From Bacteroidia bacterium (GTDB lineage: Bacteria; Bacteroidota; Bacteroidia; J057), in the NCBI GenBank assembly GCA_033391075.1, contig JAWPMV010000001.1:7316001-7380000 (forward strand): a stretch of 64,000 bases of DNA. The letters are read 5' to 3'. Under the pieces are notes generated by a model, which saw only the letters and a list, made by a program, of their open reading frames with translations, ran no database searches and was not told where the DNA came from. A program made the position numbers and the translations under genes. How positions within the stretch are numbered: the stretch's first letter is position 1; each line of letters begins with the position of its first letter. Shown here piece by piece: positions 1 to 64,000 of the stretch.

Positions 1-345
1 TACTTCTGTGGGGTCAAAGGGTTTGGTCAGATATCGGTTGGCTCCGGCTTCCAAGCCTTGCTGTCGATCTGCTTCCTGCCCTTTGCCTGTCAGGAGAATG
101 ATATATATATCGTCCAGATGTAACTCTTTTTTGACCGTCTGACAGACTTCGACTCCACTCATATGGGGCATGTTGAAATCAAGTAAAACCAATTGGGGTT
201 TTTCTTCCTGAATCGCTGCCAGGGCATCCTTTCCATTGCTGGCAAAGTGTAGTTCTACTCCCTCATCTTCGAGTTCTTCCAGGGTCTGTTCGAGCAGATT
301 GCGAATGTGTACTTCATCATCTGCGATCAATATTTTTTTCGTCAT
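1..345 (-). CDS. response regulator receiver domain protein (3' end outside window)
   Basis: Reading the minus strand from the ATG at 345 gives 115 residues before the window edge. The sequence is a canonical CheY-like receiver domain: acidic pair D9-D10, phospho-acceptor D56 in LLDFNMP, T86 in LLTGKG and K108 in LTKPF. The open frame continues beyond base 1, so it is unknown whether the protein is a stand-alone receiver or carries an output domain. It is transcribed in the same direction as the cyclase array behind it, with about 200 bp between. It probably takes phosphate from a histidine kinase encoded elsewhere; no kinase is adjacent. Confidence 0.9.
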   Translation of the reverse strand, partial: MTKKILIADDEVHIRNLLEQTLEELEDEGVELHFASNGKDALAAIQEEKPQLVLLDFNMPHMSGVEVCQTVKKELHLDDIYIILLTGKGQEADRQQGLEAGANRYLTKPFDPTEV

Positions 346-546
346 GGTTTTGCGGCCAGTTAATTTGGGTGCAAAAGGATCAGCTTATTCTTAGGAAAGG
401 AATTTACAGCTTCTTTCAAACAGATGGCAGATGCTTGAATAGACTGTATTTTCTATATCATTAAAAGATACAGATTTTTCTGTTCTCAAATCGAAAATTT
501 AGGGAGCTATGGGAATCTTGAATGATTTATTTTGCAATCCTTCCTA

Positions 547-2577
547 CTACTTACTCACTTTCTCAACAAATGGCTCCCATCGGGGGTCGGCTTGAATGGA
601 ATGAAAGGCTACATCCACAGGAGCATAAAGAGTGCCTGGATCATGATTCTCATAAGATTTTTCCAACCACTCAAAGGCTTTATCAGCATCCTGACGATGG
701 GCATATACTTGTGCGATCTGATAGGAAGAAGAAGATGAAAAGCGTTCTATAAGTTCCGCAAGATAGCTGTCTGCAGCTTGTTGGTCTCCTTTTTTCCAGG
801 CAACAATGGATTGTGCACATTTTCTATATCCCCCTAATCTCTCTTTGCTAGCAAGAACTTCCGCCTCCTCCAGTCTTCCTTGTTGAATCAGGCATTGAGC
901 CAATTGATAATGAACACCCCCCGTATTAGGTTGTAGCCTAATCCATGTTCTGAAGGAAGCCTCTGCAATATCAAAACGATGCGCAGTAGCATTTCCAATG
1001 CCTTTAGCGGCAAAACTTGTCCAGGAAAGGGGATCGAGTCGGGCAGCTCTGTCCAGCAAGGGAAGCCCTTCTTTAAATTGGCTATTCTTGCATTTCGTCA
1101 TTCCCGCTACTCCTAAGGCCTGGGCATCTCCAGGGCCTAGCTCCATGGCTTTTTCCGCATAAAAAAGGGCAGAATCTTTTTTGCCAAACATTCCCGAATA
1201 GATGAGTGCCAGGTTAGCATATCCATAGGCTAGCTTTGGGCCAAGCTCTACTCCTTTGCGCGCATGTTTTATGGCAAGATCATATAAATCCTGATAATCC
1301 CGGATACCCGTAGGAGAGCCTCCTCTGCTTGCGAAATTCCCATCTATTTGGCCTAATAGAATCCAGGAAGCTGCGTAGAGGGAATCTCGTTCTATGCTCC
1401 TTAACACAAGTTCACGAGCTTTACGGGCATTGCTTTCTGTATTGAATTCATGTTTGGCTTGTAAAAAGAGTCGGTAAGCATCTGCTTCTGTTTCTTCGAC
1501 TTGCCACTTCTGCGCCTCAATCAGATTTATCTTCAGCGCTTGCATCACTTCACGGGCAATATTTTCCTGGATGTCAAATACATCCTCCAATTGTTCTTCC
1601 CAACTCTCTGCCCAGATGGTTTTGTCTATTTCTGCCTCGATAAGCTGAACGGATATTTTGATCTTGCCACCATACTCTTTGACGCTGCCTTCTAAAATGT
1701 GGTCAACCCCCAATTTATCCGCTATGGTAAATAAATCTACTTCCTGCTTTTTGAAACTAAAGGAAGACGAGCGGGAACTTACTTTGAGCTCTGATTCCTG
1801 GCTTAAGAGATTGATGACTTCTTCTGCCATGCCATCTCCTAAAAAGGCCTGATCCTGCTTGGGACTCAGATCCAGAAAAGGCATGACGGCAATGGAGGGT
1901 GTTGCTGTGGTATCGGGTTGGACTTCTTCACTTCCTTTCCAGGAAATATTCATCCATATTCCTCCTGCTATGATTATACCCACAAAGCCTACTAATATCC
2001 CTCGAATTAAGTTCCGATTGTCCTGATTTCCATTTTCTGCCAAACGTTTTCCTTTACCCGAAATTTCTTCGGCTTTGGGTAAGACAAATCTCTCATTCGC
2101 CAAGCCATAAATGGGCATGGGTTCAGCCACATTCTTAAATGAAAAATTGCCCAAAGATTCCAGTTGGAATTCAGGTTTGTTTTTGATTTGCTGGCGAATG
2201 CTGCTGGACATCAAAACTGCTCCAGCTGTGCCTATAGACTCAATGCGCGAAGCAATATTTACCCCATCTCCAAAAGTATGCTCTCCGTCTATCGTAATCT
2301 CTCCCATATGGATGCCGATCCGAAGAGGAACTTTCCCGCGTATAGCTTCCTGAATTTCCTTTGCACAGCTAACGGCAGCAGAAGCACTATCAAATATGCT
2401 CAGGCTACCATCGCCATAGGTTTGGAGGAGTTCGCCGGAATGGCTGGCAATGCGATCTTTAAGGACGGCCTCGAAATCTTTGACAGCGCTCATGGCTGAA
2501 TCGCGATTGCTCTGCATCATGGCGGTATAGCCGACGATGTCAGTGAACATTATGGCAGCAAGACGGCTTGTGGGCAT
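547..2577 (-). CDS. class III nucleotide cyclase - TolB-like domain - TPR protein (paralogue 1)
   Basis: A 676-residue membrane-anchored signalling protein. Residues 1-125 form a class III cyclase catalytic domain with both metal-binding aspartates (D13 in MFTDIVGY, D56 in TYGDGS) and the N107/R111 transition-state pair in VNIASR. Residues about 188-210 are one transmembrane helix. Residues about 225-350 resemble the TolB N-terminal-like domain (IAVMPFLDLS, HILEGSV), and the rest is TPR-like helical repeats. The purine-selecting positions carry Q52 and H100 instead of the usual Lys and Asp/Thr, so cAMP versus cGMP cannot be called. Its tail ends PFVEKVSK, unlike paralogues 2 and 3. A 66-bp spacer separates its start from paralogue 2. 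The tail is presumably a ligand- or protein-sensing module; what it senses is unknown. Confidence 0.88.
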   Translation of the reverse strand: MPTSRLAAIMFTDIVGYTAMMQSNRDSAMSAVKDFEAVLKDRIASHSGELLQTYGDGSLSIFDSASAAVSCAKEIQEAIRGKVPLRIGIHMGEITIDGEHTFGDGVNIASRIESIGTAGAVLMSSSIRQQIKNKPEFQLESLGNFSFKNVAEPMPIYGLANERFVLPKAEEISGKGKRLAENGNQDNRNLIRGILVGFVGIIIAGGIWMNISWKGSEEVQPDTTATPSIAVMPFLDLSPKQDQAFLGDGMAEEVINLLSQESELKVSSRSSSFSFKKQEVDLFTIADKLGVDHILEGSVKEYGGKIKISVQLIEAEIDKTIWAESWEEQLEDVFDIQENIAREVMQALKINLIEAQKWQVEETEADAYRLFLQAKHEFNTESNARKARELVLRSIERDSLYAASWILLGQIDGNFASRGGSPTGIRDYQDLYDLAIKHARKGVELGPKLAYGYANLALIYSGMFGKKDSALFYAEKAMELGPGDAQALGVAGMTKCKNSQFKEGLPLLDRAARLDPLSWTSFAAKGIGNATAHRFDIAEASFRTWIRLQPNTGGVHYQLAQCLIQQGRLEEAEVLASKERLGGYRKCAQSIVAWKKGDQQAADSYLAELIERFSSSSSYQIAQVYAHRQDADKAFEWLEKSYENHDPGTLYAPVDVAFHSIQADPRWEPFVEKVSK

Positions 2578-2643
2578 GTAATTACTCTGAGGTTAATGTC
2601 TTAAGTTAGCAAATCACCAGCAATTTTAATGTGATGATAGCAT

Positions 2644-4878
2644 TTATCCCTTCGGCTTCATAAACTTCTCTACAAAGGGCTGATATTCCCGTAAGGGTAG
2701 GAAGGCATATTCGAAATCGTAACTGGTATTATAGTAAAATCTTCCTGCATCAAAAGCCTTAACTAAATTCTCTACGGCTTCAGCTTTTTCTCCTAGAGCG
2801 GTCTGAATAATGGCTTGCTGATAATATGCCCTTGGGAATTGTTCTACTAATTCATCGAGGAATTGTCGGGCCTTATCTTTTCTACCTTCCTGCGCGTGTA
2901 TCCAGCCCATTCTAGCGAGACTCCAGGAAGAATTTATTCCGTTTTCCACCAGGTATTCTCCTAATTTTAATGCCTCATCATATTGTCTGGCATGAACCAA
3001 TGCTTCAAATAAAAGGGTCGAATCATGTAACAAACCTTCCTCAAAATCTGCAATGAGTTCTTCTGCTAACGCTATCTGGCTAAGGCTATCTCCATAAATG
3101 GCGAGATAATTGGCCGCAGAGTGTTTGCGCCAGCCTAATACATTTGGAGGGTACTCATATTTCTCCAATTCATTTAGAAAGTAGCTGATACTATCTGCTT
3201 CTCCGCGCTTGGCATGATAGAGGCTTCGACTAGTGATGGCATTAGTAGCATAGGTATCCATGGGGACATAGCCCAAGACTTTTCGAGCTTCTGTATCCTT
3301 GTCTTTTCGTATTAAATGAAACGCATAGACCCCATGCCACCAGGTATGTGCAACATAATCATTTGGATAATTGGCTGCTTCGATATGGGACATTGCTTCA
3401 ATTCCTTTCTGAGGAAAATTTCTATATATACACATAAGTCCCATTAGCATATTATTGAATAGATGTCTGGGATCTTTTTTGAATATGCCTTCAATCTCTG
3501 GCATTGCCTCATGAGCTTTTCCCGAAACAAGCTTTTTGTTAAAGTCCTGGTACAGTTTTTCATATCCATGTAAGGAAGGAAATCGTCTGTCAATCAATTT
3601 GACTACTGAATCTGCTTTACCCCAGATTCCCAAATTGCTCCAACTCCATACATAAAATTGGTAGGGCGAAAAAAAGGTACTATCCAAACTGATAGCTTTT
3701 TCAAGCAGTTCTCGGGATTTCAGGTCATCTACATTCCAAAATTCCGAAAAAGCGCGATAGGCTTCAAATGCTTCTAATTTAGGAGCGATTTGATCTGTTA
3801 CGATTGCGCTACTCGAAAACCTGGTTTTCTTAGCAACAAAAAATCCTAACATTCGTGAACGCAATTCCCCTACTAATTTTCTGGGCTCATCATAAGCTGC
3901 TTTAATCTCAGGAAGCACCATGTCCACATCCCCACTTTTTAGATCAATGATCTGACTTTGAATGGATAAAGAATCGCCTTCCTTATAAATATTTCCCCTG
4001 ATCAATTTTTGCGCTCCCGTACGCGCTCCAAAATCCTCGCTTTGGGCATCTGTATCTTTTAAGTTCTCTCGAATGGTGGTATAGCTCACTACTTTTACAT
4101 CATCCAGATTCATCATGCCCTGTATGACATGATCGGCAGCCATATCTCCCAGTACATCAAATTTGGGATCATTGGTTTTGTTTTCGAACGGCAGGATGGC
4201 GATGCGTGAGGCTTTGATCTCTTCCAGCTTTTCAGTTTCGGTTGGTGTATGAGCAAACATCCAAAACAAGCCTGCACCCAGGACCATGGTTAAAAAACCC
4301 AAGCTGGCGATTCTAAAAAGAGACTTTGTTTCCCGATTGTTTACTTGTTCCCCTTTACCTTTCATTTCTGAGGGCTTGGGAACACTAAGCCCCTCATTCC
4401 CCAAAGCATAAACGCTCATGGGTTCAATTACATTCTTAAAGGAAAACTTTCCCAGCGATTCCAGTTGGAATTCGGGCTTGTTTTTGATTTGCTGGCGAAT
4501 GCTGCTGGACATCAATATGGCTCCATCTATGCCTATAGACTCAATGCGCGAAGCTATGTTTACCCCATCTCCAAAAGTATGCTCTCCGTCTATGGTGATC
4601 TCTCCCATATGGATGCCGATGCGTAGGGGTACTTTCCCGCGTATAGCTTCCTGAATTTCCTTCGCACAGCTAACGGCTGCAGAAGCACTATCAAATATGC
4701 TCAGGCTACCATCGCCATAGGTTTGGAGGAGTTCGCCGGAATGGGAAGCAATGCGATCTTTGAGGACTGCCTCAAATTTTTTTACAGCGGTCATGGCTGA
4801 ATCGCGATTGCTCTGCATCATGGCAGTATATCCGACGATATCGGTAAACATGATGGCAGCGAGACGGGTGGTGGGCAT
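2644..4878 (-). CDS. class III nucleotide cyclase - TolB-like domain - TPR protein (paralogue 2)
   Basis: A 744-residue protein with the same cyclase head as paralogue 1, differing by only a few substitutions in the first 150 residues. A transmembrane helix follows near residues 187-208 (ASLGFLTMVLGAGLFWMF). The tail differs: a TolB-like/FlgO-like segment beginning near residue 228 (RIAILPFENK) and a long helical region with TPR character, ending in PFVEKFMKPKG. Catalytic aspartates and the NIASR motif are intact. The tail is close to that of paralogue 3 (4945-7173), so these two are the youngest pair by eye. The upstream 66-bp spacer is nearly identical to those in front of paralogues 1 and 3, implying duplication of the whole gene-plus-promoter unit. 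Confidence 0.88.
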   Translation of the reverse strand: MPTTRLAAIMFTDIVGYTAMMQSNRDSAMTAVKKFEAVLKDRIASHSGELLQTYGDGSLSIFDSASAAVSCAKEIQEAIRGKVPLRIGIHMGEITIDGEHTFGDGVNIASRIESIGIDGAILMSSSIRQQIKNKPEFQLESLGKFSFKNVIEPMSVYALGNEGLSVPKPSEMKGKGEQVNNRETKSLFRIASLGFLTMVLGAGLFWMFAHTPTETEKLEEIKASRIAILPFENKTNDPKFDVLGDMAADHVIQGMMNLDDVKVVSYTTIRENLKDTDAQSEDFGARTGAQKLIRGNIYKEGDSLSIQSQIIDLKSGDVDMVLPEIKAAYDEPRKLVGELRSRMLGFFVAKKTRFSSSAIVTDQIAPKLEAFEAYRAFSEFWNVDDLKSRELLEKAISLDSTFFSPYQFYVWSWSNLGIWGKADSVVKLIDRRFPSLHGYEKLYQDFNKKLVSGKAHEAMPEIEGIFKKDPRHLFNNMLMGLMCIYRNFPQKGIEAMSHIEAANYPNDYVAHTWWHGVYAFHLIRKDKDTEARKVLGYVPMDTYATNAITSRSLYHAKRGEADSISYFLNELEKYEYPPNVLGWRKHSAANYLAIYGDSLSQIALAEELIADFEEGLLHDSTLLFEALVHARQYDEALKLGEYLVENGINSSWSLARMGWIHAQEGRKDKARQFLDELVEQFPRAYYQQAIIQTALGEKAEAVENLVKAFDAGRFYYNTSYDFEYAFLPLREYQPFVEKFMKPKG

Positions 4879-4944
4879 GTAATTACTCTGAGGTTAATGT
4901 CTTAAGTTAGCAAATCATCAGCAATTGTAATATGATGATTGCAT

Positions 4945-7173
4945 TCATCCCTTCGGCTTCATAAACTTCTCTACAAAGGGCTGATATTCCCTTAAGGGCC
5001 GAAAAGCATATTCATAATCGTAGCCGGCCTCCCAATAATTCCCTCCCCTGTCAAAAGCCTCGACCAAGTTCTTCGTGGCTTTAGGATGTTCTCCCAAGGC
5101 AGTTTGAATCATGGCTTGTTGATAATGTGCTTCTGGAAACTGGTTTTCTAATTGAGCAAGCAACTGCCGGGCCTTATCTTTCCTACCTTCCTGCGCATGT
5201 ATCCAGCCCATTCTGGCCATTCGCCAATAAGGATTTCTGCCATTTTCCACCAGGTATTCTCCTATTTTTAATGCCTCATCATATTGTCTGGCATGCACCA
5301 AGGCTTCAAATAAAAGGGTCGAATCTGTCAGTCCCCCCTCCTCAAAATCCGTAATAAGTTCTTCTCCCAAAGCTATCTGGCTAAGGCTATCTCCATAAAT
5401 GGCTAGGTAATTGGCAGCAGAGTGTTTGTGCCAGCTTACATAATTTGGCGGGTACTCATATTTCTCCAATTCGTCTAGAAAGTAGCTGATGCTATCTGCT
5501 TCTCCGCGCTTGGCATGATAGAGGCTTCGACTATTGAGGGCGACAGGGTGATAGGTATCCATGGGTACATAGCTCAATACCTCCCTGGCTTCTGTATCTC
5601 GGTCTTTTCGTATCAAATGAAACGCATAAATTCCATGCCACCAGGTATTTGAAACATAATCATTTGGATAATTTGCTGCTTCGATATGGGACATTGCTTC
5701 AATTCCTTTTTGAGGAAAATTTCTATAGATACATATAAGTCCCATTAGCATATTATTGAATAAATGTCTGGGATCTTTTTTAAATATGCCTTCGATCTCT
5801 GGCATCGCCTCATGCCCTTTTCCTGAAACAAGCTTTTTATTAAAGTCCTGGTACAGTTTTTCATATCCATGTAAGGATGGAAATCGTCTGTCAATCAATT
5901 GGACTACTGAATCTGCCTTGTCCCAGATTCCCGGATTGCTCCAACTCCATACATAAAACTGATAGGGCGAGAAAAAGGTACTATCGATACTGATAGCTTT
6001 TTCGAGCAGTTCCCGGGATTTAGGATAATCTACCAACCAAAATTCAAAAAAAGCATCATATGCTTCAAATGCTTCTAATTTAGGAGCGATTTGATCTGTT
6101 ACGATTGTGCTACTCGAAAACCTGGCTTTCTTAGCAACAAAAAATCCTAACATTCGTGAACGCAATTCCCCCACCAATTTTCTAGGCTCATCATAAGCTG
6201 CTTTAATCTCTGGAAGTACCATGTTCACATCCCCACTTTTTAGATCAATGATCTGACTTTGAATGGATAAAGAATCGCCTTCCTTATAAATATTTCCCCT
6301 GATCAATTTTTGTGCTCCCGTACGCGCTCCAAAATCCTCGCTTTGGGCATCAACCTGCTTCAAGTTATCGCGAATGGTCGTATAGCTCACGACCTTTATA
6401 TCATCCAGATTCATCATGCCCTGTATGACATGATCGGCAGCCATATCTCCCAGTACATTAAATTTGGGATCATTGGTTTTGTTTTCAAAAGGCAGGATGG
6501 CAATGCGTGAGGCTTTGATCTCTTCGAGTTTATCAGCCTGGGTATTAGAAAACATCCAAAACAAGCCTGCTCCCAGGACCATGGTTAAAAACCCCAAGCT
6601 GGCGATTCTAAAAAGAGACTTTGTTTCCCGATTGTTTACTTGTTCCCCTTTACCTTTCATTTCTGAGGGCTTGGGAACATTAAGCCCCTCATTCCCCAAA
6701 GCATAAACGCTCATGGGTTCAGTTACATTCTTAAAGGAAAACTTTCCCAGCGATTCCAGTTGGAATTCAGGCTTATTTTTGATTTGCTGGCGAATGCTGC
6801 TGGACATCAATATGGCTCCATCGATGCCTATAGACTCAATGCGCGAAGCTATGTTTACCCCATCTCCAAAAGTATGTTCTCCATCTATGGTGATCTCTCC
6901 CATATGGATGCCGATGCGAAGAGGAACTTTCCCGCGTATAGCTTCCTGAATTTCCTTCGCACAGCTAACGGCTGCAGAAGCACTATCAAATATGCTCAGA
7001 CTACCATCGCCATAGGTTTGGAGGAGTTCGCCGAAATGGGAAGCAATGCGATCTTTGAGGACTGCCTCAAATTCTTTGACAGCGCTCATGGCTGAATCGC
7101 GATGGCTCTGCATCATGGCAGTATATCCGACGATATCGGTAAACATGATGGCAGCGAGACGGGTGGTGGGCAT
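4945..7173 (-). CDS. class III nucleotide cyclase - TolB-like domain - TPR protein (paralogue 3)
   Basis: A 742-residue near-twin of paralogue 2 over its whole length: identical cyclase motifs, the same transmembrane helix, the same TolB-like segment and the same MKPKG terminus. Substitutions are concentrated in the C-terminal helical repeats, for example around residues 390-420 and in the last 60. This pattern fits a recent tandem duplication followed by divergence of the sensory tail. The start is fixed by alignment with the other three paralogues, which all begin MPT(S/T)RLAAIMFTDIVGY. Downstream on the minus strand lies the duplicated spacer before paralogue 2; upstream, the spacer is followed by a leftover tail of another copy (7240-7308). 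Confidence 0.88.
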   Translation of the reverse strand: MPTTRLAAIMFTDIVGYTAMMQSHRDSAMSAVKEFEAVLKDRIASHFGELLQTYGDGSLSIFDSASAAVSCAKEIQEAIRGKVPLRIGIHMGEITIDGEHTFGDGVNIASRIESIGIDGAILMSSSIRQQIKNKPEFQLESLGKFSFKNVTEPMSVYALGNEGLNVPKPSEMKGKGEQVNNRETKSLFRIASLGFLTMVLGAGLFWMFSNTQADKLEEIKASRIAILPFENKTNDPKFNVLGDMAADHVIQGMMNLDDIKVVSYTTIRDNLKQVDAQSEDFGARTGAQKLIRGNIYKEGDSLSIQSQIIDLKSGDVNMVLPEIKAAYDEPRKLVGELRSRMLGFFVAKKARFSSSTIVTDQIAPKLEAFEAYDAFFEFWLVDYPKSRELLEKAISIDSTFFSPYQFYVWSWSNPGIWDKADSVVQLIDRRFPSLHGYEKLYQDFNKKLVSGKGHEAMPEIEGIFKKDPRHLFNNMLMGLICIYRNFPQKGIEAMSHIEAANYPNDYVSNTWWHGIYAFHLIRKDRDTEAREVLSYVPMDTYHPVALNSRSLYHAKRGEADSISYFLDELEKYEYPPNYVSWHKHSAANYLAIYGDSLSQIALGEELITDFEEGGLTDSTLLFEALVHARQYDEALKIGEYLVENGRNPYWRMARMGWIHAQEGRKDKARQLLAQLENQFPEAHYQQAMIQTALGEHPKATKNLVEAFDRGGNYWEAGYDYEYAFRPLREYQPFVEKFMKPKG

Positions 7174-7239
7174 GTAATTACTCTGAGGTTAATGTCTTAA
7201 GTTAGCAAATCATCAGCAATTGTAATATGATGATTGCAT

Positions 7240-7308
7240 TCATCCCTTCGGCTTCATAAACTTCTCTACAAAAGGCTTATAGTTCCACATAGGCCTAAAG
7301 CCATATTT
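7240..7308 (-). pseudogene. leftover 3' tail of a fifth cyclase-TPR paralogue
   Basis: Translating the minus strand upstream of the TGA at 7240-7242 gives 22 codons, KYGFRPMWNYKPFVEKFMKPKG minus any start, before an in-frame stop at 7309-7311. This closely matches the ends of paralogues 2 and 3 (FRPLREYQPFVEKFMKPKG). The segment keeps the correct position relative to the duplicated 66-bp spacer (7174-7239), exactly as an intact gene end would. It is too short to be functional. The simplest reading is that the gene once here lost or exchanged its tail, and the present paralogue 4 (stop at 7339) now ends just upstream of the debris. Confidence 0.8.
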
Positions 7309-7338
7309 TCAAAATAGAAATAATCAGGTCAGTTGAGG

Positions 7339-9396
7339 TCAAAAGCCTACCTCATGCAAAAGTTTTATATACCGAGGGTTTCCATGCAAAGATTTCAAAG
7401 CGGGCTCCATTTTTAGCCAGGTCATTTCCACTTCATGGGCTTCATAGGATTTTTCTAACCAATCCAGGGCAATTTCCACTTTCCCAATCCCTGCAAAGGC
7501 CTGCCCAAGAAAGAAAGCGGGATCTCCTCCCGATTTTGATTCCCATTGTTTTTGGAGTTGTTGAAAGATCTTTTCAACTTCCCCATCCTTGCCTTTTTTG
7601 TGATAAGCAATAGCTAAATCTGACAATAGGAAAGGAAAGGGATTCCCTGCCCGTTCAATTCCTTTTTCAAGGGTTTTGATAGCGTTTTCAATCTCTCCAT
7701 TGTGCAGATATGCTTTACCTAAATAGCGATACGCATCAGCAAAGTCCGGATGTTTGTGAACCACATCCTGATAGTAGGGAATGGCTTTCTCGTATTGGGC
7801 ACTAATAAAATACTTGGGCCCTTCTCTGAACTGATAATAGGCGTTTAGGGGATCCAGGATAACGACTTGTGCTGGAAGATTTCCAATTTTTTCCAAAGCA
7901 CCCAACTTAGAATATAGGGTATACAAATACATTTTTGAGATCTGATCCCCTAAGGAAATGGCTTTCTTGAAGGCAGCTTCACCAGAATCAAAATCCCATT
8001 CAAAAAAAGTAAAGACCAGCCCTTCTATGGAATATATCGAACCGTAATGACTATCTATTTCTTTTGCCTGGTTAAGATAAGAGAGGACTTTTTCTTTGGC
8101 TTCCTGGGAAGAAAATGAGCCGAATAAGGTCCCCCTCCAAAAATTAATATGAGCCAGATCACATAGAGCAGGAACATAATTGGGTTCCTTTTCAAGGACC
8201 TGCTTCAGCATAGATTCGGCTTTGTCTGAAGCTTCCGAATCTCCTAGCCAGGGATTCTGCTTGGCTTGCAGATACAAGGCATAGACCTCTGGATCATTTG
8301 TGTAGGACTTTTCCAACCGTTCTTTCTCGGCTACACTCAATTTTTGATTAACTGCCGTGAATACTTCTTTGGCGATCTCACTTTGAAAGTCAAAAACATC
8401 GGATGTTTTACCCTCATAGGGAGAAGGTGCCCATTCCAATTGGTCTTTTAGGGTATTGGTAAGTTGAACATTGATCCGCAACTGATCCTTGCCCCACTGA
8501 ACACTTCCCTCTAGAATATGGCTTACGCCCAATTCTTCGGCAATTTGATCCAATGGGACTTGCTTTCCCTTAAAATACATAGATGAAGTGCGGGAAATTA
8601 CTGTGGCACGAGGAATGGCAGAAAGTAGGTTTCGAATTTGGTCTGCAATCCCGTCAGAGAAATAATCTTGTTCGGGATTGTTATTCAAATTATCAAAGGC
8701 TAAGACTGCAATAACCGGAGAATTTGTTTCTATATCCTGGCCTGGGGAATTCCCTAGATCCGAAGCAAACCAGATTCCTATTCCGAGGAGAATAGGGATG
8801 AGTCCTATAGCGAAGAGCCTGACCCATCCGTTCTTATTATACTTACGAAGCCCTTCTCCCAATTGATGCCCTTTGCCTGTCATCTCGGATTTTTTGGGGA
8901 CCTTCATGCCCTCATTCCCCAAGGCATAAACGCTCATGGGCTCCATGACATTCTTGAAGGCAAACTTCCCCAGTAATTCCAATTGGAATTCAGGTTTGTT
9001 TTTGATTTGCTGGCGAATGCTGCTGGACATCAAAACTGCTCCAGCGGTGCCCATGGATTCGATACGCGAAGCTATGTTTACCCCATCTCCAAAGGTATGT
9101 TCTCCATCTATGGTGATCTCCCCCAAATGAATGCCTATGCGAAGCGGCACTTTCCCGCGGATGGCTTCCTGTATTTCCTTTGCACAACTAACGGCTGCAG
9201 AGGCACTATCAAATATGCTCAGACTTCCGTCACCATAGGTTTGGAGGAGTTCGCCGGAATGGCTGGCAATGCGATCTTTGAGAACCGCCTCGAAGTCTTT
9301 GACTGCGGTTATGGCCGAATCGCGATTGCTCTGCATCATGGCAGTATATCCGACGATATCGGTAAACATGATGGCAGCGAGACGGGTGGTGGGCAT
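7339..9396 (-). CDS. class III nucleotide cyclase - TolB-like domain - TPR protein (paralogue 4)
   Basis: A 685-residue protein. The cyclase head is again almost the same as in the other three (D13, D56, N107/R111 conserved), followed by a transmembrane helix near residues 191-210 (LFAIGLIPILLGIGIWFA). The tail is different from paralogues 2 and 3: a classical TolB-like domain (IAVLAFDNLN...DYFSDGIADQIRNLL, HILEGSVQW), then clear TPR-like repeats such as ADAYRYLGKAYLHNGEIENA. It lacks the spacer that precedes the other three. Instead its ATG lies 9 bp after the stop of the Fic gene, so it is probably co-transcribed with Fic. This suggests recombination placed a conserved head under a new promoter. 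Confidence 0.88.
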   Translation of the reverse strand: MPTTRLAAIMFTDIVGYTAMMQSNRDSAITAVKDFEAVLKDRIASHSGELLQTYGDGSLSIFDSASAAVSCAKEIQEAIRGKVPLRIGIHLGEITIDGEHTFGDGVNIASRIESMGTAGAVLMSSSIRQQIKNKPEFQLELLGKFAFKNVMEPMSVYALGNEGMKVPKKSEMTGKGHQLGEGLRKYNKNGWVRLFAIGLIPILLGIGIWFASDLGNSPGQDIETNSPVIAVLAFDNLNNNPEQDYFSDGIADQIRNLLSAIPRATVISRTSSMYFKGKQVPLDQIAEELGVSHILEGSVQWGKDQLRINVQLTNTLKDQLEWAPSPYEGKTSDVFDFQSEIAKEVFTAVNQKLSVAEKERLEKSYTNDPEVYALYLQAKQNPWLGDSEASDKAESMLKQVLEKEPNYVPALCDLAHINFWRGTLFGSFSSQEAKEKVLSYLNQAKEIDSHYGSIYSIEGLVFTFFEWDFDSGEAAFKKAISLGDQISKMYLYTLYSKLGALEKIGNLPAQVVILDPLNAYYQFREGPKYFISAQYEKAIPYYQDVVHKHPDFADAYRYLGKAYLHNGEIENAIKTLEKGIERAGNPFPFLLSDLAIAYHKKGKDGEVEKIFQQLQKQWESKSGGDPAFFLGQAFAGIGKVEIALDWLEKSYEAHEVEMTWLKMEPALKSLHGNPRYIKLLHEVGF

Positions 9397-9405
9397 GGAT
9401 TGAAA

Positions 9406-10461
9406 TTATATTTTTCTGTAGGCTGTGCTTTTGCCTTTTCCTGTTTTTTCTATGAGGGATTCACTTTCCAGTAAGCTTAGGTCTCTTTTTAAAGTACTCA
9501 GTGAGGCTTCCGGAAATTTTTGAACGGCATCGCCTATTTTGATTACTCCTCTATCTCGAATGAAGGTAAGCATTTTCTCCTGTCTTTCGTTTAAGATTCC
9601 TCCAATATTCAAATAGTTTGAATATTTCCGTTCGAGTTTGTGTATTAAGGAGTTTAGGGATTGGAAAAAGAAAAACATCCAATCCTGAATAACTTCTTTG
9701 TCAGTAGCTCGGTGTTGTTGAGCATTCATCAAGGCTCGGTAATAGCCAGATTTTTTTTCTTCTACTATATGTTCAAGAGATATATACTGGACAAAGACAT
9801 AGCCGGCTCGCAATAATAAAAGACTTGTTAGTAGGCGCGATAATCTACCATTGCCATCCTGAAAAGGATGAATGGATAAAAACTCATAGATAGCTGTTCC
9901 GATTACAAATAAAGGGTGAAAATTATCTCCAGAAATATGTTCCTGAACCCATGCGATCATTCGCTTCATTTCTATGGGAGTGTCTTTGGGCTCGGTGGTT
10001 TTAAACAATACTCTCTTGCTGCCATCTGGATAGCTGGCCACAACCTGATTTGAAAATTGTTTGTACTTACCTCGATGGTGTTGGTCTTTTTCGCTAAACT
10101 TTAGTAATTGATTGTGTAGGGTAAGAATATTAGCTTCAGTGAAATCAATGAAATCGTATTGAACTAAAATCAATTCAAGCGCCTCATAATACCCTACTAC
10201 TTCTTGTTGTTCTCGGGTCTCAAGTGAAGTGATTTCAACTTCCCTCAATAATTTTTCAACTTCTGCATCTGTTAATGTAGCACCTTCAATTCTTGTCGAA
10301 GAGCCGATGCTTTGTACACTTGCAATGGACCTGAGCTCCCTGAGATAGCGATTGTCTTTTTTTTCTAATAGCTCCCACCTTCCCTGGAACCTATCTATCC
10401 GAGCAGCCAGGGTAAATAACTTTTGGGAAGTTTTAAGGTCAAATTGAAGTTTGTCTTCCAT
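9406..10461 (-). CDS. Fic/DOC family protein with N-terminal inhibitory motif and C-terminal winged helix
   Basis: A 351-residue protein if begun at the ATG near 10461; an upstream TTG (10653) would add 64 residues that look like translated promoter repeats and is rejected. Residues 198-209 are the full Fic signature HPFQDGNGRLSR, expected to transfer AMP from ATP to a target hydroxyl. Residues 55-60 (STRIEG) match the (S/T)xxxE(G/N) inhibitory helix motif, placed N-terminal as in class II Fic proteins, so basal activity should be self-restrained. The last ~65 residues look like a DeoR/wHTH DNA-binding domain (STLKRDLSLLES). The gene heads a likely two-gene operon with cyclase paralogue 4. 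Target protein unknown; a toxin role is possible, but no antitoxin gene is adjacent. Confidence 0.9.
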   Translation of the reverse strand: MEDKLQFDLKTSQKLFTLAARIDRFQGRWELLEKKDNRYLRELRSIASVQSIGSSTRIEGATLTDAEVEKLLREVEITSLETREQQEVVGYYEALELILVQYDFIDFTEANILTLHNQLLKFSEKDQHHRGKYKQFSNQVVASYPDGSKRVLFKTTEPKDTPIEMKRMIAWVQEHISGDNFHPLFVIGTAIYEFLSIHPFQDGNGRLSRLLTSLLLLRAGYVFVQYISLEHIVEEKKSGYYRALMNAQQHRATDKEVIQDWMFFFFQSLNSLIHKLERKYSNYLNIGGILNERQEKMLTFIRDRGVIKIGDAVQKFPEASLSTLKRDLSLLESESLIEKTGKGKSTAYRKI

Positions 10462-10478
10462 ATGTTGAGCCAAGTGTG

Positions 10479-10562
10479 GGCTAAATTGAGCTGAATATTT
10501 TAAATATAGAAATAAATGGGCTAATATGAGCTGTAAAATATAGAAATGAGCTAAAAAGACCT
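10479..10562. promoter_or_regulatory. three copies of a 15-bp motif upstream of the Fic gene (candidate operators)
   Basis: On the plus strand the copies read GGGCTAAATTGAGCT (10479-10493), GGGCTAATATGAGCT (10518-10532) and GAGCTAAAAAGACCT (10548-10562). Each is an imperfect palindrome, and AAATATAGAAAT recurs between them. They lie 17-100 bp upstream of the preferred Fic start. The winged-helix tail of the Fic protein makes autoregulation a natural guess. Positions may be off by one base. Confidence 0.45.
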
Positions 10563-10755
10563 GAATTTGATCTGTGGATATACCTAACAGAAATCCTACT
10601 CTCCAATTTTTCCTTCCCTGGGTTTTCAATTGAGCATGCTGAGTTATCTTCAAAAGTAAATGAGAATGTCATTCCCCGCTTAGAGATTGAGTAAAGAGAA
10701 GAATTTCGGTTCTTTGAAATTTCTGTCCATCTTTAGAGAGAAAGAACCATACAAA

Positions 10756-11892
10756 ATGAAACGCCTATTGCTCTCCTTCATCTTCCTTTGGATAAGTATA
10801 TCGCTTTTCGCCCAAAAAGAAGAATCCACATTCCCTACTTTTCACTTCCACCTTCATGCCCTCGATTTTCAAAAACTGATTGAAAGCAAAGGCCAGAAGT
10901 TTGAAATCAAACCCATACAGGCCCAGTTGAATGAGGAGGAAATTCAGATCGAAAAGATTCGCATCCGAGGAAAATCTTCTCTCCACTTCAGTCGGAAGAG
11001 TTTTAGCATACATCTGTCAAAAAATAAGGAGCTGAAATTTTCCTCTTCATCCAAAGCCTTTCGAAAATTTTACCTGATGAGTTTGTCCATGGACAAATTT
11101 GATTACTACAATCGGCTGGCTTTTCAGTGCATGGCTGAGATCGGTATTTTCCCTTTGGACTACCGCTATGCTCAGCTGATGATCAACGAAGAAGATCAGG
11201 GGACCTATTTTTTTGTGGAGAAGCCGGATGAATATGTTCTGAAGGATCTCAAAGCAAGTTACCTCATGCGGAGGGGAGAATATAGCCAGGCAGATGATAT
11301 CGAATGGGCAAAAGGACTCTCTAAGGCTGAGGCAAAATCCTATCAGAAAAAATACCTGGAAATCAAACGAATCTGTAAGCAGTATGAAGGAGGAGAGCTT
11401 CAGGAAAAATTGTCCGCATTAATCGATCTTCCTGCCTACATGAAATGGCTGGCCTTCAATTATTGGATCAATAATGGAGACTATAATGATGAGATTTTCT
11501 TTTATGTGAAGCATGAAAACTCTGTTCCCCTTTTCTCTATTCTTCCCTGGGACTATGATGACATTTTTGCGGAAGGTCCGCATGAGGGTTGGACAATCCG
11601 AAATAAACGAATCAAGGATGCGCTGATCTTTTCCAGTGAGGATTATTTGGGCAGGAAAATCGCCAGCGATCCCATGCTTTATGCTCAATACCTCGAAGTG
11701 CTGGAAGAAGTGATTGCGAAACTTTCGGAGGAAAAACTGAAAGAGATTTTCGGAGAAATTAGAGAAGAATTGAAGGAATTGGACAAGTACCAGAAGGGAG
11801 ATCTCCTGATGGGAAGACTGAAGGACTTAGATGAAAAGTTTGAATTTATGATGGCCAAACGAGCAGAAATGCAATTGATGATGAAGAAATAG
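10756..11892 (+). CDS. secreted CotH-like kinase family protein
   Basis: A 378-residue protein starting at the ATG at 10756, which directly yields a signal peptide (MKRLLLSFIFLWISISLFAQ); an upstream in-frame start at 10687 would bury it. The mature part resembles CotH family proteins, which have an atypical protein-kinase fold: IRIRGKSSLHFSRKSF matches the family's RGxSS...KKSF stretch, and LPWDYDDIF matches the WDxDD metal-binding stretch. CotH of Bacillus phosphorylates spore-coat proteins; in Bacteroidota such proteins are exported and their substrates are generally unknown. The gene stands alone, convergent with the hydrolase at 11927, and a perfect 15-bp inverted repeat overlaps its stop codon. 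Confidence 0.82.
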   Translation: MKRLLLSFIFLWISISLFAQKEESTFPTFHFHLHALDFQKLIESKGQKFEIKPIQAQLNEEEIQIEKIRIRGKSSLHFSRKSFSIHLSKNKELKFSSSSKAFRKFYLMSLSMDKFDYYNRLAFQCMAEIGIFPLDYRYAQLMINEEDQGTYFFVEKPDEYVLKDLKASYLMRRGEYSQADDIEWAKGLSKAEAKSYQKKYLEIKRICKQYEGGELQEKLSALIDLPAYMKWLAFNYWINNGDYNDEIFFYVKHENSVPLFSILPWDYDDIFAEGPHEGWTIRNKRIKDALIFSSEDYLGRKIASDPMLYAQYLEVLEEVIAKLSEEKLKEIFGEIREELKELDKYQKGDLLMGRLKDLDEKFEFMMAKRAEMQLMMKK

Positions 11893-11912
11893 ATTCCTCA
11901 TCATCAATTGCA
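11870..11912. terminator. 15-bp perfect inverted repeat between convergent genes
   Basis: The left arm 11870-11884 (TGCAATTGATGATGA) pairs perfectly with the right arm 11898-11912 across a 13-nt loop that contains the CotH-like gene's stop codon. It has no strong T-run on the plus strand. The hairpin lies 15 bp before the end of the convergent gene at 11927, so it probably ends or protects both transcripts. Confidence 0.5.
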
Positions 11913-11926
11913 CTCATTGCTAAGGC

Positions 11927-13828
11927 TTATCGTTCGATCTGCTTCTGAACGATCGGTAATCTAATGCTGCTAGGGTGAGCTGCGCTATGGAAAATTTTAT
12001 TGCGAGCAACAACCGCATCTTTTTCATCGAAGTTATTTCCACCTGTATTCAGGTTGCGGGTGAATCGGGGGAAATTGCTGCTGGAAATTTCGATGCGAAT
12101 GCGATGCCCTTTTTCAAAATAGTTACTGGTCGACATGGGCGTCATTTCCAGTTTATAGACTTCGCCCTCTTCCATAAAAACTTCCTTATCATAGCCTTCT
12201 CTGAATCGAGCTCTTTGAATGGTTTCATCCAGATTGTAGGCTTTCCCATCTGGATACACATCCAAAATCTTGATGGTGAAATCTGTATCCCTGGCATCTG
12301 ATCCTACAAAAAGGCTCGTTTCGATAAAACCACTGACTTCTATGCCTTCCTCCAGAGGTTCGGAAGTATAGACCAGGATATCATTTCTGACTTCCATTTT
12401 TTGTTGGTCGAAAGAACCGCCCTGAATGGCATTGCCTGTACAACAAACATTTCCACCATAGGATTTTACCGGATTCATGGGATCATAGGTGAAAGCATCC
12501 TCCGGGGATTTTTTGGAGGGCTTATCGGTCGAAAGTTTGCCATCGCCATAGAGACTATTGGCACTGCCCCCACTGGACAAATAAAAGCTTGTCATCTCAG
12601 CTGTCGCGGGTGGCCATTGTTCGGCCTGGTTCCACTTGTTGATGCCCATGGTGTAGTATTGGACCCGAGGCGTTTTTTCTTTAAAGCCATTTTCTTCTCC
12701 TTTCAACCACATATCGAACCAGGCATAGATTTGCTCATCATAATTGAGGCGGGCATCTCCGACTGATCGTTCGCCGACGATGGTATTTTCAGTGGCACGT
12801 GTATAGCGACAATGTAGGGTAGGGGCAATGACGAGGTATTGATTGTCGGCCACTTCTTTGTCTTCGATATTATTGCGGACGTGATTGAAAAGGGCCAGAT
12901 TGGGGCTGATAGAAACGTCATACCAGGAGGCGAACCAAAAACTGGGAACGCCAAACCCCATATCGTCATGGTACAAACCGCCTTCGTACCAGCCTTTGTC
13001 ATTGGGTTTGCGGAGGATCATTTTGTCGTAAACCTCGGCTTTGCCGTTAACGTTTTTGATGATTTCAGTAACGGGCAGGTGCTCCAAGGCTATGGACATA
13101 TCCACTGGCGGATTTTCGGGAGCCAGATCATAATATCGCGAAATGCGAATCAGGTCTTCCTGAGAAGCCCCAGCGGGAATGCGCGGTTTGAATTTGTCAT
13201 GTTCTACCCCATAAAGCCAGGAAGTAAAGAGCATCTGTTGAGCGCCTCCTCTATACCAATTGCCTTGTTCGAAGTATTTACCTACTCTTCCCACACCGGC
13301 TCCATATCCTTGTGGAACCATGGCTGCATGTGCGGGGTGATCCAAAGCTGCAACCGCCATTTGCCATTCGGCTGTAGAGGAACAACCTAGTGTACCGATT
13401 TTCCCATTAGACCAGGATTGTTCTTTCATCCAACTAAAAGCATCGTATCCATCTGTCAGCGGAACTCCCAGTATGTCCCATTCTCCTTCAGAAAAATAGC
13501 GCCCTCTTTCATTCTGAACCACATAGGCATAACCTCTCTTTACCGCTTCATACGCTCTTTGAGCTGTACGTGTAGTTTTCTTCCCATCTCTCCATGTATT
13601 GAAATTGTAAGGCGTACGGGAGAAAATAATAGGCACGGCTTGATCTGTCTTGGGACGATAAATATCTGTAGCGAGCCTTTTACCATCGCGCATGGGCATC
13701 ATGACTTTCTGGTCGATGATGGCGATCTCTTCCAGCTTTTCCCAAATGTCGGATTGAGCCATTGATTGGGTAAAGCTGCTAATCAATATGCAGATAAGGA
13801 CTGCGTAGTAGTGAATAGTTTTTTTCAT
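11927..13828 (-). CDS. CocE/NonD family hydrolase (S15-type X-Pro dipeptidyl-peptidase/cocaine-esterase fold)
   Basis: A 633-residue protein with a 25-residue signal peptide ([25 protein letters not shown]). The alpha/beta-hydrolase part opens with [18 protein letters not shown], typical of the CocE/NonD family. The nucleophile is probably S150 in [10 protein letters not shown]; residues about 480-620 form the family's C-terminal jelly-roll domain ([25 protein letters not shown]). Known members cleave esters, beta-lactam acyl groups, glutaryl amides or X-Pro peptides; the substrate here cannot be told from sequence. It acts outside the inner membrane. It is convergent with the CotH-like gene and has no obvious operon partner. 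Confidence 0.88.
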
Positions 13829-14097
13829 AAGCGTGTTGATATTTCTAATCTCTATAAAGATACTAAATGGATTTTCTTGTTCTTTTTTGGCAGCAATTCC
13901 TTCGATTCCTCAGGACAGGAGTCAGCAAAAACTGCCAAGCTTTTAAAGCAGCCCCTTTGTCCAGCCCCGACCACCAAAACTTACAGGCCAGTGTGCTAAG
14001 GTATATTCGTATGGTTTATTTGTATTATTAGATCTACTCAACCAAAAATACCTGCACTTGCGCTTGATACTTGCTCTTGTACTTTTCTTCCTCTCCT

Positions 14098-14814
14098 TTA
14101 CCTCACCAACTTCTCGATCTCCGGCGGCAGTTTGCGATCTCCCCACTCGAAGCAAACCTCATGTACATTGCTTGCCCTGCCGGTAGCTGCAGTCATTCCC
14201 CAATACACATAAGATTTCCCCTGAAAGACATCCTGAATCAGATCAATATTCTTGCTGATGATTTCTTTGCTGTCGAGCTTAACAGAAAGCCATTTGGCAA
14301 CTGGATCCCAGGAAACGCCAAAGCTATGTCGTTTACAATCTTCAATATTCTTGATTTTGTAGGGTTGAGTAATCTGGTAATAATGGCCTACCCGTCCGTG
14401 AAACATCAGGGCCAGATGATCCTCTGCTGGATCGTACAAATGATTGTTTTGCCAGGTATCTATTTCGATGCCCATAGAGGGAACCAAACCGGCAAATCCC
14501 TGTCCTTCTCCTACGTACCCGGTTTGAGATCGACGAGGAGTCATGACGAAGACCATTCCATCTGCTCCTTCTCCATCATTGCAGCCTGCTTTTATCATTA
14601 GTTTAAAACTGAAAGGCTTTCGCAAATTGACAGCATGTTTGTACCAGATAGAGCCCGTAGAATAAGGTTCATCTTCGGTTAGTCTCAGACAATTTTCCAG
14701 GGTACGATAGGTTTGTCCTTGCGGAATAAAGTCCTGAATTCGCGGACGCCAGTCCGGACTTCCCAGACTAAGCAAAAAGAGGAGTAGGAGAGAAGCAGGA
14801 GTAGAAAGGGTCAT
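14098..14814 (-). CDS. secreted L-type lectin-domain protein
   Basis: A 238-residue protein with an N-terminal signal peptide (MTLSTPASLLLLFLLSLGSP). The mature chain looks like a legume/L-type lectin sandwich: LRLTEDEPYSTGSIWY at the start, GADGMVFVMTP in the middle, then GQGFAGLVPSMGIEIDTWQN and DHLALMFHG, which match the metal- and sugar-binding strands of this fold. It likely binds a glycan at the cell surface or in the periplasm. It has no catalytic domain or sorting tail. The gene is alone on its strand, divergent from the peroxidase gene at 14961. Confidence 0.8.
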   Translation of the reverse strand: MTLSTPASLLLLFLLSLGSPDWRPRIQDFIPQGQTYRTLENCLRLTEDEPYSTGSIWYKHAVNLRKPFSFKLMIKAGCNDGEGADGMVFVMTPRRSQTGYVGEGQGFAGLVPSMGIEIDTWQNNHLYDPAEDHLALMFHGRVGHYYQITQPYKIKNIEDCKRHSFGVSWDPVAKWLSVKLDSKEIISKNIDLIQDVFQGKSYVYWGMTAATGRASNVHEVCFEWGDRKLPPEIEKLVR

Positions 14815-14960
14815 GACAGCCAGGATTTAGGATTGAGCTTTCTTAAGATACAAAATATCCCAGAGGATTGTTTGTTTATTCTGCTGGATAAAGAGAATGA
14901 GAAAAATCAGTTCATAGAAAGAAAATAAACCCCAAATCCTGTGTATTTTTAAGGATAGAC

Positions 14961-16217
14961 ATGAGCTACGGAGCTACCCTTTTTCCCAAGATTCTACCCT
15001 TTAGCAGGACATCCCTGTTGAAAGGCCTGAACTGTATGATTCTTTTTTCTCTGGCTATGCTTGCCTTTTCTTGCATGGAAGAGGAAGGAAGGAGAAAAAA
15101 TCGCCCTTCCAAAGCCGAAAGGCATAGACAACTCAGAGATTCCCTGGCTCATTTCTCTGCCTTACCCCAAAAGGTGAAACATCCTGCTGACAATCCATCT
15201 TCTCCTGAGAAGATCAAGCTGGGCAGAATTCTCTTTTTTGATCCCATTTTATCCGGTAATAAGGATGTGGCTTGTGCTACTTGCCATCACCCCTCCAATG
15301 CCTTTGCGGAAAGTCTGGACATCTCCGTGGGAGTAAATGGGCAGGGCTTTGGGCATAAAAGAAATTTCCAGCAACCCAATGATATTCCCTTTACCAAAAG
15401 AAATTCTCAGACGGTATTAAATACAGCTTTCAACGGCATCAATTTCCGAAACCGATATGATCCTGCTCTGGCGCCTATGTTCTGGGATGTTCGGGCAGAA
15501 AGTTTAGAAAAACAAGCCCTGGAGCCCATAAAATCCCTGGAAGAAATGAGAGGAAGGGCTTATTCGGAAGATGCGATCCTGGAGGAAGTCATCCATCGAC
15601 TCAAAGAAATAGAAGAATATCAGGAGCTTTTTTCGGCTGCTTTTGGAAGGAAACATGCGATCACTCAGGAAAACCTCGGCAAGGCTATTGCTTGTTATGA
15701 ACGTACTTTATTGACCAACAATTCTCGTTTTGACCGATATATGCGAGGAGAAGAATCAGCCATTTCCCTTTCGGAGAAAGAGGGCTTTGATCAATTCATT
15801 CAATCAGGTTGTGGGAGTTGTCATAATGGGCCGATGTTCTCGGATTTTCAGGAGCATATTCTGGGGGTGCCCGACAATCCAAAATTGGGCTATAGCGATA
15901 GCGGGATTGATAGCACTTACGCCTTTCGAACTCCCAGTCTTCGCAATTTGAGATTCACCTTCCCCTACATGCATAATGGTAGCCTCAAATCCCTCGAAAG
16001 AGTCCTGGAATTTTATGAAGACATAGCGGGAGGTAAGGAAAGGAATCCCCTTGTCAGCAAAGCCATGATTGATCCTCTGGCCCGTGAGATTGATTTACGA
16101 GTAAAAGAAATGGGCCCCATCATTTCATTCCTCAATACCCTCAATGATGAGAGCTTTGATAAGACAGTTCCGGAAAGGGTTCCTAGTGGATTGTCTGTTG
16201 GGGGTAATATTCATTAA
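14961..16217 (+). CDS. di-heme cytochrome c peroxidase (CcpA/MauG family)
   Basis: A 418-residue protein with two c-type heme motifs, CATCH at 105-109 and CGSCH at 284-288, spaced as in bacterial di-heme cytochrome c peroxidases. It also has LGRILFFDPILSG before the first motif and FRTPSLRNLRFTFPYMHNGS after the second, both family hallmarks. The N-terminus has a lipobox (MLAFSC at 33-38), so it is an outer- or inner-membrane lipoprotein that reduces H2O2 or a related substrate in the periplasm. An internal ATG at 15036 would give a shorter signal peptide; the upstream ATG is preceded by AAGGA at a reasonable distance. No MauG-type partner genes are near. Confidence 0.92.
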   Translation: MSYGATLFPKILPFSRTSLLKGLNCMILFSLAMLAFSCMEEEGRRKNRPSKAERHRQLRDSLAHFSALPQKVKHPADNPSSPEKIKLGRILFFDPILSGNKDVACATCHHPSNAFAESLDISVGVNGQGFGHKRNFQQPNDIPFTKRNSQTVLNTAFNGINFRNRYDPALAPMFWDVRAESLEKQALEPIKSLEEMRGRAYSEDAILEEVIHRLKEIEEYQELFSAAFGRKHAITQENLGKAIACYERTLLTNNSRFDRYMRGEESAISLSEKEGFDQFIQSGCGSCHNGPMFSDFQEHILGVPDNPKLGYSDSGIDSTYAFRTPSLRNLRFTFPYMHNGSLKSLERVLEFYEDIAGGKERNPLVSKAMIDPLAREIDLRVKEMGPIISFLNTLNDESFDKTVPERVPSGLSVGGNIH

Positions 16218-16669
16218 GAGTTTCTTCTTCTTTTCCTTAGATGAAAAGAAGCAAAAATCAAGCTGCTGCAAAGCCTCGCGCAGTCCGGCCCCCGCACCCG
16301 ATGCAGCAGCGGAGCCCCGGCGCGCAGAGGGACGATGTGTTAGGGTATTAGGGTGTTAGTGTATTGGCGTTGAGATTTTATGAATTAATCTTTGATTGAT
16401 TCCAATTGCTGTAGCCGCAGATTGCTATCTGCGGCAATGAAATCCCGTATCCGCCCATCCCACCACCCAGGCGTGCAGGCTCGGCAGCGCCAATCGGGAA
16501 AAGGGGCGGCTGAGGGTGGCTGGTTCTTGGCGCTGCGATTTTTGACTCCATCTTTTTCTAAAAAAGATGGAAATACACCCTAAAAACCCCCTCATCAAAA
16601 AACTAAAAAACAGCTAATTGCTAAATAAGCTCCTTATTTCGTAGCTTTTAAAAACAGAGAAAGCTCAAA
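16218..16669. repeat. 452-bp intergenic block: GC-rich, hairpin-bounded, probably a dispersed non-coding element
   Basis: No convincing gene lies here. The block opens with a 9-bp stem-loop (16227-16235 with 16243-16251) and ends near a 10-bp perfect stem with a 3-nt loop (16548-16557 with 16561-16570). Between them base composition jumps to GC-rich (16270-16330 and 16440-16540), unlike all neighbouring genes. It also contains a perfect 8-bp stem (16414-16421 with 16428-16435) and a run of GTGTTAGGGTATTAGGGTGT-like short repeats near 16337. The first hairpin can serve as terminator of the peroxidase gene. Confidence 0.5.
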
Positions 16670-17770
16670 ATGGAACTACCTACTACGCAATCCAATCGTT
16701 TGTTGTCCCTGGATTTCTTTCGGGGAATGACCATGTTTTTACTTATTGGCGAATTTACAGGCATATTCGAAGCGCTGGTCGATCCTGTTTTTGAAGGGGG
16801 AATCATTCATGCTTTTGCCATGCAATTTCATCACCATCCCTGGAACGGCTTACGATTCTGGGACCTGATTCAGCCTTTTTTCATGTTTATCGTAGGCGTA
16901 GCCATTCCTTTTTCGGTGAGAAATCGGGAAAAGAAAGGGGAAGATAATTCGAGCTTAACGAAGCATGCCTTCAAACGAGCTTTATTACTCTTATTGCTCG
17001 GTTGGGCCTTGTACTGCATTGGTCCGGGAAGGATCACCTTTCGCTTTCAAAATGTCCTCGCTCAATTATCAGTTACCTATTTGGTCGCCTTTTTATTGAG
17101 GAATAAAAGCTGGCAAATCCAGCTGGGCATCAGTTTAGGTATACTACTATTAACGGAGATTATTTACCGGACTTTTGGGGTAGCGGGTTTTGATCAGGCC
17201 TATACGCCGGATCAGAATTTTGGTGCATATGTGGATCTCCTCATTTCGGGCGAACTTTCCGGTGGACATTGGGTTTCTTTTAATGCCATTCCTACAACGG
17301 CACATAGCATTTGGGGCGTATTGGTGGGTATGCTTTTGATGAGCGATAAAAGCAGTAAAGAAAAACTGAAGGTCTTATTGATTGCAGGTTTTGCAGGAGT
17401 GGTTTTGGGTTATGCACTTGATCCCATAATTCCTATCATCAAAAGAATCAGTACAAGTTCATTTGTAATTGTAAGTGGAGGCTGGTCTGTTCTGGCAATG
17501 GCTTTATGTTATTGGCTGATCGATGTAAAGGGAGTTAAGAAATGGGTGCCTCCTTTTGCCATCGTAGGTATGAATCCCCTCTTCATTTACCTCTTTGCGC
17601 ATGTGGGAGGAGCTGCTTTGATTAAAAGTATGGTTAAACCTTTTACCTATGCATTCTCAGGCATCATTACAGAAATAGGCGCCGAGATTTTGACAACCTC
17701 CATCGTCTGGTATCTGCTCTGGTACATCTGCTATTGGCTGTACAAAAAAGAAATATTCATCAGAATTTAA
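16670..17770 (+). CDS. DUF5009/NagX-like multi-pass membrane acyltransferase homologue
   Basis: A 366-residue integral membrane protein with about ten hydrophobic helices. The opening RLLSLDFFRGMTMFLL and the stretch FWDLIQPFFMFIVGVAIPFS are typical of the DUF5009 / heparan-alpha-glucosaminide N-acetyltransferase-related family found next to sugar-utilisation genes in Bacteroidota. Members are thought to move or acetylate sugars at the inner membrane; the function of this one is not established. Its last 37 bases overlap a longer reading of the next gene, but the preferred start of that gene (17800) lies 29 bp downstream, suggesting co-transcription. Confidence 0.78.
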   Translation: MELPTTQSNRLLSLDFFRGMTMFLLIGEFTGIFEALVDPVFEGGIIHAFAMQFHHHPWNGLRFWDLIQPFFMFIVGVAIPFSVRNREKKGEDNSSLTKHAFKRALLLLLLGWALYCIGPGRITFRFQNVLAQLSVTYLVAFLLRNKSWQIQLGISLGILLLTEIIYRTFGVAGFDQAYTPDQNFGAYVDLLISGELSGGHWVSFNAIPTTAHSIWGVLVGMLLMSDKSSKEKLKVLLIAGFAGVVLGYALDPIIPIIKRISTSSFVIVSGGWSVLAMALCYWLIDVKGVKKWVPPFAIVGMNPLFIYLFAHVGGAALIKSMVKPFTYAFSGIITEIGAEILTTSIVWYLLWYICYWLYKKEIFIRI

Positions 17771-17799
17771 TCCCTTTCTCCCTGGACAATACTATAGAC

Positions 17800-19614
17800 A
17801 TGAATAAGCTAATCATTTCCGTCTGGCTGCTCCTTTTCCTTGTAATTCTTCCTTCCTGCGATGCTTCAAAAAAAGCGCTCCAAAATAATTCATCTACAGC
17901 TTTGGCCAAGGTAGATCTTTCGCCCTTGAAGTGGGGTAAAGGAGAATTGCAGCGCTATGTCCAAATGGATAATCGCGCTTTTCCTGACAATCCCCTGGCA
18001 GTTGGGAAAAATGGAGCGGTGACCAATACCTTTCATGCAGCCGCTTCTCGCGCAGGCTTTGAGGCCCTGAAACAGGGAGGGAGTTCGATGGATGCTGCCA
18101 TGACGACAGCTTTGACTCAGGTTACTTTAAATGCCGGAGCAGTTATCAGCTTCTTTGGGATTATGAATCTGGTGCATTATGATGCAGCTAGTGGAGAGAT
18201 TGTGAGCATGGATGCGACCTGGAATTCGGTGCAAAATGAAACTGAACCCATGAGTATCCCGGGGAAAATAGATATCAACGACAAATTTAAAGTCAGTGAG
18301 CCTAGCGGAAGAACGGCTTTGGTAGGAGGATTTATGAAGGGCCTGGAAGAAGCACATGCACGTTATGGGAAATTGCCCTTTGAGGAAATTTTCAAACCAG
18401 CTATTCATTTAGCAGAAGAGGGATTTGTGATGTCAGAAGCTACAGCCAATATGTTTGAACGCAGGGATGATGTGATTCGAAGACTAGCTGAAACCAAAGC
18501 AACTTTAGTAAAAGCCGATGGAAGTGCCTATCAAGCGGGCGATCTTTTTAAACAGCCTACGCTTGCTGGAACTTTGCGCAAAATTGCCCAGGAAGGCTCG
18601 GATTATATGTATACAGGAGCCTGGGCGAAAAAGGCGATTGAAGCTATTCAAGCTGATGGAGGAAAAATGACGGAGAAAGATCTTGCAGACTACAAGGTGA
18701 TCTGGAACGAACCTTTACGGGCACAATATGGAGACTATGAAGTGGCTGTCTTAGGCCCTCCTGTTATGGGCTCGGTCAATCTGCTGGAAGCCTTGAATTT
18801 GGCCTATGAAACGGATATTGCTGGCAGCGGTCATTGGTCGAAAAGTGGCGAATCACTGCGAAAGATATCGGATGTTAGCAATTTCTATACCCTGAGTTAT
18901 ATCAATTCAGCTATGCAGGGCATCATTTATCCGGGCATCGACCTTTCTATGGAGTCTCGCGTTCAAAAAGAAACCTCTAAAAAGTTATGGGCCAGTTTTC
19001 AGGAAGGTAAACGCCTCATGCCATATGCCGATCCCAATCCCAAGCATTCGGATACGGTAGTGGCCATCGATAAAGATGGCAATATGACTGCAGTTACGCA
19101 TTCTATCAATTGCATCGTCTGGGGTTCAACCGGGATCATGGTAGATGGCATATCCATCGGCGATGCTGCCTCCTTTCAACAACAACAATTGAATCAAATT
19201 AAGCCCGGTGATCGCTTACCTTCGCCTATAGAAGTTGGAATCATCTCGAAAAATGGAAAGCCTGTGCTTCCTTTCGCCTCCATGTCTACCGGTCTACATC
19301 AGCAAAGCGTCCAATCCATTCTGAATTTCATGGCTTTTGATATGAATGTAAAAGAGGCAGTAGATGCTCCTTGTATCTTCCTTCCCAAAACGGATTTATC
19401 CAATCCTTTGGCTCCTAAATTATATGTACAGCTTATGAAAGGAAGCTTTCCAGAACAGGTAATGGAAGAAAGTGGCTTGCCTATTATTGAACTTCCCGCT
19501 TCCGAGAGAAGATACAATCAGGGGCTATGGATTGGGATTTATCGCGATCCGGACACGGGAGAGTTGGAGGCTTGTTCGCCGCCCTATGCGACGGGCAAGG
19601 CTCTGGCGTATTGA
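17800..19614 (+). CDS. gamma-glutamyltransferase family lipoprotein
   Basis: A 604-residue protein from the ATG at 17800, which gives a lipoprotein signal (MNKLIISVWLLLFLVILPSC). Gamma-glutamyltransferases are Ntn hydrolases that self-cleave before a Thr and then cleave gamma-glutamyl bonds, for example of glutathione. Large-subunit features include GGSSMDAAMTTALTQ and SGRTALVGGF. The candidate catalytic Thr is in HSDTVVAIDKDGNMTAVTHS, where many relatives have Thr-Thr. The region that normally reads GSGV...LNN is replaced by GSTGIMVDGISIGDAAS, so this is a divergent family branch whose substrate may not be glutathione. Acts on the periplasmic side. Confidence 0.85.
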   Translation: MNKLIISVWLLLFLVILPSCDASKKALQNNSSTALAKVDLSPLKWGKGELQRYVQMDNRAFPDNPLAVGKNGAVTNTFHAAASRAGFEALKQGGSSMDAAMTTALTQVTLNAGAVISFFGIMNLVHYDAASGEIVSMDATWNSVQNETEPMSIPGKIDINDKFKVSEPSGRTALVGGFMKGLEEAHARYGKLPFEEIFKPAIHLAEEGFVMSEATANMFERRDDVIRRLAETKATLVKADGSAYQAGDLFKQPTLAGTLRKIAQEGSDYMYTGAWAKKAIEAIQADGGKMTEKDLADYKVIWNEPLRAQYGDYEVAVLGPPVMGSVNLLEALNLAYETDIAGSGHWSKSGESLRKISDVSNFYTLSYINSAMQGIIYPGIDLSMESRVQKETSKKLWASFQEGKRLMPYADPNPKHSDTVVAIDKDGNMTAVTHSINCIVWGSTGIMVDGISIGDAASFQQQQLNQIKPGDRLPSPIEVGIISKNGKPVLPFASMSTGLHQQSVQSILNFMAFDMNVKEAVDAPCIFLPKTDLSNPLAPKLYVQLMKGSFPEQVMEESGLPIIELPASERRYNQGLWIGIYRDPDTGELEACSPPYATGKALAY

Positions 19615-19870
19615 AAATATTCAGCATAAGGGAGTTAAGTTGAATGAGCAGCATTCGAGAGGAATTGACGGGCATGAATTTGCTCCTAAATATCGCTTAT
19701 AGCATGGATAGGCGAGAGATCTTTATGGGGGGATAGAAAAACCTTTGGGTTCCTATTAAGGCTAAGGATTTTTCAGGTCTTCTCTAATCTTGTTCGATAC
19801 CCTGCTTTCATTCGGTAGAAATTCCGGAGGATTGAATAGGAGAAGAAATTTAGACTGCTTGTGTGTAAAT
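19615..19870. other. intergenic region without recognisable gene
   Basis: About 256 bp between the gamma-glutamyltransferase gene and the operator upstream of the response regulator. Short open frames here have no family resemblance or signal. An inverted repeat AAATCCAA / TTGGATTT (19867-19874 with 19889-19896) begins at its end and brackets the regulator-upstream site. Confidence 0.5.
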
Positions 19871-19889
19871 CCAATTTTTATCCAGAATT
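19871..19889 (+). promoter_or_regulatory. candidate response-regulator operator A (11-bp direct repeat) upstream of the regulator gene
   Basis: CCAATTTT at 19871-19878 and CCAGAATT at 19882-19889 are spaced 11 bp start to start, one helical turn, as for OmpR-family dimers. The pair lies 33 bp before the ATG. A -7-like box TAAACTTG follows at 19896-19903 (consensus TAnnTTTG). The same arrangement recurs at 21901 and 23301. Confidence 0.5.
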
Positions 19890-19921
19890 TGGATTTAAAC
19901 TTGTTGAAACCCGGAAATTCC

Positions 19922-20599
19922 ATGAAGATTCTAGTTGTTGAAGATGAAAAACCTTTGCTTGACGCAATCATCAGGTATTTTAACAAGGATAAAGTTATCT
20001 GTGAACGAGCGGAGGATTTTGATAATGGATCTGAAAAGATTGCCTTATATGATTACGATTGTGTGATTCTGGACTTAGGTCTTCCAGATGGACATGGATT
20101 AGATCTGGTCAAACAACTAAAAGAAAAGGAAGATGATACAGGGATAATCATTATCTCTGCTAATGGAACGCTCGAATCAAAGATTGATGGATTGCAGATA
20201 GGAGCGGATGATTATATCACCAAACCTTTCGCCTTATCCGAACTAAATGCAAGGGTAAAGGCCATCATAAGGCGGAAACAGTATAGAGGAAAGAGCCTTT
20301 TCAAAATGAATGAAATAGAGGTTCATATAGAAGAAAGGCGAGTAATCATACTTGGGGAAGAGTTGAAGCTTACCAAGATTGAATACCAGCTTCTTCTTTA
20401 CCTGATGAGGAATAAAAACCGAATCATAACCAAAAACTCTATTGCTGAACACCTCTGGGGAGATCATATGGACTATGCGGATTCCTATGATTTTATTTAT
20501 TCGCATATGAAGAATCTCCGTAAAAAACTCCTGGCTTCAGGTTGCCAGGATTATATAAGAACCATGTACGGGGTGGGTTATAAAATGACGGAAGGGTGA
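19922..20599 (+). CDS. OmpR-family two-component response regulator
   Basis: A 225-residue regulator from the ATG at 19922; an in-frame extension to 19790 runs through the operator and is rejected. Residues 1-115 are a receiver domain (E7/D8, phospho-acceptor D51 in VILDLGLP, K101 in ITKPF). Residues about 130-225 are a winged-helix trans_reg_C domain with LTKIEYQLLLYLMRNKNRI and YIRTMYGVGYKM. It overlaps the kinase gene by four bases (GTGA), a sign of translational coupling. Candidate binding sites resembling tandem CCAGAATT lie in front of its own gene and two downstream units. Confidence 0.93.
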   Translation: MKILVVEDEKPLLDAIIRYFNKDKVICERAEDFDNGSEKIALYDYDCVILDLGLPDGHGLDLVKQLKEKEDDTGIIIISANGTLESKIDGLQIGADDYITKPFALSELNARVKAIIRRKQYRGKSLFKMNEIEVHIEERRVIILGEELKLTKIEYQLLLYLMRNKNRIITKNSIAEHLWGDHMDYADSYDFIYSHMKNLRKKLLASGCQDYIRTMYGVGYKMTEG

Positions 20600-21885
20600 G
20601 ACTAAGTACCATAAATACCCAATACTACATAGGCGCTTTTGTATGTATTCTGATAATCCATGGCCTGATTTCTTATGGGCTGGTAACCTATTTTGTTCAC
20701 CAAAGACTTGAAAAAGCGCTCTTAAAGGAAAAGCGAACCATTCAACGAGCGATAGATGAAGCAGATAGTATCCCTGATTTTCCGGGTTTTGGTGAAAATG
20801 AGTTTAGCATTTCCCTCCAGTATAGTCCTGTTGGAAAGAAAGATATATTTAAAACAGTAAGCCTTTATAGCTCGCGAGATGAAGAGGAATTGGAATACTA
20901 TGAACTGGCAACTCAAGTTAACAAGGCAAGCTCGGTTTATGAGGTCAGGATAAGAAGGTCTTTGGTTCGAACGCAAGAGTTGATTCTGAGCCTGGTTGCT
21001 TCCAGTTTTTTTGCCCTTTTATTAATTCTTTTGTCCTGGTTCCTGTTCTTCAGAAAGCTGGATTTAAAGCTCTGGTCACCGTTTTTCAGTATGCTCCATC
21101 AATTGAAGAATATTGACTTAAGAGAAGGCGAGGAAATCAATCTTCCAGAAACCTCGATATGGGAATTTCAACAGTTAAATAATGAAGTCAACAAATTGAC
21201 AGAAAAGCTGGGGAAAGACTACATGGGACAAAAGCATTTTATAGAAAATGCCTCTCACGAACTTCAAACTCCATTGGCCATTATCAAAACCCAACTGGAA
21301 CTCATCCTACAATCCGAAAAACTGGACGAAGTAGAGCTTCAGCAAATCGCATCTTGCATAAATGCAGCAGATCGCTTAACCCGAATTAATAAGTCACTCA
21401 TCAGTATATCTCGGATCGAGAATCTTAATTACATCGAAAAAGATAGGATTTACCTTGAAGAAGTGATTGAGCATAATATGAGCATTTTCCGGATGGAAGC
21501 TGAAAGCAAGGAAATAACCATTAACTACGAAATCAATAATCCTTGTGAATTGTTGATTAATGAAACCCTGGCTCATATGCTCGTGCGCAACCTGATCCAG
21601 AATGCCATTCGCCACAATATAGAAAAGGGGGAAATTTGGATTATTCTTAATGCCACCTCTCTTATCATAAAGAACACAGGAAAAGTTACAGATACTCCCT
21701 CTGAAAAATTCTTTGAGCGCTTTTATAAAAGCTCAGAGTCGGAAGGCTCAATTGGTTTGGGCCTGGCAATTGTGAAAGAGATTTGTGAACGCTACGGTTT
21801 TCAGGTTTCCTACGATAGAAGGGATTCTCTTCACGTCTTTTCAATCGACATTCCCTCCCCCAAAAAATCTCCAGAAAAAAATTGA
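20596..21885 (+). CDS. membrane sensor histidine kinase
   Basis: A 429-residue kinase that begins with GTG inside the regulator's stop codon. There are two transmembrane helices (about 8-34 and 129-152) around a short 95-residue extracytoplasmic segment without a recognised sensor domain. The cytoplasmic part has a HAMP-like linker, the H-box with phospho-accepting H221 (NASHELQTPLA), an N-box with N336 (NLIQNAIRH), an NTG variant of the D-box near 360, and the G-box GLGLAI (387-392). All catalytic motifs look intact. It should phosphorylate the regulator just upstream. The signal is unknown; the small sensor segment favours membrane or envelope stress over a nutrient ligand. Confidence 0.93.
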   Translation: MRLSTINTQYYIGAFVCILIIHGLISYGLVTYFVHQRLEKALLKEKRTIQRAIDEADSIPDFPGFGENEFSISLQYSPVGKKDIFKTVSLYSSRDEEELEYYELATQVNKASSVYEVRIRRSLVRTQELILSLVASSFFALLLILLSWFLFFRKLDLKLWSPFFSMLHQLKNIDLREGEEINLPETSIWEFQQLNNEVNKLTEKLGKDYMGQKHFIENASHELQTPLAIIKTQLELILQSEKLDEVELQQIASCINAADRLTRINKSLISISRIENLNYIEKDRIYLEEVIEHNMSIFRMEAESKEITINYEINNPCELLINETLAHMLVRNLIQNAIRHNIEKGEIWIILNATSLIIKNTGKVTDTPSEKFFERFYKSSESEGSIGLGLAIVKEICERYGFQVSYDRRDSLHVFSIDIPSPKKSPEKN

Positions 21886-21900
21886 AAAACTCATATTTCT

Positions 21901-21926
21901 CCAGATTTCATCCAGAATTATTTTTG
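21901..21926 (+). promoter_or_regulatory. candidate operator B and -7 promoter box upstream of the first RRM gene
   Basis: CCAGATTT at 21901 and CCAGAATT at 21912-21919 repeat with 11-bp spacing. TATTTTTG at 21919-21926 matches the Bacteroidota -7 consensus TAnnTTTG and places transcription start about 30 bp before the ATG at 21963. The site lies 16 bp after the kinase stop codon. Confidence 0.5.
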
Positions 21927-21962
21927 TGATTGTTTTTCACAAAGGACGTTAATCTGAGAAAT

Positions 21963-22283
21963 ATGAAAATTAAAGTGTCCAACCTTCCGTATTCAACCAG
22001 CTGGTTCGAATTGCATGATTTGTTTAATGGTTTCGGTGACATAGTCTCCTTGAGGATACAGAATTACTATCAACATAAGTCTGTTGCGAAGATTGCGATT
22101 ATAGAAATGCGTAACACAGAATGTGCTTTTGAAGCAATTGAAGGTCTTAATGGGGATTATTTCAAGGGGAATATTTTGATACTTGATATTTACGAAAATC
22201 AGGGGAAGGAAGAATTACTCACTTTCCTGAGGAGAAGAGTTCAGGGGTTTTTCGGGAGTAAGACAAATCGATATTTAGCTTAA
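21963..22283 (+). CDS. small RRM-type RNA-binding-like protein 1
   Basis: A 106-residue protein with one RNA recognition motif fold. RNP2 is at 3-8 (IKVSNL in KIKVSNLPY), followed by helix SWFELHDLFNGFGDIVSLRI. The strand that normally carries RNP1 reads VAKIAIIEM (42-49), with no aromatic residues; typical bacterial RRMs have KGFGFVEM there. Helix 2 (AFEAIEGLNGDYFKG) is standard. The fold call is firm, but direct RNA stacking may be weak or use other residues. The start at 21963 is chosen because the upstream in-frame start overlaps the promoter. Followed by the DksA-like and second RRM genes with spacings of about 40-50 bp. Confidence 0.85.
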   Translation: MKIKVSNLPYSTSWFELHDLFNGFGDIVSLRIQNYYQHKSVAKIAIIEMRNTECAFEAIEGLNGDYFKGNILILDIYENQGKEELLTFLRRRVQGFFGSKTNRYLA

Positions 22284-22323
22284 TAGCATGACTCTAAAGT
22301 TCAATAGTTAACATCCAAGATAT

Positions 22324-22710
22324 ATGGAAAACTACCATATCAGATATAGCGATACGGATTTAGCTTATTTCAGTAAAATAATCCGTACGAAGATCAATGA
22401 GGCAGAGGAAAGCCTGGCCCAGCTCCTGGATTCATTGGAATCGTCTAATGATCAAACGACTTCGAGGATAAATGGAATAGATGACTACGCTGATTATGCA
22501 GATCGGGAATTCCTCTACGTCATGATTGCCCGACAAGAAAAATTTATCTACCAATTGGAAGAGGCTTTGCGAAGAATAGGCAATAAAACCTATGGAATAT
22601 GCTCCCGAACAGGGAAACTCATAGATAAACGAAGATTACTTCTGGTTCCTCATACAACGATGAGCCTGGAAGCTAAGGAATCAAGATCGCGAGACAGTCT
22701 TGCATCATAA
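22324..22710 (+). CDS. TraR/DksA-family protein with degenerate zinc finger
   Basis: A 128-residue protein. A coiled-coil-forming helix pair (about 12-85) precedes a DksA-like globular tip: ALRRIGNKTYGICSRTGKLI, then RRLLLVPHTTMSLEAKE. Classical DksA has four zinc-binding cysteines; here only C93 remains, and the other positions are Thr, Ser and other residues. Such cysteine-poor forms are common in Bacteroidota, so loss of zinc is not by itself a sign of decay. DksA proteins enter the RNA polymerase secondary channel and tune transcription with ppGpp. The gene sits between two RRM genes in one apparent operon. Confidence 0.85.
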   Translation: MENYHIRYSDTDLAYFSKIIRTKINEAEESLAQLLDSLESSNDQTTSRINGIDDYADYADREFLYVMIARQEKFIYQLEEALRRIGNKTYGICSRTGKLIDKRRLLLVPHTTMSLEAKESRSRDSLAS

Positions 22711-22758
22711 AAGACACTTATTAAATCACTTAGCTATTGCTCTAAAATCAGAAATAAG

Positions 22759-23124
22759 ATGAAAATCAATGTATCAAACCTTGACCTTTCTGTATACAAA
22801 AGCGATTTGCAGGAATTATTTGAGGAGTTCGGAGAAGTAAGTAGTATCCGAATTTTATCTCCTTACCTTAACAAGCAAAGATCAAAAATGGCAATCGTGG
22901 AGATGGAAGATGTCCTAAGTGCGATGGCGGCAATAGAGGACCTTAATGGCGAGCTGTATATGGGTAGGCCTATTGCCGTCCAACCCGAAAGCCGAATCCT
23001 TAGTGCCCCCAGACAAGCGCTGGTTTCACAAAGCCTCGATATAGAAAACGATGAGTATGATGATTTATGGGAGCCTGGATATGAAAAGATTAAAAAGAAG
23101 GATTACTCGAAATACCTGGAATAG
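22759..23124 (+). CDS. small RRM-type RNA-binding-like protein 2
   Basis: A 121-residue paralogue of the protein at 21963: RNP2-like INVSNL (3-8), helix KSDLQELFEEFGEV, and an RNP1-position strand SKMAIVEM again without aromatic residues. A C-terminal extension (about 80-121) is acidic then basic (ENDEYDDL, KIKKKDYSKY). Pairing of two related RRMs in the same operon suggests they act together, for example as RNA chaperones or on translation. The unit is closed by a strong terminator at 23234. Confidence 0.85.
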   Translation: MKINVSNLDLSVYKSDLQELFEEFGEVSSIRILSPYLNKQRSKMAIVEMEDVLSAMAAIEDLNGELYMGRPIAVQPESRILSAPRQALVSQSLDIENDEYDDLWEPGYEKIKKKDYSKYLE

Positions 23125-23233
23125 GAATCTTTAGGATTTTGCCCATAGCAGTTCGTGCTTTATAGTCATTGCCATTGATTAAACAGGTGGCTAATTACCC
23201 TGATAGAATTTGCATATTAGGGACTTCGTATGG

Positions 23234-23263
23234 AAACCAGGCAACTGCCTGGTTTTCTTTTTT
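23234..23263 (+). terminator. intrinsic terminator after the RRM-DksA-RRM unit
   Basis: A perfect 9-bp stem (23234-23242 with 23247-23255, loop AACT) runs directly into a T-rich tract TTTTCTTTTTT. It separates the RRM operon from the ATP-grasp cassette. Confidence 0.85.
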
Positions 23264-23300
23264 GCAAGGATTCAATTTTTTCCAGGCAAATAGTATTTCT

Positions 23301-23319
23301 CCAGAATTTAAACAGAATT
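23301..23319 (+). promoter_or_regulatory. candidate operator C (11-bp direct repeat) upstream of the first ATP-grasp gene
   Basis: CCAGAATT at 23301-23308 and ACAGAATT at 23312-23319, start-to-start 11 bp, end 39 bp before the ATG at 23358. This is the same pattern and distance as operators A and B, so the cassette is probably controlled by the same regulator. No perfect -7 box is visible after it. Confidence 0.5.
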
Positions 23320-23357
23320 GATCTCCTTATTCGAGGGTAATTTAAGATTAACTCAAA

Positions 23358-24392
23358 ATGAGGAAATACAAACTTCTGGTCCTCACAGACCATGCTTTGC
23401 ATAGAAGTTATGAATCCCTGTATCCGCTTCTTTCAGAAATGGCTATGCATCCTTTATGTGAGCGTATAGACGTAGCGAGTAGAGGTCTACCAGAAAATGA
23501 TTCTTTTTTTCACGAACATAATTCGGAGGAAATTTTTGTTCATCAGCTAAAAGAAGGATTTGAATTTTCTAATCGGAGACAATTTTTCGGGGCTAAACCT
23601 GAGCGGAAGCGTCCTGGATCATATGATTGGATATTACTGAGAATACCTCGCCCCAATCCAGAGCCATTATTTAAATTTATTGCCAGCGTATGGGGAACAG
23701 AAAAGGTAATCAATAACCCCTTAAACATCCATGAATTAGGATCGAAAGCTTATTTGTTGAATTTCAAAAAGCTTTGTCCTCCTATGCATCTGACGTATCA
23801 CCTTGAAGAGATCCTTAAATTCCGGAAGAAATATCCCATTGTCTTGAAGCCGCTCTTTCAATCCGGGGGAAGAGGAATCATTAAAATTGCTGGTAATACC
23901 GTATGGGAGGGGAATCAATCCCTCTCCCTGGAGGCCTATTTACCTACGCTGGAACAAAACTCCAGAAATGGCTATTTAATCATGAAATATCTGGAAAATG
24001 TGGATGAAGGCGACAAACGTATCATTGTGGTTGATGGAAATATCATGGGTTCTGTCTTAAGAGTACCTCGTGATAACTCATGGCTCTGCAATGCACATCA
24101 GGGAGGAATTTCCATTCTTAGTCGAGTAGATCAGGACGAATTGAAAATAATAGAGAAAATAGACCCTGTGATGAAAAAACATGGGATCATATTTTATGGG
24201 ATAGATACTTTAATGGGGGATCATGGGAAACGGGTACTATCAGAAATCAATGCTTCAAATGCAGGAGGTATTTTACCCGCCGAAATAGTATCCGGAGAAG
24301 CCGTGATTAGTCGAACCAGCAAAGCATTGTGGGAATATATACTCTCTAAAGAAAAAATAAAGTTACAGATTCTAGACGCTAACACTCTGTAG
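23358..24392 (+). CDS. GshB-like ATP-grasp ligase 1
   Basis: A 344-residue protein resembling prokaryotic glutathione synthetase (GshB). Nucleotide-binding features: K164 in PIVLKP, a flexible GGRG loop (170-173), DKR at 219-221 within GDKRIIVVDGNIMGSVLRVP, and the metal-binding end D283 ... E296/N298 in LSEINASNAGG. In E. coli GshB the matching stretches bind ATP and the peptide acceptor. It therefore likely forms an amide bond between a carboxylate and an amine using ATP. The N-terminal segment (LLVLTDHALH) replaces the usual GshB opening, so the substrates are probably not gamma-glutamylcysteine and glycine. No GshA is nearby. A close paralogue lies at 26039. Confidence 0.85.
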   Translation: MRKYKLLVLTDHALHRSYESLYPLLSEMAMHPLCERIDVASRGLPENDSFFHEHNSEEIFVHQLKEGFEFSNRRQFFGAKPERKRPGSYDWILLRIPRPNPEPLFKFIASVWGTEKVINNPLNIHELGSKAYLLNFKKLCPPMHLTYHLEEILKFRKKYPIVLKPLFQSGGRGIIKIAGNTVWEGNQSLSLEAYLPTLEQNSRNGYLIMKYLENVDEGDKRIIVVDGNIMGSVLRVPRDNSWLCNAHQGGISILSRVDQDELKIIEKIDPVMKKHGIIFYGIDTLMGDHGKRVLSEINASNAGGILPAEIVSGEAVISRTSKALWEYILSKEKIKLQILDANTL

Positions 24393-24401
24393 TTGTTCAT
24401 C

Positions 24402-24430
24402 GGTATGGGCCATTATGGCTCATACCCTTT
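24402..24430 (+). terminator. weak hairpin after the first ATP-grasp gene
   Basis: A 10-bp stem with one G-T pair (24402-24411 with 24417-24426) ends in CCTTTAA. The T-run is short, so it may attenuate rather than stop transcription into the next three genes, whose first start lies 160 bp on. Confidence 0.45.
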
Positions 24431-24589
24431 AAGCCTAATCCGGACCCTTTAGTATAAAATTTCCTTTTACTATACATCAAACCAAATATCCGATAAGCCA
24501 ATAACAATGCTTAAGGCCCGGGCAATTTTTTTGATGGGAGATTTAATTATGCATTCAAATTTAATTCAGCAAGCATAAAAAATTTACGA

Positions 24590-26035
24590 ATGAAAATCCC
24601 TATTATTCGGGCTGTCAATCCTGGAGATTTTGAACCCAGTAATCATTGGTATCCAAAGGCATTAAATGCCCAAATCCATCCGATGGTAGCTTATTTCATG
24701 AATTTGAAAGCAGAAAAAGTTATCAAAAGGTACTGCCACCTGAATCCAACTGTTGATAAAAATAAATTAGAAGAAATTATCTCGTACAGGCCCAAATTTT
24801 TTCTGCATGCAGGAGTTGATCTATTTCATGTAACAAATACTGCTGGCAACAGAAAGATGGTTGTGATTGAAACAAACTCTAGTCCTTCTGGCCAAAAATC
24901 TTTACCTCTTCTTGATGACAACTTAGAACAGGGAGGATATTTGCGATATGTGGAGCAGTCTTTTCTCCCTTATTTAAAAGCTAAAAGGCCGAAGATCAAG
25001 GGAGGCTTAGCTGTTTTGTATGATAAAAATGAGATGGAGGCTTCAGGATATGCACATGCTATGGCAGATGTATTTCAGGAGCAGGTCTATTTGGTTCCCT
25101 TTTTTCGCTTCGATGAAAATCCACCGGTAAGGTTTACAGATCATGTAATGGAGATACGCCTGGATGACAATAGCTGGCTCCCTATTAGAGCCGCCTTTCG
25201 CTATGTTACCCAAAGGCCCTGGAATCGCATCCCGGTTCATACAAGGACGGTCATTTTGAATCCTATTATTACTTGCCTCGCAGGGGGTAGAAACAAAATG
25301 ATTGCAGCCAAAGCTTATGATCTTTATAATGCGGAGATTGCCCCTTATGGATTACAAATTAGAACCCCTGAAACCATTTGGGACGTCAGAAAAAATGAAA
25401 TTCCCCTTTGGGTAAAAAAGCTGGGAGGACAGGCGGTAATCAAAGTCCCTTATGGAAATGCAGGGCAAGGAGTTTATACCATTGTAAATGAAGGGGAACT
25501 TTATGAATTCATGGAAATGGATTTCTCCTATGATATGTTCATCGTTCAAAGTCTGATTGGGAATTATCAATGGAGCTCGACGGGGAGCAAAGGAAAGTTT
25601 TTCCACGTAGGCACGATGCCTGACCGTCGGAATTTTTCTTATGCAGCAGATATCAGGATGATGGTTCATGCAACCAAAGAGGGCATGAAACCACTTGCAG
25701 TTTATGCGAGAAGAGCAAGATTACCATTAGTCGATGATTTAGAGGAGGGAAAGAGCTCCTGGGATATCCTTGGAACCAATCTTTCTATCAAACAAGATGA
25801 CGGTACCTTTACGACGGACAGTTCCCGCTTAATCATGATGGATCGAAAAGACTTCAATCGGCTGGGGATCAGTGTAGATGATCTCATCGAAGGCTACATT
25901 CAGTCAGTGCTTGCGACCATCGCCATTGATAAAATGGCCATCACCTTAATCAACCAAAAAGGTCGATTCAAATCCCGTCTGTTTAAATCCCTAAACGATG
26001 ATCCTTCTTTAGTAGAAGAGATTACATTAGAATAA
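24590..26035 (+). CDS. divergent ATP-grasp-like protein, unknown substrate
   Basis: A 481-residue soluble protein. The central part (about 265-365) looks like an ATP-grasp fold: K285 in AVIKVPYGNAGQG as a lysine plus glycine-rich loop, a VQSLIGNY strand and FSYAADIRMMVH as the usual R-containing strand. An N-terminal VVIETNSSPSGQKS (91-104) recalls the metal-binding Glu/Asn end of ATP-grasp enzymes and could reflect a circularly permuted order. I do not recognise an exact family. It is followed after 3 bp by the second GshB-like gene, so the two are co-translated. The likely role is another ATP-driven ligation, or activation of the scaffold used by the two GshB-like enzymes. Confidence 0.65.
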   Translation: MKIPIIRAVNPGDFEPSNHWYPKALNAQIHPMVAYFMNLKAEKVIKRYCHLNPTVDKNKLEEIISYRPKFFLHAGVDLFHVTNTAGNRKMVVIETNSSPSGQKSLPLLDDNLEQGGYLRYVEQSFLPYLKAKRPKIKGGLAVLYDKNEMEASGYAHAMADVFQEQVYLVPFFRFDENPPVRFTDHVMEIRLDDNSWLPIRAAFRYVTQRPWNRIPVHTRTVILNPIITCLAGGRNKMIAAKAYDLYNAEIAPYGLQIRTPETIWDVRKNEIPLWVKKLGGQAVIKVPYGNAGQGVYTIVNEGELYEFMEMDFSYDMFIVQSLIGNYQWSSTGSKGKFFHVGTMPDRRNFSYAADIRMMVHATKEGMKPLAVYARRARLPLVDDLEEGKSSWDILGTNLSIKQDDGTFTTDSSRLIMMDRKDFNRLGISVDDLIEGYIQSVLATIAIDKMAITLINQKGRFKSRLFKSLNDDPSLVEEITLE

Positions 26036-26038
26036 ATT

Positions 26039-27052
26039 ATGGATAGGCAATATTCTTTCTTGGTCCTAACGGACCACGGGCTACACCATGAGCGTAATCC
26101 CATTTATAGCTTGCTCCCTCAATTGAGGAAGCATCCCCAGTGTAGCGAAGTGCATGTTGCGAGTAGAACTAATTCCAGGAATGAGAATTTCTTCCAGACT
26201 TATTCTTCCTATGTATGTGAAGTACTAGAGATAAAGGAAGGTTTCCGCTTTGATGAAAGCGGAAAACAATTTTTTGATACAGGGATTGTGCGAGAAGTTG
26301 ATTCCTATGATTGTATTCTTATGCGCCTTCCACGGCCCGTGGAGCGACAATTTATGGAGTTTGTAGCAAAACTGGATCATCAAGTGGTTTTCATCAATCA
26401 TCCTTTGGGTATAGAGGCAACCAGCAACAAGGCATTTTTGACAAATTTTCCCAAATTATGCCCCCCGATGAAACTCTGCTTTAGTATCAATGAAATCCTA
26501 AAGTTCGCCTCGAATTTTCCCATTGTATTGAAACCCCTGAAAGAATACGGAGGAAAGGGCCTCCTGAAAATTGAGCATGATTCACTTTTTGAAGGTGAAA
26601 CAGAACATCCTACCATAGACTATTTGCTCAAGCACGAATCCTACATCAATACGGAGGGATACCTTGCCATGAAATTTATGAAGAATGTGAGGGAGGGAGA
26701 CAAAAGGATCGTATTGGTGGGTAGAAATATCATGGGAGCTTCCTTGCGTCTTCCCCCGGAGGGTTCCTGGATATGCAATGTAGCCCAGGGAGGAACCTCA
26801 ATTGCAGCAGAGCTAACTCCCGGAGAGAAAGAAATTATCTGGCAGATTCTTCCCTTCCTGGAGGAGAGAGGAGTTTTTATCGCGGGGGTTGATACCTTAT
26901 TGGGAGATCATGGGAAACGAGTCTTATCAGAAATCAATACCCTGAGCGTTGGTGGTTTCCTCAACATTCAGGAGCAAAGCGGCCAGCCTGTTTTAGCGAG
27001 AACGGTTCAAAATATCATTGATTATGTCCATCAAAAAAGTAGAAATAGATAA
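26039..27052 (+). CDS. GshB-like ATP-grasp ligase 2
   Basis: A 337-residue paralogue of the protein at 23358 over its full length: LVLTDHGLHH opening, INHPLGI...SNKAFLTNFPKLCPPM matching NNPLNI...SKAYLLNFKKLCPPM, K165, GGKG (171-174), GDKRIVLVG (DKR 221-223) and VDTLLGDHGKRVLSEIN (D285, E299, N300). All ATP-grasp residues seen in ligase 1 are kept, so both should be active. Two paralogous ligases in one cassette suggest sequential addition of two different units, or of the same unit at two positions. The 3' end overlaps the hydrolase gene by 29 bp. Confidence 0.85.
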   Translation: MDRQYSFLVLTDHGLHHERNPIYSLLPQLRKHPQCSEVHVASRTNSRNENFFQTYSSYVCEVLEIKEGFRFDESGKQFFDTGIVREVDSYDCILMRLPRPVERQFMEFVAKLDHQVVFINHPLGIEATSNKAFLTNFPKLCPPMKLCFSINEILKFASNFPIVLKPLKEYGGKGLLKIEHDSLFEGETEHPTIDYLLKHESYINTEGYLAMKFMKNVREGDKRIVLVGRNIMGASLRLPPEGSWICNVAQGGTSIAAELTPGEKEIIWQILPFLEERGVFIAGVDTLLGDHGKRVLSEINTLSVGGFLNIQEQSGQPVLARTVQNIIDYVHQKSRNR

Positions 27053-28007
27053 AGATATTTCCATGATTCTGAAATTTGATCTTGAGCAAACCCCCAGGCA
27101 GTCCATTAGACATTACTGGTTAAAGATCATTTCGGATGGATTGGGCAGTCCCATTTGTGTTCCTGTAATGGTCGCCAGGGGAAAAAAAGACTTCCCCATT
27201 CTGGGTCTTACTGCGGCGGTACATGGAAATGAATTAAATGGGATTCCTGTGATTCAGCGCCTGTTTAATGAGATAGACGTAAGAGAATTAAAGGGCACAA
27301 TTGTCGGTATTCCCGTTGTGAATATTCCCTCTTTCACCCGAAAGAAAAGAAGATTCAACGATGGAGTCGATCTAAATCATATTATGCCTGGTAAGGTGGA
27401 TGGAAATGTAAGCGAAGTATATGCGCACAGGTTTATAGAACGCCTTGTAAAGCATTTTGATTATCTGCTGGATCTGCATACGGCCAGTTTCGGACGCATC
27501 AATTCCTATTACATTCGAGCAGACATGAAGCATCCCATTACCCGAAAATTGGCATTGTTGCAAAATGCGCAGATCATCGTTCACAATCCACCTTCAGACG
27601 GGACCCTCAGGGGAACTGCAGAATCCATGGATATTCCTGCGATTACGCTTGAAGTAGGAAATCCAAATACCTTCCAGAAGAAACTCATTCGTAGCGGGGT
27701 CGAAGGAATCCATAATGTTCTTTCCTACCTGGAAATGACCGAAGATGAAATCGAACAACCAGAAAAGGAAGCGGTGATTTGTAAACGTTCTTATTGGATT
27801 TATACCGACACAGGAGGATTACTTACAATCCCTGTAAATCTTACGGATCATGTCAAAAAAGGAGATTTAATTGCTAGTCTTAGAGACGTTTTTGGTAACC
27901 TCAGCCGAGAATATTTTGCTCCCGAAGACGGTGTTGTAATTGGAAAAAGTATTAGCCCAGTGAATCAATCCGGAGGAAGGATTTTGCATTTGGGAGTTTT
28001 GAAGTAG
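27024..28007 (+). CDS. AstE/AspA-type zinc hydrolase (succinylglutamate desuccinylase / aspartoacylase family)
   Basis: A 327-residue protein from the ATG at 27024, inside the end of the upstream gene. Zinc ligands are visible: H67 and E70 in AAVHGNELNG and H152 in DLHTASFG; the substrate-carboxylate region is NIPSFTRKKRRFNDGVDLNH, and E210 in TLEVG is the probable general base. A C-terminal beta domain (about 255-327) ends in GRILHLGVL. Family members remove N-acyl or N-succinyl groups from amino acids, or trim carboxy-terminal amino acids. In a cassette with amide ligases it would release, edit or recycle the product. The overlap with ligase 2 implies coupled translation. Confidence 0.87.
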   Translation: MSIKKVEIDKDISMILKFDLEQTPRQSIRHYWLKIISDGLGSPICVPVMVARGKKDFPILGLTAAVHGNELNGIPVIQRLFNEIDVRELKGTIVGIPVVNIPSFTRKKRRFNDGVDLNHIMPGKVDGNVSEVYAHRFIERLVKHFDYLLDLHTASFGRINSYYIRADMKHPITRKLALLQNAQIIVHNPPSDGTLRGTAESMDIPAITLEVGNPNTFQKKLIRSGVEGIHNVLSYLEMTEDEIEQPEKEAVICKRSYWIYTDTGGLLTIPVNLTDHVKKGDLIASLRDVFGNLSREYFAPEDGVVIGKSISPVNQSGGRILHLGVLK

Positions 28008-28051
28008 ATATAGCGCAATATTTAAAGATCGAGCGTAAAGCTAAAAAGAAA

Positions 28052-28079
28052 CTGCACTTCCCCGGGAGGAGAAGTGCAG
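28052..28079. terminator. hairpin between convergent genes
   Basis: CTGCACTTC (28052-28060) pairs perfectly with 28071-28079 across a 10-nt GC-rich loop. It lies between the ends of the zinc hydrolase gene and the convergent giant surface-protein gene, so it can stop either transcript; no long T-run follows on the plus strand. Confidence 0.6.
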
Positions 28080-28126
28080 CAAATCACAATACGCATACAT
28101 CTATAATAGATTCTCTTGAGTCGTCA

Positions 28127-31100
28127 TCAATTGTCGAGGATGTAGACCCGCTCGGCTTTCACCCAATTGGCGCTTTGAGCACCCAGGAAGTACAAGCCTT
28201 CGGCCAATCCATTGATGTCTAACTCTATATCGTTTCGTCCAACTTCAAGCAGGACGGTTTTCTCTAATACTCTTTGGGCAGCTCCATTGACCAGGCTGAT
28301 GGTAACTTCCAGCGGTTGACTCACGACAAACTCAACATGGAGGATATCATCCTGACGTAAGGGAATCGGATAGACATTGAATTCCAGTAATTCTCCATCC
28401 ACTTTCTCAAATTCAATCACCACTACATTGGAGAATTGCTGACTGTTGTCCTCACCGATGGCTTTCACCCGATAGTAATATTTAGTTTCTACCAGTCCTG
28501 TATCCAGGTGTGAATATGTCCTCGGATCAGGCGTATCTCCCAGAGAAGCTTGAGTATTGATCTCCTCAAAGATGATACTATCAACAGATCGTTCGAGTAT
28601 GTATTCCAGCATGTCGTTTTCAGATGAAATCGTCCATTCCAACAATACATCATCTCCCACAATCATTCCTTCCAACCAGAGGTCTGGTGCATTCGGCATT
28701 GGGATTTCCCCAGCACAATTACACATTCCGTCTTCTACATCATCAGTCGTCATCGGATCTCCATCATCACAGGCTGTTCCGGCAGGTGGACAACTAGCCC
28801 CTACACAATTACAGTTCGCATCGAACATATCATTGAAGGTAGTCGAGTCCCCATCATCACAGACGGTTCCCAGCGGAGGACAAGGCTCACCGACACAATT
28901 ACACATGCCATCTTCCATGTCATTGATGGTGGTCGAATCGCCATCATCACAAGTCGTTCCAACAGGAGGACAAGTTGCTCCCACACAATTACAGTTTCCA
29001 TCAAACATGTCATTGAAGGTCGTACTGTCACCATCATCACAAGCTGTTCCCAGCGGAGGACAAACTTCCCCTACACAATTACAGAACCCATCTTCCATAT
29101 CATTGATGGTAGTTGAATCTCCATCATCGCAGCTAGTGCCCATTGGAGGACAGGGGGTTCCGAGACAGTTACAATTTGCATCGTACATGTCATTGGTAGT
29201 CGTCGAATCTCCATCATCACAAGTGGTACCTTCCGGCATACATGGATAGGTGATATTCTTGAGGATCCTCGGGATCAGTTGGCTCGCTTCATCATCCAGA
29301 TAAACAACTGTACCCGCACTTCCTGACTCATACCAGCTCAAGGTGAAGGGGCGGTTGTTGTCAACAATGTCAAGACAAACGCTTCCGATCAATAAGGAAT
29401 CCGGTGCAGCTGCAACAGAATCTCCCAATCCCGGTACCGCCAGTTCAATATTATATGAGGCTCTTCCTCCCGCTGGAGTTGTTACGGTTGGGAGTAGGTA
29501 AACGGGAGGATCACTGATGTTATCGGATGAATACAAAGGATTCGCCAATACATCCGGATCAAAGTCAAACATAAGGTTTGAGCTTCCCAGTTTACCCGGT
29601 CCGTCATATGCCATAAAAATATCTACACAGAAGGTGTTCCCATCTGAAGTCGGATTGCCAAAGCAGAGATCAAATTGGGTAGCCGGAGGCACTGCTACAG
29701 GAGTTCCCGCACAATTACACATACCGTCTTCCACATCATTGATCGTCATAGGATTGCCATCATCACAAGTAGTTCCTGCAACAGGACAAGGAGTTCCTAC
29801 ACAATTACAAAGACCATCGTAAAGGTCATTGAAGGTTGTTGAATCCCCATCATCACAAGTCGTACCCGCTGGAGGACAGGGAACTCCTATACAATTACAC
29901 ATGGCATCGTAGGCATCCATGGTAGTCGTTGAATCTCCATCATCACAAGGAGAGCCTACAGGCGGACAATTTGCCGCTATATTCAATCCTTTAAGGGTAC
30001 CAGCATTCAGAATAGTTGATTCATCATCCAGATAAACAACGGTTCCAACTGTTCCTGATACAAACCAATCTACGAGTACTGCCTGGGTCGTATCCAGACG
30101 GTCCAGACAAATGCTACCAATCAGGATTGAGTCCGGAGCTACTGCTACAGAATCACCAAAACCGGTTACCGCCAGTTCGATATTGAATGAACCGCGTCCT
30201 GTTGAAGGGCTCGTAACGGTAGGTGTTATATAGAAAGGAGGATCACTGATATTATCAGAGATATATACTGCATTTGCCAAAACAGCCGGATCAAAGTCAA
30301 ACATCAGGTTTGAACTTCCCAGATTACCCACTCCATTGTAGGACATATAAATGTCTGCACAGAGATTGGTGGTGGTCAAAGTTGGATTGGCAAAACAGAG
30401 ATTAAACTCAGTGGCTGGTGTTCCCGGAGGGGGTGGAGGTAATGGCGTTCCCGCACAATTACACATACCATCCTCAACATCATTTATGGTATTTGCATTT
30501 CCATCATCACAAGTCGTACCTGCGGGTGGACAAGGCGTACCTACACAATTACAATTCGCATCATACATGTCATTGCCGGTCGTTGCATCTCCATCATCAC
30601 AAGTAGTTCCCTGTGGAGGACAGGAGAAGTCATAAACGAGTGGCTTTAACGTACCTGCAATCAGAAGAGTAGCCTCATCATCGAGATAAACTACCGTTCC
30701 TATGGTACCAGACACAAACCAGTCCCAATTAACCGTTTGAGTTGTATCGAGAAGATCCAGGCAAATTCTACCAATCAGGAGGGAATCTGGAGCTACTGCT
30801 ACAGAATCTCCAAAGCCGGTAACGGCCAGTTCGATATTGAATGAGGCTCTCCCCGCAGAAGGACCCGTAACTGTTGGCGTAATATAGAAAGGAGGATCAC
30901 TGATGTTGTCAGAAACATACACAGCATTGTTAACCTGAGCGGTATTGAAATCAAACATCAGGTTGGCACTTCCCAGATTACCCACTCCATTGTAAGACAT
31001 AAAGATGTCTGCACATAGGGTAGTAGCTGTATGAGAAGCATTGCCAAAGCTGAGGTTAAACTCAGTAGCTGGTGTTCCCGGAGGGGGGGGAGGTAATGGC

Positions 31101-34100
31101 GTTCCCGCACAATTACACATACCATCCTCAACATCATTTATGGTATTTGCATTTCCATCATCACAAGTCGTACCTGCGGGTGGACAAGGTGTCCCTACGC
31201 AATTACAATTCGCATCATACATGTCATTGCCGGTCGTCGCATCTCCATCATCACAAGTAGTTCCCTGCGGAGGACAGGAGAAGTCATAAACGAGTGGCTT
31301 TAACGTACCTGCAGTAAGGATCGTAGCCTCATCATCGAGATAAACTACCGTTCCTATGGTGCCGGATACAAACCAATCCCAATTAATGGTCTGAGTTGTA
31401 TCGAGCAGATCCATACAGATTCTACCGATCAATAAAGAATCTGGAGCCACGGATACAGAATCTCCAAATCCAGTAACAGCGAGCTCGATATTGAAAGAGC
31501 TTCTACCTGCAGATGGACTGGTAACTGTCGGTGTGATATAGAAAGGAGGATCACTGATGTTGTCAGAAACGTATACAGCATTGTTTACCTGAGCGGTATT
31601 GAAATCAAACATCAGATTTGCACTTCCCAATCGGCCATCTCCATTGTAAGACATAAAGATGTCTGCACATAGGGTAGTGGCTGTATGGGAGGCATTACCA
31701 AAGCTGAGGTTAAACTCAGTGGCTGGTGTTCCCGGAGGCGGTGGAGGCAATGGCGTTCCCGCACAATTACACATACCATCCTCAACATCATTTATGGTAT
31801 TTGCATTTCCATCATCACACGTTGTACCTGCGGGAGGACAAGGTGTCCCTACGCAATTACAATTCGCATCATACATATCATTGGTCGTGGTAGAATCCCC
31901 ATCATCACAAGTGGTTCCCTGTGGAGGGCAAGAGAAATCGTAAACCAATGGACGCAAAGTGCCTGCTGTCAGGATGGTCGTTTCATCGTCAAGATACACG
32001 ACTGTCCCTACCGTACCAGATACAAACCAATCCCAATTGATGGTCTGAGTTGTATCAAGTAAATCCAGGCATACCCGACCGATCAGGAGAGAATCTGGCG
32101 CAACTGCCACAGAATCTCCAAAACCAGTTACGGCCAATTCAATATTAAAAGATGCTCTCCCTGCAGAAGGACCCGTTACCGTTGGCGTAATGTAGAAGGG
32201 AGGATCACTGATGTTATCAGAAACATACACAGCATTATTAACCTGAGCCGTATTGAAATCAAACATCAGGTTGGCGCTTCCCAATCGGCCATCGCCATTG
32301 TAAGACATAAAGATATCTGCACAAAGCGTAGTGGCTGTATGTGAGGCATTGCCAAAGCTGAGGTTAAACTCAGTGGCTGGTGTACCTGGAGGGGGTGGGG
32401 GCAATGGCGTTCCCGCACAATTACACATACCATCCTCAACATCATTTATGGTATTTGCATTTCCATCATCACAAGTTGTACCTGCTACTGGGCATGGAGT
32501 ACCTACACAAACACAATTCGCATCATACATATCATTGGTCGTGGTAGAATCGCCATCATCACAAGTGGTTCCTTGAGGAGGACAGGCAAAATCATATACC
32601 AATGGACGCAGCGTGCCGGCGCTAAGAATGGTGGTTTCATCATCGAGATAAACGACTGTCCCTACCGTACCAGATACAAACCAATCCCAATTGATGGTCT
32701 GAGTTGTATCAAGTAAATCCAGGCAAATCCTACCAATCAAGAGAGAATCTGGCGCAACTGCCACAGAATCTCCAAATCCGGTTACGGCCAGTTCAATATT
32801 AAAAGATGCTCTTCCTGCTGAAGGACTGGTAACAGTCGGTGTGATATAGAAGGGAGGATCACTGATGTTGTCAGAAACGTATACAGCATTGTTAACCTGG
32901 GCCGTATTGAAATCAAACATCAGATTTGCACTACCGAGTTTCCCATCGCCATTGTAAGACATGAAGATGTCTGCGCAAAGCGTAGTGGCTGTATGAGAAG
33001 CATTGCCAAAGCTGAGGTTAAACTCAGTGGCTGGCGTACCCGGAGGGGGTGGAGGCAATGGCGTTCCCGCACAATTACACATACCATCCTCAACATCATT
33101 TATCGTATTTGCATTTCCATCATCACAAGTCGTTCCTGCTACTGGGCATGGTGTACCTACACAAACACAATTTGCATCATACATATCATTGGTCGTGGTA
33201 GAATCGCCATCATCACAAGTGGTTCCTTGTGGAGGACAGGCAAAATCATATACCAATGGACTCAGCGTACCTGCACTCAGGAGAGTTGTTTCATCATCGA
33301 GATAAACTACCGTTCCAACGGTACCAGATACAAACCAATCCCAATTGATGGTCTGAGTTGTATCAAGTAAATCCAGGCAGATTCTTCCGATCAGAAGAGA
33401 ATCCGGAGCAAGCGCTACAGAATCTCCAAAACCAGTTACGGCTAATTCTATATTATAAGAAGCCCTTCCAGTGGCCGGACTGGTAACAGTCGGGATGATA
33501 TATACTGGAGGATCACTAATATTGTCTGAGATATAAACGGCATTATTGACCTGAGCCGTATTGAAGTCAAACATCAGGTTTGCACTTCCCAATTTTCCTG
33601 CTCCGTCAAATGACATATAGATATCCGCACACAGATTTGTTGCTGTATGACTGGCGTTGCTAAAACTTAAATTATAAGTAGTAGCAGCTGGCGCTGGCGG
33701 CGGTGGGGGTAAAGGCGTTCCCGCACAATTACACATACCATCCTCAACATCATTTATCGTATTTGCATTTCCATCATCACAAGTTGTACCTGCTGCCGGA
33801 CAAGGAGTACCCACACAATTACACATCCCATCTTCCAAATCATTGAAGGTGGTTGAATCGCCATCATCACAAACTGTATTGACTGGAGGACAAGGCGTCC
33901 CTACACAATTACAATTCGTATCATACACATCATTGGTGGTAGTCGAATCCCCATCATCGCAGACAGTACCTGCCGGAGGACAAGCGAAGTCATATACTAA
34001 AGGAGTAAGTGTTCCTCCTGTCAGGATCGTTGTTTCATCATCAAGATAGACAACCGTTCCAACGGTCCCTGAAACAAACCAATCCCAATTGATGGTTTGA

Positions 34101-35137
34101 GTAGTGTCCAGCAAATCCAGACAAACTCTACCGATAAGTAGAGAATCAGGAGCCACAGCTACAGAATCTCCAAAGCCGGTTACGGCCAGTTCTATATTGA
34201 AAGAAGCCCTGCCTGCGGAGGGACTGGTTACGGTCGGTACGATATAAAAAGGAGGATCACTGATATTGTCCGAGATGTATACGGCATTATTAACCTGAGC
34301 TGTATTAAAATCAAACATCAGGTTTGCACTTCCCAGTTTACCATCTCCATTGTAAGACATGAATATATCTGCACAAAGCGTAGTGGCTGTATGGGAAGCA
34401 TTACCAAAGCTGAGGTTAAACTCAGTCGCCGGATTTCCCGGAGGAGGGGGAGGTAAAGGTGTTCCTGCACAATTACAGAAGCCATCTTCCACATCATTTG
34501 TGGTATTTGCATTGCCATCATCACAAGCCGTACCTGCGGGAGGACAAGGAGTCCCTACACAATTACAACTTGCATCATACATATCATTGATAGTGGCAGC
34601 ATTACCATCATCACAGGCGGTTCCTTCCCCAGGACATAAACTGTATGATATGCCTTTTAAAACGCCCGGACTAAGGATAGTCGATTCATCATCGAGATAA
34701 ACGACAGTTCCGATTGTACCGGATACAAACCAATCGAGATTGATCGTTTGGGTACTGTCAAGAATATCCAGGCAGATATTTCCTATCAAGGTAGAATCGG
34801 GGGATCCTGCGATATTATCCCCAAAACCTGTTACTGCCAATTCTATATTGATAGAGGCTCTCCCTGTTGTAGGTTGACTCACATTGGGAACCAGGTAAAA
34901 GGGAGGATCAGAAATATTGTCTGACGAAAGGATTGGATTACCGACGACTGCCGGATCAAAATTAAACATCAGATTACAGCTCCCCAATTTGCCGGGATCT
35001 GTAAATGACATATATATATCAGCGCAAAACCTGCCATTAGCGGCCGTAGGATTTGCAAATGAAAGGTTTACATTTTGAGCGAATAAGCCAGATACAAGGA
35101 AGAATAGAACAAAGCCTAGTATACCTGCTTTTTTCAT
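28127..35137 (-). CDS. giant secreted repeat protein: nine cohesin-like domains, 24 Cys-rich units, T9SS sorting tail
   Basis: A 2336-residue protein from the ATG at 35137, which gives a clean signal peptide (MKKAGILGFVLFFLVSGLFAQ). Nine repeats of about 150 residues follow, each with F.L.F.N, LCADIFMSYNG, LGSANLMFDF, NISDPPFYI, SFNIELAVTGFGDS, LIGRICLDLL and VSGTVGTVVYLDDE. The strand pattern and the FDF...V motif resemble cohesin-type beta sandwiches. Between them are 24 units of about 30 residues with C..GTTCDDG......ND..D..C.C.G, probably small disulfide- or Ca-binding modules, with PPPPPP linkers. Near the C-terminus lies an FN3-like segment (APDLWLEGMIVGDDVLLEW), then a type A T9SS sorting domain (FNVYPIPL...LAEGLYFLG). 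Anchored to or released from the cell surface. Internal repeats 4-7 are nearly identical. A dockerin-like partner is encoded just upstream. Confidence 0.85.
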   Translation of the reverse strand: MKKAGILGFVLFFLVSGLFAQNVNLSFANPTAANGRFCADIYMSFTDPGKLGSCNLMFNFDPAVVGNPILSSDNISDPPFYLVPNVSQPTTGRASINIELAVTGFGDNIAGSPDSTLIGNICLDILDSTQTINLDWFVSGTIGTVVYLDDESTILSPGVLKGISYSLCPGEGTACDDGNAATINDMYDASCNCVGTPCPPAGTACDDGNANTTNDVEDGFCNCAGTPLPPPPPGNPATEFNLSFGNASHTATTLCADIFMSYNGDGKLGSANLMFDFNTAQVNNAVYISDNISDPPFYIVPTVTSPSAGRASFNIELAVTGFGDSVAVAPDSLLIGRVCLDLLDTTQTINWDWFVSGTVGTVVYLDDETTILTGGTLTPLVYDFACPPAGTVCDDGDSTTTNDVYDTNCNCVGTPCPPVNTVCDDGDSTTFNDLEDGMCNCVGTPCPAAGTTCDDGNANTINDVEDGMCNCAGTPLPPPPPAPAATTYNLSFSNASHTATNLCADIYMSFDGAGKLGSANLMFDFNTAQVNNAVYISDNISDPPVYIIPTVTSPATGRASYNIELAVTGFGDSVALAPDSLLIGRICLDLLDTTQTINWDWFVSGTVGTVVYLDDETTLLSAGTLSPLVYDFACPPQGTTCDDGDSTTTNDMYDANCVCVGTPCPVAGTTCDDGNANTINDVEDGMCNCAGTPLPPPPPGTPATEFNLSFGNASHTATTLCADIFMSYNGDGKLGSANLMFDFNTAQVNNAVYVSDNISDPPFYITPTVTSPSAGRASFNIELAVTGFGDSVAVAPDSLLIGRICLDLLDTTQTINWDWFVSGTVGTVVYLDDETTILSAGTLRPLVYDFACPPQGTTCDDGDSTTTNDMYDANCVCVGTPCPVAGTTCDDGNANTINDVEDGMCNCAGTPLPPPPPGTPATEFNLSFGNASHTATTLCADIFMSYNGDGRLGSANLMFDFNTAQVNNAVYVSDNISDPPFYITPTVTGPSAGRASFNIELAVTGFGDSVAVAPDSLLIGRVCLDLLDTTQTINWDWFVSGTVGTVVYLDDETTILTAGTLRPLVYDFSCPPQGTTCDDGDSTTTNDMYDANCNCVGTPCPPAGTTCDDGNANTINDVEDGMCNCAGTPLPPPPPGTPATEFNLSFGNASHTATTLCADIFMSYNGDGRLGSANLMFDFNTAQVNNAVYVSDNISDPPFYITPTVTSPSAGRSSFNIELAVTGFGDSVSVAPDSLLIGRICMDLLDTTQTINWDWFVSGTIGTVVYLDDEATILTAGTLKPLVYDFSCPPQGTTCDDGDATTGNDMYDANCNCVGTPCPPAGTTCDDGNANTINDVEDGMCNCAGTPLPPPPPGTPATEFNLSFGNASHTATTLCADIFMSYNGVGNLGSANLMFDFNTAQVNNAVYVSDNISDPPFYITPTVTGPSAGRASFNIELAVTGFGDSVAVAPDSLLIGRICLDLLDTTQTVNWDWFVSGTIGTVVYLDDEATLLIAGTLKPLVYDFSCPPQGTTCDDGDATTGNDMYDANCNCVGTPCPPAGTTCDDGNANTINDVEDGMCNCAGTPLPPPPPGTPATEFNLCFANPTLTTTNLCADIYMSYNGVGNLGSSNLMFDFDPAVLANAVYISDNISDPPFYITPTVTSPSTGRGSFNIELAVTGFGDSVAVAPDSILIGSICLDRLDTTQAVLVDWFVSGTVGTVVYLDDESTILNAGTLKGLNIAANCPPVGSPCDDGDSTTTMDAYDAMCNCIGVPCPPAGTTCDDGDSTTFNDLYDGLCNCVGTPCPVAGTTCDDGNPMTINDVEDGMCNCAGTPVAVPPATQFDLCFGNPTSDGNTFCVDIFMAYDGPGKLGSSNLMFDFDPDVLANPLYSSDNISDPPVYLLPTVTTPAGGRASYNIELAVPGLGDSVAAAPDSLLIGSVCLDIVDNNRPFTLSWYESGSAGTVVYLDDEASQLIPRILKNITYPCMPEGTTCDDGDSTTTNDMYDANCNCLGTPCPPMGTSCDDGDSTTINDMEDGFCNCVGEVCPPLGTACDDGDSTTFNDMFDGNCNCVGATCPPVGTTCDDGDSTTINDMEDGMCNCVGEPCPPLGTVCDDGDSTTFNDMFDANCNCVGASCPPAGTACDDGDPMTTDDVEDGMCNCAGEIPMPNAPDLWLEGMIVGDDVLLEWTISSENDMLEYILERSVDSIIFEEINTQASLGDTPDPRTYSHLDTGLVETKYYYRVKAIGEDNSQQFSNVVVIEFEKVDGELLEFNVYPIPLRQDDILHVEFVVSQPLEVTISLVNGAAQRVLEKTVLLEVGRNDIELDINGLAEGLYFLGAQSANWVKAERVYILDN

Positions 35138-35217
35138 AAAGAATGAGTTTAGAGAAGCGGTATGAATGGGGCCCGGGAACGGGCTACCCATTCATACCAG
35201 AAGCAATACAGATATTC

Positions 35218-36048
35218 TTAGGGTAGTTGGGCTGCTCTCGAGTTATTGACTCTCCAGTAGTCATTTTTATCGATCGCATTCACAATACCATCCAGATTAA
35301 GGTCAGCCTTGATTGTACCATATTGGTAGGTCTGGGCATTTTCCAATCTCCAGTGGTCGTTTTTATCCACTACATTGATAGAACCGTCCTGACTGGCATC
35401 TCCGGACCACATACACATGACTCCGTTGATGTCTCTTTGTGCCTGTCCCCCATTGTTATAAGTTGCTGTCGAGTTCAAAGTGAGATCCAGGGTAGGTTCC
35501 ACTGAGAGATCGAGGGTATTGGCACTCATTACAGAAAGGTGGTTGTAGTGAGCCACTTCTACATAATAGTCTCCATTTGGTGCAACAGGAAAAGTTACTT
35601 TTGTATCTCCGAAAGGATCGATCACGTTTCCGTCAGCTTGTAATAAGGCAACTGCAGAATCTACTTTTACAGTCGCGTTGCTTGGGTCGCGGATGATCAC
35701 TTTGATCCAATCTACGATGGCTTTCGTTCCTGTTACATTAAATGCTCCAGGATAAGCACTGGCACCCATGCCATAAGGATCTGTCGTGCTGATTAGGCTC
35801 TGAGACCTTAATTCATCTTTCATAGAACCATTGTCATAGGGTCCTTCCAAAAATACCTTTAATACTACAGCTGTTAGACCAGCCTTCTTTACAGGATTGG
35901 GAGAAAGTGAAAATTCAGGGCCGCTTATATAAGCCTCCTCTGGTGAAGGAAATCCACCATTGGAATTAGCTTTTGCAAAGACAGCCATAAGCATGGGGGC
36001 GAAGATCAAGAGAATGGCAAGTGATTTTGTAACAGGTTTTGAGAACAT
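35218..36048 (-). CDS. secreted protein with C-terminal dockerin-type calcium loops
   Basis: A 276-residue protein from the ATG at 36048, which starts a signal peptide (MFSKPVTKSLAILLIFAPML). Longer starts at 36135 and 36201 are possible. The middle (about 45-205) is a beta-rich domain without a recognised family. The C-terminal 60 residues hold two EF-hand-like loops: DASQDGSINVVD (217-228) and DLNLDGIVNAID (249-260), each followed by KND.WR. That is the duplicated F-hand pattern of type I dockerins. It lies 80 bp upstream of the giant cohesin-like gene on the same strand, so the two are likely one transcript and may bind each other outside the cell. Paralogous dockerin proteins elsewhere in the genome are likely. 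Confidence 0.78.
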   Translation of the reverse strand: MFSKPVTKSLAILLIFAPMLMAVFAKANSNGGFPSPEEAYISGPEFSLSPNPVKKAGLTAVVLKVFLEGPYDNGSMKDELRSQSLISTTDPYGMGASAYPGAFNVTGTKAIVDWIKVIIRDPSNATVKVDSAVALLQADGNVIDPFGDTKVTFPVAPNGDYYVEVAHYNHLSVMSANTLDLSVEPTLDLTLNSTATYNNGGQAQRDINGVMCMWSGDASQDGSINVVDKNDHWRLENAQTYQYGTIKADLNLDGIVNAIDKNDYWRVNNSRAAQLP

Positions 36049-36584
36049 TTGCTTGCTTATAGAAGATGATTCTTTTTTCGTTTTTAATTTTTTGAAATTA
36101 AAGAACTGAGTTTGTTTGTTGTATGTATGGAACATTTTCTTGACAAAGTGCGTAGGCAGGTGCCAAATTTTGCTCCGAAAAGAACAGATAAAGAGCCTCA
36201 TAGGCTCAGTTTCTGAAACGCTTGAAAATCGTTTGATCGGATAGATGGGATAGTTGTAAATGAGAATCTTTGAAGGGATGGATTACAGTAGAGCAAGCAA
36301 TAGGAGAAGTAAAGATTCCCATAACAATAATAAGAAGCAGCAACGGCAATTAAATTGCCAAACAACAGGTCAAAGAAAATTTGTAATTCGTTTTACGGAA
36401 CAAGTATAGGCAATTAGGATCGGCTCGGGATTGACTATTCCCGTATTTCTAAAGGGCATGTAAGATTCTCCTAAAAATGGTTTGACCGATCACGCGAGAA
36501 TGATTTTGTAATTATTTCCACCCGCTTACAACTAATTGATAAAGCTGAACGTCTAAGAATCATGAGCCAACAAAAGCGGGCCAT
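36049..36584. other. divergent intergenic region with a palindrome
   Basis: About 536 bp between the dockerin gene and the DUF5686 gene. I see no convincing gene apart from the alternative N-terminal extension of the dockerin protein (up to 36201). A perfect palindrome GGCAATTAAATTGCC lies at 36345-36359 and could be a regulator site for either divergent gene. A second small inverted repeat (CGGGA/TCCCG) lies near 36427-36443. Confidence 0.45.
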
Positions 36585-39146
36585 ATGAATCAGGTTTTAC
36601 GAGCATTGTCAAGGCTATGGCTTGGCTTATTTATTCTTGTTCTGGCAAGTAGCAATCTCTCTGCGCAGAAAATTTTTGGTAACATTATCAATGAAGAAGG
36701 CAAGGCAATTTCCTTTGTGAGAATTTATGTAGAGGATTCACGCTATGGTGCCATTTCCGATGCCAATGGTTTTTATGAATTGGAAGTAAATGAGGGAAAT
36801 TATCGCCTGATCTTCCAACACCTGAATTATGAAACCGTTTCTCGGGATCTCCAAGTAAAAGAGGAGCTGGAATTGAATATTCAAATGAAAGCCAGCGACC
36901 TGCAAATGACTGCCATTGAAATTCAGGCAGGGAAAAGAGATCCCGCCTATGCAATCATGAAAGAAGTGATCGCGAATAAGAAGAACAACCTGAAGCAGTT
37001 CAATTCTTATACCTGCCAGACCTACCAAAAAATAAAACTGGAAACTGACACCCTCCCGAGTAAAAAGGAACGCAAACAGGAAGCTGATACCCTGGGAATA
37101 TCCCTGGAAGAATTGCCGGCTTATGAAATGGATTGGAATGTCTCAAAGCTGATCGAAAGCCAATCGACCATTTATTTCAAAAGACCCAACTCCTATAAAA
37201 CGGTAGTAAATGCCTTCCGGGATTTTAAAGCCAAGAACTCGACTGCACTTACTGTTACTGTGGTAAATGGAGATGCAACCTATGGGGATTACGATGCAGA
37301 TATACAGGATCCCTATTTATTCTACACAGATGTTTCCGATGCAGATATAAATTTTTATCGCAACCTGGTGAAAATTCCGGACCTCGGAGATCGTCCGTTC
37401 ATTTCCCCCCTCAATTCGACTGCCTGGAGATTGACCTATAAATATAAACTGGAGGAAACCTTCTTTGAAGAAGGAAGAGTCAATTATAGAATCAGCGTAA
37501 GCCCTCGGAATCGAGATGGGCCCTATTTCAAAGGACAACTATGGATCGAGGATCGGACCTGGGCAATCAAAAAAGTAGAATTGGATGTATTGAAAAGTGG
37601 GATGTCCTTTTATGAGGCTTTTAGCATAAGACATAAATACGAGCGAACGGATGACAATAGACGGATTTTGACCGAAGAAGAATATCTCTATGAAATCAAA
37701 GAGGGCAGGGGCCGATTCAAAGGAAGTTCATTGGCCATCCATAGCGAATATGAGTTGGATGTAAAGATTCCCAAAAAGGTATTTAAAAATGAGCTGAGGA
37801 GGACAGAGAAAGAAGCCTTCGAAAAGACCGCCGATCAATGGGACAAATTGCGCCCCTTTAAGCTAAACTCTCTGGAAAATACCTTTGTCAAAGATCAGGA
37901 CAGCATCAACCAGTATTTTGCAAGTGCGGAGTATTTGCAGAAAGCGGATTCCGGATACAATCATGTGGGCATTCTGGATATTCTCTTCAATGGAGTCAAA
38001 CACAGAAATCGCCTCAATGGCATTGACTTTTATATCAATCCCCTGGTTGAGCAAGTTCAGCCTTTAGCAGTAGGAGGGTATCGACATCGCCTGGGAGGAA
38101 ATATCAGTAAGACTTTCAAAAGAGGCTACCGGATCGGAACCTATGCAGAAATTGATTATGGTTTTAAAAATGAGGACCTAAAAGGGCGGGTGAACCTCAA
38201 CTATATGTACAATCCCCGAAAGTTCGCGACAGCCTGGATACGCTATGGGAATGAATACGAAATGATCAATGATTTCGAGACCATACAAGCCATCTTTAGT
38301 CGGGGCAATTACTTGAATAAGGTTTCATATGGAGTAAGGCATCGAATGGAAGTTACGCATGGTTGGATGTTGGATGTGGACCTGGATTTTGCGGACTATC
38401 AAGCCATCGATAATATAGCCTTGTCAGATTGGTCCCAAAGCCTTTTCGGAGAAACCAATATCCCACCGACCTTCGATCCTTTTCGCCAGTTTTTGATTGA
38501 AATTGATGTGAAATATACGCCCCATCAAAAATACCAGATGGAGCCTTATCGCAAGATCATTTTGGGGAGTAAATGGCCGACCTTTCGCCTGAAGTATAAA
38601 AAAGCTATACCCGGAGTATTTGGGAGTGAAATCAGCTATGATTTTCTTGAGCTCGGATTGGACCACGAATTCAAACCCGGTACCATGGGCATTTCTCGTT
38701 GGGTAGTTCGAACTGGGCGTTTCCTGTCCTCGAATAATGTTCGTTTCACTGACTTCAAATTCTTTCGAGGCTCTGATCCCATTTTATTTTTCAATCCCTT
38801 GCAGGCCTTTCAATCTTTAGGCCTGACCATCAGTACCAAAAATGCCTACTTCCGTGGCAATTATGTGCATGATTTCAATGGAGTATTGCTGGATAAAATT
38901 CCCTTGCTGAAACGAACCCCCCTAATGGTCAGTGGAGGTGCAGGGATGCTTTTGATCGAGGATGGAAGTTTCTTTCACAGTGAAGTTTATGGAGGCCTTC
39001 AGTGGCCCTTCCGTATTCGCAGGCAACGCTTCAAGATAGGAGGCTATTTTGTTACCTCCTATAGCAATCAGGAAGGAGCGATTGGTTCGCAATGGAAAGT
39101 CGGCATCAGCTTTTATAATGCTGTGAGAAATCGCTGGGAATATTGA
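36585..39146 (+). CDS. DUF5686 family outer-membrane protein with carboxypeptidase-regulatory-like domain
   Basis: An 853-residue protein. After a signal peptide (ending SSNLSAQ) comes a CarboxypepD_reg-like sandwich (about 30-110; IFGNIINEEGKAISFVRIYV, GFYELEVNEGNYRLIFQHLNYE), as in TonB-dependent receptors of the phylum. The rest matches the DUF5686 family, with a probable beta-barrel at the C-terminus ending in an aromatic residue (RWEY). No plug domain is present, so it is not a TonB receptor. The exact job is unknown; relatives are abundant in Bacteroidota outer membranes. It is monocistronic, followed by an intergenic repeat region. Confidence 0.82.
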   Translation: MNQVLRALSRLWLGLFILVLASSNLSAQKIFGNIINEEGKAISFVRIYVEDSRYGAISDANGFYELEVNEGNYRLIFQHLNYETVSRDLQVKEELELNIQMKASDLQMTAIEIQAGKRDPAYAIMKEVIANKKNNLKQFNSYTCQTYQKIKLETDTLPSKKERKQEADTLGISLEELPAYEMDWNVSKLIESQSTIYFKRPNSYKTVVNAFRDFKAKNSTALTVTVVNGDATYGDYDADIQDPYLFYTDVSDADINFYRNLVKIPDLGDRPFISPLNSTAWRLTYKYKLEETFFEEGRVNYRISVSPRNRDGPYFKGQLWIEDRTWAIKKVELDVLKSGMSFYEAFSIRHKYERTDDNRRILTEEEYLYEIKEGRGRFKGSSLAIHSEYELDVKIPKKVFKNELRRTEKEAFEKTADQWDKLRPFKLNSLENTFVKDQDSINQYFASAEYLQKADSGYNHVGILDILFNGVKHRNRLNGIDFYINPLVEQVQPLAVGGYRHRLGGNISKTFKRGYRIGTYAEIDYGFKNEDLKGRVNLNYMYNPRKFATAWIRYGNEYEMINDFETIQAIFSRGNYLNKVSYGVRHRMEVTHGWMLDVDLDFADYQAIDNIALSDWSQSLFGETNIPPTFDPFRQFLIEIDVKYTPHQKYQMEPYRKIILGSKWPTFRLKYKKAIPGVFGSEISYDFLELGLDHEFKPGTMGISRWVVRTGRFLSSNNVRFTDFKFFRGSDPILFFNPLQAFQSLGLTISTKNAYFRGNYVHDFNGVLLDKIPLLKRTPLMVSGGAGMLLIEDGSFFHSEVYGGLQWPFRIRRQRFKIGGYFVTSYSNQEGAIGSQWKVGISFYNAVRNRWEY

Positions 39147-39377
39147 TTGTATACAATTTATGTCATGCTGAGCGGAGTCGAGGGACCTAATATTTGAGCT
39201 CGTTTAAAAAACAAGATCTCTCAGCTCGCTAGTCCAACTCACTGTCAAGCTTCGAGATGACTATTTTTATGTCATCCCGGCCTTAACCCAAGAGCCGGGA
39301 TCTCTCGCCAACAAAAAACAATCCCGAATACCTGCTTAACAGATATCCGGGACAGCAAGTCCTGAAGGTGCACCTTC
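39147..39377. repeat. intergenic block with dispersed-repeat-like sequences and hairpins
   Basis: Between convergent genes. Positions 39161-39185 read TCATGCTGAGCGGAGTCGAG-like, a motif I recall as a frequent intergenic repeat in Bacteroidota, and its partner end (CTTCGAGATGAC) occurs near 39250-39262. A second stretch, 39272-39303, has CCCGGC/GCCGGG arms. A third imperfect hairpin (about 39323-39353) near the VPS10-like gene end can terminate transcription. No gene seen. Confidence 0.45.
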
Positions 39378-42300
39378 TTAATCCTCTTCGCCCATCGTCT
39401 TGGGCCATTCCATCTCCTTGAGACTCTCAAATCGTTCCTTCAATTCCTCATAGCGATCAAAAGCATCCTTGCCCGGCGCCTGATCCGCGCGGAGCAACAT
39501 ACTGTAGAGATAGCCTAGCTGATCCACCAATTGAGGAATCTGATAACGACCTTTAGCAGTGGTCAGTTTATTCTTGACCTCATCTATCTTATCAATGGCT
39601 TCTTTAGAAGCATCTACTTCTTTTTCTTCCTTAATTTTCTTCTCATAGGATTTCTTCTCTTTAGCCAACTCTTCCTCTATCTTTCTTGCCTCACTCAAGA
39701 GATCTCTGATTTTTAAACTTAATTCCTCCTGAGCTACCAAGTCTTCCTGACTGAGGCCGGCTTCACTGAGACGAGGATCTAATTCGATTGCAAAGCTTTT
39801 CGTCAGGCTTTGCTCTCCTGCTTTCATCTTCATGCTATACGTTCCCGGAAGCAATTTCGGGCCGCCTCTACCACTACGAGAAGTCTGCTTATGCCAGGGA
39901 CCGACATGACGCATATCCCAACGGATGCGGTGATGGCCGGGCGTAGTTTTGAGATTGGTGAAAGCGCCTACGGGTCCAAAACCGGTAGCCATGCTTACTC
40001 CTTCTTTTTTTGCAGTATCCTTTTTCGCTTTGGGAGGCGTAAAAGTCTGAACAACTTTCCCATTGGCATCCATGATTTCGATTTTCAATTCTTTGGTCGT
40101 ATCTGCCAGATAATAATCGATATTCATACCGGGAGAAGGATAGTTGGGAACAGCGCGAGAAGAAGTTCCTCGATAAGACATACGAGTCGCTGTGCGCGGA
40201 GCAAAAAGTGTAACAGCTGTTAGCTCAGGTTCCATTTTATGCAAAGGGCTCAAATCATCTATGATCCAAAAGCCTCGACCCATGGTTGATACAACCAGAT
40301 CTTTGCGATAAACCTTCATATCTGTAATAGGCGTCACAGGAAGATTTTGCTGAAATTCCTGCCAGCTTTTTCCGTCATCCATGCTGATAAACATGCCGAA
40401 TTCTGTACCTGCATATAGGAGCCCTTCTCTATCGGGATCTTCCCTCACTACGCGTACCGGATAATCATTAGGAATGCCATTTTCGCCTGAACTAATTCTT
40501 TTCCAGCTACGTCCATAATTTTCTGTCTTGTAGATATAGGGTTCCCAATCTCCTAATTGGTATCTCAGCACGCTTACATAGGCTTTGGCCGGATCATGAG
40601 GAGAAGGTTCCACACAATCTACGCGACCTCCATCCGGCAATTTTTTGGGAGTAACATCCTTCCAGTTTTTACCTCCATCTTTTGTCACGTGAACCGGACC
40701 ATCATTGGCACCTACCCAGATCAATCCTTCATTGATGGGAGATTCTCGGATATCATAAATGGTAGAGTAAAATTCTTCCCCTGTTATGTCTCGGGTAATC
40801 GGACTACCGGAAAGCACTTGAGTTTCCGGAGTAAAAGCTGTCAGATCAGGCGAAATGATTTCCCAGGTCTTCCCATCATCAGTACTCTTATGGACGAATT
40901 GGGAAGTATGGTAAATCACATCCGGATTGTGAACAGAAACATGAATAGGAGAAACCCGCTGAAAACGGAATTTCAAATCTCGGGGATTTTGTCCGTACAT
41001 ATTAGCAGCACCTACATAGTACTGCATTTCCTGTCCGGTCTTCTTATTGAAGACTCCGAAACGACCTTTGCAATTGGAATAAATGATGTCGGGATTGCCC
41101 GGCTTGGGTACAGCAGGCCCTGTCTCACATCCGCCTATGGCTTTCCAATAATTGGTGCCACCGGAAATGGAATTATAAGGAGGTAAACTCGGAACGGTAA
41201 TCGTGCTATTGTCCTGTTGTCCGGCATAGAGCCAATAGGGTTGTTGATCGTCAACTTCTACCTGATACAGCTCTGCGGTAGATTGATTGTCCTGACGGGA
41301 CCAGGTGCGCATATTGTCTCGACTAATATTGGCACCTCCATCATTGGCCTGTACGCTGACTAATGTATCATTTGGATTGATCCAGATGTCGTGATTATCT
41401 CCATGAGGAGTTCTGATTCTTCTCCAGCTTTTCCCTCCATTTCCTGAGTACCAAAATCCGGTAGAATTTACATAGAGAGCGTTTGGATTTTGGGGATTAA
41501 CGTCAATGTTGCAATAGTAAAAAGGTCGGTCGAGCAATTCTTTCTTGGTACTTACCAATTCGAAATTTTCACCTCTATCGGTAGACTTGAATACTCCTCC
41601 TTCTCCTTGTGGAGCTTCTACCAGGGCCCAGAGGATATCCGGATTGGCTGCAGAGACTGCCATGTCTATTTTTCCAATCAATCCCTTCGGAAGGCCTTTC
41701 CCTACTTTTACCCAATTATCTCCACCATCCACAGATTTATAAATACCTCCTACAGTTCCCCCACTTCTGATGGTCCAGGGCTTTCTTTCAACCTGCCACA
41801 AGGAAGCATAAATCATATTTGAATTGTCAGGGGCAAATTCGAGATCAACCACCCCGACGGTATCAGAATGGTAAAAGACCTTCTCCCAATTTTTCCCTCC
41901 ATCCGTAGTGCGATATACTCCTCTTTCCGGATTGGCTTCAAAGGCCTGTCCGATAGCAGCGACAAACACCCGATCGGGGCTGGAAGGATCTATTTCTACC
42001 GCTCCAATATGACCGGTATTTTTCAGACCCACATGTTCCCAGCTCTTGCCGGCGTCTGTTGATTTATAAACTCCTTTTCCCGTGATGACATTACTTCTGA
42101 TTCCATCAGATCCTGTCCCGACATAGAGGACTTTGGGATTGGATTTCGCAGCTCGCAGGGCTCCAATAGAACCTGTTTCAAAATATCCATCGGAGATGTT
42201 CCTCCAGCTATAGCCATAGTTCGTCGTTTTCCAAACACCTCCTCCGGTTGCGCCCATATAGAAAGTATTGGGCTGACTTTCGACCCCTGTTACGGTGGTA

Positions 42301-42431
42301 GACCTTCCTCCTCGGGTTGGACCAATATTCCTATAATCGAGATCCTCTAGCAGATGTTGATTTTCCTGTGCGAATAAGAGGACAGGAAAGAGGCATAATA
42401 AGCCTATGCAGTAGTTCTTAAGCGTGCTCAT
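39378..42431 (-). CDS. secreted VPS10/sortilin-type BNR-repeat beta-propeller protein
   Basis: A 1017-residue protein with a signal peptide (LLCLFPVLLFAQ). Residues about 30-740 are Asp-box/BNR propeller repeats, with units such as GGVWKTTNYGYSWRN, GVYKSTDAGKSWEHV, GVYRTTDGGKNWEKV and KSTDDGKTWEII. This is the pattern of the family often labelled VPS10 domain-containing protein or glycosyl hydrolase in Bacteroidota. A later FN3/immunoglobulin-like part (about 790-880) and a Lys/Glu-rich coiled coil (about 915-960) follow. There is no sialidase FRIP motif, so enzyme activity is not supported. Probably a surface or periplasmic binding scaffold. Single gene, convergent with the DUF5686 gene. Confidence 0.83.
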   Translation of the reverse strand: MSTLKNYCIGLLCLFPVLLFAQENQHLLEDLDYRNIGPTRGGRSTTVTGVESQPNTFYMGATGGGVWKTTNYGYSWRNISDGYFETGSIGALRAAKSNPKVLYVGTGSDGIRSNVITGKGVYKSTDAGKSWEHVGLKNTGHIGAVEIDPSSPDRVFVAAIGQAFEANPERGVYRTTDGGKNWEKVFYHSDTVGVVDLEFAPDNSNMIYASLWQVERKPWTIRSGGTVGGIYKSVDGGDNWVKVGKGLPKGLIGKIDMAVSAANPDILWALVEAPQGEGGVFKSTDRGENFELVSTKKELLDRPFYYCNIDVNPQNPNALYVNSTGFWYSGNGGKSWRRIRTPHGDNHDIWINPNDTLVSVQANDGGANISRDNMRTWSRQDNQSTAELYQVEVDDQQPYWLYAGQQDNSTITVPSLPPYNSISGGTNYWKAIGGCETGPAVPKPGNPDIIYSNCKGRFGVFNKKTGQEMQYYVGAANMYGQNPRDLKFRFQRVSPIHVSVHNPDVIYHTSQFVHKSTDDGKTWEIISPDLTAFTPETQVLSGSPITRDITGEEFYSTIYDIRESPINEGLIWVGANDGPVHVTKDGGKNWKDVTPKKLPDGGRVDCVEPSPHDPAKAYVSVLRYQLGDWEPYIYKTENYGRSWKRISSGENGIPNDYPVRVVREDPDREGLLYAGTEFGMFISMDDGKSWQEFQQNLPVTPITDMKVYRKDLVVSTMGRGFWIIDDLSPLHKMEPELTAVTLFAPRTATRMSYRGTSSRAVPNYPSPGMNIDYYLADTTKELKIEIMDANGKVVQTFTPPKAKKDTAKKEGVSMATGFGPVGAFTNLKTTPGHHRIRWDMRHVGPWHKQTSRSGRGGPKLLPGTYSMKMKAGEQSLTKSFAIELDPRLSEAGLSQEDLVAQEELSLKIRDLLSEARKIEEELAKEKKSYEKKIKEEKEVDASKEAIDKIDEVKNKLTTAKGRYQIPQLVDQLGYLYSMLLRADQAPGKDAFDRYEELKERFESLKEMEWPKTMGEED

Positions 42432-42534
42432 AATTTGCGTTAGCTTTTAGGGACTTAGAGTTAAGCATGAAAAATAGTAGGAGCAAATTTCCGGGGTGGG
42501 ATTTCGCCCAGCTAAAGGGAGTATTCGACAAATC

Positions 42535-43251
42535 CTATAATCCCTGCTCATTGGGTAGTACCATCATGACGGGTATGCGGACGTGCGGGGGTTGTTCGAG
42601 GATGAATTTCAGGCAGCGAGAAATATCTTCTGGTGCAAGAGCATCTTTGATACCCAACATGTCTTTGGGATGAACTTCAAAATGGTTTTGGAGTTCTGAA
42701 TCAACCAGTCCGGGCTCAATGACACTGACTTTGATATCGGTACCTGATACTTCCATACGGAGTGCTTCTGAAAGTGCCTCTATGGAAAATTTGGTGCCTG
42801 CATAAACGCCAGCCGTAGGGCGAACTTTGGTACCCAGAATACTGGAAATATTGACTAGATGTCCTTTGCCTTTATCCTTGAAATGTTTCAAAGAAGTATA
42901 GGCCATTCGGGTTGCCCCTTCTACATTGATACGAATCATTTGACAAAGGACTTCAATATTGACCTTTTCAATGCTTCCTGTATGCATAACCCCTGCATTA
43001 TTGACAACAATATCGCAGGAACCAAAGGTTTCAACGGCATGTCTAAGCAGCTTGGCTGGCAGTGCAGGTTCGGATATATCACCTGCCATAAAGGCAAGTC
43101 CGGGAACTTCTTCTGCTAATTCTTCCAGGCGGGATTGTCTTCTTCCGGTTGCGAGGATTTTGACCCCTTCTGCAGCAAGATCGCGTGCGATAGCACGACC
43201 GATCCCACTGGAAGCTCCGGTTACGATGGCTACTTGATTGGCTAATGACAT
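42535..43251 (-). CDS. SDR family NAD(P)-dependent oxidoreductase
   Basis: A 238-residue classical short-chain dehydrogenase/reductase. Cofactor motif GASSGIG at 12-18, NNAG in VVNNAGVM near 86-91, catalytic Ser in VNISSILG and the YxxxK motif in VYAGTK. The TGRR after beta-2 favours NADP(H). Substrate unknown; the ensemble resembles the serine/3-hydroxy acid dehydrogenase (YdfG-like) branch. Stands between the propeller gene and a methyltransferase, all on the minus strand but with gaps of about 80-100 bp. Confidence 0.92.
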   Translation of the reverse strand: MSLANQVAIVTGASSGIGRAIARDLAAEGVKILATGRRQSRLEELAEEVPGLAFMAGDISEPALPAKLLRHAVETFGSCDIVVNNAGVMHTGSIEKVNIEVLCQMIRINVEGATRMAYTSLKHFKDKGKGHLVNISSILGTKVRPTAGVYAGTKFSIEALSEALRMEVSGTDIKVSVIEPGLVDSELQNHFEVHPKDMLGIKDALAPEDISRCLKFILEQPPHVRIPVMMVLPNEQGL

Positions 43252-43335
43252 ATTGTAAGTATGAGTTTCTTGTTTGAGGATAATATAAAGTCAATTTTTT
43301 CCGAGGATTTTGCAAGCAGAAAAGCGGATTTTGAC

Positions 43336-44118
43336 TTAAAGGCGGAATCGAAAATGCTCTTTTGCCTGCTTTCTCCGGATAAAACAAAGTCCAAACTCAA
43401 ATAGGTCGAGGCTGACACTTACTTCTGGATGAGCAATGATCTCCTTCCAGGCTTTTTTCATTCCTTCTGACCAATAGATATCGTCAAATATGATCATACT
43501 TTCATCCGGCATATGTGGCAGCAACAAATGGAAGTATCTAAGGGTCGCATCATGGGTATGATTCCCATCAATAAAGACATAATCTGGCTTCAGCTCTGAC
43601 AGTGATATTTCAGTCTTTAGCAGGCGGTCAAATTCTCCGATATACTGATTGGCTTTTTTCCCGAAACGCTCAAAATTGGTTTTTGCAATTTCTGCCAGAC
43701 CAGGATCTCCCTCCATCGTATAAAACTCTCCTCCTTCCAGTGCATGCATTTGGTACAAACTGGAAATACCTATATGCGTCCCAAATTCGAGGCAGCGACT
43801 GGGTTGATAAAATTGGCAAAGTCGAAAGAGGAAGTCTCCGCTTTTTCTTCTACGGGAAGCTTTTCGTACCAAATCTCCCAGAGCCCTGGCTTTTGTGTCC
43901 GGCCCTTTATCTCCGGAGCCTGCTCCAAAGTCCTGAATTTGCATCTCTCTTTGATCTTTGATCAATTCTTTCCTCAATTGCTCAATAGCAGCAGTTTCCT
44001 CAGAAAGATTCGCTCGCAATACCTGCTGATACCATTCAAAAACGAAGGGCGAATGCAAGCTGTAAACACTTTTACAAGTGTACAGATGAAAGAGATAATC
44101 TCGAATAAGGCTGATCAT
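43336..44118 (-). CDS. class I SAM-dependent methyltransferase
   Basis: A 260-residue protein. The Rossmann-like SAM site is at about 112-145 (CLEFGTHIGISSLYQMHAL, then FYTMEGDPGLAEIAK), and FIDGNHTHDATLRYF and MIIFDDIYWSEGM mark the metal- and substrate-binding side typical of O-methyltransferase/TylF-like enzymes. An N-terminal helix region (VYSLHSPFVFEWYQQV) is shared by a Bacteroidota group. Methyl acceptor unknown. No signal peptide, so cytoplasmic. Confidence 0.85.
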   Translation of the reverse strand: MISLIRDYLFHLYTCKSVYSLHSPFVFEWYQQVLRANLSEETAAIEQLRKELIKDQREMQIQDFGAGSGDKGPDTKARALGDLVRKASRRRKSGDFLFRLCQFYQPSRCLEFGTHIGISSLYQMHALEGGEFYTMEGDPGLAEIAKTNFERFGKKANQYIGEFDRLLKTEISLSELKPDYVFIDGNHTHDATLRYFHLLLPHMPDESMIIFDDIYWSEGMKKAWKEIIAHPEVSVSLDLFEFGLCFIRRKQAKEHFRFRL

Positions 44119-44184
44119 AGAAAAGCAAAAGAAAAAGGAAGGGGAATATACCCTTCCTTTTCAGTATGTATGATGTTTTTTGTC

Positions 44185-45111
44185 TTATTGTTGGCTGGTA
44201 ACCTTGTAGTCAAAGATCACACGATCCTGAATAAGGATACCTCCTCCGTCATCTACCAGTCTGTTGATCCGCATGATCGCAAATTGAGGTTGTGGGGCTT
44301 TGGTCAGCCTCACGATCACATAATCTCCTACTTTCAAAGGAGGAGTTTTGCTGAAAGGAGCCGGATCGGAGAAGAAGGCCTGAGAAAGTGTCTCATGAGT
44401 AGCTTCTTCATAGTTGAATCTATCGGCATTGGTTACCACAAAAACTGAATCTTGTCCCAGCAGCATATTGTTGGGAGATTCAAATTGAGGAGCAAATATG
44501 CCTCTACCACTTTCAGAAACTTCTTTGATATCAAAGTCCAGCTCATTGTTGTCATTGATAGTCGGCAACATCTTGCGAGCTGTGAAATTGAAGGCAAAGC
44601 GATTGGGTACCAAATTGGTCAGGACGGAATCATTTTCAAATTCCAGTACCACAAATTCGGCAGGAGGATCTTCAGGAGGAACAACACTTACCCAAAAGAA
44701 AGTACTGGCACTAACTCCTTTTGCATCAATTGCACGGCAGGTATATTTAATGCGATAATAGTCTTCTGCTGCAGTAGGAGGAGTCCCACTGAATATAATG
44801 GTTTGAGAAGTTCCGGAAATACTCTGAGGAGCTTCAGAAAAACTCGATACCAATGCATTGTCGGTATCGAATATCTCGCCATCTACTTCGAAGCTGGATA
44901 GAGCTTCATTGTCTGCGAGTTGAAGAGTAACCGAGAAAGTTTCTGTCTTTTCGATCAGAAAATTATTGTTCTCAGGGCTAATCAGGGCAATCGCTGGTGG
45001 AAGATCTTCCGGTGGAGTCGGATTTAAGGGGTCTTCCTCACAGGATGTGGTTAGGATGCCGGAAAGCATCAAGCCGAAGATGAGAACGATTGTAGTGAAA
45101 AAACGGTTCAT
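44185..45111 (-). CDS. hypothetical Ig-like lipoprotein
   Basis: A 308-residue predicted lipoprotein (lipobox GILTTSC near residue 24), with the acidic CEEDPLNPTPPED sequence that often follows the cysteine in surface-exposed lipoproteins of this phylum. Residues about 40-150 look like an immunoglobulin-like beta domain (PPAIALISPENN, YRIKYTCRAIDAKGV). The C-terminal half has no recognised family. Probably outer-membrane attached; function unknown. Confidence 0.7.
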   Translation of the reverse strand: MNRFFTTIVLIFGLMLSGILTTSCEEDPLNPTPPEDLPPAIALISPENNNFLIEKTETFSVTLQLADNEALSSFEVDGEIFDTDNALVSSFSEAPQSISGTSQTIIFSGTPPTAAEDYYRIKYTCRAIDAKGVSASTFFWVSVVPPEDPPAEFVVLEFENDSVLTNLVPNRFAFNFTARKMLPTINDNNELDFDIKEVSESGRGIFAPQFESPNNMLLGQDSVFVVTNADRFNYEEATHETLSQAFFSDPAPFSKTPPLKVGDYVIVRLTKAPQPQFAIMRINRLVDDGGGILIQDRVIFDYKVTSQQ

Positions 45112-45230
45112 GTTAGTCGCTTAGGATAGAAGTAGAAGCTTGCAAGCTTGTAAAATTGCTACTAATTTTCAAAGCTTGCAGTTCCCAAGTTAAAAAATGC
45201 TTTGCTTTGCTTCAAAAAATAGCCGAAAAA

Positions 45231-45455
45231 TTGAAAAATTTCCTTTTCCTTATTTTCCTTTTGCTGATTATCTCATGCGAATCAAATAGTAGCCAGAAGT
45301 CTGACTGGTCTGCAGTTGACAGAAAGATTCGTGAGAAAGATTCTATCAATGCGGCAAAACTGGCCAAAAAAGCTCCTGAAGCAATTCAGGAATTTAGCGG
45401 TTACCCGGATATCAAAAGAGATAGCCTACAAAAAGATACTGATCCCAATCTGTAG
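45231..45455 (+). CDS. small hypothetical lipoprotein (TTG start)
   Basis: A 74-residue product if translation starts at the TTG at 45231, which gives a textbook lipoprotein signal (MKNFLFLIFLLLIISC) followed by a charged, Lys/Glu/Asp-rich tail (about 35-74). No ATG is available in frame. The last 30 bases overlap the 3' end of the convergent barrel gene at 45426. The signal peptide argues for a real gene; the lack of a standard start and the overlap argue against. Function unknown. Confidence 0.5.
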   Translation: MKNFLFLIFLLLIISCESNSSQKSDWSAVDRKIREKDSINAAKLAKKAPEAIQEFSGYPDIKRDSLQKDTDPNL

Positions 45456-46208
45456 CGGCTCAAATACAGGATTTAGAAATCCTGCTGGCGTTTGTGGATT
45501 GATCACAGTCCCCCCATTTTCATTAAATACATCTGAAAACCTGTAATCCAGATACAAAGCGATCCATTTGAATCCTACTCTGGCAAAGGCTCCATATCTA
45601 AGACGCTCAAACTCGGCTTTATCCCCCTCCAGTGCATGAAGATCTTTTATTTTTTCTCTTACCCGTAGCCCATTTTCGTCTTCATATTTGATTTTATAGG
45701 AAGCCGCCATCAGGTAACTGGCATATGCTCCCAACTCTACAAAGAAGCGAGGATCTCCATCTTCGTCTCTGGAGAAGTTGAAATAAAAGCTTAAGGGAAG
45801 GTCTATATGAGTAAGACTATGCTTCTCAAGACTTAGATTGGTGCTGTCATTGGCAAAGGTCGGAAAGCGCTTGAGATTGGTTTGGTTGTAGTTGAATCCC
45901 GTCCAGGAAATACCCGGTGCCAAACGAATATTGGCCAGCTGTCCACCCAAAGGAATTCGAATGCCCCCTCCGATAAAGAAAGTACCAGAACCTGTTCCAT
46001 TGAGAGGAATGGTATCTGCGGTCCCATTAGTTGTCTGAAGCGTACGATTGAAAACCAGGCTGAAACGACGAGCCGCATCCACGGGTAGATTATCTTCTGA
46101 TTTTGCTTCCGTTTGCGAAGTCTCGGTTGTATCGCTAATAATCTCCTGCGCCTTCAAGCTCCCTAAACCCAATAAAGCGATCAGCAGGAAATGGATTATA
46201 TATCTCAT
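45426..46208 (-). CDS. PorT-like outer-membrane beta-barrel protein
   Basis: A 260-residue protein with a signal peptide (MRYIIHFLLIALLGLGSLKAQ). The mature chain shows alternating amphipathic strands, for example GTFFIGGGIRIPLGG and LPLSFYFNFSRD, and ends in a hydrophobic residue (GISIFL), as expected for an outer-membrane barrel of the PorT/outer-membrane protein beta-barrel family. Substrate or partner unknown. Confidence 0.72.
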   Translation of the reverse strand: MRYIIHFLLIALLGLGSLKAQEIISDTTETSQTEAKSEDNLPVDAARRFSLVFNRTLQTTNGTADTIPLNGTGSGTFFIGGGIRIPLGGQLANIRLAPGISWTGFNYNQTNLKRFPTFANDSTNLSLEKHSLTHIDLPLSFYFNFSRDEDGDPRFFVELGAYASYLMAASYKIKYEDENGLRVREKIKDLHALEGDKAEFERLRYGAFARVGFKWIALYLDYRFSDVFNENGGTVINPQTPAGFLNPVFEPLQIGISIFL

Positions 46209-46298
46209 TGTCTTAAATTTCGGGCAATTTACTCGATTATTGAGTGAAATCTAATGCAAAAACAAATAAGCACTGAGCTTTAATAACTTCTCGCCTCT

Positions 46299-46757
46299 AT
46301 GAATAGTATGTCTGCGCAAGTAAATCGTTTTAATCTCAGGATCTATGGGGTTTATGTCGAAGAAAATAAACTGCTCCTGAGTGATGAGCTTCGTTTTGGG
46401 AAATTGATGACGAAACTGCCCGGAGGAGGCCTGGAGTTTGGCGAAGGAATAGAAGATGCCCTTAAACGAGAGTGGATGGAAGAATTGGAGACTGAAGTTG
46501 AAGTAGGAGAAATTTTGTATGTAAATCCCTTTTTACAAGTTTCTTCTTTTCGGAAAACGGATCAGGTGATTTGTATGTATTTCAAGGTTTTTCCGATCAG
46601 TGAGCTGAAGGTTACGATTAGTGAAAAGAAACATGATTTCCCCCTGAATGGAGAGGATCAACAGTCTTTTAGGTGGAAATCTTTAACTGAACTCGGCGCA
46701 GATGATTTTACCTTTCCCATAGACCAGGCCATGATCCCTATCCTGAAGTCTTTGTAG
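46299..46757 (+). CDS. Nudix hydrolase
   Basis: A 152-residue protein. The Nudix box lies near 45-70: GGLEFGEGIEDALKREWMEE fits GX5EX7REUXEE, with the usual final Gly replaced by Glu (EELET). All metal-binding glutamates are kept, so pyrophosphohydrolase activity is likely on a nucleoside diphosphate-X compound; the substrate is not predictable. Divergent from the barrel gene; stands alone. Confidence 0.9.
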   Translation: MNSMSAQVNRFNLRIYGVYVEENKLLLSDELRFGKLMTKLPGGGLEFGEGIEDALKREWMEELETEVEVGEILYVNPFLQVSSFRKTDQVICMYFKVFPISELKVTISEKKHDFPLNGEDQQSFRWKSLTELGADDFTFPIDQAMIPILKSL

Positions 46758-46805
46758 AAATGTTGGAATTTATAAACAGGATAGAGATGCAAGTGGTTTT
46801 AGCTA

Positions 46806-46813
46806 TATATTTG
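46806..46813 (+). promoter_or_regulatory. -7 promoter box TATATTTG
   Basis: An exact match to the Bacteroidota consensus TAnnTTTG, 7 bp before the ATG at 46821, so the transcript would be leaderless or nearly so. No clear -33 TTG at the usual distance. Confidence 0.4.
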
Positions 46814-46820
46814 TGATAGC

Positions 46821-47333
46821 ATGAATAGTCGAAAAACATACCTGGCTGTACTGGCTTTTCTCTCTTTGAGTCTTTCCGTTTTTGCCTGTCCTTGTGAGGA
46901 AGGGCAAGGGCCGGAAGATTTTATTGCGGGTGCCAATCAGATTTTTATAGGAAAGGTGATAGGCGTAAATACCAATTGGATCAGCGGAGGCATGAAGTAC
47001 ACTTTTGTGGTGGAAAAGACCTGGAAGAGAGGATCTGATAGTTTGCTTGTCGTGAATACTGGCTGGGAATATGAATGCGGTTCTCAATTTGAGGATGGGA
47101 AGAAATACCTGGTTTATGGCCTGAAAAAATTTAGTTTGAAGACGAATGAGTGCATGGGGAGCAAAGCCCTGGAAGATGCCGGGCCTGACCTGGAATTACT
47201 GGGAGAAGGGAATGCCCCGAGAAAGTCGGCCATGGTTCCTATCGCAGGTTGGGGCATGGGTGTGATGGTGCTACTTGCGATACTCTTTTTGGCTTTTGTA
47301 ATATTTAAGAATAAACTCAGGCCCTCATCCTGA
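46821..47333 (+). CDS. secreted NTR/TIMP-like protein with C-terminal membrane anchor
   Basis: A 170-residue protein. A signal peptide ends SLSVFA, so the mature protein begins with Cys (CPCEEG). The pattern CxC...F..A..IFIGKV...VVEKTWKRG.........YECGSQF.DGKKYLVYG matches NTR/TIMP-like domains, where the N-terminal Cys pair forms disulfides. A single transmembrane helix follows at about 141-162 (GVMVLLAILFLAFVIF) with a short cytoplasmic KNKLRPSS. In animals such domains inhibit metalloproteases; in bacteria the role is unclear. Likely faces the periplasm. Confidence 0.65.
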   Translation: MNSRKTYLAVLAFLSLSLSVFACPCEEGQGPEDFIAGANQIFIGKVIGVNTNWISGGMKYTFVVEKTWKRGSDSLLVVNTGWEYECGSQFEDGKKYLVYGLKKFSLKTNECMGSKALEDAGPDLELLGEGNAPRKSAMVPIAGWGMGVMVLLAILFLAFVIFKNKLRPSS

Positions 47334-47361
47334 CCTCTACTACTTACGAAATAGAAAATAC

Positions 47362-48045
47362 ATGTCTCACCCATCAGATTCCGTACAGATTGAAGCCGGA
47401 TGGAAATCGGCTCTCAAAGAAGAATTTGCCAAAGCCTATTTCCAGGAACTCAAAAACTTTTTGCGCAGTGAAAAACAGGCTGGCCAGCAGATTTATCCAC
47501 CCGGCAAACTGATTTTCAATGCCTTTGATCTGACACCTTATGATCAGGTAAAAGTAGTGGTAATCGGGCAGGACCCTTATCATGGTCCGGGACAGGCTCA
47601 TGGCTTATCTTTTTCGGTACCGATGGGCATAGCAACACCTCCTTCGCTTAAAAACATTTACAAGGAACTGAATACAGATGTAGGCATCCAGATTCCCCAA
47701 CATGGCAATTTGGAAAAATGGGCAGAGCAAGGAGTACTTATGCTTAATGCGATGCTGACTGTACGGGCACGTCAGGCAGGCTCTCACCGTAAGAAAGGCT
47801 GGGAGAACTTTACCAGTGCAGTGATTGATGTGCTGAATCGGGAAAAAGAAGGGATTGTATTCTTGTTGTGGGGAAGGTATGCACAGGATAAAGGAGCACT
47901 GGTTGATCGAAATAAGCATTTGGTATTGCAAGCACCTCATCCTTCACCCCTCGCCAGAGGAGGTTTCTTTGGCTGCAAGCATTTTTCCCAAACCAATGTC
48001 TACCTCCAAAAAACAGGAAAACCTGCCATAGACTGGCAGGTGTAA
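47362..48045 (+). CDS. ung: uracil-DNA glycosylase
   Basis: A 227-residue family 1 uracil-DNA glycosylase, which cuts uracil from DNA to start base-excision repair. Signature GQDPYHGPGQAHGLSFSV begins at residue 69, with catalytic D71; the second active-site stretch HPSPLARGGFFGCKHFSQTN is present near the C-terminus. Length and motif order match the family. It starts 28 bp after the TIMP-like gene and may be read together with it. Confidence 0.97.
   Translation: MSHPSDSVQIEAGWKSALKEEFAKAYFQELKNFLRSEKQAGQQIYPPGKLIFNAFDLTPYDQVKVVVIGQDPYHGPGQAHGLSFSVPMGIATPPSLKNIYKELNTDVGIQIPQHGNLEKWAEQGVLMLNAMLTVRARQAGSHRKKGWENFTSAVIDVLNREKEGIVFLLWGRYAQDKGALVDRNKHLVLQAPHPSPLARGGFFGCKHFSQTNVYLQKTGKPAIDWQV
48021..48041. 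terminator. hairpin overlapping the ung 3' end
   Basis: ACCTGCCA (48021-48028) pairs perfectly with 48034-48041 across a 5-nt loop, inside the last codons of ung and just before the end of the convergent T9SS cargo gene. T-run weak, so termination is uncertain. Confidence 0.4.
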
Positions 48046-48065
48046 TCCCATTTATATTTTCTAGA

Positions 48066-49457
48066 TCAGGAACCGACCTTTATTTCCTCAGTCTGAGTGG
48101 AGTATTGAGAACTGAGGGATAGGGTATAGTTCCCTGCTGGAATATCCGTGAGATCAAGATCAAGCTGGTTGATTGCTTTATCGCCTGCCAGATCAAGTTT
48201 CTTTACTTCTGTACCCTGCTCGTCTGTCAGACTGAGTTCCAACTTCTCCTGAGCGGGATTTTTATATCGGAGACTTAGCCTGCTTTCCTCTAGCTCCGCT
48301 ACCTGCAAAGCAATGCTCTTCTCATCATTTAGCACCATCTCCACTACAGGACCATAGTTTGCCTTTCCCTGACTATTGGTCATTTTGAGGCGATAATAGA
48401 CCATGCTTTCTCCTTCATACCTTAGTCCTGCATCCAGAAATTTGTATACCTGATCCTCTTTCTCAGAAGCTTCCAGTCTGTCGAGCGAACTAAAATTGTT
48501 GTTGTCAAAGGACCTTTGTAGTTCGAAATAGGAAGCCCTGGAACTATTCTCTACCTGCCATTTAAGCTGGGCAAAATCTTCGATGAGTTGAGGCCTGAAA
48601 AATTGAAGAACTACCGGCTTCGAACTTTTGAAGCGAGATGCACAGTCCTGAGCCTCGAGGTTTTTATCCAATTCTCCTCCAACGCTGCTGAGCAAACTTC
48701 CATTATTATTGAAGCCCTTGTGGCTTATTTCTGCAGCATTTGGAGCTACAATATTGCAATGATTCTGAATGTTTGCTTTTGGTCCCAAAAGTACTTTTTC
48801 ATAAGATTGTACTATCCCAAAGTTCGTAACTCTCCCATTTATTACAGTGCTCTCTTCCAGGACGAGTCGACCTTTATTTTCAATTTTGCTTTCTTTTCCT
48901 AGGTGTACGCTTCCTTCAAAATGAACATCTCCATAATTCTGGATATTCAGTTTTGCATGTAGCTGACTGATATTGGAGAGGAAGGTAATAGAGGCATCCA
49001 GGCGATTCAGAATATCGAGTTTTGCATCTCTACCTGGTGCGTGCCTGAATTCTATCTTTCCTTTATTATCCAACTTCAGACCCTTGGCATTGAGGATGTC
49101 TTCTATGACGATAAGGCCATGATTATCGATGCTACCTTCTGCCTCCCAAAGACCTATAGGCTGGAAAATCGCGTTTTTATTGACCCTGATAAGGGCGCCT
49201 TTTGGCAATTTTTCAATCCTCCCCGTAAATACTTCCCCCATTGGAATACAAAGAGTATCTCCTGCCTGAAGACTTATAGCTGCTTCATTTCCCGGATAGG
49301 GAACATTACAACTTGTATTTTGAGAAGGCATACCGACAATCCCATTCCAGATAAGAAGACCTGAAAAGCTGATTCCTACCCAAACTCCCAACAAACCATT
49401 GAGTTTTTGAGTGATTCTCTGCTTTGCATTTAATGTGAAAGTATTCTTTCTATCCAT
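48066..49457 (-). CDS. hypothetical secreted beta-helix protein with T9SS-like sorting tail
   Basis: A 463-residue protein. An N-terminal transmembrane/signal anchor (GLLGVWVGISFSGLLIWNGI) is followed by about 200 residues of short repeated strands with regular 'N.G' turns (IDNHGLIVIEDILN, LDNKGKIEFRH, IQNYGDVHFEG, IENKGRLVLEE), which suggests a right-handed beta-helix. Next comes an FN3-like domain (about 285-370; DFAQLKWQVENSSRASYFELQRS), then a C-terminal domain with LDLTDIPAGNYTLSL, like type A sorting domains. Probably exported through T9SS. Function unknown. Confidence 0.7.
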   Translation of the reverse strand: MDRKNTFTLNAKQRITQKLNGLLGVWVGISFSGLLIWNGIVGMPSQNTSCNVPYPGNEAAISLQAGDTLCIPMGEVFTGRIEKLPKGALIRVNKNAIFQPIGLWEAEGSIDNHGLIVIEDILNAKGLKLDNKGKIEFRHAPGRDAKLDILNRLDASITFLSNISQLHAKLNIQNYGDVHFEGSVHLGKESKIENKGRLVLEESTVINGRVTNFGIVQSYEKVLLGPKANIQNHCNIVAPNAAEISHKGFNNNGSLLSSVGGELDKNLEAQDCASRFKSSKPVVLQFFRPQLIEDFAQLKWQVENSSRASYFELQRSFDNNNFSSLDRLEASEKEDQVYKFLDAGLRYEGESMVYYRLKMTNSQGKANYGPVVEMVLNDEKSIALQVAELEESRLSLRYKNPAQEKLELSLTDEQGTEVKKLDLAGDKAINQLDLDLTDIPAGNYTLSLSSQYSTQTEEIKVGS

Positions 49458-49627
49458 AAAGGTGTTTTGATTTATCTAAATTTCCATAACAAAAATAAAA
49501 CATATACCCTAAGTATATAGCCAGCAGGCGGCTCGAATCTTTCAAGAGTAAGGAAATACCGAAAAATGGAGATAAATGGAGAGATTTGGGCCTTCAATTT
49601 TGTGGATGGAAAATTCAGCAATATCCT

Positions 49628-49635
49628 TACCTTTG
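49628..49635 (+). promoter_or_regulatory. -7 promoter box TACCTTTG upstream of serA
   Basis: Exact TAnnTTTG match, 22 bp before the ATG at 49658; TTTTG lies about 25 bp further upstream as a possible -33 element. Transcription would begin about 15 bp before the start codon. Confidence 0.5.
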
Positions 49636-49657
49636 CAGCCTTGATAACAATGACAAC

Positions 49658-50881
49658 ATGAAAGTCTCTTTTCCAAAAAACAAGATTAAGGTTCTCATTC
49701 TGGAGAATATCCACAAGCAGGCGGAGCAAATCTTTGAGACGGAGTCTTATGAGATTGAGATTATCGGCCGTGCACTTTCAGAGGAAGAACTCTGTGAAAA
49801 GATCAAGGGGGTATTCATTTTGGGCATCAGGTCCAAAACCCATGTTACCCGCAAAGTATTGGAGTCTGCTAACCGCCTCATGGTGGTAGGTGCTTTTTGT
49901 ATTGGAACCAATCAGATTGATCTGGAAGCCTGTGCTGAAAAAGGAATCATTGCCTTTAATGCACCCTTTAGCAATACCCGATCGGTAGTAGAACTGGCTA
50001 TAGGAGAAATCATCATGCTGATGAGGAGAATTCCTCTTATGAGTTCTGGTATGCATTTCGGTAAGTGGAATAAATCTGCTAAGAACAGTTTCGAGATCAG
50101 GGGAAAATCCCTGGGAATTGTCGGCTATGGAAATATCGGCTCCCAGCTTTCTGTTTTGGCTGAATCGATGGGAATGAAGGTCTTTTATTATGACCTGGTG
50201 GAGAAGTTGGCCCTGGGAAATGCGACTAAAGTGGATTCTCTCGATGAACTTCTTTCTAAAGTAGATGTATTGACCCTCCATGTGGATGGTCGGCCCGGCA
50301 ATAAGATGATCTTTGGAGAAGAACACTTCAAAGCGATGAAGAGCGGCTCTGTATTTATCAACCTGTCTCGGGGCTTTGTCGTTGAAATCGAAGCTTTGGT
50401 AAAGTATCTCAAGAATGGACATATCAGGGGAGCAGCAATAGATGTCTTTCCGCTGGAGCCAAAGAGCAATGAGGAAGAATTTTTGTCAGAATTGAGAGGA
50501 TTGGAAAATGTGATCCTTACGCCTCATGTTGGAGGAAGTACTGAGGAAGCACAGGTGAATATCGCCGAATATGTTCCCGCCAGGATTATTGACTATATAA
50601 ATTCCGGAAGTACTTTCGGCAGTGTCAATTTTCCTAACCTACAATTGCCAGCTCAAAATAATAGCCATCGCCTCATTCACATTCACAAGAATGTTCCGGG
50701 TATTTTGGCACGGATCAACCAGTTTTTCTCTGATCATAATATCAATATCGCCGGTCAGTATCTGAAGACCAATGAACAGATTGGATATGTGATCACGGAT
50801 TTGGAGCAGGCCTATCCGGAAGAAATTTTAGATGGCTTGAAGGAAATAGCAGGGACGATCCGATTCAGAGTTTTGTACTAA
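49658..50881 (+). CDS. serA: D-3-phosphoglycerate dehydrogenase
   Basis: A 407-residue 2-hydroxyacid dehydrogenase catalysing the first step of serine synthesis from 3-phosphoglycerate. The NAD site is GIVGYGNIGSQ (153-163), with an Asp at the end of strand 2 (FYYDL). Active-site blocks are FINLSRGFVVE, AIDVFPLEP and LTPHVGGSTEEAQ, the last with the catalytic His. Residues about 335-407 form an ACT domain (HRLIHIHKNVPGILARINQF), typical of feedback control by serine. The start at 49658 is preferred over 49586 because it sits just below the promoter box. A strong hairpin terminator follows. Confidence 0.93.
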   Translation: MKVSFPKNKIKVLILENIHKQAEQIFETESYEIEIIGRALSEEELCEKIKGVFILGIRSKTHVTRKVLESANRLMVVGAFCIGTNQIDLEACAEKGIIAFNAPFSNTRSVVELAIGEIIMLMRRIPLMSSGMHFGKWNKSAKNSFEIRGKSLGIVGYGNIGSQLSVLAESMGMKVFYYDLVEKLALGNATKVDSLDELLSKVDVLTLHVDGRPGNKMIFGEEHFKAMKSGSVFINLSRGFVVEIEALVKYLKNGHIRGAAIDVFPLEPKSNEEEFLSELRGLENVILTPHVGGSTEEAQVNIAEYVPARIIDYINSGSTFGSVNFPNLQLPAQNNSHRLIHIHKNVPGILARINQFFSDHNINIAGQYLKTNEQIGYVITDLEQAYPEEILDGLKEIAGTIRFRVLY

Positions 50882-50899
50882 GAGAAAATTACAGATACA

Positions 50900-50929
50900 A
50901 AAAAGGGGACTCATGTGAGTCCCCTTTTT
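50900..50929. terminator. bidirectional intrinsic terminator after serA
   Basis: A perfect 14-bp stem (50900-50913 with 50916-50929) with a 2-nt loop, flanked by A5 on the left and T5 on the right. It serves both serA and the convergent barrel gene ending at 50945. Confidence 0.95.
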
Positions 50930-50944
50930 CATTTCATATGAACA

Positions 50945-51706
50945 TTAAAAAGCATATCCGATAGCAATATGGGTTTTGACGATGGGCCAAGGTAAACCAG
51001 TACCTCTGGCATCCAGACTATTTCCATCATTGCTGAGTTGAGCATTTACCAGGGGTAGGGCAGAAATAGCATCGCTGATATCATCAATTAATTGAGGAAT
51101 ATCATCCTGTACAGGTCCGTCGACCGTACCTCTCAGGCGACCGCCCGCAATGGCTAGTCCCAGACCTGCATTCCAGTCAATCAGGAATCCGCTATCCCAT
51201 ATTTTTTGGACCCCTATAGAAAAACCACCTCCAAAACCACTGAAATTGATTTTAGCATCGATGGTTGAGTTTTCTTCTCCATTAGTAGGTTCATAGAGGA
51301 AATCTCCGTCTGAGCTATAATTGTAGTACCGAAGGAAAGGCATGAGATAGAAACCATTGCCTACACCACTTTTTCTGCTGGTATAATAGCGCAATTCAGG
51401 AGTAATCACATATCCATTGAATTTGCCGGAAGTAAAATTACCAGTGGCTGTAGTTGCTCCATTGGCATCAAAAGTTACATCTGTGTTTTCCAGGCTTCTG
51501 GGAATAAAGAGTTTTATCGTACCCCCAATAGTTGTCTGTTCTCCTAATGTTCTTTCATAGCCAAACTGAAAAGCAGAAGGCAGAGGAGCCGGACTTAATT
51601 TAAAAGGTGCCCATTTAAAGTTCTGATCCTGGGCAAAGGATTGTACGCTTATCAATAAAGCGAGTACGATGAGGGAAATGGATTGCTTAAGGTGGAAATT
51701 CTGCAT
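50945..51706 (-). CDS. hypothetical outer-membrane beta-barrel protein
   Basis: A 253-residue protein with a signal peptide (SLIVLALLISVQSFAQ) and amphipathic beta strands ending in an aromatic residue (HIAIGYAF). Strands such as SAFQFGYERTLGEQTTIGG and NGYVITPELRYYTSRK are typical of DUF3575-like/porin-family barrels of this phylum. No operon partner; function unknown. Confidence 0.7.
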   Translation of the reverse strand: MQNFHLKQSISLIVLALLISVQSFAQDQNFKWAPFKLSPAPLPSAFQFGYERTLGEQTTIGGTIKLFIPRSLENTDVTFDANGATTATGNFTSGKFNGYVITPELRYYTSRKSGVGNGFYLMPFLRYYNYSSDGDFLYEPTNGEENSTIDAKINFSGFGGGFSIGVQKIWDSGFLIDWNAGLGLAIAGGRLRGTVDGPVQDDIPQLIDDISDAISALPLVNAQLSNDGNSLDARGTGLPWPIVKTHIAIGYAF

Positions 51707-51858
51707 TGTCTGTTGTTGTTAAAAGTAGATTTGTGTTAAACAGGATGATACAAAGCTAGGGGCAAATTGGGGAATAGAAAACCTCATTGAAAAGGAATCG
51801 CTCACGCTTAACAAGCAGACTTGCACACTGAGTTTCTGAGGAGGAGAAAATTAGGGGC

Positions 51859-52878
51859 TTAGGTGAAAAGCTTACCCTGAGTTGGGTCCGATCCGGGCAT
51901 GCGATCGAAGTGATGATAGGCTCTCTCAGTGGCCATACGACCTCTGGCTGTTCGTTTGATAAAGCCTTCCATAACCAGATAGGGTTCATAGACTTCTTCA
52001 ATAGTTTCTGCTTCTTCTCCTATGGCAGCTGCAATTGAATTCAGCCCCACAGGTCCTCCTTTAAACTTATCGATGATCGTCAGCAGAATTTTATTATCCA
52101 TATCATCCAGACCGGCTTCATCTACTTCCAGAGCAGTAAGGGTAGTCTTTGCGATATCCAAATCAATATTGCCATCTCCTTTTACCTGGGCAAAATCCCG
52201 GGTTCTACGGAGAAGTCTATTACCAATCCGGGGCGTTCCTCTGCTTCTTCTCGCAATCTCCAGGGCAGCATCAGCTTTTATGGGGACATTCAAAACAGTT
52301 GCTGATCGCTGCAAAATCCGCTGCAGGGTTTCCGCATCATAGTACTCCAGTCGAAAATTGATCCCGAATCTTGCCAGCATAGGGGAGGTTAGTAAGCCTG
52401 CCCGGGTAGTAGCTCCTACCAAAGTAAAAGGATTGAGAGAAATTTCGATGCTACGAGCATTGGGACCCGTCTCTACCATGATGTCGATTTTGAAGTCTTC
52501 CATGGCGGAGTAGAGGTATTCTTCAATTACGGGAGAAAGGCGATGAATCTCATCAATAAAGAGCACATCCCCTTCCTCCAGATTGGTGAGCAGACCGGCC
52601 AAATCTCCTGGCTTTTCCAATACCGGGCCTGAAGTTGTCGTAATCTCCGCGCCCAATTCATTGGCGATGATAAATGAAAGCGTCGTCTTGCCTAATCCCG
52701 GAGGTCCATGTAACAGAACATGGTCCAGGGTGTCATTTCTCATCTTGGCAGCTTCAACGAAGATCTTGAGGTTGTCAGTGATCTTTTTCTGGCCCGTAAA
52801 ATCCAGCAATTCCTGCGGTCGGAGTTGCTTTTCTTCTTCAGAAGGAGTGGATGTTGGATCGAGCCATTCGTTTCGCAT
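51859..52878 (-). CDS. ruvB: Holliday junction branch migration ATPase RuvB
   Basis: A 339-residue AAA+ helicase. Walker A GPPGLGKT (58-65), Walker B VLFIDE (D109/E110), and the RuvB signature GATTRAGLL with the sensor/arginine region; a C-terminal winged helix holds [16 protein letters not shown]. It forms hexamers with RuvA to drive branch migration in recombination repair. Length and order match the family. ruvA and ruvC are not in the window. Confidence 0.97.
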
Positions 52879-52957
52879 AAGCCATTGATTTTTAGCAAAA
52901 GCAATTTACAAGCGATTTTTCGCAAATGCAATTAGCATAATGCTAAGTTTTTGTGAT

Positions 52958-54292
52958 TTATTGAGCTTCGAACTTAAAGGACCATAGTTCCTTTCCATCT
53001 ACATCGAAGTATTTCAATTCTGCCCTTCTCTCGGTACGCTTTCCACTCAATGTCAGGGTGGAAAAATTTCTTTGGCCAAAAAATGAATCTTTTACCCGCA
53101 ATGTATTAGGTTCATCGAGGGCACTATTGGCACCTGAAGTCAAAGGAGAAGAAGTAATATCATAAATCTTAATGCCATTTTTTTCGAAGAGAGAAAGCTC
53201 TGAATGATGACGATCTCCGGTAAGGAAGATGACGTTTTTAATGCCTTCCTCTACAATGGTATTCAGGATGCGGCTTCTTTCAGCAGGTGCGATATTGGAG
53301 TAGTTTTCATACAAAGCGGCATCATTTACAACCTGCCCGCCTATCATGACAAATTTGAATCTGGCTTTGGAGCTAATCAGGGCATCGAGGAACCATTCGA
53401 GTTGTTCTTCTCCCAGGATACTTCTTGGTGCGCTTTTCTTTCTATTAGGATCACGGAAATAGCGATCATCCAGGATGAAAAATTGTGCATCTCCCCATTC
53501 AAAAGAAGTTGTAATACCTCCCATTCCGGGTAATCCATAGGAAGGATTTCCCCAAAATAATTGAAAGGCCTTAGTGGTCATATTCTTACCCCAATAGGTA
53601 TAATCACTATCATTCGGTCCGTAATCATGATCATCCCAAACAGCATAATTGGCTGTAGAAGCAAGGAGAGGCTGCATTTCTTCTATCTGACGGGTATGGG
53701 TGTATCTGTGCACAATTCCCGTTGCAGAGTTCCAATCAGCCTCACGGAGGTAGGTGTTATCTCCCAACCAAAGCATGAGGTCAGGATCTTTTTGGAGAAT
53801 GCTCTCGAAAATGCGATAGTCTGATCCATAGGGTTTGCCCGGACGATCATAAGCTTCATCATTGATATAGACGCAGCTTCCCATAGCCATCGTAATCTCC
53901 GGAGGATCTGTTCTCCATTGCCAAAGTGGAGGAGTTTGGAAAACCATATCATAAGGCCTTTGCACTTCCTTTCCATTGATAAGGAGCCTATAGCTATAAG
54001 TTATACCGGGTTGAACCTGGTCGGCGATAAGGTGTGCAGTGAAAGCCTGGTCCTGGCGTGTCTGGTATGCAGGAGTACGATAGATGGGAGATCCCTCACC
54101 TGCCGTATATTCTATCTGAACGATAGCCGTTCCATTGGTTTGCACCCAAAGCATGACTTCTCGCATTTCACAGTATCCCACCATAGGTCCTGAAACGAGG
54201 ACATTATCTGTCGGTGGTAGGCCTTGAGAAAATCCGTTTAGGTGAAAGATCAGGCAAAGGCTGAAGAGAAGAAGACGCTGTTGTATTGACAT
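52958..54292 (-). CDS. PhoD-like alkaline phosphatase/metallophosphoesterase
   Basis: A 444-residue exported enzyme (signal peptide MSIQQRLLLFSLCLIFHLNGFSQ). An FN3-like N-terminal domain (about 30-125) precedes the metallophosphatase core: MGSCVY, LWLGDNTYL, WDDHDYGPND, and GDRHHSE near 370. These are the PhoD metal ligands. Acts on phosphodiesters or phosphomonoesters outside the inner membrane. It ends 10 bp upstream of the shikimate kinase stop on the same strand, so they may share a transcript. Confidence 0.9.
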   Translation of the reverse strand: MSIQQRLLLFSLCLIFHLNGFSQGLPPTDNVLVSGPMVGYCEMREVMLWVQTNGTAIVQIEYTAGEGSPIYRTPAYQTRQDQAFTAHLIADQVQPGITYSYRLLINGKEVQRPYDMVFQTPPLWQWRTDPPEITMAMGSCVYINDEAYDRPGKPYGSDYRIFESILQKDPDLMLWLGDNTYLREADWNSATGIVHRYTHTRQIEEMQPLLASTANYAVWDDHDYGPNDSDYTYWGKNMTTKAFQLFWGNPSYGLPGMGGITTSFEWGDAQFFILDDRYFRDPNRKKSAPRSILGEEQLEWFLDALISSKARFKFVMIGGQVVNDAALYENYSNIAPAERSRILNTIVEEGIKNVIFLTGDRHHSELSLFEKNGIKIYDITSSPLTSGANSALDEPNTLRVKDSFFGQRNFSTLTLSGKRTERRAELKYFDVDGKELWSFKFEAQ

Positions 54293-54302
54293 ATATTTTA
54301 GG

Positions 54303-54818
54303 TTATAGAGATGTGTTCAATAGGATGTTATGGATAAAGTCAGGATGCTGTTGTTCAGGCTCCAGATGATACTTTGCCCGAAGATAATAGCTTTCCCTTT
54401 TTTCTAAGAGATCTGCAATAAATTCTTTGAGTTCCTCATCACTCAAGTCCCGGATGAGTGGACGCGCTGCTTTTTGAGGAAGTAATCTTTGATAAATGCT
54501 TTCAAGGGGTGTTTTCAGGTAAAAACTTTCACCCGCTTGATTCATCATTTTCATATTGTCCCCGAAACAAGGCGTACCTCCGCCACAGGCAATAAGGAGT
54601 TTATCGGGATTTGCCATGATCAGGCTCTGCAGGGCCTCTCTTTCAAGCTTTCTGAAAAGTTCCTCACCTCCTTCGTCAAATATAAGTGGAATGGGTTTCC
54701 CTGCACGTACGACAATGTAGTTGTCCAGGTCAATAAACGGAACTTGTCCTGCATCCTTTACTGCCCTGCCCAGGGTGGACTTTCCCGATCCCATAAAACC
54801 AATGAGAAATCCTATCAT
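54303..54818 (-). CDS. aroK: shikimate kinase
   Basis: A 171-residue kinase that phosphorylates shikimate in aromatic amino acid synthesis. Walker A GFMGSGKST (7-15), shikimate-binding D32 in DLD, GGG at 79-81, and the lid arginine in RPL (119-121). Size and motif order are typical. The -7 box TACCTTTG lies 6 bp before its ATG, so the transcript is likely leaderless. The downstream PhoD-like gene is 10 bp away. Confidence 0.94.
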   Translation of the reverse strand: MIGFLIGFMGSGKSTLGRAVKDAGQVPFIDLDNYIVVRAGKPIPLIFDEGGEELFRKLEREALQSLIMANPDKLLIACGGGTPCFGDNMKMMNQAGESFYLKTPLESIYQRLLPQKAARPLIRDLSDEELKEFIADLLEKRESYYLRAKYHLEPEQQHPDFIHNILLNTSL

Positions 54819-54823
54819 GCGGA

Positions 54824-54831
54824 CAAAGGTA
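54824..54831 (-). promoter_or_regulatory. -7 promoter box TACCTTTG upstream of aroK
   Basis: Exact TAnnTTTG match on the minus strand, with only 5 bases between it and the ATG, which predicts a leaderless mRNA. A TTG lies 16 bp upstream of the box as a possible -33 element. Confidence 0.5.
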
Positions 54832-54861
54832 GCTAAAATGAATATGACAATACAGGCAGAA

Positions 54862-55725
54862 CTACATCCAACTCAGGCCTTTGCCGGCCAAAGGATTTTT
54901 TCGGATGGCGTCCATCCGGGCAGCGGAATCAGCAGGAACTTCTTCCCACCAAATATTGTAGGCTTCCTGAGCCGCTTGTATTTGTTCTACTGAATTGAAG
55001 CCGGAGGGATTCCCCCTGCGAGTGCCGAGGACAGGTGCCCGGGAGGGAGGACTTAGGTTGAAATAATCGTCATTGCTTTTGAGTTCCTGCTTTCGCAATG
55101 CTTCCACCAACCAAAGAGCCACCAGGCCTGCACGTATGCTGTCCGGGCGATAAGTACTTCGAAGATTTCTTGGGTAATTTTTGATAAAGGTACTATCAGC
55201 TCCCTGATTCAGGAGGATAGGCACATCCTCCCAACTGATTTTGGGTAAAAAGGACCATGACCATTCATCTGCTGAAATAGCTGCGATTACCTGACTTATG
55301 GGAACCACTGGATACATTTTTTCAAAACGCTCAGGATCGGGTGGGAGAATATTTTCCAGAAATAATTGGACTTCAGTTGAGTCGCTAATTTCCAATTTCG
55401 CTTGATGTAAATAATCAGAGCCATCTTCACTCAGGGCTTCTTTATAATGTGCTCTGCTTGCCTGTACCTGGTAGGCATATTGCTCATCAACTTCCAGTAA
55501 GAGGCTGCAATTCCCTTCGGTACTTGTATAACAGCTTTGCAAAATTTGAGCTGCACCTCCTTTAGCGGCTCTTAATACATCAACTTTGACACTATCAAGA
55601 TTTTCCCCTGTAAATATATCCTGAACCTCAACCTTGATATGCATTTGCCTGGGGCCACAGGAGCTCAGGGAGATAAAAAGGAGAGGGATGAGGAGGAAAA
55701 AGGAAGTTCTTAATTGACTAATCAT
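54862..55725 (-). CDS. hypothetical lipoprotein
   Basis: A 287-residue protein from the ATG at 55725, giving a lipoprotein signal (LFISLSSC); a longer start at 55758 is possible. A carboxypeptidase-regulatory-like beta domain appears at about 25-105 (IKVEVQDIFTGENLDSVKV, YQVQASRAHY). The C-terminal half has WEDVPILLNQGADSTFIKNYP and GLVALWLVEALRK, a layout I associate with DUF4943-type lipoproteins, but not confidently. Likely outer-membrane attached. Function unknown. Confidence 0.65.
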   Translation of the reverse strand: MISQLRTSFFLLIPLLFISLSSCGPRQMHIKVEVQDIFTGENLDSVKVDVLRAAKGGAAQILQSCYTSTEGNCSLLLEVDEQYAYQVQASRAHYKEALSEDGSDYLHQAKLEISDSTEVQLFLENILPPDPERFEKMYPVVPISQVIAAISADEWSWSFLPKISWEDVPILLNQGADSTFIKNYPRNLRSTYRPDSIRAGLVALWLVEALRKQELKSNDDYFNLSPPSRAPVLGTRRGNPSGFNSVEQIQAAQEAYNIWWEEVPADSAARMDAIRKNPLAGKGLSWM

Positions 55726-55799
55726 TTCGAATCGTAATATATTCTCTTTTTTCGCCATAACTCAAGCGCTTCTGATTCAGACTAATACGAAAAATTGTA

Positions 55800-56993
55800 C
55801 TATTCAAAGTCCAGGGTAAGCTTAAATCGCAAAATGCGATTATTCCCTGCATCTGCAACATAAACAATCTGATCCAAATAGGCCACAGCTTTGGGAGTAT
55901 TGAACTGTGTCAGACCCTGGCCTCTGCCTCCGAAAGAGGCTCGTATATTCTTGTCAGATCTCGATCCGGAAGGAGGGTTTGCTCCCTCTAGTCCTAAACC
56001 GTTGAATTGAAATAAAGAATCTTTTTCGCTATCGACCACAAAGATGTAATTCGTTCCATCTCCTGCTACGGTTACATCTGTAGGTTGGGAAAACTTATTG
56101 GCTTCGTAAAGAAATCCATCTGCACGAGAAGTATCTCCCACGATAAGATTGGCAACATTGTAGGAAGAACCAAAATCACTTTCATTGAAATTGATTTTCT
56201 GAACTCGGAGGGCATTGGTCGCAGAAAAACTGCTGAAGAAGAAATCTCCGGCATCTCTCCGATTGTCGATAGCAGGACTTTGGGGAGGTTGAGCCACAGA
56301 GGCAATGCTTTTGGGATCTTTGAAATAGTCCCTGAAGAGGCCCAGATTAGTGGTTACAAATATGGGAGTAACCAGGGTATCCGCATCAAATAATAGTACT
56401 GAATTATCTGGACCTCCAAACTGATTAGGAGAATTGGAGATTCCTGAGCGCACGACATAATATTTATTATCCGGCATAGGGGCGATGGCTTCAAAAGCAG
56501 CCATTTCATCATTGCTGGTGGGCGTACTTGATTTGAAGAAAAAAGGATGAATAATCGTATTGACTATTCGAGCATTTTCCAATCCGTAGTCTCCGGTTTT
56601 ATTTAAATCAATCCGATAAATAGCTGGCAGGTTAAATGGGGTGCCATTGATCACAGTGTCTTTTCTGCCAGTAGCGAGGATATCCAATTGTCTGTCCTGG
56701 CTAATTTTCCCCAAACCCGGAACGCTGAATCTCCCTAATTCATTTCCTGCCTGATCAAAAGAGATAATTTCCTCTGAACCCGCATCTGCAACATAAATCA
56801 ATTCATCCCAACCCGGAATGATATCCACCGGATCTACAAATCCTTCCCAAACGGGTTGGATAGGTACATAGGCTACCGTCTGATCGTCGAACTGAGGTTC
56901 ATCCAGAAAATCTGTAGGGGTTTCCACGCCAAAAAACCCATCACAAGAAGTGAAAAGGAATAACAATAGGAGGCTATAGGATATTGATTTCAT
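55800..56993 (-). CDS. NHL-repeat beta-propeller lipoprotein
   Basis: A 397-residue lipoprotein (lipobox FLFTSC at about 16). The chain is a propeller with NHL-type blades: ELIYVADAGSEEIISFDQAGNE, YIFVVDSEKDSLFQFNG, VAYLDQIVYVADAGNNRILRFKL. These domains bind proteins or ligands; no catalytic motif is visible. Lies in a run of minus-strand envelope genes (lipoprotein, this, a conserved protein, PorV-like barrel). Confidence 0.8.
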   Translation of the reverse strand: MKSISYSLLLLFLFTSCDGFFGVETPTDFLDEPQFDDQTVAYVPIQPVWEGFVDPVDIIPGWDELIYVADAGSEEIISFDQAGNELGRFSVPGLGKISQDRQLDILATGRKDTVINGTPFNLPAIYRIDLNKTGDYGLENARIVNTIIHPFFFKSSTPTSNDEMAAFEAIAPMPDNKYYVVRSGISNSPNQFGGPDNSVLLFDADTLVTPIFVTTNLGLFRDYFKDPKSIASVAQPPQSPAIDNRRDAGDFFFSSFSATNALRVQKINFNESDFGSSYNVANLIVGDTSRADGFLYEANKFSQPTDVTVAGDGTNYIFVVDSEKDSLFQFNGLGLEGANPPSGSRSDKNIRASFGGRGQGLTQFNTPKAVAYLDQIVYVADAGNNRILRFKLTLDFE

Positions 56994-57014
56994 GTTTCTT
57001 ATCTCGGTTGATTT

Positions 57015-57626
57015 TTATGAATTGGGGAGCGGACCTTCCGGATGTGAAGAACCTATTTCCACCAATTGCTCAAGCAATTCGGCAAAGAGTTCATACAGAT
57101 CATGCAGCCTGTTTATATTTGATATCAATCCCATGATCTTAAATTCCAGAACACTTAGTCCTTTTTGCTCTTCATCCAGCTTCCAGTCTTCATCTACGAT
57201 ATTTTTTAAATGGATATCTGGTTGCCAGTGAATGAGTTCTCTTAGTCTTTGATTATTGAAAAGGGCTTGTAGCTTTCGCTCATCATTCCCCTGAACGATA
57301 AAGGCATCATCAAAAGCCGGATAGCCGATGATCACATCCTGCATACCCATCATTTTTTTGATGCCCTGGTATAATCCTTCCCGATAAATCCGAAAGTAAA
57401 AACTATCCGAATTGAGATAGGCAGCTCTCACGCGGGTGATAGTCGCTTTTTTTCCTCTTTTCGGAGCGTCTATTTTTATGATCCAGTTTTTATAGATTGC
57501 CCGAATCGTAGGGGTTTTTCTCAGGCCTCTTGTTTTCTCATATTTGAAGTTGGCTCCTGTTTCCAGTGCGAAATTTTTCCAGTTCTTTTGCCAACCGGGC
57601 CTTAGGAAAGAGAAAGCGCGACTCAT
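57015..57626 (-). CDS. conserved hypothetical protein
   Basis: A 203-residue soluble-looking protein without signal peptide or membrane helix. It has alternating strand/helix content and basic segments (KNWKNFALETGANFKYEKTRG), and an acidic helical C-terminus. I do not recognise the family. Its start overlaps the end of the barrel gene by four bases (57623-57626), so it is translationally coupled to it and may serve the same process. Confidence 0.6.
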   Translation of the reverse strand: MSRAFSFLRPGWQKNWKNFALETGANFKYEKTRGLRKTPTIRAIYKNWIIKIDAPKRGKKATITRVRAAYLNSDSFYFRIYREGLYQGIKKMMGMQDVIIGYPAFDDAFIVQGNDERKLQALFNNQRLRELIHWQPDIHLKNIVDEDWKLDEEQKGLSVLEFKIMGLISNINRLHDLYELFAELLEQLVEIGSSHPEGPLPNS

Positions 57627-58636
57627 GAGTCTCTGTTTTCGGGATTGATTCTAAATGACAAACCGACCCGGTGCACATTCCCCAAAAACTCTAAAGGATC
57701 CAGGGCATAGTCAAATATCAAGGGATGCCTGCCTGCTCTCATGCGCAAGCCTATACCTGCAGTGGGATAGTTTTGATCGGCAACATTGATTTTATATCCC
57801 GCCCGAAGAAAGAGAAGATCTTTGTATGAGTACTCTAGTCCCAGGCGAATATTTTCCGAATTATCATTAGGGTGATTGAGCTGTAACATAGCTGTGATGG
57901 ACTGATCCTGAGTTTCATTTTCCCAGGCTTTTATCGACACGCCCAATTTGAATAGGGCAGGAGCCGGATAAGAATCCAGGCTAATCCCTTTGCGATTGAA
58001 GGTTGTATCAATTTCTACTTCTCCACTCAAAGTAGAGTTGGGACCAAAATTTTCCAGCACAACTGCAAATCTCAGGTCCCGGAAATCAGTTTCATACAAA
58101 AATCCGAGATCGACAACAAAGGTATTGGCTTGAAATTCTGCCAATTGCTCATGTACATATTTAGCATTTACTCCCCAGCTAAATTGATCGGTCAGGCGTT
58201 TGGCATAACTCGCTCCCGCAGTTAAATAATAGGCATAGAAATTTTGTCCTGTTCCTTCTGGCTGGAAGGTTGTTCGAACAGGCATTGGGCCTGAGTTTAA
58301 TCCACTCAAACTGATGGCAAAATTTCCGGCATTTTTGGTGGGAATATTTGCAGCTAGGAAGGCATAATTGATATCGGCCACCCAAAAGGTATTACTGGCC
58401 CCTACACTAAACTGATCTACCTCGGCCAAACTGGCAGGATTATTTGCGATGGCATAAGCATCCCCGGTAAGGGTATTTGAGGCCCCAGCTAAGGCGGCTG
58501 CACGTGGGCTTACTTCTATTTTTAGAAAAGTAAGGGCCGATATTCCGGCTCTCTGCCCACCCAATTGGGGGAAGAGTTGTGCAGACAAAGGCAGGCTGCT
58601 AATAAGTAATAAGAGCAAAAGGGTATATCTTTGCAT
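57623..58636 (-). CDS. PorV/PorQ-family outer-membrane protein
   Basis: A 337-residue barrel of the FadL-like PorV/PorQ family linked to type IX secretion. After the signal peptide (SSLPLSAQ), the family block SALTFLKIEVSPRAAALAGASNTLTGDAYAIANNPASL is clear (cut here into its parts: SPRAAALAGA, AIANNPASL). The remainder alternates strands and ends RVGLSFRINPENRDS. PorV shuttles cargo from the T9SS translocon and PorQ supports the sortase; which of these this is cannot be told. Relevant because two T9SS cargo proteins are encoded in this window. Confidence 0.82.
   Translation of the reverse strand: MQRYTLLLLLLISSLPLSAQLFPQLGGQRAGISALTFLKIEVSPRAAALAGASNTLTGDAYAIANNPASLAEVDQFSVGASNTFWVADINYAFLAANIPTKNAGNFAISLSGLNSGPMPVRTTFQPEGTGQNFYAYYLTAGASYAKRLTDQFSWGVNAKYVHEQLAEFQANTFVVDLGFLYETDFRDLRFAVVLENFGPNSTLSGEVEIDTTFNRKGISLDSYPAPALFKLGVSIKAWENETQDQSITAMLQLNHPNDNSENIRLGLEYSYKDLLFLRAGYKINVADQNYPTAGIGLRMRAGRHPLIFDYALDPLEFLGNVHRVGLSFRINPENRDS
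58626..58633 (+). promoter_or_regulatory. -7 promoter box TATCTTTG upstream of the cupin gene
   Basis: Exact TAnnTTTG match within the first codons of the divergent barrel gene, 45 bp before the cupin ATG at 58679. No clear -33 TTG at standard distance. Confidence 0.4.
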
Positions 58637-58678
58637 AGGCTGCTATTTCGGTATGCTGGCGCAAGTTACGGAACCCTT

Positions 58679-59182
58679 ATGAAAAAGGCTCAATATTGGA
58701 TAAAACATCTCAGTCTAAATCGCCATCCGGAAGGAGGTTATTATGCAGAATTATTCAGAAGTGAGGCAAAAATCCCAAAGGAGGTCCTTCCTGCACATTA
58801 TACAGGGGATCGCTCAATGGCTACGCATATTTATTTTTTGCTTGACAAAGAGGGTTTTTCCGCCTTTCATCGCCTGGATTCGGATGAATTATGGCACTTT
58901 TATCAAGGGAATCCCCTTCTACTGCATCTCATTTTTGAAGATGGGAGTTATGAGCAAATCAAATTAGGACCTGATTTTGAAGCGGGCGAAAGTTTTTATG
59001 CCCGGGTAGCTGGGGGCGTTTATTTTGCTGCAGAAGTAGAAAAAGATCAGGAATATGCACTCGTTGGATGTACGATGGCTCCCGGATTTGATTTTGAAGG
59101 CTTTGAATTGCCGAAAGCAGATACGCTTATCGGAAAATTTCCTCAGCATGAGGAATTGATTGAGAGGCTGACGAGGCATTAG
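58679..59182 (+). CDS. DUF985-type cupin protein
   Basis: A 167-residue protein from the ATG at 58679; the in-frame start at 58631 runs through the promoter. It has the typical family stretches LSLNRHPEGGYYAE, YFLLDKEGFSAFHRLDSDELWHFYQG and LVGCTMAPGFDFEGFEL. The double-stranded beta-helix has His/Glu residues at the metal positions (FHRLDSDE, WHFYQG). Biochemical role of the family is undefined. Divergent from the PorV-like gene. Confidence 0.88.
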   Translation: MKKAQYWIKHLSLNRHPEGGYYAELFRSEAKIPKEVLPAHYTGDRSMATHIYFLLDKEGFSAFHRLDSDELWHFYQGNPLLLHLIFEDGSYEQIKLGPDFEAGESFYARVAGGVYFAAEVEKDQEYALVGCTMAPGFDFEGFELPKADTLIGKFPQHEELIERLTRH

Positions 59183-59190
59183 ACTCATTA

Positions 59191-59251
59191 AACCCACCGC
59201 CTCAAGCCCACACTCCCTTTTCCGTACCGGATAATGGAGTGCACGCAAGCC
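59191..59251 (+). repeat. ~60-bp dispersed repeat, copy 1
   Basis: Begins AACCCACCGCCTC, contains CACTCCC...ATAATGGAGTG and ends AAGCC. It matches copy 2 at 62053-62111 on the opposite strand in most positions. The CACTCC/GGAGTG arms can form a stem-loop. It lies between convergent genes, next to a terminator. Confidence 0.7.
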
Positions 59252-59270
59252 AGGTATGAAAGGATTGTGG

Positions 59271-59301
59271 ACCTCCCATTTTTTATAAAAAAAGGGGAGG
59301 T
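59271..59301. terminator. bidirectional hairpin terminator
   Basis: ACCTCCC pairs with GGGAGGT, then T6 pairs with A6 (one A-G mismatch between), loop ATA. It gives a T-run on each strand and lies between the cupin and fucosidase gene ends. Confidence 0.85.
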
Positions 59302-59329
59302 TTGGAAAGCGCGGAGGGGTTCAGGGAGC

Positions 59330-60805
59330 TTACTCCTCCGGTGCCATATAGACTTCCCAGTTGGCAATCATAGGAGGGCCTTTGGCAGAAACGAGGTCCA
59401 GGATCAATCTATGCGTATAGGCAGGTTTATCCAGTTTGATGATTCTTTTGTATCCAATTGAGCAACCCCAATCCAATAAATCCCATTCTCCTCCGACTCT
59501 GGCAGCTACATAAAATGAATCAACCCTTTGTCCTAAAGGAACATATTCCTGCAAAAGAATGCGGTTAAACTGCTTGGGAGTACCCAGTTCCAAAATTGCA
59601 TAATTGCTATTGCTGGATTTATCGGTTGCCCAATAGGTATCGTAATTTCCATCATTTGCTTGTGTGCCGGTATAATCAGGATGACTTTCGAAGGTGCTAT
59701 AGGTAGTGACTCTCCTACCTTTTGCAATATCCTCCGGAAAATCTTTTGCTATTGCGGCGGCAAATTCCATCAATCTGGCAGAATCAACAGCTGCGATTTT
59801 CCCCCGGGTATCAGCAGGGACATTAAGCAGTAGGTTTGAATTTCGCCCAATAGATTTATAATAGATATCCATAAGCTGCTCCACAGATTTCAACATCGTG
59901 TCCTGCTCTGGATGATAATACCAACCCGGACGGATAGAGACATCCACTTCGGAAGGAACCCAATGGGTACCATCATAATGTCCGGTAGTCAATTCTTTAT
60001 AATCGGGATAACCAGGATAAACTTCTTCTCTACGAAGCAAAGACCAGTTCTCTTTATTTGCAAAGCCTTTTTCATTTCCAACCCATCTGATATCAGGGCC
60101 ACCGTCACTAAAGATGAGGGCATTGGGCTGCAACTCATGTACCAAAGCAAAAGTCTCGGGCCATTTGTAATAAGCCTTGCGATCCACTTTTCTCATTTCT
60201 TTAGCACCCCCATAATATCCATCTCCTCCATTGGCTCCGTCAAACCAAAATTCGAAGACATCTCCATAATTAGTCAGGAGCTCGCGAATTTGATTATGGA
60301 AATACTCCAGGTATTCGGCTTCTCCATATTTCTCATGATTCCTGTCCCAGGGAGAAAGATAGAGGCCCATTTTGAGTCCATATTCTTTGCAGGCTTCGGC
60401 CAATTCTTTAATTACATCTCCTTTCCCTGCTTTCCAGGGAGAATTTTTGACAGAATGCTCGGTATAAGCAGAAGGCCACAGGCAGAAACCATCGTGATGC
60501 TTGGCTGTAAGGATAATTCCTTTCATTCCCGCCTCTTTGGCTATTCTGGCCCATTGGCGTGTATCCAGCTCTGTCGGATTGAAGGTTTCCGGAGATTCGT
60601 CTCCATAGCCCCATTCTTTATTGGTAAAGGTATTCATGTTGAAATGCACGAACATATAGTACTGCATCTCATGCCAGGCCATTTGTGCCTGAGTGGGTAA
60701 GGGACCTAAAGCTACTGGGGGATCAACAGGGGGAGCTTTTTCTGTTTCCGTTTCGCAGGCCCAAAACATACTACATAATGCGATCAGGAGAACAAATCTG
60801 GACAT
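59330..60805 (-). CDS. alpha-L-fucosidase, GH29
   Basis: A 491-residue lipoprotein (lipobox MFWAC, C17). The GH29 barrel spans about 35-355, with FVHFNMNTFTNKEWGYG, GIILTAKHHDGFCLWPS, GLKMGLYLSPWDRN and the nucleophile Asp in FEFWFDGANG. A C-terminal discoidin-like/F5_8-type domain (about 370-488; TYWATDKSSNSNYAILELG) likely binds sugar. Removes alpha-linked fucose from surface or host/algal glycans. No polysaccharide utilisation genes (SusC/D) are in the window. Confidence 0.92.
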   Translation of the reverse strand: MSRFVLLIALCSMFWACETETEKAPPVDPPVALGPLPTQAQMAWHEMQYYMFVHFNMNTFTNKEWGYGDESPETFNPTELDTRQWARIAKEAGMKGIILTAKHHDGFCLWPSAYTEHSVKNSPWKAGKGDVIKELAEACKEYGLKMGLYLSPWDRNHEKYGEAEYLEYFHNQIRELLTNYGDVFEFWFDGANGGDGYYGGAKEMRKVDRKAYYKWPETFALVHELQPNALIFSDGGPDIRWVGNEKGFANKENWSLLRREEVYPGYPDYKELTTGHYDGTHWVPSEVDVSIRPGWYYHPEQDTMLKSVEQLMDIYYKSIGRNSNLLLNVPADTRGKIAAVDSARLMEFAAAIAKDFPEDIAKGRRVTTYSTFESHPDYTGTQANDGNYDTYWATDKSSNSNYAILELGTPKQFNRILLQEYVPLGQRVDSFYVAARVGGEWDLLDWGCSIGYKRIIKLDKPAYTHRLILDLVSAKGPPMIANWEVYMAPEE

Positions 60806-60886
60806 AAGGTTCTGGTTAAATTCTGTATCCTTTCAAAGGGTCTGCAAAATTATGCAAGAGAAAGGCAGAAACGCAAGTATCTTAAA

Positions 60887-61345
60887 TTAAAGGGATTGGA
60901 TTACCTCGAGGGCTGAGTCAATATGTTTATTGATATTTAATCCGGAGGCAAAACTATGCCTTACGATCCCTTCTTTGTCAATAACGAAAGTTTCTCTTCC
61001 CGGGAACAGGCCAAAGAGGGATTTTTTTACCCCAAAGCTTTCTGCTACGGAAAGATCTTTATCACTGAGGAGTTGGAAAGGGAGTTTTCTGTTTTGGATG
61101 AATTTGCTATGAGAAGTCGCTCCGTCAGCACTGATGCCAATGACCTCGGCTCCTGCTTCTGTAAAAGCTTCATAACTGTCCCTGAATCCACAGGCTTCTT
61201 TTACACAGCCCGGTGTTTCATCTTTTGGATAGAAATAGACCACTAAATGTTTCTTCCCGGTAAAATGGGAAAGACTGACCATCTCACGATCCTGATTGGG
61301 CAGATTGAAATCGGGAGCCTTATCTCCCACGGATAATTTTGACAT
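60887..61345 (-). CDS. bcp: thioredoxin-dependent thiol peroxidase (BCP/PrxQ)
   Basis: A 152-residue atypical 2-Cys peroxiredoxin. GDKAPDFNLP at 7-16, peroxidatic C47 in DETPGCVKEAC with resolving C52 five residues on, as in PrxQ-type enzymes. Reduces hydrogen peroxide and alkyl hydroperoxides with thioredoxin. Length normal, no signal peptide. Monocistronic. Confidence 0.93.
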   Translation of the reverse strand: MSKLSVGDKAPDFNLPNQDREMVSLSHFTGKKHLVVYFYPKDETPGCVKEACGFRDSYEAFTEAGAEVIGISADGATSHSKFIQNRKLPFQLLSDKDLSVAESFGVKKSLFGLFPGRETFVIDKEGIVRHSFASGLNINKHIDSALEVIQSL

Positions 61346-61534
61346 GAATTGCTAGGCTTGAGAGGAATTGATACTTAGATACAATAGGAATAAAGGATGT
61401 TTTGTTTAGCTGCTTTACTTTTCAAGTAGAAAAGACAAATATAAATAAGTGTGTAAGAAAAATTAGAAGGGGATAATATTCTACTTTTTGAAGAACAAAG
61501 ACTAACTTGCAGTTCTTGCAGACATTAGAAGCAC

Positions 61535-61963
61535 ATGACGCAAATTATACCACTGGATCGATACAATTGGGAGCTATGCCTGGACATTAAATTGAGTCCT
61601 GAACAGGAGACCTTTCTGCCTCCCGTTCTCTATTCTCTTGCACAGGCAAAATTTGAGAATCTCACCCCTTATGGCATTGTAAAAAATGAGAAGATGGTGG
61701 GGTTCCTGATGTATGGTGAATTTGGAGATATTTGCTGGGTTAATCGCATCCTGATTGACAAAGACTACCAGGGGATGGGTATAGGAAGTAAAGCCCTGGG
61801 GACTCTTCTTGATAAGCTACGGTTGAATTATCGTTGTCGTGAAATCAGGACTTCTTACAGCGCTGATAATAAAGCCGCCTCAGAATTTTTTGGCAATATG
61901 GGATTCCGCGAATTGGGCGAGCCCGTGAATAATGAGATCATAGCAGTCTTTGAGGCTCGGTGA
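61535..61963 (+). CDS. GNAT family N-acetyltransferase
   Basis: A 142-residue GNAT enzyme. The acetyl-CoA-binding motif A is KDYQGMGIGSKALGTLLDKL (about 76-95; Q-x-x-G-x-G), and the C-terminal part has SADNKAASEFFGNMGFRE. The overall look is of the spermidine acetyltransferase-like group (MVGFLMYG, RILIDKDYQG). Acceptor unknown. Stands alone, followed by repeat copy 2. Confidence 0.87.
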   Translation: MTQIIPLDRYNWELCLDIKLSPEQETFLPPVLYSLAQAKFENLTPYGIVKNEKMVGFLMYGEFGDICWVNRILIDKDYQGMGIGSKALGTLLDKLRLNYRCREIRTSYSADNKAASEFFGNMGFRELGEPVNNEIIAVFEAR

Positions 61964-62052
61964 GCCTTCCGCTGCAAGCCCGTTTCCCTCAAGAAGGAAA
62001 CGACCCGCTGATGGCAGCTGGAGTAAAAGCAAATATCATTTATTTCTTTTTT

Positions 62053-62111
62053 GGCTCGAGCGCACTCCATTATTTGAGCAATAAGGGAGTGTGGGGCGGA
62101 GGCGGTGGGTT
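62053..62111 (-). repeat. ~60-bp dispersed repeat, copy 2
   Basis: The reverse complement begins AACCCACCGCCTC and runs to AATGGAGTGCGCTCGAGCC, matching copy 1 at 59191 closely. Here the inner arms CACTCC...GGAGTG with ATTATT/AATAAG extend the stem around a short loop. It ends 3 bp before the aminotransferase stop codon, so it can act as its terminator. Confidence 0.7.
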
Positions 62112-62114
62112 CCG

Positions 62115-63401
62115 TCAACTCCCGACCTGCATAATCGCAGCTACAAACTTATCCAAATCCTGGATGCTGGTATACAGATGGGGAGTTACTCGTACTCCCT
62201 TTACAGATTTGCGATTGATGGCTACCGTGAAAATTCGGTGCTCCTCAAAAAAGTAGGTAGACAACTCATGAGGACTCATTCCCTCAAGAGCGATATTGGC
62301 GATGGCACAACTCCTTTCTTTATCGACCGGCGTATTGATACGGACTTTTGGCAGTTCCCTGACTTTATCTGTCCAGTATCTTTGTAGATACCTCAATCTA
62401 TCCTGTTTTCGCTCACTTCCGATCATTTCATGAAATTTGAGGGCACTGGATATCGTAAGGGGAGTGGTAACTGGACGGGTACCAATGTGCTCGAATTTCC
62501 GAATGCTGTCTTTGGGTGCAGCAACATCCCCATACAAAGGCCAAATCTTGGGTATATGTTCCTTTTTCATATACAACAATCCCGCACCAAGTGGACAACA
62601 CAACCATTTATGTAAACTGGCCGCATAATAATCTGCGCCAAGATCAGGAATCTTGAAGTTCAGTTGGGCAAAAGCATGAGCACCATCGACAATCACTTCT
62701 ACGCCATGCACGTGTGCCATATCGCATATCTTTCTGACGGGAAGGATTTGACCCGAAATATTGATCAGATGACTGACCAACATGATACGCGTTTTGGGAG
62801 TAATGGCTTTCTCATAAATCCCTAGAATCTCTTCATCACTTTTGGGATGCAAAGGGAGCTCCACATATTTCAGAACAATTCCTCTCCTCTCTGCCTGTTG
62901 TTTAAACTGCTCCTGCATACTTCCATAATCCTGGTCGCATAAAATAACTTCCTCTCCTTTCTCAAAATCCATCCCCATGATTACTGTGTTGATGGATTCA
63001 GTTGTGTTGCGGGTAATCACAATTTCTTCATGTGTACAGCCTGCCAGATCGGCCAGTTGTTTTTTGACATTGAGGTGATCTTCGAATTGATCGGTTCGCA
63101 TATAATAAGAAGGAATGTGATTGATCCTTCGGATATTGGCGATTTGTGCTTCCATTACTTCGGTTGCCTGGGGACTGAAATATCCATTTTCCAGGTTGAT
63201 GAAATGAGGACTGGGGTTAAAGGCCTTTTGCACTTGATACCAGAAGGTGTCGTCTCTGGCAATTTCTTCTGAAGAGAGATGCGCCCTTTTTCTCAGAGCT
63301 GCTTCTATATGTTGGGTATGAGATTCATGGAAGAAAGGAAGACTTAGGCTTCCCAATGCAAAAGCTCCCATATTTTGTATAGCTGTTCGGCGAGTGTTCA
63401 T
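62115..63401 (-). CDS. class V aminotransferase-family PLP enzyme, probably exported
   Basis: A 428-residue protein from the ATG at 63401. The PLP Lys is in SLHKWLCCP, with HGVEVIVDGAHAF holding the pyridine-binding Asp; the family includes isopenicillin N epimerase-like and cysteine desulfurase-like enzymes. The N-terminus MNTRRTAIQNMGAFALGSLS has twin arginines and a hydrophobic stretch, like a Tat signal, so the folded holoenzyme may be exported. Substrate unknown. An upstream start at 63431 is possible but would hide the signal. Confidence 0.85.
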   Translation of the reverse strand: MNTRRTAIQNMGAFALGSLSLPFFHESHTQHIEAALRKRAHLSSEEIARDDTFWYQVQKAFNPSPHFINLENGYFSPQATEVMEAQIANIRRINHIPSYYMRTDQFEDHLNVKKQLADLAGCTHEEIVITRNTTESINTVIMGMDFEKGEEVILCDQDYGSMQEQFKQQAERRGIVLKYVELPLHPKSDEEILGIYEKAITPKTRIMLVSHLINISGQILPVRKICDMAHVHGVEVIVDGAHAFAQLNFKIPDLGADYYAASLHKWLCCPLGAGLLYMKKEHIPKIWPLYGDVAAPKDSIRKFEHIGTRPVTTPLTISSALKFHEMIGSERKQDRLRYLQRYWTDKVRELPKVRINTPVDKERSCAIANIALEGMSPHELSTYFFEEHRIFTVAINRKSVKGVRVTPHLYTSIQDLDKFVAAIMQVGS

Positions 63402-63491
63402 GATAAGTAGTAGGTAAAAGTCTATAATCAATATACAATCAAGAGAAGAGGAGACAAAGCCTTAAGGCAGATTTGATATATTAGTGCTAGT

Positions 63492-64000
63492 ATGACTGGA
63501 AAGAAAGATATCATTCTGGAAACCCCACGTTTGCTGCTCAGGAATTTTTTGGTTTCTGATGCTGAGGATATGTATAAGTTGAACAGCGATTGGGAGGTGA
63601 TAAAATATACGGGCGATACGGCTTTTGACTCCCTGGAGGCGGCTAAAGATTTTCTCCGAAATTATGATCCTTATTCGAAGACCGGTATGGGGAGATGGCT
63701 GGTGATTCGCAAATCAGATCATACTTGCTTAGGATGGTGTGGATTAAAATGGCATGAAGGAGATTGGGTGGATCTTGGCTATCGCTTTTTTAAGAAATAC
63801 TGGAATCAGGGATATGCTAGCGAATCTTCGATTTACTGTCTGGAATATGGGTTCTCAGAGCTGGAACTGAAGGAGGTATTTGCTACGGTTATGCCTGAAA
63901 ATGTTGGCTCTGTTCGTGTGCTTGAGAAACTGGGTTTTCAATTTATCAAAGAGATAGATGAAGACTTGATGGGGAAATCTCTGTATTATGGCTTAAATAA
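63492..64000 (+). CDS. GNAT family N-acetyltransferase (3' end outside window)
   Basis: 169 codons are visible from the ATG at 63492 and the frame is still open at the window edge. LETPRLLLRNFLVSDAED opens the protein as in RimJ/RimL-like acetyltransferases; YWNQGYASESSIYCLEYGF holds the acetyl-CoA loop (Q-G-x-x-x-E) and PENVGSVRVLEKLGFQ is the usual late motif. It probably acetylates a small amine or a protein N-terminus. Divergent from the aminotransferase gene. Confidence 0.88.
   Translation, partial: MTGKKDIILETPRLLLRNFLVSDAEDMYKLNSDWEVIKYTGDTAFDSLEAAKDFLRNYDPYSKTGMGRWLVIRKSDHTCLGWCGLKWHEGDWVDLGYRFFKKYWNQGYASESSIYCLEYGFSELELKEVFATVMPENVGSVRVLEKLGFQFIKEIDEDLMGKSLYYGLN

Follow-up and report, generated by a model that had tools for sequence, protein, structure and literature searches.

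A recurrent amide ligase and hydrolase gene set of Bacteroidota as a candidate module for polyamine conjugation and deconjugation

The window analyzed in the current study, a 64,000-nucleotide stretch of the genome of a Bacteroidia bacterium, contains a cassette of four forward-strand genes. The first gene, L1 (23358..24392), encodes a GshB-like ATP-grasp ligase of 344 aa, and is followed after 197 bp by MID (24590..26035), whose 481-aa product was assigned by its AF2 fold and conservation to an ATP-grasp ligase family without a Pfam entry. Only 3 bp separate MID from L2 (26039..27052), a second GshB-like ATP-grasp ligase of 337 aa from another lineage, while the last gene, AE (27024..28007), encodes a hydrolase of the AspA/AstE/DoeB fold with its zinc ligands kept. 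All four open reading frames of the original prediction are real and lie where it had placed them. AE has two candidate starts, TTG 27018 and ATG 27024, and the 29-bp overlap previously described between the hydrolase and the last ligase is reproduced when counted from the ATG. None of the four products matched a defense system in PADLOC at E <= 0.01. Upstream on the same strand lies an apparently separate unit of RRM, DksA/TraR-like and RRM genes (21930..23124; Pfam assignments), which is set apart from L1 by 233 bp and by a terminator-like hairpin of 11 pairs followed by a T-run (23232..23257, forward strand), this being a pattern match rather than proof, as the search returned 13 such sites vs 7.9 in shuffled sequence. 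The kinase of the neighboring two-component system is PorY-type, and both this system and the RRM/DksA operon look like units separate from the cassette.

L1 and L2 are 44% identical, and both contain the PF02955 (GSH-S_ATP) domain, with 99.1 bits (2.6e-28) and 95.6 bits (3e-27), respectively, against a gathering score of 23. They resemble glutathione synthetase in keeping GshB-type Mg and ATP residues (K130, K164, D283, E296 and N298 in L1 numbering), which are present in 49/49 GshB-like rows, but differ in scoring only 118.1 and 126.7 bits against the NCBIfam gshB equivalog cut-off of 272 bits. RimK scores are lower still (38.9 bits for L1 and 28.1 bits for L2). The GshB-like alignment included all 47 full-length rows, with 10 truncated or stop-bearing sequences skipped. 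L1 groups with the copies from loci L016 and L013 (SH-aLRT 99), whereas L2 groups with those from L009 and L011 (97) and then with the L071/L094/L068 types (98). A local duplication as the origin of the two ligases was rejected given their different clades, and L2 shares its odd placement with AE. Both cluster with a different lineage, apparently as the result of a joint import; a single clade for the AE of the family is disfavored (AU p 0.0044) for a group of 8 rows that was chosen after the first tree had been seen, and in which L014 and L018 are the same gene. In their tree positions, L1 and MID represent the type native to the family, L1 being an extra native copy beside the L2-AE pair.

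AE matches PF24827 with 116.8 bits (1.1e-33; threshold 25), and among the residues kept are E72, H154 and E212 in 54/54 rows and H69 in 53/54. The alignment was drawn from 53 of the 58 full-length rows (L017, L030, L041, L062 and L092 were left out) and skipped 6 truncated or stop-bearing sequences. As had been originally proposed, the catalytic residues are therefore kept, both in the GshB-like ligases and among the zinc ligands of AE. The AF2 model of AE (pLDDT 91.8) is similar over its whole fold to 3cdx (Z 34.7) and to amidases such as DoeB (Z 34.3) and CphZ (Z 28.5). However, AE scores 80.1 bits against the 402.7 bits of TIGR02994, the equivalog model for the N-acetyl-diaminobutyrate deacetylase DoeB, and at position 121 it has His where DoeB has Arg after a conserved Asn, a substitution found in 41/54 AE. 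This Arg serves as a substrate clamp in DoeB/AspA-type enzymes. The residue at position 121 covaries with the presence of a GshB-like gene (40 His with and 1 without, 4 Arg with and 9 without; Fisher 1.2e-6, with L016 scored as GshB-bearing though its copy sits upstream). This association is not counted as evidence, because it reduces to 3 tree changes and 2 independent pairs once kinship is considered (median sign-test p 0.5).

For MID, no convincing Pfam family was found, and hhalign returned no sequence link to the GshB-like proteins (probability 0.4). The AF2 model of MID (pLDDT 87, pTM 0.90) has 3k1t, a putative gamma-glutamylcysteine synthetase, as its best VIA-align match and closest solved fold (Z 18.0, 331 residues aligned, 13% identity). 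The other matches include ArgX (14.0), LysX (13.7), YjfC (13.6), GspS (13.5), glutathione synthetases (13.2–13.3), YgiC (13.2) and D-Ala ligases (13.0). Foldseek retrieved 25 chains at E <= 0.001, with low TM-scores (0.35–0.43 in the leading rows) and rmsd values of 12–15 A. Residues E94-x-N96, K285, D354 and R356 are invariant in 72/72 MIDs, comprising the window and 71 of 80 analyzed loci (L039, L049, L052, L054, L062, L064, L074, L087 and L092 were omitted by choice); by analogy with GSS and GspS, they presumably serve in nucleotide and Mg binding. Thus, MID combines the fold and candidate nucleotide/Mg residues of the ATP-grasp superfamily and, as far as the structural model indicates, is an amide ligase of the glutathione-synthetase class. 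The presence of the fold had been set as a test of the original reading, which survives, and three ATP-grasp ligases with an AstE/AspA-type hydrolase are borne out as a conserved functional set, from Pfam for L1, L2 and AE and from the predicted fold for MID. The fold does not single out polyamine ligases, since those tie with ArgX/LysX, glutathione synthetases and D-Ala ligases. Furthermore, the likeness of MID to GspS is by fold alone (Z about 13), as no sequence profile linking the two was found, and the 19 families to which the 72 MIDs gave matches at E <= 1 do not include PF03738 (glutathionylspermidine synthetase).

A scan of genome contigs confirmed at least 208 relatives of MID, of which the best 80 were kept, all with record titles that are either Bacteroidota or unspecific; as a result, these loci lean toward close relatives. 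Two assemblies each contributed two loci (L022/L033 and L037/L039), and neighbor counts may be low, since open reading frame calling at >= 90 aa missed the MID of L017. The exact order L1-MID-L2-AE occurs in 0/80 of these loci and in 0/7 of the family relatives examined, some of which are cut by contig ends. Despite this, MID-GshB-AE occurs in 50/80 and MID-AE without a GshB-like gene in 12/80 of the best loci. The ligase-hydrolase set therefore recurs across Bacteroidota beyond chance; the expected co-occurrence is seen in three- and two-gene versions, and the conserved unit is MID-(GshB-like)-AE rather than the four-gene set.

With a GshB homolog as its usual partner and 3k1t as its best fold match, MID could conceivably belong to a glutathione-like route, making gamma-glutamylcysteine (or gamma-glutamyl-X), to which the GshB-like enzyme would add the last residue of a small thiol or gamma-glutamyl tripeptide that AE would recycle, any polyamine link being indirect. 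The window genome has no GshB homolog besides L1 and L2 (profile of the GshB-like alignment, E <= 1e-10), its only GCS2 match is weak (28.4 bits in a 682-aa frame; Pfam cut-off 21), and a gamma-glutamyltranspeptidase gene (17734-19614; 210.7 bits) lies upstream of the cassette. The glutamate-cysteine ligase families searched were PF04107 and PF08886, and 3k1t presumably belongs to the latter. PF08886 was matched by none of the 72 MIDs at E <= 1; it also returned no match in the window genome, in a search whose control gave no match either. GCS2 is strong in 2/16 MID-bearing genomes and weak, but over the cut-off, in 7 more, so its replacement is not clearly needed. Moreover, this route is difficult to reconcile with the 12 MID-AE loci, with two complete MID-bearing genomes that have no GshB-like match (G164) or one of 44.5 bits (G217), or with the distance of L1 and L2 from the gshB equivalog cut-off, and it leaves unexplained both the AspA-type amidase and the polyamine genes described below. 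We consider it rather unlikely.

The commonest non-cassette neighbors among the best 80 of the at least 208 loci are genes for arginine decarboxylase (ADC; 23 loci), agmatinase (21) and a deoxyhypusine-synthase-like (DHS-like) protein (19), against about 0.2–0.4 loci expected for a randomly placed single-copy gene over 1.07 Mb in total. At least one of the three flanks MID within 8 kb per side in 24/80 loci, and in 18 of those 24 the polyamine genes lie in the co-directional run of MID (gaps <= 350 bp), in several arrangements. The agmatinase cluster scores 201 bits, over its equivalog cut-off of 174.3, while the SpeA-like ADC cluster (178.5 bits, cut-off 369) falls under its own; the DHS-like cluster matches PF01916 with 147.8 bits, and its best NCBIfam model, "homospermidine biosynthesis protein", gives 109.6 bits where 450 are required. 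Of the listed relatives, the one closest to the cassette of the window (MID 90%) carries ADC, DHS-like, GNAT/CN_hydrolase (nitrilase), MID, L2 and AE in this order as a single run. The recurrent physical linkage expected for a member of a polyamine biosynthesis operon is thus found across loci, but not in the window genome, whose ADC-agmatinase-DHS genes lie at about 143.5–147 kb of the contig vs 7.34 Mb for the cassette. A generic peptide-like metabolite, as originally envisaged, is less well supported than this polyamine link, which was not visible from the window because the relevant genes are elsewhere in the genome.

No linked polyamine gene was found at 56/80 loci, many of which are on short contigs. 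On the MID tree, linkage must have changed state 16 times, and no fewer than 11 of these changes fall on starred branches. The count is inflated by scoring short contigs as unlinked, and the linked loci are only weakly clustered (27/500 shuffles as low as 16 changes). At the genome level, ADC is present in 15/16 MID-bearing genomes, and in the phylum draw a DHS-like gene is present in 7/9 MID-bearing vs 132/386 other genomes. DHS is accordingly not a requirement for MID, and homospermidine cannot be a universal substrate, because MID-bearing G217 and G233 lack a DHS-like match. G002 (L016), G009 (L017), G001 (L018), G164 (L069), G213 (L073) and G366 (L092) are not independent of the 80 loci. 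Separately, a LysW-like carrier role for a small acidic neighbor was rejected, as its 14 members share no conserved C-terminal residue.

In putrescine breakdown, PuuA attaches and PuuD removes a protecting group. By analogy, MID could glutamylate or acylate putrescine or homospermidine for breakdown or salvage, with AE removing the group after oxidation; a ligase and an amide hydrolase would suit such protection and deprotection, and the polyamine linkage serves this reading equally. We nevertheless regard it as quite improbable, given that the linked genes are biosynthetic and that amine oxidases or aldehyde dehydrogenases occur in 0/15 profile-scanned neighbor clusters.

Among the same best 80 of at least 208 loci, DksA-like (13/80), response-regulator (8/80), kinase (7/80) and SET (7/80) genes also recur near MID. 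One locus (L010) has the run SET-RRM-GshB-MID-AE, and an RRM-DksA pair adjoins the ADC-agmatinase-DHS locus of the window genome (L110 11081-11940). The recurrence of the DksA-like, response-regulator and kinase genes lends the proposed link of the cassette to a two-component system and an RNA-binding operon weak comparative support as a neighborhood; given the 233-bp gap and the hairpin, the cassette and these genes do not look like a single operon. RimK-like ligases that modify a protein or RNA-binding factor, with AE editing the product, might account for such neighbors; this seems very improbable, as GSH-S_ATP outscores RimK in both L1 and L2, and polyamine genes are commoner neighbors of MID than DksA or SET.

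Amide-making and amide-cutting enzymes beside polyamine genes in many relatives suggest that the set may attach a group to a polyamine and remove it. We give an even chance to the cassette being a polyamine conjugation/deconjugation module, which would use other protein families to work in the manner of glutathionylspermidine synthetase/amidase. This draws upon the predicted folds, the conservation of catalytic residues, the repeated occurrence of the MID-(GshB)-AE unit, its recurrent operon-like linkage to ADC, agmatinase and DHS-like genes, and the odd placement that L2 and AE share. MID would activate a carboxylate with ATP to an acyl phosphate and couple it to an amine, for which a polyamine derived from arginine is the likeliest candidate (putrescine, homospermidine or agmatine). 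Where present, the GshB-like ligase would extend the carboxylate side by another residue, and AE would presumably undo the ligase product, cutting the amide to free the amine again. The MID of the window would use the same substrate, despite its unlinked polyamine genes.

The closest functional parallel is GspSA of E. coli, together with the peptide-spermidine ligases YgiC and YjfC, which share the ATP-grasp fold class, the pairing of a ligase with an amide hydrolase and the polyamine context; the PDB title of GspSA names it a bifunctional synthetase/amidase. However, no sequence relation of these proteins to MID was found, and their fold match is no better than that of LysX or D-Ala ligases. 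While GspSA uses a cysteine enzyme as its amidase, the set described here has an AspA-fold amidase, separate genes and usually a GshB-like second ligase. The hss-gss clusters of beta-proteobacteria, with enzymes of other families, similarly pair a gene for homospermidine synthesis with one for an ATP-grasp enzyme of conjugation. A potential for glutathionylhomospermidine has been seen in them, with no AspA-type hydrolase in the passages concerned (PMC9992855). YgiC and YjfC have been called peptidylpolyamine synthetases (PMC12568646). Among titles and abstract openings, mostly from outside the subscription literature, we found no published account of this ligase-hydrolase set with polyamine genes.

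More speculatively, and in our view with less than even prospects, Saprospiraceae and some Flavobacteria might make a new class of peptidyl- or aminoacyl-polyamines, containing homospermidine in most species, through the unnamed ATP-grasp family and a GshB-like extender, with the AspA-fold amidase as a dedicated off-switch, as an independent counterpart of glutathionylspermidine/trypanothione chemistry. His in place of the clamp Arg would then mark species with a GshB-capped carboxylate, an idea based solely upon the residue-121 association set aside above. For an ATP-grasp family without a Pfam entry that is found in at least 208 places in genome records, these results provide a testable hypothesis. 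If true, polyamines in these bacteria would be conjugated reversibly, with consequences for how the phylum manages polyamine levels, the stress response or redox buffering.

The four open reading frames of the original prediction were borne out, all on the forward strand: L1, a GshB-like ATP-grasp ligase (23358-24392, +), MID, an ATP-grasp amide ligase by predicted fold (24590-26035, +), L2, a further GshB-like ATP-grasp ligase with 44% identity to L1 (26039-27052, +), and AE, an AstE/AspA-type hydrolase (27024-28007, +). MID-L2-AE look like a single transcription unit, due to the 3-bp gap between MID and L2 and the 29-bp overlap of L2 with AE. L1 lies 197 bp upstream of MID, and a terminator-like hairpin with a T-run (23232-23257, +) separates it from the RRM-DksA-RRM genes. 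The window also encodes a PorY-family sensor kinase (20596-21885, +; NF052314, 404.6 bits, above the cut-off of 350), preceded by an OmpR-type response regulator with a likely start at about 19922 rather than 19790. A 2354-aa protein (28127-35191, -) with many CPP-GT-CDDG-type repeats has a sub-threshold C-terminal Por_Secre_tail match (20.9 of 27 bits) and is perhaps secreted.

A scan of genome contigs confirmed at least 208 MID relatives, of which the best 80 were kept for locus counts; their titles are Bacteroidota or unspecific and include Saprospiraceae, Saprospira grandis, Portibacter, Phaeodactylibacter and Tenacibaculum, among others. When gene orders were scored on MID's strand with intervening genes permitted, the predicted four-gene order GshB-MID-GshB-AE was found at 0/80 of these loci, while its shorter forms recur: MID-GshB-AE at 50 and MID-AE at 12. 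The remainder comprise MID-GshB (5), neither partner (10) and single cases of GshB-MID-AE, AE before MID, and MID-AE...GshB-AE, the GshB of the latter being a weak partial match. Among MID-bearing genomes rated 100% complete, G164 has no GshB-like match and G217 reaches 44.5 bits, so the GshB-like ligase is evidently dispensable. MID occurs in 8/60 relatives searched, all within the window genome's own family (8/13), and in 9/395 genomes drawn from the phylum. In one clade, made up mostly of Phaeodactylibacter (L058, L067, L072, L076, L080, L084), MID does not adjoin GshB-like and AE genes and its neighbours are, by eye, apparent pabB/pabC-type, MscS-type and formate-THF-ligase-type genes; of these labels, only MscS was profile-tested, on L081.

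Outside the cassette, the commonest neighbours at the best 80 of at least 208 loci are a SpeA-like arginine decarboxylase (ADC; 23 loci, below the equivalog cut-off), an agmatinase (21, above it) and a deoxyhypusine-synthase-family (DHS-like) protein (19), against a random expectation of about 0.2-0.4 loci for a single-copy gene. The best NCBIfam model of the latter is homospermidine biosynthesis, below its cut-off, and PMC9992855 describes a DHS homologue functioning as a homospermidine synthase. At least one of the three occurs at 24/80 loci, and at 18 of these the run is shared with MID and co-directional. Arrangements vary: some loci have MID-ADC-Agm-DHS-c6-GshB-AE, others MID-GshB-AE-ADC-Agm-DHS or, in Tenacibaculum, ADC-Agm-DHS-...-MID-AE, and divergent layouts also occur. 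On the MID tree, the polyamine-link label (22/72 rows) requires 16 changes, a count inflated by short contigs scored as unlinked, with at least 11 changes on starred branches; shuffled labels averaged 19.1 changes, with 27/500 as low as 16. ADC is present in 15/16 MID-bearing genomes and, in the phylum draw, DHS-like in 7/9 MID-bearing versus 132/386 other genomes. In the window genome, ADC-agmatinase-DHS lies at about C1:143.5-147 kb. After this locus come an RRM-DksA-like pair plus a SET-domain gene (L110 11081-13079), which mirror the RRM-DksA-RRM genes beside the cassette. The small acidic protein c6, of about 90-140 aa (L026 12992-13309 and 13 other loci; similar in L085, L088 and L092) often adjoins the DHS-like gene or the cassette, and the two members scanned had no Pfam or NCBIfam match. 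A GNAT and carbon-nitrogen hydrolase fusion lies near MID or polyamine genes in L020, L037, L040, L083, L089 and L009 (7231-8751), Pfam having been applied to L020 and L009 only.

Pfam gave no family at a meaningful score for MID, either for the window copy alone or for 72 rows, a PDB sequence search gave no convincing match, and profile-level comparison did not link MID to its GshB-like neighbours. NCBIfam matches among the 72 members were weak (MptN 61/72, best E 1.3e-4; RimK 57/72, best E 6.8e-4). Nevertheless, the original prediction of an ATP-grasp-like middle protein agrees with an AlphaFold2 model from 72 sequences (pLDDT 87, pTM 0.90), which says that MID is an ATP-grasp amide ligase by fold. 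Foldseek returned 25 chains at E <= 0.001; yeast glutathione synthase headed the list together with a putative glutathionylspermidine synthase, but TM-scores were low (0.35-0.43 among leading rows). The best VIA-align 2 match was the putative gamma-glutamylcysteine synthetase 3k1t, with Z 18.0 and an rmsd of 4.0 over 331 residues, ahead of a tie of ArgX (14.0), LysX (13.7), YjfC (13.6), E. coli GspS (13.5), homoglutathione synthetase (13.3), human glutathione synthetase (13.2), YgiC (13.2) and D-Ala ligase (13.0). Because so many ligases tie behind 3k1t, the fold by itself does not point to polyamine. E94-x-N96, K285, D354 and R356, without variation in 72/72 rows, presumably correspond to the residues for Mg and ATP in enzymes of the glutathione-synthetase class. 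The main rival, a glutathione-like pathway in place of polyamine conjugation, draws on 3k1t being the closest match to MID's predicted fold, on a search of the window genome that found no GshB homologues beyond L1 and L2, and on its weak GCS2 match; that match nevertheless exceeds the Pfam cut-off, and we consider this pathway rather unlikely. A gamma-glutamyltranspeptidase family protein (17734-19614, +; PF01019, 210.7 bits) is encoded upstream, within a few kb of L1, and might be relevant if the product is a gamma-glutamyl compound.

The cassette seems to be of mixed origin. In the GshB tree, L1 joins L016 and L013, both from the window genome's family (SH-aLRT 99), and MID is likewise of the family type, whereas L2 joins family rows L009 and L011 within a clade of other Saprospiraceae (98). 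AE falls in a foreign clade, of 11 rows (99) or, with L009 and L011, 13 rows (100), apart from the AE rows of four further genomes in the family (L012, L014/L018, L015, L016); a one-clade constraint on the family's AE was rejected (AU p 0.0044, the group having been named after the first tree was seen). These placements suggest that L2 and AE arrived together and displaced the native AE, with native L1 retained, and such movement as a pair supports a functional partnership of the two. G010 has a MID with 90% identity to the window copy and carries the run ADC-DHS-GNAT/CN_hydrolase-MID-L2-AE, which lacks an agmatinase. The G010 ADC shares 78% identity with the L026 one, versus 44-47% for six other family genomes including the window's, so the polyamine genes of G010 may be imported as well.

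We regard polyamine conjugation and deconjugation as about an even chance. Beside the predicted folds, residues, recurrent unit and recurrent linkage, which are observed, we infer three enzyme steps: MID would couple a carboxylate to an arginine-derived polyamine, the GshB-like ligase would lengthen the acid part of the conjugate, and AE, with a predicted fold nearest to 3cdx and DoeB and also matching the cyanophycin dipeptide hydrolase CphZ (Z 28.5), would set the amine free. Precedents include the hss-gss clusters of beta-proteobacteria, with potential for glutathionylhomospermidine (PMC9992855), YgiC/YjfC, called peptidylpolyamine synthetases (PMC12568646), and two Flavobacterium species whose major polyamine is sym-homospermidine (PMC8570120). 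The module is real and conserved, its parts come from known enzyme classes and, as far as searches went, it is undescribed in the literature. Its new element is the physical linkage of a ligase-hydrolase set to polyamine biosynthesis genes.
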